A stretch of 36,254 bases of DNA from Candidatus Saccharimonadota bacterium (GTDB lineage: Bacteria > Patescibacteriota > Saccharimonadia > Saccharimonadales > JACDBH01): the NCBI GenBank assembly GCA_028289135.1, contig JAQGGW010000002.1, forward strand, positions 1-36,254, given 5' to 3'. Positions within the stretch are counted from its first letter, which is position 1, and every line of letters starts with the position of its first letter. The notes beneath the pieces are model-generated. The model had not been told where the DNA came from. It made no database searches and worked only from the letters and a program-made list of their open reading frames with translations. Both the position numbers and the translations under genes were made by a program. Shown in pieces: positions 1-36,254 of this stretch.

Positions 1-1056
1 CACCAGCACTCCGTTTATCAAGCCGTTTGCCACACTTGCGCCAAGTTCACTGCGCAGCGTCCGCCAAGCGGTCTTAAGCTCAATTTGCTTTAATGCAATA
101 CCGCGCACCAGCACAGCCAACGTCTGAGTGGCAGAGTTTCCGCCCATGCCGGCAACAATAGGCATATAGACTGCCAGCAAAACATATTTGGACAAAGTGT
201 CTTGGAAGCGGCTAACAACAAAAGAAGCTAAAAAGGCAGTGCCAAGGTTAATTATCAGCCAGCGGTAGCGGTTTTTGATCTTGCGGTTGGCGGGGTCAGT
301 GACGCTTTCTTCTTTGCGGATACCGGCAAAGTCGTACAAGCTGGAGCCTTCATTTTCCTGCAAAAGTTTTAAGACGTCGTCCGAATAAATTATACCAATC
401 ACGTCTCCGCCGTCGTTGAGCACCACAACCTTGCCATGCGGGTGAGTCGAGAACATATCGGATACTTCTTCGTAGCTGGCGGCGAATGAGATTGAAGGAA
501 TACGCTTTATATACTTGGCTATTGTTTCACTCGGGCGGGCAAAGCCCAGTTCATGCCCTGGCAAAAAGCCGTTATGTTTGCCGTCTTTGGTGGTCAAAAT
601 TACTGGCGGCCGGCCGGTGCGTTGTTCGTGCTGGCGGAACTTTTTGGCAACGTCGCTAATCCGGTCCTCGACATCGGCCTGGATGTAGTCCAAGGTCATG
701 AGTCCGGCGGCGGTGTCGGCGTCAAATTCTAGCAGCGTAGACAGCGAGTCGCGCATATCTTCGCTTAGCAGCAGCAAAGTCTTTTCGCGTTTTTTTGGAC
801 CTAAAATCTGCAGCAAATCAGTCGCATCGTCTGGGTCAACGCTCTGCAGGATTTCCACTAAATCCTTTTCCGGAATATGCATCAAAATATCGCGCTTAAC
901 AGGCCGTGTCAGCGAATTCAGCATCTCGATCCGGATTTCAGAATCCAGCTCCAAGAAGCTCTGAGTACGAGTGTCCTTACGGAACAAAATGTCACGAAGG
1001 GCGAGCGGATTAATGAGCGGGATAGCTTTTGGAATTTTTATTTTTTTAAAGCGCAT
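1..1056 (-). CDS. mgtE: Magnesium transporter MgtE, N-terminal 352 residues (partial)
   Basis: Reading the minus strand from ATG at 1056 gives 352 open codons that run off the window edge. Order of parts: a helical MgtE N domain (about residues 20-130, with the DPDDATDLL stretch), paired CBS domains (about 135-260, containing HGKVVVLNDGG), then the first transmembrane part with the family signature MPIVAGMGGNSATQT. MgtE proteins are homodimeric Mg2+ channels in the cytoplasmic membrane, gated by Mg2+ binding to the N and CBS domains. The C-terminal helices lie outside the window. The start is supported by a TGCTATGAT extended -10 placed 6 bases before the ATG. Family assignment is firm; ion choice (Mg2+ rather than Co2+) follows from family knowledge. 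Confidence 0.93.
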   Translation of the reverse strand, partial: MRFKKIKIPKAIPLINPLALRDILFRKDTRTQSFLELDSEIRIEMLNSLTRPVKRDILMHIPEKDLVEILQSVDPDDATDLLQILGPKKREKTLLLLSEDMRDSLSTLLEFDADTAAGLMTLDYIQADVEDRISDVAKKFRQHEQRTGRPPVILTTKDGKHNGFLPGHELGFARPSETIAKYIKRIPSISFAASYEEVSDMFSTHPHGKVVVLNDGGDVIGIIYSDDVLKLLQENEGSSLYDFAGIRKEESVTDPANRKIKNRYRWLIINLGTAFLASFVVSRFQDTLSKYVLLAVYMPIVAGMGGNSATQTLAVLVRGIALKQIELKTAWRTLRSELGASVANGLINGVLV

Positions 1057-1062
1057 GGACTA

Positions 1063-1071
1063 ATCATAGCA
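1063..1071 (-). promoter_or_regulatory. Extended -10 promoter of mgtE (leaderless layout)
   Basis: On the minus strand TGC-TATGAT is followed by six bases (TAGTCC) and then the mgtE ATG. Transcription would begin at or next to the start codon, so no room is left for a ribosome binding site. Confidence 0.55.
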
Positions 1072-1177
1072 GACCAAATCAAGCTTCTGAGAGTTTTTGT
1101 AAAAATGCTTATGTAAGAAATCAGACATCAATATTGATAATTTACTGATACGGTTAAGCTGTAATAAGGAGGTTAGT

Positions 1178-1255
1178 ATGGGAAAATATATACCAAGGTA
1201 TTACATCCGCGACGCAGAAACGAACGAGCTTTGGTGCTTAAGCTCAATTAAATAA
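1178..1255 (+). CDS. Small ORF of 25 residues with a strong ribosome binding site
   Basis: ATG at 1178 opens 25 codons (start MGKYIPRYYIRDAE, end LSSIK) closed by TAA at 1253-1255. It is preceded by AAGGAGG at 1166-1172, five bases before the ATG, one of the best Shine-Dalgarno matches in the window. The peptide is basic and rich in tyrosine, with no membrane segment. It sits alone between two minus-strand genes. A 12-base perfect palindrome (ATCAATATTGAT, 1127-1138) lies about 40 bases upstream and could be an operator. I do not recognise the peptide. The RBS argues for translation, but so short an ORF could be chance. The rest of 1057-1299 shows nothing else. Confidence 0.4.
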   Translation: MGKYIPRYYIRDAETNELWCLSSIK

Positions 1256-1299
1256 ACATGACTTACATGTATCTCACATATTCCAGGCAGTATTAGCTG

Positions 1300-1590
1300 C
1301 TAGCTGAAAACGCGCAGTGTTCCGAGTAACTGCAATATAACCCCAACAATAATAAGAGTGGTCTTTTCTTTTTGGCTAATTGGTGTATAAACACTATCCT
1401 TACCCCTGTAGACTTCTCCGGAAAACAAAATTAGCAGGCCAAAAATCAGCCCGAAAGGCAGAACTATAAAAATAACCGCAAATGGCCAATACTGGCGGTA
1501 AAACGGTGGCTTTTTATTCTCCGGCTGGCCGGATTGCTGCGGAATCATAGGCTGGGATTGTGTTGGCGGTGGGGTTTGTTCTGGTTGCAT
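1300..1590 (-). CDS. Small two-TM membrane protein, unknown function
   Basis: The protein has 96 residues: a proline/glutamine-rich cytoplasmic start (MQPEQTPPPTQSQPM), then two hydrophobic segments (about residues 35-57 and 73-92) joined by a polar loop. The frame stays open further upstream, but the ATG at 1590 is preferred. It has AGGAAA a few bases upstream, and a TGCTACAAT extended -10 lies inside the end of the preceding ybaK-like gene, giving a short leader of about 20 bases. The longer version would overlap that gene. Proline-rich tail plus two helices is a common layout for small CPR membrane proteins; no function can be assigned. Confidence 0.6.
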   Translation of the reverse strand: MQPEQTPPPTQSQPMIPQQSGQPENKKPPFYRQYWPFAVIFIVLPFGLIFGLLILFSGEVYRGKDSVYTPISQKEKTTLIIVGVILQLLGTLRVFS

Positions 1591-1639
1591 TTTTAACGTT
1601 TCCTGTTTATGCCTGCATTGTAGCATAAGCTTTCTCAGC

Positions 1640-2128
1640 TTAGGCTGAGATGTCGGCAATACGTGGTTCGGCTAGGTTTTTGTAGTCGGCCGATGTCATG
1701 CCGATAGAATAATTGCGTCCAGCATTGAAAATAATTTTCTCATGGTCCATAAGTTTTTCATCGCATACGACTTCAATGCTGAACAGGTTGCCAAAAGGTG
1801 GTACGCCGCCAGGTTTAACACCGTCTGTAACGTTATTTACCTCTTCTTCGGTTGCAAAACGGATGTCATTTGAATGGAGCAGGGTTTTTACTTTGGAGCT
1901 ATCAAATTTTTGATCGCCAGGCATGACTAGCATTACAAATTTTTTCCCAACACCTGAGACTTTGACACGCAATATAATGGCCTTAGCGCCTTGCTGCAAT
2001 GTGTAATTTGGCCGAATTTTGGCAGCTTCCTCACTCGTGCGCACCGGTTCGTGTTCGAATGTTTCGAACCAGCAGCCATTTTTGGTTAGTAAATCCGTAA
2101 TTTTACTTGCGATAGGATGTTCACTCAT
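1640..2128 (-). CDS. YbaK/ProX-type aminoacyl-tRNA deacylase
   Basis: This 162-residue protein matches the YbaK/aminoacyl-tRNA-synthetase-associated domain over its whole length. Members hydrolyse mischarged tRNAs (Cys-tRNA(Pro), Ala-tRNA(Pro) and related) in trans in the cytoplasm. Visible family marks are the opening amphipathic helix, the EPVRTSEEAA stretch, the QGAKAIILRV strand with the conserved lysine, and the loop GGVPPFG near residue 108. Which mischarged species it edits cannot be read from sequence, so no symbol is given. The start has a TGTTATTAT -10 six bases upstream, the leaderless layout seen elsewhere here. It is divergent from the gene at 2188. Confidence 0.85.
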   Translation of the reverse strand: MSEHPIASKITDLLTKNGCWFETFEHEPVRTSEEAAKIRPNYTLQQGAKAIILRVKVSGVGKKFVMLVMPGDQKFDSSKVKTLLHSNDIRFATEEEVNNVTDGVKPGGVPPFGNLFSIEVVCDEKLMDHEKIIFNAGRNYSIGMTSADYKNLAEPRIADISA

Positions 2129-2134
2129 AAACTA

Positions 2135-2181
2135 ATAATAACAGAGAGGTTTGCATAAATGAGCGCAGATTTTGCTATAGT
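2135..2181. promoter_or_regulatory. Divergent pair of leaderless promoters
   Basis: Minus strand: TGT-TATTAT (2135-2143) then TAGTTT and the ATG at 2128. Plus strand: TGC-TATAGT (2173-2181) then GGCAAT and the ATG at 2188. Both have an extended -10 exactly six bases before the start codon, so both mRNAs should start at or beside the ATG. Confidence 0.55.
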
Positions 2182-2187
2182 GGCAAT

Positions 2188-2769
2188 ATGCGTTCCGCTT
2201 TGCCAATCGTTAGCGCCATACTGGCATTAATAGCACCGGTTATCTATTGCCGGGCAATTTTGCGCGGTGATGCCAAACCCCATCGCACAACCCGTTTTGT
2301 TTTGCTTCTCATTACAATTTTGACCTTTGCTTCGCTATTGGCCCAGCACAACCACCAAGCCATTTGGCTTGCTAGCGCGTCGGCTATCCAGGCGGTATTC
2401 ATTTTTGCACTTAGCATTAAACACGGCATGGGCGGACGGGATAAATCGGATATTATTTGCCTTGTCATCGCGTTGGCCGGGATGATTTTATGGCGGATTA
2501 CAAAGCAGCCAGTGTTGGCACTTTACTTTGCAATTTTGGCCGATTTTACAGGGATGATACCCGCACTCATCAAAACCTACCGCAAACCCGAAACCGAAAT
2601 TTGGAGCTATTTTGGGATAGACGTTATCGCAGGGATGTTAACACTGTTAGCCTCCAAAGAATGGACCGTCAAAGCTGTTTTGTACGGGCTTTACATAATG
2701 GTAATCAACATCTGTATGGTGAGCATTATTTTATACGGACAACGAAAGCAAAAAGCTACCAGAGCGTAA
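2188..2769 (+). CDS. PQ-loop-like multi-pass membrane protein
   Basis: The 193-residue protein is almost entirely hydrophobic, with about six to seven membrane segments. It shows two similar units: residues about 8-35 (IAPVIYCRAILRGDAKPHRT) and about 120-150 (TGMIPALIKTYRKPETEIWS). In each, a helix ends in a proline, is followed by a short basic loop with another proline, and then enters the next helix. This resembles the PQ-loop/SemiSWEET arrangement of small solute transporters, but the literal PQ dipeptide is missing, so a transport role is only inferred. Translation starts at an ATG six bases after a TGCTATAGT -10. It is followed by the tRNA-Lys promoter. Confidence 0.6.
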   Translation: MRSALPIVSAILALIAPVIYCRAILRGDAKPHRTTRFVLLLITILTFASLLAQHNHQAIWLASASAIQAVFIFALSIKHGMGGRDKSDIICLVIALAGMILWRITKQPVLALYFAILADFTGMIPALIKTYRKPETEIWSYFGIDVIAGMLTLLASKEWTVKAVLYGLYIMVINICMVSIILYGQRKQKATRA

Positions 2770-2778
2770 GTGTTTTAC

Positions 2779-2807
2779 TTGCAAAAACAGGGGTAACTTG
2801 CTAAAAT
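2779..2807 (+). promoter_or_regulatory. Promoter of tRNA-Lys
   Basis: TTGCAA (2779-2784), a 17-base spacer, then TAAAAT (2802-2807) preceded by TGC. The predicted start near 2814 leaves about 20 bases of 5' leader for RNase P to remove. Confidence 0.65.
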
Positions 2808-2835
2808 AGTGCTTTGTAACATGCCGCTACAGCGC

Positions 2836-2912
2836 GGGTCAGTAGCTCAGCTGGTTAGAGCGTCTGCCTCTTAAGCAGAATGTCGAGGGTTCAAGTCCCT
2901 CCTGACCCTCCA
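2836..2912 (+). tRNA. tRNA-Lys (anticodon CUU)
   Basis: A complete 77-base cloverleaf: acceptor GGGTCAG (2836-2842) pairs with CTGACCC (2902-2908); the anticodon stem TCTGC/GCAGA encloses loop CTCTTAA with anticodon CTT; the T arm is GAGGG-TTCAAGT-CCCTC. CCA is encoded (2910-2912). The discriminator base is T73, whereas lysine tRNAs usually carry A73. It decodes AAG. Confidence 0.95.
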
Positions 2913-2950
2913 ACTAAAAAGACTTGCCGAAAGGTAAGTCTTTTTAGTTG
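2911..2950 (+). terminator. Long hairpin after tRNA-Lys, probable terminator
   Basis: An 18-base arm (CAACTAAAAAGACTTGCC, 2911-2928) and its complement (2933-2950) enclose loop GAAA; 17 of 18 positions are Watson-Crick pairs and one is G-T. The descending arm carries a TTTTT run. It starts within the encoded CCA end. Confidence 0.7.
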
Positions 2951-2965
2951 GCCAGGAGTTCAGGC

Positions 2966-3094
2966 AGGGACTTGAACGGGTATGTCCAGTGGACATACCC
3001 CGCCCTTGGCCTCAAAAACATGTTTTTGAGGTGGCTTATAGCAATTTTAATTTTAAATTGCGGAGCCAGGTCAAGTCCCTCTCGCTCCCATCCA
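2966..3094. repeat. Nested palindromes with a degraded tRNA-Lys 3' end
   Basis: Outer arms AGGGACTTGA (2966-2975) and TCAAGTCCCT (3071-3080) enclose three hairpins: GGGTATGTCC/GGACATACCC (2978-3000), a perfect 22-base palindrome (3010-3031), and GCAATTT/AAATTGC (3041-3061). The right end (3069-3094) resembles the T arm plus 3' end of the upstream tRNA-Lys, sharing TCAAGTCCCTC and ending ..CCC.TCCA. This suggests an old insertion or rearrangement at the tRNA 3' end. The 2951-3138 stretch holds no gene apart from the promoter at 3121-3129. Confidence 0.55.
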
Positions 3095-3120
3095 TAAAAA
3101 ATCTTCAAAAAGTTTTATTT

Positions 3121-3129
3121 TGCTACAAT
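3121..3129 (+). promoter_or_regulatory. Extended -10 promoter of the secreted-protein gene
   Basis: TGC-TACAAT (3121-3129) lies nine bases before the ATG at 3139, predicting a leader of only a few bases. Confidence 0.45.
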
Positions 3130-3138
3130 AACCTAGAA

Positions 3139-3753
3139 ATGAACAAGACAACTCCTAAAAGAATAATCGCGTTCCTTATTATCCTGTTAGTAATTTACAT
3201 ATTAACCGGGCCAATGATTAGTAAAGCCATGGCAACTTCACATCTCAAGCAAGTTTCCAACCGGGAGATGCAGCCACTGCTGGAACCAATAAATGCGCTC
3301 ATGCAGGGAGCGGAACCCCGGAGAGTATTAGAATGTGGCGAGAAATCGCATACCCACATTAAAACAAACCTCTTCTGCCAAGATGTAAACTTTTATAAAT
3401 ATAACCCCGAAGCTCTTCCTGATTCATCGCGTTCGAGGATAGCCAGCGAAGCTGCTTACTTGGATAAAATACTGGCTCAAAATGGCTGGACGATTGACCG
3501 CCCGCAGGACGAGATTAAGACTATAGAAGGGAGCATACCGACAACCGCTCTTCAGCGTTTTTATGGCGGAGGTCAAGTTCCATTCCATAAAAATATCGGT
3601 GCTATAAGTTGCAATCTAGAAATTTGGTTTGGCGGTCCAACGGACGGAATTTCACCAGGCGCGGTAAATGTTAATAGATTTTCATGCCAACAGCACATCT
3701 CATATCCTATGCTTCACATTTCAAATCATATCAATCGAAGCTTTGGCGGCTGA
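3139..3753 (+). CDS. Secreted or N-terminally anchored protein, unknown
   Basis: The ATG at 3139 gives a 204-residue protein. The frame is open upstream, but that part crosses the palindromic tract and the promoter, so it is not coding. Residues 1-8 are basic (MNKTTPKR), followed by a hydrophobic segment (about 9-27, IIAFLIILLVIYILTGPM) acting as a signal anchor or signal peptide. The rest is an outside-facing domain with four cysteines (near residues 75, 89, 163 and 182) that could form two disulfides. No known family is recognised. It is convergent with the histidine kinase gene downstream. Confidence 0.6.
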   Translation: MNKTTPKRIIAFLIILLVIYILTGPMISKAMATSHLKQVSNREMQPLLEPINALMQGAEPRRVLECGEKSHTHIKTNLFCQDVNFYKYNPEALPDSSRSRIASEAAYLDKILAQNGWTIDRPQDEIKTIEGSIPTTALQRFYGGGQVPFHKNIGAISCNLEIWFGGPTDGISPGAVNVNRFSCQQHISYPMLHISNHINRSFGG

Positions 3754-3800
3754 GAGTTTGTAATAAAAACGCAAGAATATCCGTGATGACCTCAAGTTTT

Positions 3801-5675
3801 CTATTGAGTTTGGGTTGGCGCTGCAGGAGTTGGCGGTGACGGCGCTTGAGTAGGGGCAGGACTTAAAGCGGCTGCTGGAGGTTGTTGAGGCGTTGCAGCT
3901 GCAGATGGTGCGGGTGTTTGAACTGTGGACGCAGCCACTGGTGCAGGTGAGCTAACGTGCGTAGTAGCAACCGGAACGGCTTCGGCAGCCTTTTTGGCAG
4001 CGAGGGCATCGGCTTTGTCTGGCACGTAGATAGAGAACGTTGAGCCTTTGCCGACTTCGCTTTGGACTTCAAAACTGGCGTCCAAGATCTTAGCGAGCTT
4101 TTTAACAATATAAAGCCCCAAACCGGTGCCGTTGGTTGATCGGGTACGGTAGTCTTCGGTCCGGAAGAATTTTTCGAAAACTTTCTTTTGGTCGCTGACA
4201 GAAATCCCGATTCCTTGGTCGGTTACACTATACAAAACACCCTTGTCTTTGGCTCGGGCAGACAGGGTGATCGTGCCTTTGTCGCTGTATTTGATGGCAT
4301 TGGTTAAAAAGTTTTGCAGGATTTCACGGATATACAAACGGTTGCTGGCCATCAATAGCGGCGTAGATGGATCGGCAGAAGTTATGATATTCATGCCTTT
4401 TGCCCGCACGGCTGTAACGTAGTCGTTACATAAATTACTAAGCATTTCACGAGGGTCAAATGATTCCAGGTTTAACTCCAGCGTGCCTTTTTCGGCACGG
4501 GCAAAAGTGGTCAGGTCGTTTAGCATATTGGCCAAAAATACTGATTGGTCGTGGGCGGTTTGCAGTGATTTAGTAAGCTTTTCGCTGCCCTGGATTTTCT
4601 TCGCCAAAAGCAGTGCGTTCGATACCCCGGCCTCGGCAACCGTAACAGGGGTACGAAGCTCGTGGGAAATGACCGAAATAAACTCGTCACGCTCTTCCTC
4701 GAGTGATTTTTCACGGGTGATGTCACGCATCGTAATCACGTAGCCTTCTTCGTCGCGTTCTTGCCCAAAAGTTGAGCGGATAGGGGTAGAGATAATGCTC
4801 AGTGAAGCGGCGTCATCCTTGCTGTAGCGCAAAACCACGTCCGTGCGGACAATGGGCCGGGTATTTTTTGGCAGCAGGTCGGCGGTTGTGATGATGCTGC
4901 CTTTTTCATCCTCTAGCTTAATAAAACCATCTAGGGGCTTGTCACTCAAAGAGTTATTGGTATTAAAAAGCGCTAAAGCCGCCGCATTATATAGCCGGAT
5001 GATGCCTTCTTTGTCCAGCACCAAAACGCTTTCTGTCATGTTGTTGATGAGGGCGCGCAGGCGCTTTTGCTCAACGGCCGATTCGCGGATTGTTTCTTTA
5101 AGTCTTGCGCGGTCCCAGTCAAAAACTTTTTGAATATTTACAAACAAGCTGCTAATGGCAATAAAAACTAACAGGGTAGCGATAATATTAAGTTTATCCG
5201 CGTACGAAAGCCCAATCGTGCTCTGCAGATAAAAATATTTTGATATTGTTATAAAAGCAAAAAATCCAATCGCATACATAACGCCTTTGCTGCCGTAGTA
5301 CAGATTCATCCAGAAAACCATCATAAAAGCACCCAGGGCATAAGGGGTGGCAGGGTCGCTAATGAGCGCAATTCCGATAAATATGACGATTGCGTAAAAA
5401 ACAAGGTAAGTTTTAGGACGGTTGTTTACCCGGGCAAAATCAAAAAACCGGAATAAAATAAGGCATACAAAGCCAATCCCAAGCCCAAGAGCAGTGTATT
5501 TCTGGTAGGCGGGCACGTTCGGTGCCAACCATGTGTGAAGCGTTACGGTAAAGGCCAACAAAAGGTGCGAAAAAACCACTGCGCGCCGGTCAACGGCAGA
5601 TTTTATCGGTGACGAAAGCTCTTCTGGTGAACGTATCAATCTATTAACACCCTTATGTTTAAACTTATTATACAT
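3801..5675 (-). CDS. Membrane histidine kinase with PAS domain and Pro/Ala-rich tail
   Basis: The 624-residue sensor kinase has about six membrane helices (residues 30-185), a short linker helix, a PAS domain (about 205-320, starting RLRALINNMTESVLVLDKEG), a HisKA domain with H-box FISVISHELRTP, and a HATPase domain with N-box NFLTNAIKYSDKG, G1 TDQGIGIS, F-box FEKFF and G2 GTGLGLYIVKKL. It should autophosphorylate the H-box histidine and pass phosphate to a response regulator. No partner is adjacent; the nearest is the single-domain regulator at 9261-9626. The last 60 or so residues are a low-complexity Pro/Ala/Thr/Gln tail, unusual after a HATPase domain. The signal sensed is unknown. Confidence 0.9.
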   Translation of the reverse strand: MYNKFKHKGVNRLIRSPEELSSPIKSAVDRRAVVFSHLLLAFTVTLHTWLAPNVPAYQKYTALGLGIGFVCLILFRFFDFARVNNRPKTYLVFYAIVIFIGIALISDPATPYALGAFMMVFWMNLYYGSKGVMYAIGFFAFITISKYFYLQSTIGLSYADKLNIIATLLVFIAISSLFVNIQKVFDWDRARLKETIRESAVEQKRLRALINNMTESVLVLDKEGIIRLYNAAALALFNTNNSLSDKPLDGFIKLEDEKGSIITTADLLPKNTRPIVRTDVVLRYSKDDAASLSIISTPIRSTFGQERDEEGYVITMRDITREKSLEEERDEFISVISHELRTPVTVAEAGVSNALLLAKKIQGSEKLTKSLQTAHDQSVFLANMLNDLTTFARAEKGTLELNLESFDPREMLSNLCNDYVTAVRAKGMNIITSADPSTPLLMASNRLYIREILQNFLTNAIKYSDKGTITLSARAKDKGVLYSVTDQGIGISVSDQKKVFEKFFRTEDYRTRSTNGTGLGLYIVKKLAKILDASFEVQSEVGKGSTFSIYVPDKADALAAKKAAEAVPVATTHVSSPAPVAASTVQTPAPSAAATPQQPPAAALSPAPTQAPSPPTPAAPTQTQ

Positions 5676-5705
5676 GGTTTACAGAGAACAAATAGTGCTA
5701 AATAA

Positions 5706-5713
5706 GTTATAAT
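5706..5713 (+). promoter_or_regulatory. Promoter of folD
   Basis: A consensus TATAAT (5708-5713) lies nine bases before ATG 5723. A GTG at 5717 in the same frame is too close to the -10 to be the start. Confidence 0.5.
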
Positions 5714-5722
5714 CAGGTGATT

Positions 5723-6532
5723 ATGAAGATGTTGAATGGAAGCGAAATTGCAGGTTTTATCAAAGAGCGCCAGGCCTCCCAGGTCCGAGCTCTGCGTCAA
5801 AACCATAAAATTTATCCAAAACTGGCCATTATTGTCACTGTCGACAACCCCGTTATAGACGTCTACATGCGGCTTAAAGAGCGCTACGGCAAAGACGTCT
5901 TAGTTGATGTTGAAGTGCACCGTATTAAGCAGACAGAAGCGCCAGAACTGATAAAAAAGCTAAATGCCGACGACAGCGTGAGCGCGATTATTGTCCAGTT
6001 GCCGCTCGAAGACCCGACCCAAACAGATGCCATTGTTGACCTGGTTGACCCCAAAAAAGACGTTGACGCACTTGGAAAAAACGCCATTTATGAACCCGCT
6101 ACTCCGCTGGCGATCTTGTGGCTTTTGGCTGGCTATAATGTTGATCTGCGCGGTAAAAACATTTTGCTGATTGGACGCGGCAAACTGGTCGGTGCACCTC
6201 TGGAGCGGATCTTTAGCCACGATGGCTACAACGTTAAGGTTGCAACCCGCGCTACAACTGACCTAAAAGCCGAGACTTTGGATGCCGACATTATCATTAC
6301 CGCGGCCGGCAGCCCAGCACTACTGTTTTCTGACATGATCAAGCAGGGCGCTGTGGTCGTTGACGCCGGAGTCGCCAGTGAAGACGGCAAAACCGTAGGC
6401 GATGTAGCACCCGAAGTCTACGAGCGTGATGACCTAACCATTACACCAACCAAGGGCGGCGTTGGCCCGCTGACTGTTTGCGCGCTGTTTGATAACGTCA
6501 TCCGTGCCGCAACTGGCCTAATTAAAGCTTAG
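5723..6532 (+). CDS. folD: Bifunctional methylenetetrahydrofolate dehydrogenase/cyclohydrolase FolD
   Basis: This 269-residue enzyme interconverts 5,10-methylene-, methenyl- and 10-formyl-tetrahydrofolate in the cytosol. Visible marks: the YMRLKER motif containing the catalytic Tyr and Lys pair, VQLPL (VQLPLP in most members), DVDALG in place of DVDG, the Rossmann loop GRGKLVGAPL (usually GRSxxVGxP), and the C-terminal PTKGGVGPLTVCAL. The GRS-to-GRG change in the NADP-binding loop and the slightly short N-terminal region mark it as divergent, but the active-site residues are kept. Start ATG 5723 is chosen over GTG 5717 because of the promoter position. Its 3' end overlaps murD tail to tail by 11 bases. 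Confidence 0.92.
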   Translation: MKMLNGSEIAGFIKERQASQVRALRQNHKIYPKLAIIVTVDNPVIDVYMRLKERYGKDVLVDVEVHRIKQTEAPELIKKLNADDSVSAIIVQLPLEDPTQTDAIVDLVDPKKDVDALGKNAIYEPATPLAILWLLAGYNVDLRGKNILLIGRGKLVGAPLERIFSHDGYNVKVATRATTDLKAETLDADIIITAAGSPALLFSDMIKQGAVVVDAGVASEDGKTVGDVAPEVYERDDLTITPTKGGVGPLTVCALFDNVIRAATGLIKA

Positions 6533-7775
6533 CGACAGCCGCCTTAAACAAGGTGCCTTTTTCTTCAAAACCGCTCCAGGCAGAGTAGCTTGGCGCGGCG
6601 GTGCTCATAAGCACGACGCTCCCAGCAGGCGCGTGTTCGGCAGCCCATTTAACCGCTTCGTCCATGTCTTTTGTCTCAAAAATTTGTGGTGTGTAGCCTT
6701 CAGGCAGCATTTTCTTAAATGTTTCTTCGGTGTCGGGGAAAAGCACGAGGTTGGGGATATTCGCTTTTGCGACTTCGGCAATAAGCTCGCTAAAGTCATA
6801 GCCGCGGTCTTGGCCGCCCAAAAACAGGCAGCCAATTGGCCCGTGTTTTGCGGTTACTGCCTTCATGCTGGCCATGGTTGATTCTGGCGTCATGCCGATT
6901 GCATCGTTGATAAAAATGTGGCTGTCTTGGGTTGGCACTTGTTCCATGCGGTGTTCAAGCGGTTTAAAGCTGTTCAGCGCGGTTTGGCAATCTTCATCCA
7001 AGACTCCAAGCTCACGGGCAGCCATGCGTGCGGCTAGGGCGTTCAAGCGATTATGCTCGCCGTATAGCGCCGCGTTTTCCATACTAATATTTTCTTCAGC
7101 ATCAATTGCGGCCGTGCGGCAGGTCGCGCCCGCCGCCCATTCTTGCAGAGCAGGAAAATCAGGATTATAAATAAACAGATCCTCGGGGCCTGAGAAACGC
7201 ATAATATTGTGCTTTGCTTCCCAATACTTCTCTTGTGAACCATGCCAATCGGCGTGGTCGTTGAACAGGTTAATACATATGGCAACATTCGGGCTATATT
7301 TGATGTCAGATAGCTGGTAGCTGGAAAGTTCCAATACAAAAACAGTGTCTTTGGTGGCGTTTTCAAGGTTTTCAAATACCGAAACGCCAATATTGCCTCC
7401 CAAAACAACGTCAAGCCCGCCAGCGCGCAGCATGGCCGCCGTCAGGGCAGTGGTCGTACTTTTGCCTTTAGTGCCGGTTATACCAACCGTACGCGCGCCC
7501 AAACGTCCAACCAGTTCAAAAAACAGGTTCATGTTTGTCAGGTACGGCACCGGCATTTCGGTGCTCGGAATTCCTTCATTTTTAACAAAAACCGTCACTG
7601 CCGGGTCGTAGTCTTTTAAAAATGCCAATGGTTCGGCGCCGTCTTGCTTATCAACGCCCATTACAGACAAAGCCTTGCTATGTTTAGTCGCAAAGTCGTG
7701 GAAACTATCAAATGAACGGCCGCGGCCAACACCAACGAACACCACGTTTTTGCCGTCAAACGCGTCTATGTTCAT
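6522..7775 (-). CDS. murD: UDP-MurNAc-L-alanine:glutamate ligase (MurD, probably MurD2 type)
   Basis: The 417-residue Mur ligase adds glutamate to UDP-MurNAc-L-Ala in peptidoglycan precursor synthesis. It has an N-terminal nucleotide-binding fold (VVFVGVGRGRS, residues 11-21), the ATP loop GTKGKST (101-107), the central VLELSSYQL and INLFNDHADWHGS motifs with the metal/ATP-binding His, and the C-terminal domain (EHRMEQV, then LFLGGQDRGYDF). Its start overlaps the end of the next upstream gene by 4 bases. That gene looks like MurL, which epimerises UDP-MurNAc-L-Ala-L-Glu. The pairing suggests this ligase uses L-glutamate (MurD2 type, as in Xanthomonas) rather than D-glutamate. Ligase identity is firm; L-Glu specificity is inference from context. 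Confidence 0.9.
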   Translation of the reverse strand: MNIDAFDGKNVVFVGVGRGRSFDSFHDFATKHSKALSVMGVDKQDGAEPLAFLKDYDPAVTVFVKNEGIPSTEMPVPYLTNMNLFFELVGRLGARTVGITGTKGKSTTTALTAAMLRAGGLDVVLGGNIGVSVFENLENATKDTVFVLELSSYQLSDIKYSPNVAICINLFNDHADWHGSQEKYWEAKHNIMRFSGPEDLFIYNPDFPALQEWAAGATCRTAAIDAEENISMENAALYGEHNRLNALAARMAARELGVLDEDCQTALNSFKPLEHRMEQVPTQDSHIFINDAIGMTPESTMASMKAVTAKHGPIGCLFLGGQDRGYDFSELIAEVAKANIPNLVLFPDTEETFKKMLPEGYTPQIFETKDMDEAVKWAAEHAPAGSVVLMSTAAPSYSAWSGFEEKGTLFKAAVAKL

Positions 7776-9121
7776 TGCGCCAGCTCCGCCTGGATCTTAT
7801 CCGCAAGATTAGCAGGAAAGGCGCTGTCTGGCTGCAAGGCCAAAAGCTTTTCGGCTTCAGTGTCCCAGTCTTTGTCCTGAATAAGCCTCGAAGTTTTGGC
7901 CAGTTTCATTAGATGAGTATTCACGTATTTACCCTGTTTAAAAGCCAAGTTAAGCGATAAAACCAGCTCCTCAACAGTTCCAACGCAGTCCAGCGGCGGA
8001 TGTCCTTCTAGACCCGTTAACTCCTTAAAAAGCGGCTCCAAAGTCTCTTCGTTCATAAAATCAATCGTAAAAGTCCGTGCTATGTCGGCTTCGCTGAGCC
8101 ACGGCGCCAGCAAAATATAGCTGCTCAAACTTTTTGGGCTTTCCAGGCTCCAGCGCCCGCTTGGCCGTTTGGCCGGATCAATCCTAAAAACAAAATTGTC
8201 ACTGGTAAACACTTCAAAATACTGCGGCAGCGCAGCAAACTTTTTGGCGACTCCGATGGATGTCAGCGGGCGGATGGCGCTAAAATAAGTAACACCTTCC
8301 GCAATATGCTGCTTAACATAGGCCTGCAAAGACTTTTCAAACCCAAATGACTTGCTCCACTGGTGATTCACGGCCTCACCCTCCCATTCGGTCGTTGGCG
8401 TGCTAGAACTTGCCTCGTTTGCGACCACAACCATCGACGCTCCTTCAGTAAGCGCCATAACAACGCCCACCAAGCCAAAAATCAGCGAAATTGGCACGTG
8501 ACCCTTGTAGGCCCCGGGCTGCATCTGCAAGTTCATGAGCTCAGGCGCCAGCGTGCGGCCAATGGCACTGATGGGGATACCCATAACGTCGGCTACGGAC
8601 TTGGACTGGCCCAGCTGTTCGCCGGTTGCCATCACAAAACCGCTTAAATCCACATTAAGTTTTTTTAATAGCTCGCCAGCCACAATCGAATCCTTGCCGC
8701 CGCCAATGCCCAAAATTGCCTTTTCGTCCAGATCCAGAACCTCGCTAGGGGCAAATTCCTGTCCGTCCTGCGCCGCAAACTGGGCAACCTTGTCTTTAGA
8801 AAGCTTATTTACATACAAAAATTCGCCCAGCCCATTGCGGAAAACATCATTCCAAAAGGCCGCTTCGCCTGCGTCCATTTGATAAGGCTGCTCTATAGAT
8901 GGCGGTAAAAAGATCTTGTAATAACTGACCCCAAGCGCAATATGCAGCGCCCGCAAACCGCGTTGAACAGCGTCCGAACTTGGCAGTACATCAGGAAAAA
9001 CAAGCGTCTCCGTCAACAAATGCGACTCATTGGCCCTTACAATCTCATAAGCAAAACGCACCGTCTTGCCATCTGGCTGAATAGAAAAATCAAGGTAACA
9101 GAAAATGTCAGCGTTATTCAT
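7772..9121 (-). CDS. murL: MurL-type UDP-MurNAc-L-Ala-L-Glu epimerase
   Basis: The protein has 449 residues from the ATG at 9121, which sits 7 bases after a TGGTATACT -10. The frame stays open to 9181, but that region holds the promoter. MurL inverts the terminal L-glutamate of UDP-MurNAc-L-Ala-L-Glu using ATP and Mg2+, replacing glutamate racemase. Supporting marks are the PP-loop-like GIGGGKDS at residues 138-145 and the downstream VANEASSS and VNHQWSKSFGFE stretches, which resemble conserved MurL blocks recalled from the family. The direct coupling to a MurD gene is the known arrangement of murL. Alternative: another PP-loop ATPase of unknown role. The call rests on recalled family motifs plus context. 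Confidence 0.75.
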   Translation of the reverse strand: MNNADIFCYLDFSIQPDGKTVRFAYEIVRANESHLLTETLVFPDVLPSSDAVQRGLRALHIALGVSYYKIFLPPSIEQPYQMDAGEAAFWNDVFRNGLGEFLYVNKLSKDKVAQFAAQDGQEFAPSEVLDLDEKAILGIGGGKDSIVAGELLKKLNVDLSGFVMATGEQLGQSKSVADVMGIPISAIGRTLAPELMNLQMQPGAYKGHVPISLIFGLVGVVMALTEGASMVVVANEASSSTPTTEWEGEAVNHQWSKSFGFEKSLQAYVKQHIAEGVTYFSAIRPLTSIGVAKKFAALPQYFEVFTSDNFVFRIDPAKRPSGRWSLESPKSLSSYILLAPWLSEADIARTFTIDFMNEETLEPLFKELTGLEGHPPLDCVGTVEELVLSLNLAFKQGKYVNTHLMKLAKTSRLIQDKDWDTEAEKLLALQPDSAFPANLADKIQAELAQ

Positions 9122-9128
9122 GACTTCA

Positions 9129-9137
9129 AGTATACCA
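9129..9137 (-). promoter_or_regulatory. Promoter of murL-murD
   Basis: On the minus strand TGG-TATACT is followed by TGAAGTC and the murL ATG (7-base gap), the near-leaderless layout. Confidence 0.55.
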
Positions 9138-9181
9138 AGAACTTTCATACGGTAGTGCAGTTTGAGATGAAAGCCGAGCAC

Positions 9182-9220
9182 AAAAGCTGAGTCGTACAGA
9201 ACGGTACGGTGAGGCTTTTT
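9182..9220 (-). terminator. Hairpin between the response regulator and murL
   Basis: AAAAGC (9182-9187) and CGTAC (9193-9197) pair with GTACG (9204-9208) and GCTTTT (9214-9219), with a wobble-rich middle. Read on the minus strand, the hairpin closes with GCTTTT after the response regulator stop. It may also act on the plus strand, where a TTTTT run follows. Confidence 0.5.
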
Positions 9221-9260
9221 GACACAGGCTTTCGCTCAAAATGTGCACCGTATGGAAGTT

Positions 9261-9626
9261 CTAGCCAAGTTTTTCTTTAACCAGCTCCGCCACCTGTTTT
9301 GGTGTCATGTCGGCCTTTACAATAAACGCGCTAACGTTAAGTGTCTTCAAGATCTCGGGCGCCTCTTGTTCGCCCATGTTGGTAAGGATAATAACCTTAA
9401 TATCTTTGCCCCAGTCGGTCTTGCGGAGCGCCACCAAGACTTCGTCGCCGTTCATTTCGGGCATCATTAGGTCCAAAAGCACAATATCAGGATGCATTTT
9501 CTCAATAAGCTCCAGGCCGAGTTTGCCGTTTTCGGCACTTTGGACTTCGTAGCCCTCGGTTTCGAACTTGATGCTATACATCTGCGAAATAGCGGAATCA
9601 TCTTCAACAATAGCAATTTTCGTCAT
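9261..9626 (-). CDS. Single-domain CheY-like response regulator
   Basis: The 121 residues form one receiver domain with no output domain. Acidic pair D9/D10, phosphoacceptor D52 in LLDLMMPEMNG, switch residue T82 in IILTN, and K104 in FIVKAD are all present. It would take phosphate from a histidine kinase and act through protein contacts. It is monocistronic: a TATTAT -10 sits 6 bases before its ATG and a hairpin follows its stop. Two kinases in the window (3801-5675 and 15161-16588) have no adjacent regulator, so either could be the partner; this is inference. Confidence 0.93.
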   Translation of the reverse strand: MTKIAIVEDDSAISQMYSIKFETEGYEVQSAENGKLGLELIEKMHPDIVLLDLMMPEMNGDEVLVALRKTDWGKDIKVIILTNMGEQEAPEILKTLNVSAFIVKADMTPKQVAELVKEKLG

Positions 9627-9632
9627 AATACT

Positions 9633-9701
9633 ATAATACTATGAATAACCTCAAAATAAACAAACGAGGTACTTGCAAAATTAACGTGCTTATGGTATAA
9701 T
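9633..9701. promoter_or_regulatory. Divergent leaderless promoters between regulator and 9708 gene
   Basis: Minus strand: TATTAT (9633-9638), AGTATT, ATG 9626. Plus strand: TTGCAA (9673-9678), 17-base spacer, TGG-TATAAT (9696-9701), GCTAAG, ATG 9708. Both gaps are six bases. The plus promoter is close to consensus with no space for a ribosome binding site. Confidence 0.65.
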
Positions 9702-9707
9702 GCTAAG

Positions 9708-10487
9708 ATGATCGAAACTATCAACCAGTTAACGGGGCTTGCACAGGCTAGTACTATGTATTATCCGCCTGGTATGGCAGGACGCTTAAAGCTAGCTGGT
9801 GAAGTTACAGCTAAGGCAATTCCCGATTCTATACATAACACTAGTGAAAGCGTAAGAGGTAAGATTAGAAATAGGTCTATAGGTGCTCTTTCTTTAGCTA
9901 TAATTACAGGTGCCCAAGTATATGCTGATGATAATATTTTTTACGGTATATTCTCTAAAGTTAAGGAAATGGCCGGCAATAGTGTTGGCGTAGCCTGGGG
10001 CGTTACATCGGTGGTTGCGGCTGCAGGACAGACTTTTTTCGCACGCAAAAATCAAAAACACATCGCTACTGAGTTAGCTGCCCAGGCTTACGAGCGAAAG
10101 CCAGAAGTAGCTCCTGCCGAAACATTTACGGATAGATTCAGTGAACGTTTTGATGCTGTTAAAGAACACACTAGAAAAGCGAGTGTAACGCTCTTAGCGC
10201 TTGGCGTACCAGGTCATGTTATGGTGGAGCCTATGACGAAGAAAGAAGTGTGGGCTCATGGAATTTTCTGGGGAGCAACTGCACCCGCCTTTTATACCGT
10301 TGCAAATATAAGCTTTGGTGCACTTGATAATCCAGTAGCCCCTTTTGGGGTAGCTGCTTTGTTATCAGCCACGCGTTATATTAATAATAGTTGGGAACGT
10401 GCAGGGGAAGTTGCGAACCTGAATGTAATGGACGCAGCCTCAAGAGAAGCCATTTCATTGCCAGTTGGTACCCCTAACGTAGCGTAA
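9708..10487 (+). CDS. Uncharacterised protein with several hydrophobic segments
   Basis: A 259-residue protein I do not recognise. Hydrophobic stretches lie at about residues 58-70 (GALSLAIITGAQVY), 92-108 (VGVAWGVTSVVAAAG), 160-172 (VTLLALGVPGHV), 186-205 and 210-220. They are rich in Ala and Gly and separated by charged stretches, one of them long and charged (about 115-155). This suggests a membrane-associated protein with four to five weak helices. Start is fixed by a consensus promoter 6 bases upstream. AT-rich codon use resembles the methyltransferase gene that follows. It lies just before the unusual trio at 10554-13913 but has its own promoter. Confidence 0.55.
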   Translation: MIETINQLTGLAQASTMYYPPGMAGRLKLAGEVTAKAIPDSIHNTSESVRGKIRNRSIGALSLAIITGAQVYADDNIFYGIFSKVKEMAGNSVGVAWGVTSVVAAAGQTFFARKNQKHIATELAAQAYERKPEVAPAETFTDRFSERFDAVKEHTRKASVTLLALGVPGHVMVEPMTKKEVWAHGIFWGATAPAFYTVANISFGALDNPVAPFGVAALLSATRYINNSWERAGEVANLNVMDAASREAISLPVGTPNVA

Positions 10488-10553
10488 GAATCATTTTATG
10501 GTACGATAGGCTTAGTAAAAAATATAAAAAAGTTTATGGCCACTTAAGTAATT

Positions 10554-11312
10554 ATGAACACTACTGTGCCTCAAACAGATTATGAATCATTTGATCCAGC
10601 AGCTTACTTGCAGGAGTATTATCTTGAGGTCGGTCCCGAAAACAAGTTTTTAGTTGAAACTGCTGCCAGGGCGTATAAAGACTTTCCTAATGATTCACTG
10701 GATATTCTAGAAGTTGGCGGTGGTCCAACAGTGTATCAAATCATAAGCTCTGCCCGTGCTGCAAAAACTATCCATTTTAGCGACTACTCTCAAAACAATC
10801 TTGATGAAGTCCAGGACTGGCTAAATGGGGATGGATTTAACTGGGAAGCCTACATTAAGGTGGGCTTAAAAGCCGAAGGTGTGGCCTCGGACCACGACGC
10901 TGTAATGCAGCGAAAAGCCGAAATGCAGCACAAAGTAACAAAGCTATCCCGCTATGACATTATTAGCGATACAATGCTTGCTACCGGCCAAGATACCTAT
11001 GACCTCGTCTCATGTGTATTTGCCTCTGATGCCATCACGCATTCCGTGGAAGGATGGAAAAATGTCCTGCTAAACCTTGCAAAACGTATTAAGAGCGGGG
11101 GTCAGCTGGTACTTGTGGGCGTAACAGGTTCAAATGCCTGGGTAATGGGTGGTAAGTCATTCAAGGCCACCAATCTGTCAGAGGAAGTTATACGAAAAAC
11201 ACTTAGTGAAGTTGGCTTTACTATTGAGCTTTACGAAAGTACGCCGGCAGAAGACGGCCAAGAACATGGTTATGACGGTGTTTTTTACCTAAGAGCAAGA
11301 AAACAGAATTAA
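10554..11312 (+). CDS. SAM-dependent methyltransferase of the NNMT/PNMT/TEMT type
   Basis: The 252-residue protein looks like the small-molecule N-methyltransferases nicotinamide, phenylethanolamine and thioether S-methyltransferase. Marks in order: FDPAAYLQEYY (13-23), matching the F-P--YL--YY opening of that family; SAM motif I EVGGGPTVYQI (53-63; the animal enzymes have IGSGPTIYQ); HFSDYSQNNLDEVQDWL (74-90; TDYSDQNLQELEKWL in NNMT as recalled); a DAITHSVEGW acidic-loop equivalent; and KSGGQLVLVG. Such enzymes methylate amines, pyridines or thioethers with S-adenosylmethionine. The substrate cannot be told. The gene ends 4 bases before the ArgS-like gene, so the two are probably cotranscribed. 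Upstream TGG-TACGAT near 10500 may be the promoter. Family type is fairly sure. Confidence 0.75.
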   Translation: MNTTVPQTDYESFDPAAYLQEYYLEVGPENKFLVETAARAYKDFPNDSLDILEVGGGPTVYQIISSARAAKTIHFSDYSQNNLDEVQDWLNGDGFNWEAYIKVGLKAEGVASDHDAVMQRKAEMQHKVTKLSRYDIISDTMLATGQDTYDLVSCVFASDAITHSVEGWKNVLLNLAKRIKSGGQLVLVGVTGSNAWVMGGKSFKATNLSEEVIRKTLSEVGFTIELYESTPAEDGQEHGYDGVFYLRARKQN

Positions 11313-11316
11313 AAAT

Positions 11317-12708
11317 ATGCGCATCTTAAGAATAAAAAAGCCTAAAAAAACCCAGCCTTTGTCGCAGCACCCTCGTGAATTTATAGAAGAATTATTAAAT
11401 ATCGTAATTTATCAACTATACGGAATAGAATATAGCGCTGTTGTGGCGCACCCGGCAAAAACGGTGGCCGCAAAAACCGCGCATAAGATTGACTATGTAT
11501 TTACGAGCTTTGAATTAGCGAACGGCATGGACCAGTCACCAATAAAAGTTTCAGACGAAATTGCTACCCAGATTATCCGCTGGATAGAAAAGAAAAAGCC
11601 AAACTCCCTACAAGACATAAAGCTTGAATCCGTAAATGGGTATGTTAACTTTGAACTTTCCGAGAAATATCTTTCGGAAGCGGCTTATTATGTCGCGCAC
11701 TGGCTCCAAAGACCCCAAGACCGCCAAAAGAAAAGTAAACGAATGAGAATTTTGGTCGAAGGTCCTGTTTTGGGCGAGGACCCCGAAACCAAACCGGTAA
11801 ATGAAACGTTTTCATTTGTGCGGGAGCTTTATGGGGCGGCGGGCTACAGTGTGCTTAGTAAGTATCTTATGTCTGACGCTTCAGAAGACGCAGCTAAAAA
11901 GTCCGCGCCTGGGTTAATGGAAAGCAACAATTTCCGTTTGATGCCAAAAGGACACAACCCAGTGGTAGAATCCGCGCAGTTTGAACGCCGGGTGCGTAAG
12001 CTGCTAAACGGTCAAGTAGCGGCCAAAAGTGACGAAGCTTTAGCGCAACGGATACTTAAACTGCAAAAGAACTATCTGGAACGCTGTATTAAAGAATTAA
12101 AAAAGAGCAATCTTAACCCTGAGGATTTAGTAGCCGAATCTGCATTGACAAAAAAAGTCCATGAATGGCTAGATACAACGGCTAAAAAACGTGATCATAT
12201 AATCTTTAGTACATCTAACCAGTCGGCTTACTACCACATACCGGTTGGGCCTATGGCATCCCTAAGAACTGCGAACGGGTCACTTTTTAGAGCGGCGTAT
12301 CTGTTATATAGCCTTGACACCGTACTTAGCCACGAATCAAGCCGTCATGACTTATTGGTGGCGATCGTACCTAAAAAATACCACCAGCTTTTGTACGGGC
12401 ACGCCGACCTATTAGGAGCAAATATCTCCTACAAAACATTTATCTGTATTGACCCAGAATTTGTATATACAACGCTCCCGCTACGACGCAAAAGTTTGGG
12501 CGCACTGAGCATAGCTTCACAAAAGATAGCCCATGGGCTGGCAAGCGCCCTGCATAAAAACGTGCATAATGGCGAGGCCCGTTCTAGCTTGGTTGGCTTG
12601 GTAGATTTCCCGGTTGAACTTAACGAACTTGCGAGTCATGTCCGTCTTTTAGAAGTTTTTGCACTCATTACCAGCAGCGTGGCTAACGCGGAAGAGTTTT
12701 TAAGTTAA
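11317..12708 (+). CDS. Arginyl-tRNA-synthetase-like protein lacking HIGH and KMSKS motifs
   Basis: The 463-residue protein has the outline of class I arginyl-tRNA synthetase. Residues 21-130 resemble the ArgS N-terminal tRNA-elbow domain (HPAKTV; PIKVSDEIATQII; then VNGYVNFELSEKYLSEA, compare AGPGFINFxLxxxxL). Residues 143-190 resemble the first strand and helix of the Rossmann core (RILVEGP, then FSFVRELYGAAGYSVL, compare the IGD-ARxxEFxGYxV region). At the place of HVGH stands EDPETKPVN, and no KMSKS is visible. Residues 290-385 (SLDTVLSHESSRHDLL..YHQLLYGHADLLG) resemble the ArgS stretch ADRVIY-GADQ-xHF. The anticodon-binding domain is short or absent. This looks like a non-canonical paralogue. 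Possible roles: aminoacyl transfer, arginine or amino-acid binding, or a regulatory pseudoenzyme. The homology is remote and judged by eye. Confidence 0.5.
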   Translation: MRILRIKKPKKTQPLSQHPREFIEELLNIVIYQLYGIEYSAVVAHPAKTVAAKTAHKIDYVFTSFELANGMDQSPIKVSDEIATQIIRWIEKKKPNSLQDIKLESVNGYVNFELSEKYLSEAAYYVAHWLQRPQDRQKKSKRMRILVEGPVLGEDPETKPVNETFSFVRELYGAAGYSVLSKYLMSDASEDAAKKSAPGLMESNNFRLMPKGHNPVVESAQFERRVRKLLNGQVAAKSDEALAQRILKLQKNYLERCIKELKKSNLNPEDLVAESALTKKVHEWLDTTAKKRDHIIFSTSNQSAYYHIPVGPMASLRTANGSLFRAAYLLYSLDTVLSHESSRHDLLVAIVPKKYHQLLYGHADLLGANISYKTFICIDPEFVYTTLPLRRKSLGALSIASQKIAHGLASALHKNVHNGEARSSLVGLVDFPVELNELASHVRLLEVFALITSSVANAEEFLS

Positions 12709-13913
12709 ACCCGGTCAGCTAAAATTTCATGTATATCACGGCTTATTAGCATTGGCCGGTCAATCTTAATATCCCCGTATAATAAAAAGTTTGATTTAGA
12801 CCCGTAGCCTCCGTACTGGCCGTTACCAAACTCGACATCGTTAACAATTTGGTTTTCCACTACGGTTGCAAACCCCAACTTCTTTTTGAGGTTTTCATCA
12901 CTTCCAAATAAGCATATATACATCGTGTGATCCTTAAAATCTTGGGACAAAAGCGTCCGTTCCAGCTCTGAGGTGTTGTTGTATTCCAAAATATAAAATA
13001 CGGGCGCGAAAAATTCATGAAAACTCTCGGTGCCGTGTTCTTGTAAAGTTTTTCTGACAATGCTCGGATATACTAAATGCTTGTCGTAGTCTATCTCGCC
13101 CCCAAAAGCTAGGTTTTCGCGTTCTTTGGTTAAAAATTCTTTTAACTTTTCAATGTAAGTGTTTTTAATAGTTTTACTGACCCGTACTTTCGGATCGGCC
13201 GAACTGCCAACTTTTATATTTTCTAATTCTTGCTGCAGCTTTCCTACGAACAAGTCAGACAATGTGTGCGGGACAAAAAAAGCGTCTGGTCCGGCACAAT
13301 CTTGGCCACTGTTAAAACAGCGCATCTCGACTGCTTTTTGTACGGCAAGATCAATATCGGCGTTTTCTAGTACAACAAATGGATTTATGCCGCTGCCGTT
13401 ATAAACCAGCAAGGCTTGCGGGCACTTTTTATGTATATCAAGTGCATTTTCGTATTTGCCCGTAAAGATTATGACATCCGATTCATAAGCGTAAAGGTCC
13501 ATAAAAATATAGCGCTGTACTGCGTGCAGGGAAATGTTTGGAAAAAGGTCATTGATCTTGAGGTAACTATAAAGTTCGGTTAAGACTTCATGCATAACTT
13601 CGGGCGGGCGTATGAATACGTTTTTAGCAAAGGCACTTGGGGCGATTCCAAAGATAACTAGGGAGTAGATGGGCAGGTTTAGCGGAAAGAAAGTCGAAAT
13701 AGTTAGGCTATCCAGTGGCTTTTTGATTGGACTAAATTCTTCTTCCAGACCTTTTAGGGTCGCGATAGCACGATCAATCTCATCATTTGCGGTCTCGTAT
13801 GTTTCGTACTTAGATAATATAGACACAAGTTCATACCTCTGCTGGGAAATCTTTTGAGCAAGGCGGAGACACGAGGCAAAGTAACTGGTTGCTGGGGGAC
13901 TGGTTTTTATCAT
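12705..13913 (-). CDS. Aldehyde-dehydrogenase-superfamily protein, short and atypical
   Basis: The 402-residue protein follows the ALDH order: FPLNLP (76-81, the PWNFP site), KNVFIRPPE (98-105, cofactor-site Lys replaced by Arg), FTGKYENA (150-157, FTGSxxxG), VYNGSGINPFVVLENADID (170-188), and the catalytic block FNSGQDCAG with Cys206. The general-base Glu of LELGG, expected near residue 171, is replaced by a VYNGSG stretch. The usual length is 480-500, so about 80 residues at the N terminus are reduced. It could act as an acylating or thioester-linked reductase, or have lost activity. The stop overlaps that of the ArgS-like gene by 4 bases (convergent). No RBS is visible and the upstream region is A-rich. 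Confidence 0.75.
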   Translation of the reverse strand: MIKTSPPATSYFASCLRLAQKISQQRYELVSILSKYETYETANDEIDRAIATLKGLEEEFSPIKKPLDSLTISTFFPLNLPIYSLVIFGIAPSAFAKNVFIRPPEVMHEVLTELYSYLKINDLFPNISLHAVQRYIFMDLYAYESDVIIFTGKYENALDIHKKCPQALLVYNGSGINPFVVLENADIDLAVQKAVEMRCFNSGQDCAGPDAFFVPHTLSDLFVGKLQQELENIKVGSSADPKVRVSKTIKNTYIEKLKEFLTKERENLAFGGEIDYDKHLVYPSIVRKTLQEHGTESFHEFFAPVFYILEYNNTSELERTLLSQDFKDHTMYICLFGSDENLKKKLGFATVVENQIVNDVEFGNGQYGGYGSKSNFLLYGDIKIDRPMLISRDIHEILADRV

Positions 13914-13966
13914 GTATTTTTCTTTTTAAATATGCTTATGGTTATATAATCTTTGATTCCATTATA

Positions 13967-13975
13967 TGTTACTAT
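13967..13975 (+). promoter_or_regulatory. Promoter of the sensory operon
   Basis: TGT-TACTAT is followed by ACCATT and ATG 13982 (6-base gap), the leaderless layout. It fixes the start codon of the membrane sensor. Confidence 0.55.
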
Positions 13976-13981
13976 ACCATT

Positions 13982-14860
13982 ATGCTTACTAACATTGGTC
14001 AAACTACAGAATCAAAACCAAAAAGTAGCTTCTTCAAAAATGCCTTCAACTTGATAATTGTTTTACTTATAGCCGTAACGCTTGGCATGTGGATTGGTGT
14101 ACACGTCAACGGAACGACAGAGGCTAATCTTAACTATTACTTCTCTTTGATGCTTGGTTTGCTGCCTTTTGTAGCCAGCTTTAAGGGCTTTTTAGCGGCA
14201 AAGAAATGGGGCGGGTTTTCTAGTGTACTTGGCCGTTCGATAGCGGCACTGTCGGCTGGGCTCTTTTTCTGGGGTGCCGGCGAACTGGTATGGTCCTATT
14301 ACAACTTGGTTATTCACCAGGCCGCACCATATCCATCAGTAGCAGATATCTTGTTTGTGCCAGGTTTTATATTTTGGATTATGAGTTCGCTGTTTTTGCT
14401 TAAGTTAGCAGGTGTTAGCCTTGTACTAAAAAAACGGCCTATACTCTGGTGGCTCGTCGGCATTCTGCTTATAGGAGGCACAGCACTTTCGTATTATTTA
14501 CTTGTATATTTAGCGCGCGGTAACGTGCTTTTGACCGATTCAGCAAACCCAACAAAAGTATTCTTGGATATTTATTATCCTCTTGCCGACTTTATATCGT
14601 TTACTCTTGTAACAATTATTGTTGCCGTATCAGGCAAATACATCGGTGGAAAACTAAAAATGCCTATTTTCTTAGTAATGTTTGGGCTTGCGATCATGTA
14701 CATTGGCGACATTGTATTTGGCTATACCACCACAAAAGGTACTTTTTATAATGGAAGCCGCGGGGACCTTATCTTGTTACTCGGCATTAGCGTGCTTTCA
14801 ATCGCCGTACTCAAATATGCTGAAGCTGCTCCAAAGTTAACAGGACAAGGCGAGGGCTAA
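13982..14860 (+). CDS. Stand-alone multi-helix membrane sensor protein
   Basis: The 292-residue protein has about eight membrane helices and no soluble domain. It carries FFWGAGELVWSYY and a PYPSVADILFVPGF stretch, a W..GE..W plus PSxADxLF combination that I recall from N-terminal membrane sensor regions of bacterial and archaeal kinases and cyclases. Here it is a separate gene, followed 5 bases later by a small protein and then by a soluble histidine kinase. The likely role is the membrane sensing part of a split signalling complex. The open frame extends upstream to 13889, but the promoter at 13967-13975 places the start at 13982. Confidence 0.7.
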   Translation: MLTNIGQTTESKPKSSFFKNAFNLIIVLLIAVTLGMWIGVHVNGTTEANLNYYFSLMLGLLPFVASFKGFLAAKKWGGFSSVLGRSIAALSAGLFFWGAGELVWSYYNLVIHQAAPYPSVADILFVPGFIFWIMSSLFLLKLAGVSLVLKKRPILWWLVGILLIGGTALSYYLLVYLARGNVLLTDSANPTKVFLDIYYPLADFISFTLVTIIVAVSGKYIGGKLKMPIFLVMFGLAIMYIGDIVFGYTTTKGTFYNGSRGDLILLLGISVLSIAVLKYAEAAPKLTGQGEG

Positions 14861-14865
14861 ATATA

Positions 14866-15144
14866 ATGGATGTGTACGCTCAAATTGCGGAAAGGATCAT
14901 CTCCCAACAGGAAACAATTATCGGTCCTGTTGCTGTTGAGCGGGCAATGACCGTCAAAGGACTTGCGCTTGATTGGCCTAATCATACGGTGACCATAACC
15001 GGCAACGAACCAGCTGTTATAGACCATCTTGTTGCGCAGTACAAACAGCTATTTGGGCAGATTTCGGTTGAGGTATGTAAAGAGGCGGTGGGACGCTTGA
15101 GCCAGCAGCTAACTCCTGAGCAGTTACCCGCTTCGCTTCGTTAA
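14866..15144 (+). CDS. Small soluble protein of the sensory operon, unknown
   Basis: A 92-residue protein, MDVYAQIAERIISQQETIIG at the start, with two predicted helices (residues 1-25 and 50-75) around a short beta-rich part (WPNHTVTITG). No membrane segment or signal peptide. It lies between the membrane sensor (5-base gap) and the kinase (16-base gap), so it is cotranscribed and may link the two. No family is recognised. Confidence 0.6.
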   Translation: MDVYAQIAERIISQQETIIGPVAVERAMTVKGLALDWPNHTVTITGNEPAVIDHLVAQYKQLFGQISVEVCKEAVGRLSQQLTPEQLPASLR

Positions 15145-15160
15145 ATAGGGGCGGCTACGT

Positions 15161-16588
15161 ATGGCTCTGCTTAGATCAAAAACTTCTGCTTCAGCCCCCG
15201 CTTCGTCCGCGGCACCTGTAGTTGATACCAGCCACATTGCCCAAGAAGTATACCGCAAGAACGTTGAGCTGGCGCACACCAACCAGACGCTGTCGCTGCT
15301 GCGCACCATCGACAACCTGGTGTTGGAGTCCCAAACTGGCCTTGATACCCTGACAAAAGGCGTCGCTGACGCCGTGATAGCCAACTCAAACTATCCGTTT
15401 AGCGCCATTTTCCTTCGTCCGCGTGATGAACTAAAAGTTCCGATGGTTCTAAAAGGCTTTAAAACCCAGGTTACGCCTGAGAATTTTGACATGGCAAGCT
15501 TTAACATGGTAGAAGCCTGCGCCGTTGCGGGTTGGGCTGATTCTGTCAGCCAGTGTGTGGTTATCGACCTGCTTGCGACAGATAAAACAGTACTGAACGC
15601 AACGTTTAAAAAAGAAGCTCCCAAGGTGTTAGACCTGGCCAAAAAGCTGCAATGCCAGGCGCTATGTTTTATAAAACTGCTGGCCCGCAAGGATCTGGTC
15701 GGGCTTTTGGTCGTCGGCGTGGCCCAGGCGGCTTCGACGATAAAACTCGAAGACCTGGAGCACATTGGCCGAATTGGCGAAGCGGTGGGGATCGCCATCG
15801 ACAACAAACTGCTGTTCGAAGAAAACCAAGCGGTATTAAAGAAGTTAAAACAGTCCAACCAAAAACTTAAGGCGCTCGACGAGGCCAAGGATGAGTTTAT
15901 TAGCATGGCGTCGCACCAGCTTCGCACACCTTTGACCTCTGTAAAGGGCTATGTTTCGATGGTGCTGGAGGGTGATGTGGGCAAGGTGAGCAGCCAGCAA
16001 CGCGAAATGCTCGAACAGGCTTTTGCCTCCAGCCAGCGGATGGTTTATCTTATTGCCGATTTGTTAAACGTCTCCCGCCTAAAAACCGGCAAATTTGTAA
16101 TCGAAACCGCGCCAACCTACCTCCCAGACGTGGTCGAAACAGAGATGAAACAGTTGCTTGAGTCCGCCAAAGCCCGCAACCTGGAGCTGATTTTTGACAG
16201 ACCGGCCGAGTTCCCGATGTTAAACCTCGATGAAACCAAAACCCGCCAGGTCATTATGAACTTTATGGACAACGCCATCTACTACACCCCGGCTGGCGGC
16301 CATATCCGTGTAGAACTTTTGGCCACCGATAAAGTGGTGGAATATAAGGTTGTAGACGACGGCCTGGGCGTACCAAAAGCCGAAATGGCGCACCTCTTTA
16401 CCAAGTTCTACCGGGCAGGCAACGCCAAAAAAGCCCGCCCAGACGGCACCGGCCTTGGCCTGTTTATGGCCAAAAAAGTAGTCATTGCCCAGGGCGGCAG
16501 CATTATATTTGAAAGTGAAGAAAACAAAGGAAGTACCTTTGGCTTTTCTTTCCCGCGCGCGGCCTTGGAAGTCAAAAAAACATCGTAA
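15161..16588 (+). CDS. Soluble GAF-domain histidine kinase
   Basis: The 475-residue kinase has a low-complexity Ala/Ser-rich start (residues 6-20), a coiled segment, a GAF domain (about 45-215), a helical linker (KKLKQSNQKLKALDEAKDEF), HisKA with FISMASHQLRTPLTS (His phosphorylation site), and a HATPase domain with N-box NFMDNAIYYTPAGG, G1 VDDGLGVP, F-box LFTKFYRAG and G2 GTGLGLFMAKK. It lacks membrane helices, unlike the kinase at 3801-5675, consistent with the membrane sensor being the separate protein at 13982. The RBS is AGGGG at 15147-15151. No response regulator follows. The downstream gene has its own promoter. Confidence 0.92.
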   Translation: MALLRSKTSASAPASSAAPVVDTSHIAQEVYRKNVELAHTNQTLSLLRTIDNLVLESQTGLDTLTKGVADAVIANSNYPFSAIFLRPRDELKVPMVLKGFKTQVTPENFDMASFNMVEACAVAGWADSVSQCVVIDLLATDKTVLNATFKKEAPKVLDLAKKLQCQALCFIKLLARKDLVGLLVVGVAQAASTIKLEDLEHIGRIGEAVGIAIDNKLLFEENQAVLKKLKQSNQKLKALDEAKDEFISMASHQLRTPLTSVKGYVSMVLEGDVGKVSSQQREMLEQAFASSQRMVYLIADLLNVSRLKTGKFVIETAPTYLPDVVETEMKQLLESAKARNLELIFDRPAEFPMLNLDETKTRQVIMNFMDNAIYYTPAGGHIRVELLATDKVVEYKVVDDGLGVPKAEMAHLFTKFYRAGNAKKARPDGTGLGLFMAKKVVIAQGGSIIFESEENKGSTFGFSFPRAALEVKKTS

Positions 16589-16639
16589 TTTTTTGAATAA
16601 ACTCCTGCTAACAGGGGTAAATTAAACTTAAGCATAATA

Positions 16640-16668
16640 TTGACAATACTCTAATTGTGTGGTACTAT
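16640..16668 (+). promoter_or_regulatory. Strong sigma70-type promoter of the surface-protein operon
   Basis: TTGACA (16640-16645), 17-base spacer, TGG-TACTAT (16663-16668). This is the best full promoter match in the window; the predicted start is near 16675. Confidence 0.8.
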
Positions 16669-16674
16669 GTAGCC

Positions 16675-16753
16675 ATAACTGCGCGAACCATAAGGGTCGA
16701 AGCAGGAATCTTAGGTATGAGGATACCTAGGCTAACCAGGGAGGATTAAGTTT
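16675..16753 (+). promoter_or_regulatory. Structured 5' leader of the surface-protein operon
   Basis: About 80 untranslated bases with a stem TAGGTAT (16712-16718)/ATACCTA (16723-16729) and then GGGAGG just before the ATG at 16754. It is an exception to the leaderless layout common elsewhere. It could affect mRNA stability or translation; no riboswitch class can be assigned. Confidence 0.4.
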
Positions 16754-18277
16754 ATGGGTGAAATAAGTAGAACTGCACGTTTCGGTATGCCATTGGCCGC
16801 ATTAGGCATTGCTCTAGGCGCCGTTGGATGTGCCACAGGACCAAATAATGGTGGTGGTAAACAAGAACTGGCTACAGCAATGTCAATAGATGGCACAGAT
16901 TCAAGTATGCTTGATGATGCTGTAACAGACGTAACAACCGAAGCCCGAACTGAGACTACTGTCCTAGCTACGGATCCAACAGATGTTTCTGTTGCTCCTA
17001 CTGACAGCGTAGACACGACTGACAATCAGGACGTGGCTGATAGCTTGGTTCCTGTCGTAACTTCAACTACTGCAGCTCCAACTACTGCAGCTCCAACAAC
17101 AACTGCTTCAACAGTAGCTGCTTCCATTGATTCCGTTCCTGTAACGCCTGATACATTAAGCCCAGAAGACCAGGCTGCGCTCGACGAAGCAATTACAATT
17201 GCTACATATGATCCAAATGCCTGCGTAGACCTAGTTAAATTTATCGCACCCGACCAGGTTATCTCACTTCCTAACGGCGGCGACTTCGTAAAATTCACGG
17301 TTGGCGCTTTAAACAATAGCGACCGCGTATCTTCAGATGACCTTAGCACTCCTATTGAGTCAGTTGACCCAGTAGCGGGCTTGGTTGAAGTACAAGAAGC
17401 TATCTGTGCCGATCCAGAACTTGGTATGCAGCTTGCAAAGGCATTTGCCGATATGCAGGTTGGAGGACACAACGTTGTTGACTTAAATGCATGGCTTGCA
17501 CCTTATGTAATGGACGCTAGCCAGATTAATGACAAGGCTAAAGAATTTATTCCTGGTCTTGACGTTAAAAAAGCAGATCTAACCGACGAAATCCGCCAAG
17601 CGGCAATCGCTAAGAACGCTGAATATGAAGATCTTGCAAGCAGAATGATTACACTCCTAGACAAATTTAAGAGTGCTGGTATTGGTCCGATGATTGGTAC
17701 TTTGAACTTCCATCTTGTAGCCGGCGGCTTAGAAGTTGGCCAGCTGCCAGAAGTAGAACAAGCTCCAGATGCTGACATAAAGCCCGCTCTACGATTGATC
17801 CTAGATGAAAAGAATGGCCGTTGTTTGGTAATGATTGGCTTCAACACTGAAGACAAGCGTTTCGAAGAGGGAACAGAATGTGTTCCTGCGATTGTACCTA
17901 CTACTCCAAACAGTTCTACTCCACCTGCAAACTCGACTGCGACAACGAATGGTACTCCTACTCCTACAACTCACCCAAACAGCACACCGTCTACATCCTC
18001 TACTCTTGATATTCCTACAACGTCTACTGGTACGACTACTCCTGTAGAAACTACGACTGCTACAACGCAGCCAATTAAATTGCCTAACGGTCCTAATGGT
18101 ACAACCCCTTCAGATACTGTAGAAACTCCTGTAACCCAGGGTACTAATGTTCCAACATCACAACAGGCACCTACGACTGCGCCTGCGACTACACCTGCAG
18201 TAACTTCACCTAACACACAACCAGGTACAACTATTAGCGGTACATCACCTGCAACAGTCCCAACTGGCGGATTTTAA
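16754..18277 (+). CDS. Thr/Pro-rich surface lipoprotein
   Basis: The 507-residue precursor starts with a lipoprotein signal (hydrophobic MPLAALGIALGAVG, then Cys at residue 26, lipobox GAVGC). After cleavage comes a Thr/Ser/Asp-rich linker (about 30-135), a globular helical core (about 136-375, with cysteines near 155, 214, 358 and 375), and a long Thr/Pro/Ser/Asn-rich tail (about 385-507) of the mucin type seen on Gram-positive surface proteins. It is the first gene of a two-gene operon with the LPNTG-anchored protein 24 bases downstream. Lipid anchoring is well supported; the role of the core is unknown. Possible functions are adhesion to the host bacterium or surface-coat formation. Confidence 0.75.
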   Translation: MGEISRTARFGMPLAALGIALGAVGCATGPNNGGGKQELATAMSIDGTDSSMLDDAVTDVTTEARTETTVLATDPTDVSVAPTDSVDTTDNQDVADSLVPVVTSTTAAPTTAAPTTTASTVAASIDSVPVTPDTLSPEDQAALDEAITIATYDPNACVDLVKFIAPDQVISLPNGGDFVKFTVGALNNSDRVSSDDLSTPIESVDPVAGLVEVQEAICADPELGMQLAKAFADMQVGGHNVVDLNAWLAPYVMDASQINDKAKEFIPGLDVKKADLTDEIRQAAIAKNAEYEDLASRMITLLDKFKSAGIGPMIGTLNFHLVAGGLEVGQLPEVEQAPDADIKPALRLILDEKNGRCLVMIGFNTEDKRFEEGTECVPAIVPTTPNSSTPPANSTATTNGTPTPTTHPNSTPSTSSTLDIPTTSTGTTTPVETTTATTQPIKLPNGPNGTTPSDTVETPVTQGTNVPTSQQAPTTAPATTPAVTSPNTQPGTTISGTSPATVPTGGF

Positions 18278-18301
18278 AGAAAGAATTAAGGAGATAATAT
18301 A

Positions 18302-19909
18302 ATGAAATTACGAAATATTTTCAAGAAATTCACAACCAAAAAGGCTTTATTGAGCCTTGCGGTTATCGCAGCTGTTGCAGTGCCATTGGCAGTTCACGGT
18401 TCACAAGCAAAAGCAGGTTACGGCCCAACCCGTACTCGTGTTTACGACTGGAACGTTGACGCCGACAAAGTTGGCGCTCAGACTCCAACCCTTGACTCGT
18501 TCATAAACTCACCAGCTTATGGTGACGAGCGTAACCTTACCCGTATTGCTCCAGTTGTTTCCGGCCAGAACGCCGTTGACGCTGACTTTAGCAAAGAAAA
18601 CGTTACAGCAACTGCTGGTAACGAATACTGGGTACGTGTTTATGTACACAACGACGCTAACCAGACTTTGAATGACGCAGAACACAACTATGTTGGTGTT
18701 GCAACCAACACTAAAGTCCGTGTTGCTATCGCTCAGGGCCAGGCAAACGGAATTGATGTTATGGGCTACGTAAGTGCCGATAACGCTGTTGACCCAGTTG
18801 TTTATGACACTGGTACATTGGTTAACGACACTCAGAAGTTCTCTGTTAGCTATGTTCCAGGTTCTGCATCCATCTTAAACCAAGCCCACTTAAGCGGCAC
18901 CCCACTATCTGACGACATTGCTGGCGCTAACGGTGTCCAGATTGGTTACGACCAAATGGATGGCAAGCTCCCTGCTTGTTTCCAATACTCTGCATACGTA
19001 TTTGTAAAAGTTAAAGTAAACGCTCCAAACATATCTATCGCTAAGACCGAACGCCAGGTAAAGCTTGTTGATGGCAAATTGACTGGCCAGGGCGACTTCG
19101 CTGATACTCTTGCTGTAAAGCCAGGCGACAAGGTTTCTTACCGCCTTTACTTCAAGAACAACGGCAGCGACTATTCTGACAACGTTACAGTTCGTGACAC
19201 ATTGCCCGCTGGCCTTACATTAGACCCAGGTACAATTACACTCGTAAGCCCACTGCACCCAACAGGCATGGTACTTAATGACAATGCCCTTGCAAACGGC
19301 GGCCAAAACGTTGGCAGCTATGCTGCCGGCGCTGACAGCTACATCTACTTCCGTGCGATTGTTGGCAACCCTGCTGACGACACATGTAAGATTGTGAACA
19401 CTGCATATGTACACGGCGACAACAGCCCAGAAACAAGTGATACTGCTACTTTGACTTACGACCAGGCTCTATGTAAGAAACCACCAGTTGTTTCATATAC
19501 TTGTGACCTGCTGAAAGTTGTCCAAGACACAGCCGACAAGCACAAAGCTACATTTACCTTTACAACCAGCCAGGATGCAACAACTAAAGTCAGTACTTAC
19601 GTAATCGACTTTGGCGACGGCAGCACTCCATTTACTACGAACCAGAACCCATATACTTACACATATGCAAAAGAAGGTACGTACAACGTTGTTGGTAAAG
19701 TGAACTTCGTCCTTGCTGACTCAACTCCAAAAAATGGCGTTGCTGGAAACAAGTGTATCGGTACGGTTACTATTTCAAGCAAGCCGCCGGTAACTCCTCC
19801 AACAGTATTGCCAAACACTGGTGCGGGCAGCACCATCGCCATCTTTGGCGCGACTACTGTCCTTGGTGCATTCTTGTACCGCATGCGTGCTCTCAAAAGC
19901 TTACGCTAA
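18302..19909 (+). CDS. LPxTG-anchored surface protein with DUF11-like and PKD domains
   Basis: The 535-residue precursor has a signal peptide (basic start, hydrophobic ALLSLAVIAAVAVPLAVHG, probable cut after SQAKA). An N-terminal beta-rich domain (about 40-240) is followed by a DUF11-like repeat (about 250-395, with VSYRLYFKNNGSDYSDNVTV and DTLPAGLTL), a PKD domain (about 400-480, with IDFGDGS), and the sorting signal LPNTG near residue 502, a hydrophobic helix and a positive end (RMRALKSLR). Sortase would cut in LPNTG and link the protein to peptidoglycan. The RBS is AAGGAG about 8 bases before the ATG. It is probably abundant, given the strong promoter. A role in adhesion or surface coat is inferred. 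Confidence 0.88.
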   Translation: MKLRNIFKKFTTKKALLSLAVIAAVAVPLAVHGSQAKAGYGPTRTRVYDWNVDADKVGAQTPTLDSFINSPAYGDERNLTRIAPVVSGQNAVDADFSKENVTATAGNEYWVRVYVHNDANQTLNDAEHNYVGVATNTKVRVAIAQGQANGIDVMGYVSADNAVDPVVYDTGTLVNDTQKFSVSYVPGSASILNQAHLSGTPLSDDIAGANGVQIGYDQMDGKLPACFQYSAYVFVKVKVNAPNISIAKTERQVKLVDGKLTGQGDFADTLAVKPGDKVSYRLYFKNNGSDYSDNVTVRDTLPAGLTLDPGTITLVSPLHPTGMVLNDNALANGGQNVGSYAAGADSYIYFRAIVGNPADDTCKIVNTAYVHGDNSPETSDTATLTYDQALCKKPPVVSYTCDLLKVVQDTADKHKATFTFTTSQDATTKVSTYVIDFGDGSTPFTTNQNPYTYTYAKEGTYNVVGKVNFVLADSTPKNGVAGNKCIGTVTISSKPPVTPPTVLPNTGAGSTIAIFGATTVLGAFLYRMRALKSLR

Positions 19910-19912
19910 GCT

Positions 19913-19944
19913 CTAGCAATAACGCACAAATTGTGCTAAGCTAG
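19913..19944 (+). repeat. Nested hairpin after the surface operon
   Basis: Outer arms CTAGC/GCTAG (19913-19917, 19940-19944) enclose GCACAA-A-TTGTGC (19924-19936). It has no T run, so it is more likely an RNA-stabilising structure or operator than the terminator itself, which follows at 19985. Confidence 0.4.
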
Positions 19945-19984
19945 TAACAAGTTAATGCGTCGTGACTGACCGCTCAGGCTCGAA

Positions 19985-20012
19985 AAGGCCCCTCTTCGGA
20001 GGGGTCTTTGTT
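19985..20012 (+). terminator. Rho-independent terminator of the surface operon
   Basis: GGCCCCTC (19987-19994), loop TTCG, GAGGGGTC (19999-20006), then TTTGTT. A tetraloop-capped GC stem with a short T-rich tail. Confidence 0.85.
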
Positions 20013-20023
20013 ATGGATAACAC

Positions 20024-20052
20024 TTTCAGTTTTATCTCTGTTATGGTAAAAT
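20024..20052 (+). promoter_or_regulatory. Putative promoter upstream of tRNA-Glu
   Basis: TTTCAG (20024-20029), 17-base spacer, TGG-TAAAAT (20047-20052). Transcription from about 20058 would run through two long hairpins before reaching the tRNA at 20205. Confidence 0.5.
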
Positions 20053-20080
20053 ATGACGGTCTGTTCGTATTCGTTTTATT

Positions 20081-20189
20081 GTCTTTTCCGAAATCACAAG
20101 GCCTCTTGTGATTTCGAGAGGAGACGGCTTGGTAAGGCTGCTAATGTTGCCGGGCAAATTTATTTTGCCGGCGGCATAGCGGCCTTACC
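20081..20189. repeat. Two long adjacent hairpins upstream of tRNA-Glu
   Basis: Hairpin 1 (20081-20125) has a 12-base perfect inner stem CGAAATCACAAG/CTTGTGATTTCG with loop GCCT, extended outward by GTCTTTTC against GAGAGGAGAC. Hairpin 2 (20131-20189) has an imperfect stem of about 27 bases, from GGTAAGGC to GCCTTACC, closing on TTTA. Together they fill the gap before the tRNA. They could be part of the precursor RNA, a small structured RNA, or a palindromic repeat element. The 19910-20204 gap holds no gene beyond these and the listed sites. Confidence 0.6.
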
Positions 20190-20204
20190 ATCACATGCCG
20201 ACGA

Positions 20205-20279
20205 GGTCCCATCGTCTATCGGTTAGGACACTGGGTTTTCATCCCAGCAAGAGGAGTTCGACTCTCCTTGGGATCACCA
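20205..20279 (+). tRNA. tRNA-Glu (anticodon UUC)
   Basis: A 75-base cloverleaf: acceptor GGTCCCA (20205-20211) pairs with TGGGATC (20269-20275); the anticodon stem CTGGG/CCCAG encloses TTTTCAT with anticodon TTC at 20238-20240; T arm GAGGA-GTTCGAC-TCTCC; discriminator A; CCA encoded (20277-20279). Its 3' part serves as the integration site of the adjacent element. Confidence 0.95.
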
Positions 20280-21774
20280 TCGTATTCGAATCAGGCACTT
20301 CGGTGCCTGTTTTCATGTTCGCTAAGGTGTAAAGTGTGCTTAATTTGGGCGTTCGAAATTTATTTGTAGTGAGGTCGTATTCTAGGCCTTCTGGAAACAC
20401 CAGGCGTTGGTAGATGATTTGATGTTCTATCGAGGCGTTGCTCCATATTCTTGGGGCGTTCGACATAAAACGCATAGCGTAGTCGATTGCATCAGTTTTT
20501 AGTTCTGACAAGGACCCGATACTCGCAAGGTCTTGCTGTATAGTGTCGGACTCATTTTTTATCTTCGCAACGAGGTCTTTCTTTTCTTCTAGAGAAATAT
20601 CGCCCGAAACAAATGCCTCTACCGTTTTGTTTCTTCTCTCTGTGAGCTGTTCTAAGACCTTATGGAGCTTCTTCTGCTTATTACCTAGGGTTTGTGTTTC
20701 GTCACGCCAGACACGTACAATTATCTCTTTTAGGAACTTCTCCACGTCTGGGTCAGGAGTTAGTGAGGCAAGTAGGTGTAGGAATTGTTCGTGAAGCTCA
20801 CCTGACTGCACAGAGGGGACATGACATCTAGCACAGTGGTAGCGTGGCGAACGCTTGCCTGAGCCACCAACTGGACTGCTACCTGTTAGAGGTTTATTAC
20901 ACTTCGCACACAGCATAAAGCGTCTCAGAGGGAATTCAGGGTTATTCTTCTTATATGTAGCGGCAGAGTTCTTGTTGGTTCTCAGAAGCTCTTGATTACG
21001 GTGATAGACCGCAGGGGTAATGATGCCATCGAATTTTGAGGATACGAGCTGATCCTCTGTGTGACGGTTCTGTTCAAGCCCTGCATAGATAGGGTTACGC
21101 AACATCTTACTGAGAGCCTGTATTTGCATCGGCTTACCTTGAGCAGACTTTAACCCTATGCTCTCGCACATCTTAATTAAGCCAGCTATCGTATACGTAC
21201 CCGTTGTGTATGCTTCGAGGACAGAGGCCACCTTATCGGCGACCCCCTCTATTGGTGCAAGTACAGACTTATCTAGCAGGTCTCTCACGTTTTTAAGACC
21301 ATGAGGTGCTTTGCTCATGCGATAGCCCTCTTTAGCATGGACTTTCATGTTATCTTTTACACGAACAGATTTAACCTTATTGTCGTGCTGAGCAAGTACA
21401 GCCTCTATATTCTGTATAAGCTCCTCATTAACACTATCTTCTAGGCTTGAGTTGATGTTCTTGTACTCAATTCCCAGTTTTGATAGAAGAGTACGTAGTG
21501 CAAAGAAGTCTGTGGCGTTGCGAGTGAGACGATCCGTCTGGTACGTAATGAGATAGTGAATGCGACCCTTGTTTGCCTCAAGGTACGCTAACATCTCTTT
21601 CATAGCAGGACGGTCTAAGGTTTTGGCTGATACACCGTCATCATGGTAGATTTTCTCGACCAGTACATTGTTGCGTGATGCCCATTCTTGGCACATCATT
21701 TGTTGCGTTTCAAGACTCGCTCCCTCTACCTGCTTGGTAGTTGACACACGGAGATAAATGACTGCTTTTTTCAT
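20239..21774 (-). CDS. Large serine recombinase (integrase)
   Basis: The 511-residue site-specific recombinase catalyses integration or excision through a Ser-DNA link. Its N-terminal resolvase domain (1-150) has YLRVSTTKQ with catalytic Ser11, and TDRLTRN. The Recombinase domain (about 165-270) is followed by a zinc ribbon (CAKC near 300 and CARC near 325), a coiled-coil region (about 360-430) and a C-terminal tail. The gene runs into the tRNA-Glu it targets: its last codons (VIPRRVELLLLG) are the antisense of the tRNA 3' half, and its TGA (20239-20241) overlaps the anticodon. Excision would therefore give the protein a different C terminus. Its start overlaps the upstream small ORF by 4 bases. 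Confidence 0.92.
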   Translation of the reverse strand: MKKAVIYLRVSTTKQVEGASLETQQMMCQEWASRNNVLVEKIYHDDGVSAKTLDRPAMKEMLAYLEANKGRIHYLITYQTDRLTRNATDFFALRTLLSKLGIEYKNINSSLEDSVNEELIQNIEAVLAQHDNKVKSVRVKDNMKVHAKEGYRMSKAPHGLKNVRDLLDKSVLAPIEGVADKVASVLEAYTTGTYTIAGLIKMCESIGLKSAQGKPMQIQALSKMLRNPIYAGLEQNRHTEDQLVSSKFDGIITPAVYHRNQELLRTNKNSAATYKKNNPEFPLRRFMLCAKCNKPLTGSSPVGGSGKRSPRYHCARCHVPSVQSGELHEQFLHLLASLTPDPDVEKFLKEIIVRVWRDETQTLGNKQKKLHKVLEQLTERRNKTVEAFVSGDISLEEKKDLVAKIKNESDTIQQDLASIGSLSELKTDAIDYAMRFMSNAPRIWSNASIEHQIIYQRLVFPEGLEYDLTTNKFRTPKLSTLYTLANMKTGTEVPDSNTMVIPRRVELLLLG

Positions 21775-22022
21775 TGTGTGGTTGCCTCGGTATTGCTTAT
21801 AGTAACATTATTTTTAATATTTTTCGAACTAATATATGTACGAACTGAAATTCTCACCACTGTTTCAGTGGCTTGTATCAACGCTTTTAATTCTTCGTTG
21901 GTTAGGTTTTTTGCTTTTTGTCCTAGGAGCTTACGGGCTTCTTTGACTGATATGACCAGTTGGCCACTGATATTATTGTGTGGTGCATAGTGCTGTGCCA
22001 CTTTGGTTCTCTCTTGAACCAT
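21771..22022 (-). CDS. Small accessory protein coupled to the recombinase
   Basis: An 83-residue protein with a helical core ISVKEARKLLGQKAKNLTNE then ELKALIQATETVV, and a variable tail. Small proteins with an EARKLLG....LT.EE motif are recalled as neighbours of recombinases in CPR genomes, but with no assigned role. It overlaps the recombinase start by 4 bases (ATGA), so the two are translationally coupled. It could be a recombination directionality factor or a recombinase partner; this is a guess from position. Confidence 0.6.
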   Translation of the reverse strand: MVQERTKVAQHYAPHNNISGQLVISVKEARKLLGQKAKNLTNEELKALIQATETVVRISVRTYISSKNIKNNVTISNTEATTQ

Positions 22023-22088
22023 GAGAACGACTTATTGCCGAACCCCTACCGAGAATGCCGTAGACCTGTGCGTGACCTGTAATCAAAA

Positions 22089-22150
22089 GAACGTTGCAGG
22101 TCAGTCGGCTTTAAGTCTACTACTTAAAACAAACTGGTTATGCAACGTTC
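22089..22150. repeat. Nested inverted repeat between divergent element genes
   Basis: GAACGTTGCA (22089-22098) and TGCAACGTTC (22141-22150) are perfect 10-base arms enclosing a second hairpin TTTAAGT-CTACT-ACTTAAA. A competing pair TGACCTG/CAGGTCA shares bases with the left arm, so two alternative folds exist. It lies in the 235-base gap between the divergent accessory ORF and HTH gene, a likely place for control of excision or expression. Confidence 0.5.
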
Positions 22151-22214
22151 CACCTTTAATTATACGTAAGCATAATGAATTTGTCAAGTATATTTTATGG
22201 TTGTGCTAATTTTG

Positions 22215-22252
22215 TATAATGAGAACAGAGGTAACGCCGAAAAACAAAGGAG
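22215..22252 (+). promoter_or_regulatory. Promoter and ribosome binding site of the HTH gene
   Basis: TATAAT (22215-22220) followed by a leader of about 30 bases with AAGGAG (22247-22252) five bases before ATG 22258. The ATG inside the -10 box (22219) is in frame but cannot be the start. Confidence 0.5.
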
Positions 22253-22257
22253 TTTAT

Positions 22258-22491
22258 ATGGAAATCAAAAAAGCTATCGGCAGACCGCCTAAGGTCAATT
22301 ATCGAGTCATCATAAAATTAGCGGATTCAATTCAGCACAACTCAACAATTACTGAAGCCTGTCGCTATGCAGGAATAAGCCGTGATACCTACTACCATTA
22401 CATGAATAACGAAACAGTGTTCGCCGAGAAAATGACCACCGCAAAAGACAATCAGAATAGATTGGTCATGAGTTTTCTGACGGTTTATTGA
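22258..22491 (+). CDS. Small phage-like helix-turn-helix protein
   Basis: The 77-residue protein starts MEIKKAIGRPPKV and carries a helix-turn-helix (about 30-55, TITEACRYAGISRDTYYHYM) of the kind seen in phage terminase small subunits and homeodomain-like phBC6A51 proteins. The usual helix after the HTH (NNETVFAEKMTTAKD) is present but the protein stops soon afterwards (SFLTVY), so it may be a truncated terminase-like protein or a small regulator. It supports phage ancestry for the element. Confidence 0.6.
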   Translation: MEIKKAIGRPPKVNYRVIIKLADSIQHNSTITEACRYAGISRDTYYHYMNNETVFAEKMTTAKDNQNRLVMSFLTVY

Positions 22492-22634
22492 AAAACACGC
22501 TGTTTTGTTAGCAGTTTTTAAGAAAAGTAGTGTCAGTCAATACAGTAGGAGCTAAGTCTAAGTAAAGGCCAAACACACCAAAGTGGCAGAAGAGGTTACA
22601 ACTCTCTGTTTTATTTTTAAGGTATTATAAGATA

Positions 22635-23435
22635 ATGAAATTTGGCACGAGCTTTGGTACACACAAGTTAGTTGAGAGGTATCCTTCTTTAAATGAAGCA
22701 ACTGTTGGCGCAACTTTAAAAATATCTCTCAAGCTATTACTGGAAGGTAAGCTATGGGACCAGGTTGGACGACAACGGGTTCTCACTAAGGGATTTGAAC
22801 ACGGTATCGAACAGATAGATTTTGGTAAGGATAAAGCGATAGTACAAGTAGGTGCTAATGATGGGATGCATAGCGACCCTCTTCGTCCGATTCTTGCCAA
22901 ACAAAATATGAAAGCAGTGCTTGTGGAACCTATAACACTTGCTTTTGAGGCACTATCTCGACTTTATGAAAACAGGCCTGCCACGTATTTAATGAATAAT
23001 GCGATTGCTGCTCAGAGTGGTCATCTGACACTGTACTCACCCAGAATTAAGGGTCGGGAGTTGCAATCTACTTTATGGGCGTGTAAATCAAAAGAACAAG
23101 TTATTCGCGAAATCAAAAGAAATGTAGGCAAGGAGGCTCTAGGAAGTGCAGAAATATCGGAGATGCAGGTAGAGGCTCAGACTGCTGCTCAGCTTTGCAA
23201 GGATTGTGATTTGGATCCGAAGAATATAGCCGTACTTGTAGTAGACACGGAAGGTCAGGATGCTGAAATTGTGGGCTCCTTCTTGGATGCAGGAGCATCA
23301 CCTGAGGTTATATACTATGAGCAGTTACACGTACCACCACACGACGCGACAGTCGTTAAAGAAAGACTAAGTGGTCTTGGGTATAGTTTAGACGAAACCC
23401 ACAAGGATGTACTTGCAAGGCTAGTGCGTAACTAA
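22635..23435 (+). CDS. FkbM-family SAM-dependent methyltransferase
   Basis: The 266-residue protein has the FkbM layout: SAM motif I VQVGANDGMHSDPL (about 77-90), VLVEP after the second strand (about 100), a NAIAAQSG turn, and the VDTEGQDAEIVGSF block (about 202-215). FkbM enzymes O-methylate sugars and polyketides, and are common in surface glycan islands and on mobile elements. The substrate is unknown. The start has a TATTAT -10 six bases upstream (22623-22628). It is the only cargo-like gene of the element; a role in modifying surface glycans or as a phage-exclusion factor is speculative. Confidence 0.8.
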   Translation: MKFGTSFGTHKLVERYPSLNEATVGATLKISLKLLLEGKLWDQVGRQRVLTKGFEHGIEQIDFGKDKAIVQVGANDGMHSDPLRPILAKQNMKAVLVEPITLAFEALSRLYENRPATYLMNNAIAAQSGHLTLYSPRIKGRELQSTLWACKSKEQVIREIKRNVGKEALGSAEISEMQVEAQTAAQLCKDCDLDPKNIAVLVVDTEGQDAEIVGSFLDAGASPEVIYYEQLHVPPHDATVVKERLSGLGYSLDETHKDVLARLVRN

Positions 23436-23598
23436 GCCCTTTAAATCATACTTTATAAGGATATAACTTCTTCTACTGTGGTAGCCCATATAGTACTAAG
23501 TTAATAGTGTTCTACTCTAAGCTAGAATGTACTCTGTCGCTGTTATTGCTCTCATGTAGCTATATACTTCTAGTAGTTCAGTACAGATTGCGTTCAAT

Positions 23599-23631
23599 TT
23601 CGACTTCACATAGATCACCACGTTAGAATCA
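23599..23631 (+). repeat. Degraded copy of the tRNA-Glu 3' end (candidate att site)
   Basis: TTCGACT (23599-23605), GATCACCA (23613-23620), CGT (23621-23623) and GAATCA (23626-23631) occur in the order and spacing of 20257-20293, with one or two small gaps. The 23436-23598 gap before it shows no other feature. Confidence 0.55.
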
Positions 23632-23633
23632 AT

Positions 23634-23660
23634 AAAAACCCTGCACTATGCGGGGTTTTT
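23634..23660. terminator. Bidirectional terminator
   Basis: AAAAACCC (23634-23641) and GGGTTTTT (23653-23660), with GCA/TGC inside, form a stem with T runs on both strands. It serves the element side and the minus-strand gene at 23678. Confidence 0.8.
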
Positions 23661-23677
23661 ACATTTTTAAGACTTTG

Positions 23678-24250
23678 TTAAAGCGTCAGATTATTTTTAC
23701 GGAAATTATATTGCATTGATGTGTAGAAACACGCGATAAACAAAAGCTCCAAAAGCGGCGCGTTAAAATACCAAGATGTGGACTTTATGAGGACTGCAAT
23801 TATTAGAACAATGCACGCAAGTGACGCCACGGCGGCTAATAAAGTGTTTATGGGCGACCTTTTGCGGAGGCTTATAAAAATTACGGCAATGCTTGAACTT
23901 AAAAATAGGCCTAAGCTAAGGAACGCGTGGATGAAAAAAATTACTTTTCCTTCGTGAAAGGGTAACAGAAACAGCAATACCGCACTGAGGCCCGCCACTT
24001 GTATGCATCGTTTTAAGACTCCATAGCTTTGTTTTATATTTTGCGCGACAAGAAGTAGGAAAATGCCGCTCAAAACACTACCTGCTATGTGTATTCCAGC
24101 CGTTTCGGGGTAGCGCGAATAGCGGCTGAGGGCACTGTCTGGGATGCGCAGTACTGACGGTTTTATCATCATCTCAAGAATCAATGCACTCCAAGTAATG
24201 GCCATAGCGATATTAAGTAATTTTAACGTGGAGATTCTTTGGAGCTTCAT
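23678..24250 (-). CDS. Multi-pass membrane protein, unknown
   Basis: A 190-residue protein with about five to six hydrophobic helices and an N-terminal KLQRISTLKLLN start. No conserved catalytic motif is visible, and no family is recognised. The start has TATAGT (24259-24264 on the minus strand) 8 bases upstream and a terminator directly after the stop, so it is monocistronic. It lies just outside the right border of the integrated element, so it is probably chromosomal. Confidence 0.6.
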   Translation of the reverse strand: MKLQRISTLKLLNIAMAITWSALILEMMIKPSVLRIPDSALSRYSRYPETAGIHIAGSVLSGIFLLLVAQNIKQSYGVLKRCIQVAGLSAVLLFLLPFHEGKVIFFIHAFLSLGLFLSSSIAVIFISLRKRSPINTLLAAVASLACIVLIIAVLIKSTSWYFNAPLLELLFIACFYTSMQYNFRKNNLTL

Positions 24251-24258
24251 ATGCGGTT

Positions 24259-24264
24259 ACTATA
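24259..24264 (-). promoter_or_regulatory. -10 box of the membrane-protein gene
   Basis: TATAGT on the minus strand, then AACCGCAT and ATG 24250 (8-base gap). Confidence 0.4.
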
Positions 24265-24355
24265 CTATGTGCTGTCATCTGGAGCCAAAAAGCTTCTGGT
24301 TATAGCATAAGTGTTTTGCGTAAGTTGGCCTGGCCGTATAAAATAGGAGGTAACT

Positions 24356-25798
24356 ATGGATATAACTAGAAAAGTGCCTGGTGTTCCTTTGGAACAATAT
24401 AAGCGGACCAAGATTATCGCGACCGTTGGCCCGGCTACAGACTCTTATGAAGCCATCTTAAGTGCTATCAAGGCCGGCGCCAATGGGCTGAGGCTTAACT
24501 TTAGCCATGGTGCCTACGAAGAGCGAGAACGCCAGATTAAGTGGATCCGCAAAGCCAGCCGCGAATACGGCAAGCCGGTAGCCATTATTGCCGACCTCCA
24601 GGGGCCAAAGATCCGCCTGGGCGACTTTGACGGCATTATTAATGTGCAGGAGGGCCAGAGTCTGCGCCTGGGCTATAACGCCAACTATGCCAAGGATGGC
24701 ATTATCCCGATGCAGTATGACCTCAGCAAAAAGGTAAAGCGCGGCGAGCATATTTATATCTATGATGGCAAAGTAAAAACACTTGTCACGAGTGTCTCGG
24801 ACGGACTTGTGCATGTCCGTGCCGAAAATGATGGGATATTGATTAAGCGTAAAGGCCTTAATTTGCCGGACACTAACTTTGGCGGCGATGTTATTACCAA
24901 AAAAGACCGTGAAGATTTGGCGTTTTGTTCGACCCAGGACATTGACTATGTAGCCCAGAGCTTTGTTCAGACAGCGGACGACATTAAGAACCTACGCAAA
25001 CTCATGAAAAACCTTGGAATTAACGCCCAGGTGATTGTCAAAATGGAAACCCGTTCGGCGGTTGAAAACATGAATGCCATTGTTGAAGAAACCGATGTTA
25101 TTATGATTGCCCGCGGTGACCTGGCCGTTGAAACGCCGCCTGAGAGTGTCCCGATTATCCAGCGCCAACTAATTGGTTTGGGAATTAAGCATGCCAAGCC
25201 AACCATTGTCGCAACCCAGATGCTGTTTAGTATGACCGAAGCGCCGGAACCAACCCGTGCCGAAGTTTCTGATGTGGCCACGGCGGTGCTTGTGGGGGCA
25301 GACTGCGTGATGCTGAGCGATGAAACGGCTAATGGCCGCTATCCGATCGAGGCCATTAAGATTATGAAGCGGGTGATTTTGTATACCGAGCAGCACGCGC
25401 CTGTAAAGCCGGTGTTTGCCGAAACGATTATGAACACGGCTTTTACGCGCCAGCAGGCCATCTCTACAGCGGTTTTAAACCTGGCCCATGATATTAAGGC
25501 CGATGCGATCGTGGCCGAAACCCGCTCCGGCGCTACAGCGCTGCAGATTTCGAGCAAACGGGCTGACATTCCGCTGATTGCCGTCACGAGTGACACGCGT
25601 GTTGCCCAGCAGCTGGCAATTGTCTATGCCTGCAAGAGCTACGTCCGCCCAGATGACAAATTGGCGGCCGAAAAGATTACCAATTGGCTGCAGCACAACA
25701 AAGTGCTGTCGGCAGGTGATGTAATAGTTTCATGTTCGGGACATTATCCAGGAGTCGTGGGAACAACAGATACTATCAAGGTGCGCGTGCTAGAGTAG
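24356..25798 (+). CDS. pyk: Pyruvate kinase
   Basis: The 480-residue enzyme converts phosphoenolpyruvate and ADP to pyruvate and ATP. The barrel carries TKIIATVGPATDS at the start, RLNFSHG (substrate-binding Arg/Asn), ADLQGPKIRLG, the catalytic VKMETRSAVENM and ARGDLAVE, then TQMLFSM and SDETANGRYP. The B domain spans about 85-185. The C-terminal domain (AIVAETRSGATALQIS) is complete. GGAGG lies just before the ATG with TATAAA upstream, so this gene has a leader, unlike many neighbours. It precedes pgk and tpiA; all three ATP-yielding or linking steps of lower glycolysis cluster here. Confidence 0.96.
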   Translation: MDITRKVPGVPLEQYKRTKIIATVGPATDSYEAILSAIKAGANGLRLNFSHGAYEERERQIKWIRKASREYGKPVAIIADLQGPKIRLGDFDGIINVQEGQSLRLGYNANYAKDGIIPMQYDLSKKVKRGEHIYIYDGKVKTLVTSVSDGLVHVRAENDGILIKRKGLNLPDTNFGGDVITKKDREDLAFCSTQDIDYVAQSFVQTADDIKNLRKLMKNLGINAQVIVKMETRSAVENMNAIVEETDVIMIARGDLAVETPPESVPIIQRQLIGLGIKHAKPTIVATQMLFSMTEAPEPTRAEVSDVATAVLVGADCVMLSDETANGRYPIEAIKIMKRVILYTEQHAPVKPVFAETIMNTAFTRQQAISTAVLNLAHDIKADAIVAETRSGATALQISSKRADIPLIAVTSDTRVAQQLAIVYACKSYVRPDDKLAAEKITNWLQHNKVLSAGDVIVSCSGHYPGVVGTTDTIKVRVLE

Positions 25799-25925
25799 CC
25801 TGGCCATCGCACAATGGCCAAAATCGCCGTTTTCCTTCATCGGTCTGCTCTCACCGTACCTTCTGTACGGCTCGCTTGCCCGCTCGGAAGAACGGCAATT
25901 TTGACTCATCGTGCGCAGCCCAGGC
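25798..25925. repeat. Long imperfect palindrome between pyk and pgk
   Basis: Outer arms GCCTGG (25798-25803)/CCAGGC (25920-25925) and CGCAC (25808-25812)/GTGCG (25911-25915) extend inward through an imperfect stem (AAAATCGCCGTT against AACGGCAATTTT) and end with an inner hairpin CCGTAC/GTACGG (25854-25870). The whole makes an approximately 128-base foldback starting at the pyk stop. It may terminate pyk transcripts or be a palindromic repeat; the remaining gap to pgk holds its promoter. Confidence 0.6.
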
Positions 25926-25944
25926 ATCACGGTTACAAAGCCTG

Positions 25945-25973
25945 TTGTCGTTGTGTGCGTCAACGCTTATACT
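25945..25973 (+). promoter_or_regulatory. Promoter of pgk-tpiA
   Basis: TTGTCG (25945-25950), 17-base spacer, TATACT (25968-25973). A leader of about 30 bases contains AAGGGTGGGG before the TTG start of pgk. Confidence 0.6.
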
Positions 25974-26009
25974 TGAGGTAATATATAGATAGAAGGGTGG
26001 GGCCTAGTT

Positions 26010-27404
26010 TTGAGTTTTACAAAACAAACTGTTCGCGATATTGACCTTAAGGGCAAGCAAGTCCTGATGCGCGTTGACTACAATGTGCCGATAGAAGACG
26101 GTAAAGTGGCGAGCGACTACCGCATTAGCGAAAGCATCCCCACAATCCTATATCTTTTGGACCAGGGCTGTTCGATTGTTTTGATGTCGCACCTTGGCCG
26201 CCCGGAAGGTATTACTGAACCTAAATATTCATTGCGCCCAACGGCCGAATGCCTGAGCAAGCTTATCAACATGCCAGTCCAGTTTGCTGGTGACTGCTTG
26301 GGGCCGGACACTGCACTGGCGGCCAGGTCTTTGGCGCCCGGCCAGATTCTGATGATAGAAAATGTCCGGTTTTATGCCGAAGAAGAAAAAAATGATAAAG
26401 ATTTTGCTAAAAAACTGGCCAGCTACGGCGAAATTTTTGTAAACGATGCTTTTGGGGCTGCTCACAGGGCACATGCTTCGACAGAAGGCGTGACGCACTT
26501 TTTGCCAAGCGTTGCTGGGCTGCTGCTTGAAAAAGAGGTCGACACCATCACTAATGTTATGAGCAACCCGGCCAGGCCGCTGATGGCCATTGTTGGCGGC
26601 GCAAAAATTTCGGACAAAATTACTGTGCTAGAAAAGTTTATCGACATTGCCGATTTTATCGCTATAGGCGGCGCTATGGCCAACACCTTTTTGTTAGCTC
26701 AGGACATTGCCATCGGTAAAAGCTTGGCCGACAAGGACGAAGTTTCTTTGGCCAAGGAAATTATCGAAAAGGCCGCGGCAAAGGCTAAGAAACAGCCGTT
26801 TGTGTTTTATCTGCCGCAAGACGGGGTTGTGGCGACTGATCTTAAGAGTCCAAAGTCAACCAGGATTGTTGACTGGGACACACAGGCCATTGCCGACATC
26901 GAAAGCTACCCAGGTCAGCCGAAGCATGAGGCTTCATTGGTGGCCGAAAATGAAATGATTTTGGACGTTGGGCCGTTTTCTGGTTCGTTTATCGCGGGCG
27001 GTTCACAGCTGGCGCAAACAGTGGTCTGGAACGGAACTATGGGTGTGACAGAGACTGACGGACCAAATAATGACCCGATTGGGCCTTTTGCGCATGGTAC
27101 CGAGATTATTGTTGAGGCTTTAATGGGCCAGCACGGCCACCGGCCGTTTACAGTCGTTGGCGGCGGCGACACGGTGTCTTATGTCGAAGAGCGCGGCCTA
27201 ACCAAAGCGTTTAACCATGTTTCGACTGGCGGCGGGGCGAGCTTGGAGCTTATGGAGGGCAAAGCTTTGCCCGGAGTTGAAGCGCTGCTAGATAAAACTG
27301 CCACCAAAAGTACCAAACCGGCTACTGCTAAAGCCCCGGCCGCTAAACCTGCCACAAAAACGCCGAAGTCGGGTATAATTAAGCATAAGAAGAAAAGTAA
27401 ATAA
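26010..27404 (+). CDS. pgk: Phosphoglycerate kinase with a basic C-terminal tail
   Basis: The 464-residue enzyme makes ATP from 1,3-bisphosphoglycerate. Marks: LMRVDYNVPIEDG (substrate site), SHLGRPEG, ENVRFYAEE, NDAFGAAHRAHAS, the hinge GGAKISDKI, and the nucleotide-binding GGGDTVSYVEE with STGGGASLELMEG. The start is TTG at 26010: the family N-terminal sequence begins right there (SFTKQTVRDIDLKGK) and a G-rich RBS precedes it. Unusually, about 45 residues follow the normal C terminus as a Lys/Ala/Pro/Thr-rich tail of the histone-H1 type ending KHKKKSK. The following tpiA-like ORF starts one base after the stop. Confidence 0.95.
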   Translation: MSFTKQTVRDIDLKGKQVLMRVDYNVPIEDGKVASDYRISESIPTILYLLDQGCSIVLMSHLGRPEGITEPKYSLRPTAECLSKLINMPVQFAGDCLGPDTALAARSLAPGQILMIENVRFYAEEEKNDKDFAKKLASYGEIFVNDAFGAAHRAHASTEGVTHFLPSVAGLLLEKEVDTITNVMSNPARPLMAIVGGAKISDKITVLEKFIDIADFIAIGGAMANTFLLAQDIAIGKSLADKDEVSLAKEIIEKAAAKAKKQPFVFYLPQDGVVATDLKSPKSTRIVDWDTQAIADIESYPGQPKHEASLVAENEMILDVGPFSGSFIAGGSQLAQTVVWNGTMGVTETDGPNNDPIGPFAHGTEIIVEALMGQHGHRPFTVVGGGDTVSYVEERGLTKAFNHVSTGGGASLELMEGKALPGVEALLDKTATKSTKPATAKAPAAKPATKTPKSGIIKHKKKSK

Positions 27405-27405
27405 T

Positions 27406-27555
27406 ATGCGTAAACTCTTAATTGTCGGAAACTGGAAAATGCACCTCAGCGCTAGCGCTTATGAGAGGGGAATATCCCCTCTCATCGCGCCATGCACTGG
27501 CGGAGCCAGATGCTTGGGCTACTCTCCCCTAATCCTGGAGAATACAAATGCGTAA
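27406..27555 (+). pseudogene. Duplicated 5' end of tpiA / candidate 49-codon leader ORF
   Basis: An ATG one base after the pgk stop opens 49 codons. The first 14 (MRKLLIVGNWKMHL) are identical in protein to the start of tpiA at 27548, but differ from it at eight bases, all synonymous. After that the sequence is unrelated and includes a hairpin. Its TAA (27553-27555) lies inside the second and third codons of tpiA, overlapping the real start by 8 bases, so a ribosome ending here could reinitiate on tpiA. Either a relic of recombination with a diverged tpiA, or a leader peptide coupling pgk to tpiA. Confidence 0.7.
27455..27490 (+). repeat. Perfect hairpin in the pgk-tpiA junction
   Basis: ATGAGAGGGGA (27461-27471), loop ATA, TCCCCTCTCAT (27475-27485), extended by GCGC on both sides with a two-base bulge on the left. 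It lies inside the leader ORF and about 60 bases before the tpiA start. It has no T run, so it is not a classical terminator. Confidence 0.65.
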
Positions 27556-28345
27556 ATTGCTGATTGTAGGTAACTGGAAAATGCATCTGAACACGATGCA
27601 GGCTAGTATTTTGCTGCATAGGCTCCAGGAACGCATTCGGATTTACCGTGACATCGAGGTAGTTATTGCGCCTAGTATGCTGGTATTGCAGCCGCTTTCT
27701 GTCCAGCTTGACCGCCGCAAGTTCCGCCTGGCCGCGCAAAATGCCTATTACAAAGACGATGGACCATTTACCGGTGAAGTCAGCTTTACGATGCTGCGCG
27801 AACTGGTGCATTACGCCATAATCGGCCACTCCGAACGCCGCCATGTATTTGGCGAAACATTGCCAGAAGTCGCGCTAAAGATGGAAGCCGCCGTCAGAAA
27901 CGGCATTATCCCAATCTTATGCGTCGGCGAAACCAAAACCGAACGCCTGGCCGGCCACACCCGCCGTGTCTTGCACGACCAAGTTACAACAGCACTAAAA
28001 GGCTTAACCGGCGAAGATATTGAAAACCTGGTAATTGCCTATGAGCCTGTCTGGGCTTTAAGCGACGGCGACCCAACCCACCACGTTCACACCAAGCCTG
28101 ATGACGTAGCGGCGGCCGAAAAAGTAATTAGGCACAATATTACCGAGCTTTACGGCAAAAAAGCAGCCGAAAATGTGCGTGTTCTATATGGCGGCAGTGT
28201 TACTCCGGACGTTGCGCGCGGCTACTTGGACGTTCCAGGCATAGACGGTTTGCTGGCAGGCGGGGCGAGTGTCAACTACGCGCAGTTTAGCGGAATTGTT
28301 GACGCGGCTTACAAAATGCGCCGGGAACTTGGGGCAGAAGACTAA
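27548..28345 (+). CDS. tpiA: Triosephosphate isomerase
   Basis: The 265-residue barrel enzyme interconverts glyceraldehyde-3-phosphate and dihydroxyacetone phosphate. GNWKMHLN (substrate-binding Asn/Lys), catalytic His in IIGHSERR, catalytic Glu in AYEPVWAL, and phosphate-site YGGSV and GLLAGGAS are all present. It starts inside the tail of the duplicated leader ORF; GGAG lies about 10 bases upstream. An extended DVAAAEKVIRHNI region is normal for the family. Confidence 0.96.
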   Translation: MRKLLIVGNWKMHLNTMQASILLHRLQERIRIYRDIEVVIAPSMLVLQPLSVQLDRRKFRLAAQNAYYKDDGPFTGEVSFTMLRELVHYAIIGHSERRHVFGETLPEVALKMEAAVRNGIIPILCVGETKTERLAGHTRRVLHDQVTTALKGLTGEDIENLVIAYEPVWALSDGDPTHHVHTKPDDVAAAEKVIRHNITELYGKKAAENVRVLYGGSVTPDVARGYLDVPGIDGLLAGGASVNYAQFSGIVDAAYKMRRELGAED

Positions 28346-28366
28346 TGAAACCAAAGAGCCTTTAAA

Positions 28367-29401
28367 ATGGCAGGCCGACCAAGATCTATTGACGATACAA
28401 AAGTGTTTGATGTTGCCAAACCCGGTAACGCCAAGCCAATGGGTACGTCACGCCCGGTTATTACCAGCAACGGTATGCCTATCAAAGACCCGACAATTAT
28501 CACTGTCAGCGGAGCTGAGGATTCATCCGCTACACTATCTCCGCCATCAGTTAGCCGCAAAGTATTGGCACCAATAAGCGAGCCTGAAGCCGCGCCTCAA
28601 AATGCCGGAGAATCTTCGATTACAATATTGCACGAGCCGGAACCAAAAGCAGAAGAAGCACTTCCAACCGCCCCCTTAATTACTAAAAGTAAGAGCGGTA
28701 TGACAGCCGCCCGTGAAGCCTCCGCACTTGCAGAAAATACTCCAGCAGCAACGCCAAAACCTGAAGAAAATACCGTTGCAGAGGAAAGTCCTGCCGAAGC
28801 ACTAGAATCGCCAGAACCTCTGGACCAGCCAGCAGAAGCAGGACAAACCGAAACAGCGGCCAAGCAAGATCCAACACCTGATGATACTGCTACGAAGCCC
28901 GCACCGCTAAAGCCGAACAGGGAATTAGTAATTGAACCATCAGCGTCGGTAAAAGAAGCTGTAGCGGCCGAGACAGCGGCAACAGAAGCTGCTAAGGGCA
29001 CAGCTGAACCAGCTGCGGGTGAGGCAGCCAAAGACAAATCAGAAACACCTGCATCCGATGATACAAATGCGAAAGATGAACCGGCAAAGACTGAAACTGA
29101 TGCTCCAACCGGATCAGAATCGGCTGGGGTGGACGCGCTGGCCGAAGCTTCAGGCAAGACGAAAGAAGACGAAAAAAAGGCCGATGAAGAAGCCAAAAAA
29201 GCTGCTGCCCTCCAAGAACTTATCGACAGTAAAAAATACGTAGTGCCGCTGGCGCATGATAGTTCCAGTCAAAAAAGCAGCGTGGGCATATGGATAGCAC
29301 TGCTCGTGCTGATTATATTGGCAGCTGGTGCCTATGCCGCCATTGACGCCAAGGTTATAAAAACCAATATTAACCTGCCTTACCATCTCTTTAAGCAATA
29401 A
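28367..29401 (+). CDS. Acidic low-complexity protein with C-terminal membrane anchor
   Basis: The 344-residue protein starts with MAGRPRSIDDTKVFDVAKPG, which contains several Arg/Lys. A long Ala/Glu/Pro/Thr/Lys-rich disordered part (about 50-280) follows, then a conserved-looking stretch (LIDSKKYVVPLAHDSSS), one hydrophobic helix (about 305-327, VGIWIALLVLIILAAGAYAA), and a short end (INLPYHLFKQ). The N-terminal mass would be cytoplasmic with the tail in the membrane. No family is recognised. It is 21 bases after tpiA and could share its transcript. Confidence 0.65.
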   Translation: MAGRPRSIDDTKVFDVAKPGNAKPMGTSRPVITSNGMPIKDPTIITVSGAEDSSATLSPPSVSRKVLAPISEPEAAPQNAGESSITILHEPEPKAEEALPTAPLITKSKSGMTAAREASALAENTPAATPKPEENTVAEESPAEALESPEPLDQPAEAGQTETAAKQDPTPDDTATKPAPLKPNRELVIEPSASVKEAVAAETAATEAAKGTAEPAAGEAAKDKSETPASDDTNAKDEPAKTETDAPTGSESAGVDALAEASGKTKEDEKKADEEAKKAAALQELIDSKKYVVPLAHDSSSQKSSVGIWIALLVLIILAAGAYAAIDAKVIKTNINLPYHLFKQ

Positions 29402-29419
29402 GCCCGCAATTTTATTGTC

Positions 29420-29445
29420 TGATACAATGGAATGATGTTTGAGGG
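29420..29445 (+). promoter_or_regulatory. Promoter and RBS of the helicase gene
   Basis: TGA-TACAAT (29420-29428) with a short leader containing GAGGG (29441-29445) before ATG 29452. Confidence 0.55.
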
Positions 29446-29451
29446 AAGCTT

Positions 29452-32400
29452 ATGAACGATAGCCCGATTATAGATCCGTGGGCCCAAGAGGTGGTCGTTG
29501 ATACGACGCGCCTGTTTACTGGGCTTAATCCAGAACAGCGGCGGGCTGTCGAAACCACCGAAGGTCCGCTTTTAATCCAGGCTGGGGCGGGCAGCGGCAA
29601 GACCAAGACGCTGACGCACCGGATTGCGTATATTATTGCGACCAACAAGGCCACGGCTTACAACATACTGGCGGTAACATTCACCAACAAGGCAGCCAAA
29701 GAAATGCGCGCCCGAATTGGACATCTGCTTGGTGAAAAGGCCGACAACCGCGGTTTTATGCCTTATACAGGTACATTTCACGGCATTTGTGTGCGGTTAC
29801 TGCGCCAAGACGGGGATTATATTGGGGTGCCAAAAAACTTCGTGATTTTTGACGAAAGCGATCGCCAAAGCGCCATCAAGCAGGCTAGCCGGCGATTGCG
29901 TTTGGACGAAAAGGCCTTTCCTGCCCGGATGATTGGCGGCCTGATCAGCAATGCAAAAAATGATCTTGTGGGCCCGGACGAATACGCCAGCCTAGCCGGC
30001 TCTCCGGCCCAGGAAGCAGCCGCTCAAGTTTATCCAGTTTATGAAAAAGCTTTAAAAGACGCGGGCGGGCTGGACTTTGATGATTTGATCCTAAAAACCG
30101 TGCAGATGCTGGAAAAAAGCGAAGAAGTCCGCGCCAAATGGCAGCGCCAGTTTGCCTACGTCATGATCGACGAATACCAAGACACCAACGCCGCCCAGTA
30201 CAAATTGGTTAAGCTGCTTACAGGTCCAAACAATAACATCGCGGTCGTGGGCGATGATTGGCAGTGTTTCCCGCCAGGCACAATGATTGAAACGGCTGAG
30301 GGACCCAAAACAATAGAGTCCATCAAAGCTGGTACACTAGTCCGCTCGGCAAGCGGCTATGGCAATTCGGGTCTTTTTAAGGTTACTAACAATAGGACAT
30401 TTGACTACGAGGGTGATCTTATTAGCATTAAGACCGAAAAAGGCCATCACATAACCTGTACACCCAATCACATATTATTTTCGCGTTTTGACAAAACAGA
30501 CGCTTATTTTGTTTACCTTATGTTTTCTAGGGAAAAGGGATATAGGATAGGGCTTACCAAAGGTACACGTTTTGACGGCAAGAAAGATGACATTGGCCTT
30601 AGGGTGCGCGCAAACCAGGAGCGGGCGGATCGTATGTGGGTCTTGCGTGTATGTAAAAACCGTGAAGAGGCGGCATATTACGAAATGCTGCTGGCTTTTC
30701 AATACGGCATTCCAACAGTGGTTTTTCACGCTTATCCAAACCGGGCAATGATGTTTTCGCAGGAACATATTGATAACATCTTTAACAAGATCAATACCGT
30801 CGAGCGCGCAGAGTTACTTATTAAAAATGAAGGGTTGCAGTTTGACTTCCCACATTTTCAACCGCAGGCGACTATCCGTAGTAGCAGGAGACGAGTGAAT
30901 TTAAATGTTGTCATGTTTGGCGATAAAAGGCGGACTGAACAGAGCAACTGGTCGGCTAGCAGGCTTTCCCTGAATACTACGAACGCAAGCGATTTAGATT
31001 TTATGAAGGCAGAAGGGTACAGCGTTCGTTCCGCCAAAGCAGGTACATATAGAAGTGAAATACATAAACTTGATTACGGGGCGATCGAACAGGTATTTGA
31101 AAGTATTCGTCACATTGCTGGGGATGTCCAGGTTAATAAGTATGCCTTTATGACTGATGAAAGGTTCACTTTTATGCCTGCCAGCCAGATTCACCCTGAA
31201 ATGACAGTACCTGTACTTGATGGCGCAGAAAAAGTTACAAAAGACCGGGTGATTTCTATAGAAAAAATAAAGTACCAAGGCAAGGTGTATGACCTTGATG
31301 TCGAAAAGGTTCATAACTACATAGCATCAGGAATCGTAACCCATAATTCGATTTATAGTTGGCGCGGGGCTGATTTTAGGAACATATTAAATTTTGAGCG
31401 CGACCATCCAAAAGTAACTGTTATTAAACTTGAGCAGAATTACAGAAGTACTAAGGCCATCTTGGATGCGGCGCATGCCGTGATCACCAAAAACACCCAG
31501 CGCTCTGATAAAAAACTCTGGACCGAAGAGGGCAATGGTTTGCCGATCCAAATTTTGCAAACCCAAAGCGAACGCGGAGAAGGCGAAGCAATTATCCGCA
31601 GGATCCAAACCAGCCTCGACATGGGCAGCCGCAAATACAGTGACTTCGCGGTTTTGTACCGCACCAATGCCCAGTCCAGGTCGATTGAGGAAATGTTTGT
31701 CCGCTACGGCGTGCCATACCGCGTTGTCGGTGGCGTGCGGTTTTATGACCGCAAAGAAATCAAGGACATTATCGCCTATCTGCGCCTCATCTTCCAGCCC
31801 GAAGATGCTGTTAGTTTTGAACGGATTGCCAATGTGCCGACCCGTGGTTTGGGCCCAAAGTCGCTCAGCACTTTTATGGAGTGGGCTCGCAACCGGGGCG
31901 GTCTGCTCCTCGGGCTAGAAACAGTAAGTGACTGCCCAGGCCTAACGCCAAAAGCACTAAAAGGCTTTACTGACATTGCCGACATTTTAATCAGCTACCG
32001 CAACATTATGATGGACACGGCCGTTGCCGGACTTGTCGACAGCCTGCTAAAACGCTTGGATTATTATGCCTATTTGGAAGACGGTTCGCTGCAGGGCGAG
32101 TCGCGCGCCGAAAACGTCCGCGAACTTATCTCGGTTGCCAAGGCCTACCAAGACGTGGGTTTGGATGGATTTCTAGAAGAAGTTAGCTTGGTGAGCGACC
32201 TCGACTCGGCCGACTTTAGCGGCAACGCCGTTACGCTAATGACGCTGCACGCCGCCAAAGGCCTGGAGTTCCCGGTGGTGTTTATGGTCGGGCTGGAAGA
32301 AACTATCTTTCCGCACAGCCGCGCGCTGTATGACCCCAGCGAAATGGAGGAAGAGCGCCGGCTGATGTACGTGGGAATGACACGTGCCCGTTATGAGCTG

Positions 32401-32718
32401 TATCTGCTCTACGCCTCGGCACGGGTTTTGTACGGCGGTATGCAGCACAACCCGCCAAGCCGGTTTTTGTCAGAAATCGACGGTCAAATTTTGGCAGTTG
32501 AGCCAATCCCAACGCCGGGTGTGTTTGGCCAGGACGCTCATGTAATTTCAAATGAACCGCGTTATGTGGTGGAGCTAAACCAAGGCGATACAGTAAAGCA
32601 CCAGGTTTTTGGCACTGGCACCGTTATGGATGTGGACGGCGACAATGTGGCTGTAATGTTTAAGACAAAGGGCTTAAAACGTCTGAATTCGACTTTCGCT
32701 CCGCTCGAGAAATTATGA
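29452..32718 (+). CDS. UvrD/PcrA-type DNA helicase precursor with an intein
   Basis: The 1088-residue precursor codes for a 3'-5' superfamily 1 helicase for repair and replication restart. Walker A AGAGSGKT (44-51), VTFTNKAAKEMR (motif Ia), Walker B IDEYQD, QNYRS (motif IV), the ALYRTNAQSR stretch, TLMTLHAAKGLEFP (motif V) and RRLMYVGMTRAR (motif VI) are present. Motif III is split: ..VVGDDWQ is followed by a 361-residue intein (272-632) and then SIYSWRGAD. Removing it leaves 727 residues, the normal length. The C-terminal end carries a Tudor-like segment (GTGTVMDVDGDNVAV). The stop overlaps the next gene by 4 bases. UvrD and PcrA cannot be told apart, so no symbol is given. Confidence 0.95.
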   Translation: MNDSPIIDPWAQEVVVDTTRLFTGLNPEQRRAVETTEGPLLIQAGAGSGKTKTLTHRIAYIIATNKATAYNILAVTFTNKAAKEMRARIGHLLGEKADNRGFMPYTGTFHGICVRLLRQDGDYIGVPKNFVIFDESDRQSAIKQASRRLRLDEKAFPARMIGGLISNAKNDLVGPDEYASLAGSPAQEAAAQVYPVYEKALKDAGGLDFDDLILKTVQMLEKSEEVRAKWQRQFAYVMIDEYQDTNAAQYKLVKLLTGPNNNIAVVGDDWQCFPPGTMIETAEGPKTIESIKAGTLVRSASGYGNSGLFKVTNNRTFDYEGDLISIKTEKGHHITCTPNHILFSRFDKTDAYFVYLMFSREKGYRIGLTKGTRFDGKKDDIGLRVRANQERADRMWVLRVCKNREEAAYYEMLLAFQYGIPTVVFHAYPNRAMMFSQEHIDNIFNKINTVERAELLIKNEGLQFDFPHFQPQATIRSSRRRVNLNVVMFGDKRRTEQSNWSASRLSLNTTNASDLDFMKAEGYSVRSAKAGTYRSEIHKLDYGAIEQVFESIRHIAGDVQVNKYAFMTDERFTFMPASQIHPEMTVPVLDGAEKVTKDRVISIEKIKYQGKVYDLDVEKVHNYIASGIVTHNSIYSWRGADFRNILNFERDHPKVTVIKLEQNYRSTKAILDAAHAVITKNTQRSDKKLWTEEGNGLPIQILQTQSERGEGEAIIRRIQTSLDMGSRKYSDFAVLYRTNAQSRSIEEMFVRYGVPYRVVGGVRFYDRKEIKDIIAYLRLIFQPEDAVSFERIANVPTRGLGPKSLSTFMEWARNRGGLLLGLETVSDCPGLTPKALKGFTDIADILISYRNIMMDTAVAGLVDSLLKRLDYYAYLEDGSLQGESRAENVRELISVAKAYQDVGLDGFLEEVSLVSDLDSADFSGNAVTLMTLHAAKGLEFPVVFMVGLEETIFPHSRALYDPSEMEEERRLMYVGMTRARYELYLLYASARVLYGGMQHNPPSRFLSEIDGQILAVEPIPTPGVFGQDAHVISNEPRYVVELNQGDTVKHQVFGTGTVMDVDGDNVAVMFKTKGLKRLNSTFAPLEKL
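30265..31347 (+). mobile_element. Intein with GIY-YIG-like homing endonuclease domain
   Basis: Protein residues 272-632. Splicing marks: Cys1 (CFPPGTMIETAEG), block B with CTPNH (T337-H340), block F VYDLDVEKVHNYI, and block G VTHN with Ser as the +1 residue. This is a class 1 intein. Between the halves lies an insert; residues 352-425 read YFVYL....KGYRIGLTKG, then LRVRA, then REEAAYYEMLL. This matches the order of GIY-YIG nucleases (GIY = VYL, YIG = YRIG, Arg384 or Arg386, Glu411). LAGLIDADG motifs, the usual intein nuclease type, are not visible. A DNA-binding segment probably follows (about 430-560). The insertion point is a conserved helicase motif that inteins are known to use. Confidence 0.85.
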
Positions 32719-33206
32719 AAACTATTAAAAAAATGTGGGGAGGGGTTGGCACGGGGCTATTTTGGCTATTGTGGCCGGCTTGGGTCGTGTATTTCCGTAT
32801 TTCGAATGTGCGGGCTAGGGTTTTGGTTGTGTGCGGCGATGAAGTGCTGTTGGTTCAGGGCTGGTTGGGCACGAAAAACTGGAATCTGCCCGGCGGTGGT
32901 GCTACAAAAAATGAAAAAACAGTCAGCGCCGCCGCGCGTGAACTGCACGAAGAAACTGGTATTCTGGCACCAGAAAGCAGCCTGACAAAACTTGCCTCTT
33001 TTAAGCACAAAAAATACAATTTTAAATACCACGGCGACCTGTTTGTACTGAGCCTGAACGAAAAACCAGAGCTTAGTCTTAGAAAAGGCGAAATTTGGAA
33101 TGCCGCTTGGGTGCCGCTTGCTGAAATGAAGCAGTACGACCTTGACGACGAAGCCCGGCTTGCCCTCAGGCGCTACCAGCCGCCGGAACGCCCAAGTTTG
33201 TTATAA
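32715..33206 (+). CDS. NUDIX hydrolase
   Basis: The 163-residue protein has a complete Nudix box (G61-x5-E67-x7-R75-E76-L-H-E79-E80-T-G82-I) for metal-dependent cleavage of nucleoside diphosphate derivatives. The N-terminal 30 residues are hydrophobic (GTGLFWLLWPAWVVYF), unusual for the family, suggesting membrane association. The substrate is not readable. ATG overlaps the helicase stop (ATGA), so it is translationally coupled; a house-cleaning role with the helicase is inferred. Confidence 0.88.
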   Translation: MKTIKKMWGGVGTGLFWLLWPAWVVYFRISNVRARVLVVCGDEVLLVQGWLGTKNWNLPGGGATKNEKTVSAAARELHEETGILAPESSLTKLASFKHKKYNFKYHGDLFVLSLNEKPELSLRKGEIWNAAWVPLAEMKQYDLDDEARLALRRYQPPERPSLL

Positions 33207-33228
33207 TACTAGTACCTTAAACGGGAGG
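33199..33228 (+). promoter_or_regulatory. Promoter and RBS of the RpfB-like gene
   Basis: TGT-TATAAT (33199-33207) overlaps the end of the NUDIX gene. GGGAGG (33223-33228) follows. A three-codon ORF (ATG CGC AAA TGA, 33239-33250) lies between this RBS and the in-frame ATGs at 33247 and 33250. Confidence 0.6.
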
Positions 33229-33234
33229 CAGTGT

Positions 33235-34566
33235 TTGCATGCGCAAATGATGGTCCTTTCTAAATTAGGTAAAACTATGAATCATCACATCAGAAAATAC
33301 CGTATGCATTTTAGGCGTAAGTCACGCCGGCTTGATAAATATTTCCATCACCATCCTCTGCGCATGTTCGCGGCCGTAATTATTGCTGTTGTCGGCCTGT
33401 CGGCGATTTTGTTTGTGTCGTTAAGCGGGCAAACTGTCGGCGCGCCAAATTCACACATTGTAATTTTGTATGCCGACCGCAAAACCAAAACTTTGCCCAC
33501 GCGTGAAGAAACCGTTGGTGACTTTTTAAACAAAGCCGCAGTGACATTGCATGACGGCGATGTGGTCGAACCAGCGCTTAACAGCAAAATTGAAGAAGAT
33601 AACTTCCACATTAATGTCTACCGCGCGGCACCAGTGGTTGTTTATGATGGAACCCAAGTTATGCATGGCTTGAGCGCCGCTTTAACACCGCGCAGCATTG
33701 CCGAACAAGCCGGGGCGCAGCTATATCCAGAAGACGGCGTAACAGCCCAGCCAAGTGACGATTTTTTAAAGGATGGCAGTATCGGCACCAAAGTAACAAT
33801 TGACAGGGCAGTGCCAGCAACGCTAAATCTGTACGGCTCGCAGCTAAATGTCCGCACGCATGCCAAAACGGTCGCCGATTTGTTAAAAGAAAAGCATGTC
33901 AAAGTGGCCGCAAACGATGTTGTAACTCCTGCGGCAACCACTGTGCTAGCCCATGATACCCAAGTTTTTGTAACACGTTTTGGCACCCAAGTCGTGACCA
34001 CCCAAGAAGACATCCCGGCGCCAAGCGAAACCGTCCAGGACAACAGCCTTTCGTTTGGTACAACCGTTATCCGCCAGGCCGGCGCGGCAGGCAAGAAGTC
34101 GGTGACTTATCAAATTGAGCTGAAGAATGGGGCGGAGGTTAGCCGGCAGCTTATCCAGGAAGTTATAGTGCAGCAGCCGGTCGCCCAGATTACCGCCCGC
34201 GGCCAGGCTGTCCAGATCCCGTCCGACAAAGAGTCAATTATGCGCGCCGCTGGCATATCCGACAGCGACTTCCCGTATGTCTACTTTATTATCAACCACG
34301 AAAACGGCCTCTGGTGCCCAACCCGCTACCAAGGCACAAGCGGCTGTCCAGCGTACTATACTGAAAAGTTCCCAGGTGCCGAAACTAACACAAATACAGG
34401 CTATGGCCTGTGCCAAGCAACGCCGGGAGCAAAGATGGCCAGCGCAGGGGATGACTGGCGGACGAATGCGGTCACGCAGCTGCGTTGGTGTTCTGGGTAT
34501 GCTACGGGACGCTACGGAAGCTGGGAAGCAGCCTACGAACACTGGCTCTCTCACAATAACTGGTAG
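33235..34566 (+). CDS. RpfB-like cell-wall hydrolase (DUF348, G5, lysozyme-like domain)
   Basis: The protein has an N-terminal anchor (about 45-63 from the start, MFAAVIIAVVGLSAILFVSL). Three DUF348 repeats follow; each has a pattern like KTLPTREETVGDFLNKAAV, with GLSAALTPRSIAEQAG and VRTHAKTVADLLKEKHV as the second and third. Next come a G5 domain (KSVTYQIELKNGAEVSRQLI) and a lysozyme-like end with candidate catalytic Glu in NHENGLW and the closing YGSWEAAYEHWL. RpfB-type proteins cleave peptidoglycan at the cell surface. The start is uncertain: TTG 33235 is 6 bases after GGGAGG and is preferred here; ATG 33247, 33250 and 33277 are alternatives. In this group it may act in growth or on the host wall. 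Confidence 0.88.
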   Translation: MHAQMMVLSKLGKTMNHHIRKYRMHFRRKSRRLDKYFHHHPLRMFAAVIIAVVGLSAILFVSLSGQTVGAPNSHIVILYADRKTKTLPTREETVGDFLNKAAVTLHDGDVVEPALNSKIEEDNFHINVYRAAPVVVYDGTQVMHGLSAALTPRSIAEQAGAQLYPEDGVTAQPSDDFLKDGSIGTKVTIDRAVPATLNLYGSQLNVRTHAKTVADLLKEKHVKVAANDVVTPAATTVLAHDTQVFVTRFGTQVVTTQEDIPAPSETVQDNSLSFGTTVIRQAGAAGKKSVTYQIELKNGAEVSRQLIQEVIVQQPVAQITARGQAVQIPSDKESIMRAAGISDSDFPYVYFIINHENGLWCPTRYQGTSGCPAYYTEKFPGAETNTNTGYGLCQATPGAKMASAGDDWRTNAVTQLRWCSGYATGRYGSWEAAYEHWLSHNNW

Positions 34567-34735
34567 CCCACGAATCCTGCACCAGCGAGCAAGTCCCGGC
34601 AAAGCCGTGACATTGGCTCGCTTCTTGGCTATTTTCGCCCTTTCTCCTTACGATCCGCAGTCAAGGTATTAAAATACCTCTCCTTTGCGGTTCGCAGAGA
34701 AATAACGAAACTAGCTCAAGTGCAGAATCCGTGGG
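34567..34735. repeat. Large imperfect palindrome after the RpfB-like gene
   Basis: Outer arms CCCACGAATCCTGCAC (34567-34582) and its near complement (34720-34735; 14 of 16 positions) enclose a GCGAGC..GCTCGC hairpin and a second foldback with inner AGGTATT-AA-AATACCT. This makes a three-way, clover-like shape directly after the stop codon. It may end or stabilise the transcript, or be a palindromic element. The rest of the 215-base gap holds only the rsmA promoter. Confidence 0.6.
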
Positions 34736-34763
34736 CATCTCGGGAGTTTAAGTTTATATTATC

Positions 34764-34772
34764 TGTTAAACT
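34764..34772 (+). promoter_or_regulatory. Promoter of rsmA
   Basis: TGT-TAAACT lies nine bases before ATG 34782, giving an almost leaderless transcript. Confidence 0.45.
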
Positions 34773-34781
34773 TACAGCAAT

Positions 34782-35561
34782 ATGAGTGAAGACCGGCCAA
34801 AAAAATCATTGGGGCAGCATTGGCTGCATGATATTGACGCGCTGCAGGCAATTGTAGATGCCGCCGACGTCCAGCCGGGTGATGTGGTGCTCGAAATCGG
34901 TCCAGGGTTAGGGACGTTAACAAAAGGTTTATGCTTGGTAGCAGAAAAAGTTATTGCTGTTGAGTTCGACGAGCAGCTTGCTGATGAGCTGCCAAGGCGG
35001 GTACCAGCGAAGAATCTTGAAGTTATTTCCGCCGACATTATAGATTTTGATTACACGACGCTGCCTAAGAATTTTAAGGTAGTAGCAAACATCCCTTATT
35101 ACCTTACGAGTAACTTAATACGCAAGCTATGCGAAAGCCCAAACCATTTTAGTAAGGCCGCCTTGCTTATCCAAAAAGAAGTTGCCGAGCGGGTGTGCGC
35201 GGCACCAGGGCAGACGAGCTTGCTGAGCATTAGCACCCAGTTTTACTGCCGCGTCGGGCTTGGCCCGGTTGTGCTGGCAGAGTTGTTTACGCCGTCGCCA
35301 AAGGTGGATTCGCAGGTTTTAATGCTCGAATTCCGCACCGAGCCGCTGTTTAAAAATGTTGATGCCGTAAAGTTTTTCCGTCTTGTCAAAGCAGGCTTTT
35401 CGGAGCGGCGCAAGAAGCTGCGGAGCAGTTTGAGCGGGGGGCTTAGCATTGAGAAAACAGCTGCGGACGAGCTTTTAGCAAAAGCCAATATTAGCGGGGA
35501 CTTACGCGCCCAAAACCTGTCATTAGAAGAGTGGCACCAGCTTTATTTGGCCTGGATATAA
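34782..35561 (+). CDS. rsmA: 16S rRNA dimethyladenosine transferase RsmA (KsgA)
   Basis: The 259-residue enzyme dimethylates the two adjacent adenines in the helix 45 loop of 16S rRNA. KKSLGQHWLHD at the start (usually SLGQNFL), SAM motif I LEIGPGLGTLT, EFDEQLADEL, the motif IV NIPYYLTS (NxPY catalytic), and the C-terminal FSERRKKLRSSL block are present. Length is normal. The near-leaderless promoter is its own. Confidence 0.96.
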   Translation: MSEDRPKKSLGQHWLHDIDALQAIVDAADVQPGDVVLEIGPGLGTLTKGLCLVAEKVIAVEFDEQLADELPRRVPAKNLEVISADIIDFDYTTLPKNFKVVANIPYYLTSNLIRKLCESPNHFSKAALLIQKEVAERVCAAPGQTSLLSISTQFYCRVGLGPVVLAELFTPSPKVDSQVLMLEFRTEPLFKNVDAVKFFRLVKAGFSERRKKLRSSLSGGLSIEKTAADELLAKANISGDLRAQNLSLEEWHQLYLAWI

Positions 35562-35624
35562 AAAACCTGCCCTTCCCTGTTTGTTGTAAAAATTAAACAT
35601 AAATAGTTAAGAAGTAAAAAATTG

Positions 35625-35653
35625 TTGACAACCTGATACTTAACATGTTAAGT
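35625..35653 (+). promoter_or_regulatory. Promoter with palindromic operator for the MarR-type gene
   Basis: TTGACA (35625-35630) is followed by ACTTAACATGTTAAGT (35638-35653), a perfect 16-base palindrome covering the spacer and the likely -10 region. A MarR dimer bound here would block RNA polymerase, so autoregulation is inferred. Confidence 0.7.
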
Positions 35654-35682
35654 TTATAGGGTTATTAACAAAAGGTCTATAG

Positions 35683-36135
35683 ATGGCTGATATATCGGAG
35701 CTCGCTACTAATATCCACCGGCTTAGTACGGTGCTTGGACGCCTTGCCGATGGCACGGTCCAGGAATGTTGCGGGTTTGGTATGTCGCAGTTTAAAATTT
35801 TGTGGATACTTCGCAAACACGAAGCGGGAGTACTGCAGACAAACATTGCGGACTGGCTAAACCAAACAGAAGCGGCAGTGAGCCGGCAAGTTGGTTTGCT
35901 GGTCGAAGAAGGTCTTATTGACAAACAAGTTGACCCCGCAAACCGGCGTAACCATATGATTTTGCTGTCTGCGGAAGGCAAGAAGTTTGCAGACAACGCC
36001 ATGAAAGCCTTAGTTACAGAATATAAACCGTACTTTGAAGTCATAAGCCTCAAAGAACAAGAACAATTAAATACGCTGCTCGAGAAAATATTTTTTGCAG
36101 TCGTTAAAAAAGAGCATTCGGAAGGAAAAGCATAA
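35683..36135 (+). CDS. MarR-family transcriptional regulator
   Basis: The 150-residue winged-helix dimeric repressor has a helical start, FGMSQFKILWILRKHEAGVLQ, the HTH (TNIADWLNQTEAAVSRQVGLL), the wing with DPANRRNHMILLSAEG (the D-x-R-x motif as DPANRR), and C-terminal dimer helices. Cys29-Cys30 (ECCGFG) could sense oxidants or metals. A palindromic operator lies upstream, and an MFS transporter starts at its stop (TAATG), which points to control of efflux. Confidence 0.92.
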   Translation: MADISELATNIHRLSTVLGRLADGTVQECCGFGMSQFKILWILRKHEAGVLQTNIADWLNQTEAAVSRQVGLLVEEGLIDKQVDPANRRNHMILLSAEGKKFADNAMKALVTEYKPYFEVISLKEQEQLNTLLEKIFFAVVKKEHSEGKA

Positions 36136-36254
36136 TGGTAGAAAAAGTAAAACAAAAGCTCAGCGAGCGTAACGAAAAAAGAGCGTTGCCGCTTGTTGTT
36201 TCGACAATTTTCCTAGACGTCCTTGGCGTTGGTATTCTGGGTCCCGTTTTACCG
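36135..36254 (+). CDS. MFS transporter, N-terminal 40 residues (partial)
   Basis: Begins one base inside the MarR stop codon (TAATG) and runs off the window. The 40 visible residues have a charged start and the first helix FLDVLGVGILGPVLP, typical of TetA-like DHA1 drug/H+ antiporters (LDxxGxGxxxPVLP). The pairing with MarR suggests a drug or metabolite efflux operon. Function beyond MFS cannot be read from this part. Confidence 0.8.
   Translation, partial: MVEKVKQKLSERNEKRALPLVVSTIFLDVLGVGILGPVLP

Follow-up and report, generated by a model that had tools for sequence, protein, structure and literature searches.

Aldehyde dehydrogenase-like proteins recurrently paired with class-I synthetase parts in very small bacterial genomes: a possible use of aminoacyl-tRNA outside translation

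Host genomes of about 1 Mb are not where specialised metabolism would be expected, which raises the question of what an aldehyde dehydrogenase (ALDH)-like gene does there, tail-to-tail with a gene derived from a class-I tRNA synthetase. The window, a stretch of 36,254 nucleotides from a Candidatus Saccharimonadota bacterium, contains such a locus. A sequence-only reading had proposed a dedicated trio of an NNMT-like methyltransferase, an ArgS-like protein and an ALDH-like protein, and the three open reading frames that it delimited were confirmed by an ORF check (Table 1). The methyltransferase gene and the ArgS-derived gene lie on the same strand with a gap of 4 bases, while the ALDH-like gene is convergent with the latter and overlaps it by 4 bases.

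Table 1. Features of the locus, numbered along the window
Feature	Position	Strand	Basis or remark
Hydrophobic protein, no family match	9708..10487	+	possible first gene, same transcript
NNMT/PNMT/TEMT-family methyltransferase (252 aa)	10554..11312	+	PF01234 match
ArgS-derived protein (463 aa), without HIGH/KMSKS	11317..12708	+	weak PF03485 and argS matches
ArgS N-terminal (additional) domain, residues 23-123 of the ArgS-derived protein	11383..11685	+	hhalign
ALDH-like protein (402 aa), core of the recurrent pair	12705..13913	-	PF00171; clade tree; residues
Cys206 codon (FNSGQDCAGPD; equivalent of catalytic Cys302)	13296..13298	-	13/13 clade members
Asn172 codon (LELGG replaced by YNGSG; position of general-base Glu268)	13398..13400	-	residue comparison

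The hydrophobic protein at the upstream end matched no Pfam or NCBIfam family. A promoter-like TTGCAA-17-TATAAT sequence (9673-9701) ends 7 bases upstream of its reading frame; the number of such sequences is within chance expectation. In genome G046 a hydrophobic protein occupies the same position 5' of the ArgS-like gene and is not homologous to that of the window. A defence-system reading of the trio was dropped after PADLOC gave no match, and so was an RNA partner, Rfam having found only two tRNAs, 6-8 kb away.

The ALDH-like protein matches the Aldedh family (PF00171, E 3.5e-25, 88.9 bits; cut-off 23), and its N-terminus is about 100 residues shorter than usual, the profile being matched from position 80. 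By sequence comparison it is a member of a separate, well-supported clade of 13 members (support 100/100), in which the ArgS-linked subclade has support of 97/94. The protein carries the Cys (residue 206, GQDC) and lacks the Glu of LELGG (Asn172, YNGSG), just as had been read from the sequence. The catalytic Cys is conserved throughout the clade (13/13), whose sequence signature is PxNxPLYS ... NGxGxNP ... GQDCA. The position of Glu268, the general base of hydrolytic (acid-forming) ALDHs, is Asn172 in the window; across the 13 members it holds Asn (8), Phe (3), Ser (1) or Cys (1) and never Glu, which is kept in 10 of 10 ordinary ALDHs compared. In ALDHs this residue assists thioester hydrolysis (PMC8160307). 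The best PDB profile matches of the protein include betaine, aminobutyraldehyde and aminoaldehyde dehydrogenases. A single clade member, from G789, scores just over the cut-off for LuxC (PF05893; 22.0 vs 21), and the window protein did not match this family. Relatives in Streptomyces (31% identity, E 5e-48) are encoded in three clusters upstream of a TPP enzyme and an adenylate-forming enzyme. In viral contigs the sole match was a distant ALDH (L074), and a weak match in G172 proved to be an ordinary ALDH (LEMGG). AlphaFold, run on a two-sequence alignment, gave a pLDDT of 43 for the ALDH-like protein and of 33 for its ArgS-like neighbour.

Single-sequence matches of the latter to ArgS are weak (PF03485, E 0.087, below the cut-off; NCBIfam argS, E 0.0011). 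Aligned with hhalign against 14 ArgS sequences, a profile of the window and G046 proteins revealed the ArgS N-terminal additional domain (94.5%, E 8.1e-8, 56.4 bits; shuffle maximum 22.9), and the same profile did not match LysRS-I. The remaining ~330 residues, middle and C-terminal, match nothing above shuffles: the class-I catalytic domain (PF00750) and the DALR anticodon-binding domain (PF05746) were unmatched, and the middle and C-terminal parts scored no higher than shuffled sequences. The reported absence of HIGH and KMSKS was borne out, and no match to a catalytic domain was obtained. The synthetase fold that had been suggested for this protein is thus established for its N-terminal domain only, and no test that the protein passed here makes it a synthetase. 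PDB sequence searches with the protein, alone or as a pair, returned zero matches, and a DNA-pattern scan of the genome contigs with it alone returned none. A relative (L011, 5254-6405) is arranged alike and 27% identical. The window genome also encodes a normal ArgS (L001, 552 aa, HAGH/KMSSR), and a match in G345 was likewise a normal ArgS.

The pairing recurs. In six of the nine small-genome clade members a complete or partial class-I synthetase lies tail-to-tail with the ALDH-like gene or is fused to it, and at 50 ordinary ALDH loci no homologue of ArgS or LysRS-I lay within 1.5 kb. The partner is ArgS-derived in the window, G046 and G347, the last two belonging to two further taxonomic families with the same convergent arrangement; the 4-base stop overlap is common to the window and G347. 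It is LysRS-I-derived in G130, G154 and G706. In G130 and G154 a single reading frame encodes the ALDH followed by a whole class-I LysRS (lysS_arch; PF01921, E 4.5e-100; PF00171, E 1e-33), while the G706 ALDH is joined to no more of LysRS-I than its C-terminal ~100 residues (hhalign 96.6%, E 6.6e-10, 71.7 vs a shuffle maximum of 19.5). Complete synthetases are kept in G347 (GINHL and KLSTR intact) and in G130 and G154 (SGxVHFGN and KMSS intact), and the window and G046 retain a recognisable ArgS N-terminal domain only. The pair-linked synthetases are extra copies: G347 has a second ArgS elsewhere, and G130 and G154 encode a further two synthetases, of class II, outside the cluster. No synthetase part lies near the ALDH-like gene in G789 and G592, two of the nine members. 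A Polbeta-type nucleotidyltransferase adjoins the ALDH in G130, G154 and G592, and most loci have no tRNA gene beside the pair. Tail-to-tail genes do not form an operon. A literature search for ALDH-synthetase fusions, with subscription journals outside its scope, returned nothing relevant.

The methyltransferase does not share this recurrence. Its family is clear (NNMT_PNMT_TEMT, PF01234, E 1.1e-41, 143 bits, cut-off 25; PDB NNMT, 2.8e-21), and it passes the NCBIfam equivalog model for GntF, the guanitoxin N-methyltransferase (93.8 bits, cut-off 60). None of the window ORFs scanned was recognised as another guanitoxin-pathway gene, and the GntF identity was not adopted. Of the 393 genomes of the order, only that of the window scores above the PF01234 cut-off, and the family is absent from G046. 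The conserved trio of the sequence-only reading is therefore reduced to the ALDH/synthetase-derived pair, to which the methyltransferase is an accessory, its linkage being seen only in the window.

The pairing in distantly related tiny bacteria suggests an undescribed route by which an amino acid is taken off tRNA into another chemical. Tentatively, and at somewhat less than an even chance, the ALDH-like and synthetase-derived proteins would form one unit that uses aminoacyl-tRNA outside translation and reduces a thioester to an amino aldehyde. The ArgS N-terminal domain and the LysRS-I C-terminal region contact tRNA in characterised synthetases. Recognition of tRNA is favoured over amino-acid activation because two unrelated synthetases have each been reduced to their tRNA-contacting part. 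The scheme that we infer, from tRNA binding and aminoacyl-tRNA use to the direction of the reaction, its product and the role of the methyltransferase, would run as follows. On the knowledge of its parent enzymes, the synthetase-derived part would recognise the tRNA, with Arg as the amino acid in the subclade of the window and Lys in the sister subclade. Charging would probably still be done by the synthetase part itself in G347, G130 and G154, and by the housekeeping ArgS in the window. Cys206 of the ALDH-like protein would accept the aminoacyl group as a thioester, which, since Glu268 is not there to assist hydrolysis by water, would be reduced by NAD(P)H to an alpha-amino aldehyde. An amine of this product may be methylated in the window by the NNMT-type enzyme. 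The earlier suggestion that a synthetase-derived protein supplies or holds an aminoacyl group for a thioester or aldehyde enzyme fits these observations, since the pair recurs in G046 and G347 and sister ALDHs are fused to LysRS-I; its third component, the methyltransferase, does not belong to the conserved set.

The ALDH could also work in the reverse direction, oxidising an amino aldehyde to the Cys thioester and passing the acyl group, unhydrolysed, to tRNA on the synthetase-derived partner, to an amine or to CoA. Retention of the Cys with loss of Glu268 suits such a transfer as well as it suits reduction, and oxidising dehydrogenases are among the best PDB profile matches. This direction is nonetheless rather unlikely, given that the adenylate-forming neighbours of the Streptomyces relatives provide activated acids and do not consume them, and that the complete synthetases of G347, G130 and G154 are already able to charge tRNA. 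Those synthetases, with their HIGH/KMSKS-type motifs intact, and the adenylate-forming Streptomyces partners would equally suit a tRNA-free route, in which the synthetase part makes aminoacyl-AMP and the ALDH reduces the adenylate in the manner of GriC/GriD-type two-component carboxylic acid reductases. In the window and G046 an activated amino acid would then have to be borrowed from elsewhere, or the reaction would have been lost; these two and G706 have no recognisable catalytic synthetase domain, yet a tRNA-contacting part is retained, and the route appears unlikely.

This retention of tRNA-contacting without catalytic parts would also agree with tRNA modification or repair, the synthetase part selecting tRNA-Arg or tRNA-Lys for an ALDH whose substrate would be an aldehyde or acyl group at a base or the 3' end, and the neighbouring Polbeta-type nucleotidyltransferase could act on tRNA as well. 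The Streptomyces relatives, however, sit among small-molecule biosynthesis genes, the units are scattered, unlike genes for tRNA modification, which tend to be widespread, and the complete synthetases of some members point to the amino acid; we regard such a role as quite improbable. Very improbable is an accident that placed an ordinary ALDH, a decaying ArgS duplicate and a methyltransferase side by side. It would accommodate a methyltransferase linked in the window alone and a fast-evolving ArgS-like protein devoid of catalytic motifs (27% identical to its G046 counterpart, where the ALDH-like proteins share 55%). The window and G046 moreover have to be counted as one event, because they have a FolD-MurD-MurL region nearby in common. 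Independent recurrence in G347, the LysRS-I fusions of G130 and G154 and the LysRS-I tail of G706, set against the 0 of 50 ordinary loci, largely refute accidental adjacency for the ALDH/synthetase-derived pair alone.

If the aminoacyl-tRNA reading is true, an ALDH-type enzyme coupled to pieces of two class-I synthetases would provide a new link between translation and small-molecule chemistry. The single-chain ALDH-LysRS fusion would allow the reading to be tested directly with one recombinant protein. To our knowledge, there is only one well-known route by which a tRNA-bound amino acid is reduced to an aldehyde, that of glutamyl-tRNA reductase in haem synthesis. It is conceivable, and held with still less confidence than the joint unit itself, that the pair represents a second kind of aminoacyl-tRNA reductase, with an ALDH fold and captured ArgS or LysRS-I modules as its guide, which would supply Arg- or Lys-derived amino aldehydes for specialised metabolism in very small bacteria that are probably symbiotic.

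Glutamyl-tRNA reductase (HemA) converts aminoacyl-tRNA through a Cys thioester to an aldehyde by means of NAD(P)H. This is the chemistry proposed here for the ALDH-like unit; HemA differs in its unrelated fold, its restriction to glutamate and its lack of a synthetase-derived part. SbzA of SB-203208 biosynthesis, an IleRS-like enzyme that uses Ile-tRNA in secondary metabolism, is also synthetase-derived and employs aminoacyl-tRNA outside translation, in a cluster that likewise encodes an ALDH (PMC6331615). It derives from IleRS, however, and passes Ile to a small molecule, and the cluster ALDH, SbzJ, oxidises another substrate and is not fused to it. In GriC/GriD an acyl-AMP former and a reductase convert an acid to an aldehyde (PMC10179220). 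Like the LuxC-type acyl reductases, whose cut-off the G789 member passes, this system joins an adenylating enzyme to a reductase; its adenylating partner is an AMP-ligase and not a tRNA synthetase, and the window protein matches PF00171 only. The Streptomyces plasmid ALDHs belong to the same clade, with the Cys kept and Glu268 lost, but have TPP and adenylate-forming partners, carry Phe and not Asn where Glu268 would be, and show no synthetase. Standalone class-I LysRS (lysS_arch) has no ALDH domain, whereas the whole enzyme is fused to one in G130 and G154 and its C-terminal part in G706.

Three open reading frames were found exactly where the sequence-only reading had placed them (see table), in a genome of 1.05 Mb (95.6% complete) with a separate normal ArgS of its own. 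Its size and content mark this genome as probably CPR/Patescibacteria, in line with the sequence-only reading. The recurrent unit is the ALDH-synthetase pair rather than the trio with the methyltransferase, and it is seen most clearly where ALDH and LysRS-I are fused in a single chain. The pair observation is real and stronger than its evidence first appeared; no description of such a pair was found in the literature searched.

With the ALDH-like protein of the window as probe, about 895 genomes of its order, its phylum and two further families were searched, which yielded nine members of its clade. The small genomes G046 and G347 share with the window the tail-to-tail arrangement of the ALDH gene and an ArgS-derived gene, with a 4-base overlap of the stop codons in the window and in G347. 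The G347 partner is an ArgS of full length, which has the catalytic, DALR and N-terminal domains and comes in addition to a housekeeping ArgS elsewhere in the genome. Two further genomes, G130 and G154, encode a protein of about 990 aa that joins an N-terminal ALDH half to a C-terminal class-I LysRS half (PF01921 E 4.5e-100; lysS_arch 366 bits), in which the SGxVHFGN and KMSS motifs are intact. The G706 ALDH carries behind it no more than the final ~100 residues of LysRS-I (hhalign 96.6%, E 6.6e-10, 71.7 bits; shuffles <=19.5), a remnant devoid of the catalytic domain. The loci of G789 and G592 contain no synthetase part and that of G868 is truncated by the contig end. Since a FolD-MurD-MurL region near the pair is common to the window and G046, these two were counted as one lineage, and the association therefore stands in four lineages. 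Of 50 ordinary ALDH loci taken from the same searches, none had a homologue of ArgS or LysRS-I within 1.5 kb.

Coordinates of features in the window and at related loci
Sequence	Feature	Position	Strand	Remark
Window	NNMT-type methyltransferase	10554-11312	+	252 aa ORF
Window	ArgS-like protein	11317-12708	+	463 aa ORF, 4 bases downstream of methyltransferase ORF
Window	ALDH-like protein	12705-13913	-	402 aa ORF, convergent with ArgS-like ORF, 4-base overlap
L011 (G046)	Relative of ArgS-like protein	5254-6405
L033 (G347)	ALDH-linked ArgS	9043-10896
L034 (G130)	Conserved cluster with ALDH-LysRS-I fusion	3820-12554
L035 (G154)	Conserved cluster with ALDH-LysRS-I fusion	3370-12090
L034 (G130)	Polbeta-type nucleotidyltransferase	10912-11487
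L035 (G154)	Polbeta-type nucleotidyltransferase	10388-11020
L080 (G592)	Polbeta-type nucleotidyltransferase	5843-6565		27% identity, 6e-9
Window	Sensor-kinase-type protein	15161-16588
L011	Sensor-kinase-type protein	545-2761
L078	Sensor-kinase-type protein	9460-10920
L079	Sensor-kinase-type protein	6807-8324
L080	Sensor-kinase-type protein	10113-11693
L119	Sensor-kinase-type proteins	1555-7012
Window	MurD, then distant MurL homologue	6522-9181	-	UDP-MurNAc-L-Ala-L-Glu epimerase; 270.7 bits, cut-off 700
Window	tRNA-Glu gene	20205-20279	+
Window	Large serine recombinase, CcrB/XisF-like	20239-21774	-	overlaps tRNA-Glu gene
Window	UvrD/PcrA helicase with intein	29452-32718	+	Intein_splicing E 3.2e-15

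The surroundings of these genes show further features. The G347 ALDH-linked ArgS is no recent duplicate of the housekeeping enzyme; its long branch falls near Bacillota-type ArgS, in a position that is uncertain (SH-aLRT 82). The conserved cluster of G130 and G154, possibly a lysine-based natural-product cluster, also holds a class-II LysS-like paralogue, so that LysRS of both classes adjoin, as well as a PEP-synthase-like protein, a Polbeta nucleotidyltransferase, an amidohydrolase and proteins of no assigned family. The Polbeta-type nucleotidyltransferase is a second recurrent neighbour of the ALDH-like gene, present in G130, G154 and G592. Related sensor-kinase-type proteins lie a few kb away in six of nine loci, but may simply be common in these genomes. 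In the window, the recombinase/tRNA-Glu overlap suggests a mobile element integrated at that tRNA, and one stretch of the helicase intein resembles a GIY-YIG-type homing endonuclease.

The methyltransferase clearly belongs to the NNMT/PNMT/TEMT family (PF01234 E 1.1e-41; PDB NNMT E 2.8e-21) and exceeds the NCBIfam GntF cut-off (93.8 bits vs 60). The proposal of a dedicated trio was not borne out: among 393 genomes from the order, that of the window alone has a match above the PF01234 cut-off, and no methyltransferase of this family adjoins the pair at other loci. Co-transcription of the methyltransferase gene with the ArgS-derived gene is plausible, and the enzyme may modify the product in the window's lineage, but it is not a conserved part of the unit.

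The ArgS-like protein had been described as synthetase-like, without visible HIGH or KMSKS motifs. Both motifs are indeed absent, and a collinear alignment shows a gap at the expected HIGH position; its resemblance to ArgS holds for residues 23-123 only. Searched alone, the protein matched weakly, and only to the ArgS N-terminal domain. A profile built with its G046 relative (27% identity, another family of the same order) was compared with 14 genuine ArgS proteins, 60 column shuffles serving as control; residues 23-123 matched the N-terminal additional domain (94.5%, E 8.1e-8, 56 bits; best shuffle 22.9), the other 330 residues did not rise above shuffles, and LysRS-I gave no match to this profile. 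An AlphaFold model from the two-sequence alignment was unusable (pLDDT 33). Judged by this profile, the protein carries the ArgS domain that contacts tRNA in the parent enzyme, and is at most a putative synthetase.

The ALDH-like protein belongs to PF00171 (E 3.5e-25) but is about 100 residues short at the N-terminus. A maximum-likelihood tree groups the nine members found by the search with three Streptomyces plasmid proteins and one protein of the viral contig L074 in a single clade (100/100) that excludes ordinary ALDHs. ArgS-linked members constitute their own subclade (97/94), separate from the LysRS-linked one (G130 and G154, 100/100; these with G706 and G868, 95/87). The G789 member also exceeds the LuxC acyl-CoA-reductase cut-off. 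Plasmid matches at E < 1e-20 came from Streptomyces only (13 records), and three annotated plasmid clusters encode, in order, ALDH, a TPP enzyme and an adenylate-forming enzyme. All 13 clade members keep the catalytic Cys (Cys206 in the window's protein) within GQDC or GEDC and none has the general-base Glu, replaced by Asn in eight, Ser in G592, Phe in Streptomyces and Cys in L074. Since Glu268 of ALDHs activates water for thioester hydrolysis (PMC8160307), its loss leads us to expect a non-hydrolytic fate of the thioester.

Two different class-I synthetases, ArgS and LysRS-I, are coupled to one ALDH clade. Each subclade includes members without a recognisable catalytic synthetase domain that nevertheless keep a part which contacts tRNA in the parent enzyme. 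In genuine ArgS the N-terminal domain touches the outer corner of tRNA-Arg, and in genuine LysRS-I it is the anticodon that the C-terminal region contacts. Because these parts outlast the catalytic domains, tRNA recognition is the simplest account of a common need behind both couplings. The aminoacyl group of an Arg- or Lys-tRNA would be moved onto Cys206 as a thioester, which NAD(P)H would reduce to an amino aldehyde. Reaction direction, tRNA requirement and product are all inferred here, and there are rival readings: the ALDH might oxidise an aldehyde, with subsequent transfer of the acyl group, an adenylate might be reduced without tRNA, or the unit might modify the tRNA itself. Both halves of the proposed reduction of a tRNA-borne aminoacyl group have precedents: SbzA, an IleRS-like enzyme that uses Ile-tRNA in secondary metabolism (PMC6331615), for the synthetase-derived half, and GriC/GriD, in which an adenylating enzyme and a reductase jointly produce an aldehyde (PMC10179220), for the aldehyde-forming half.
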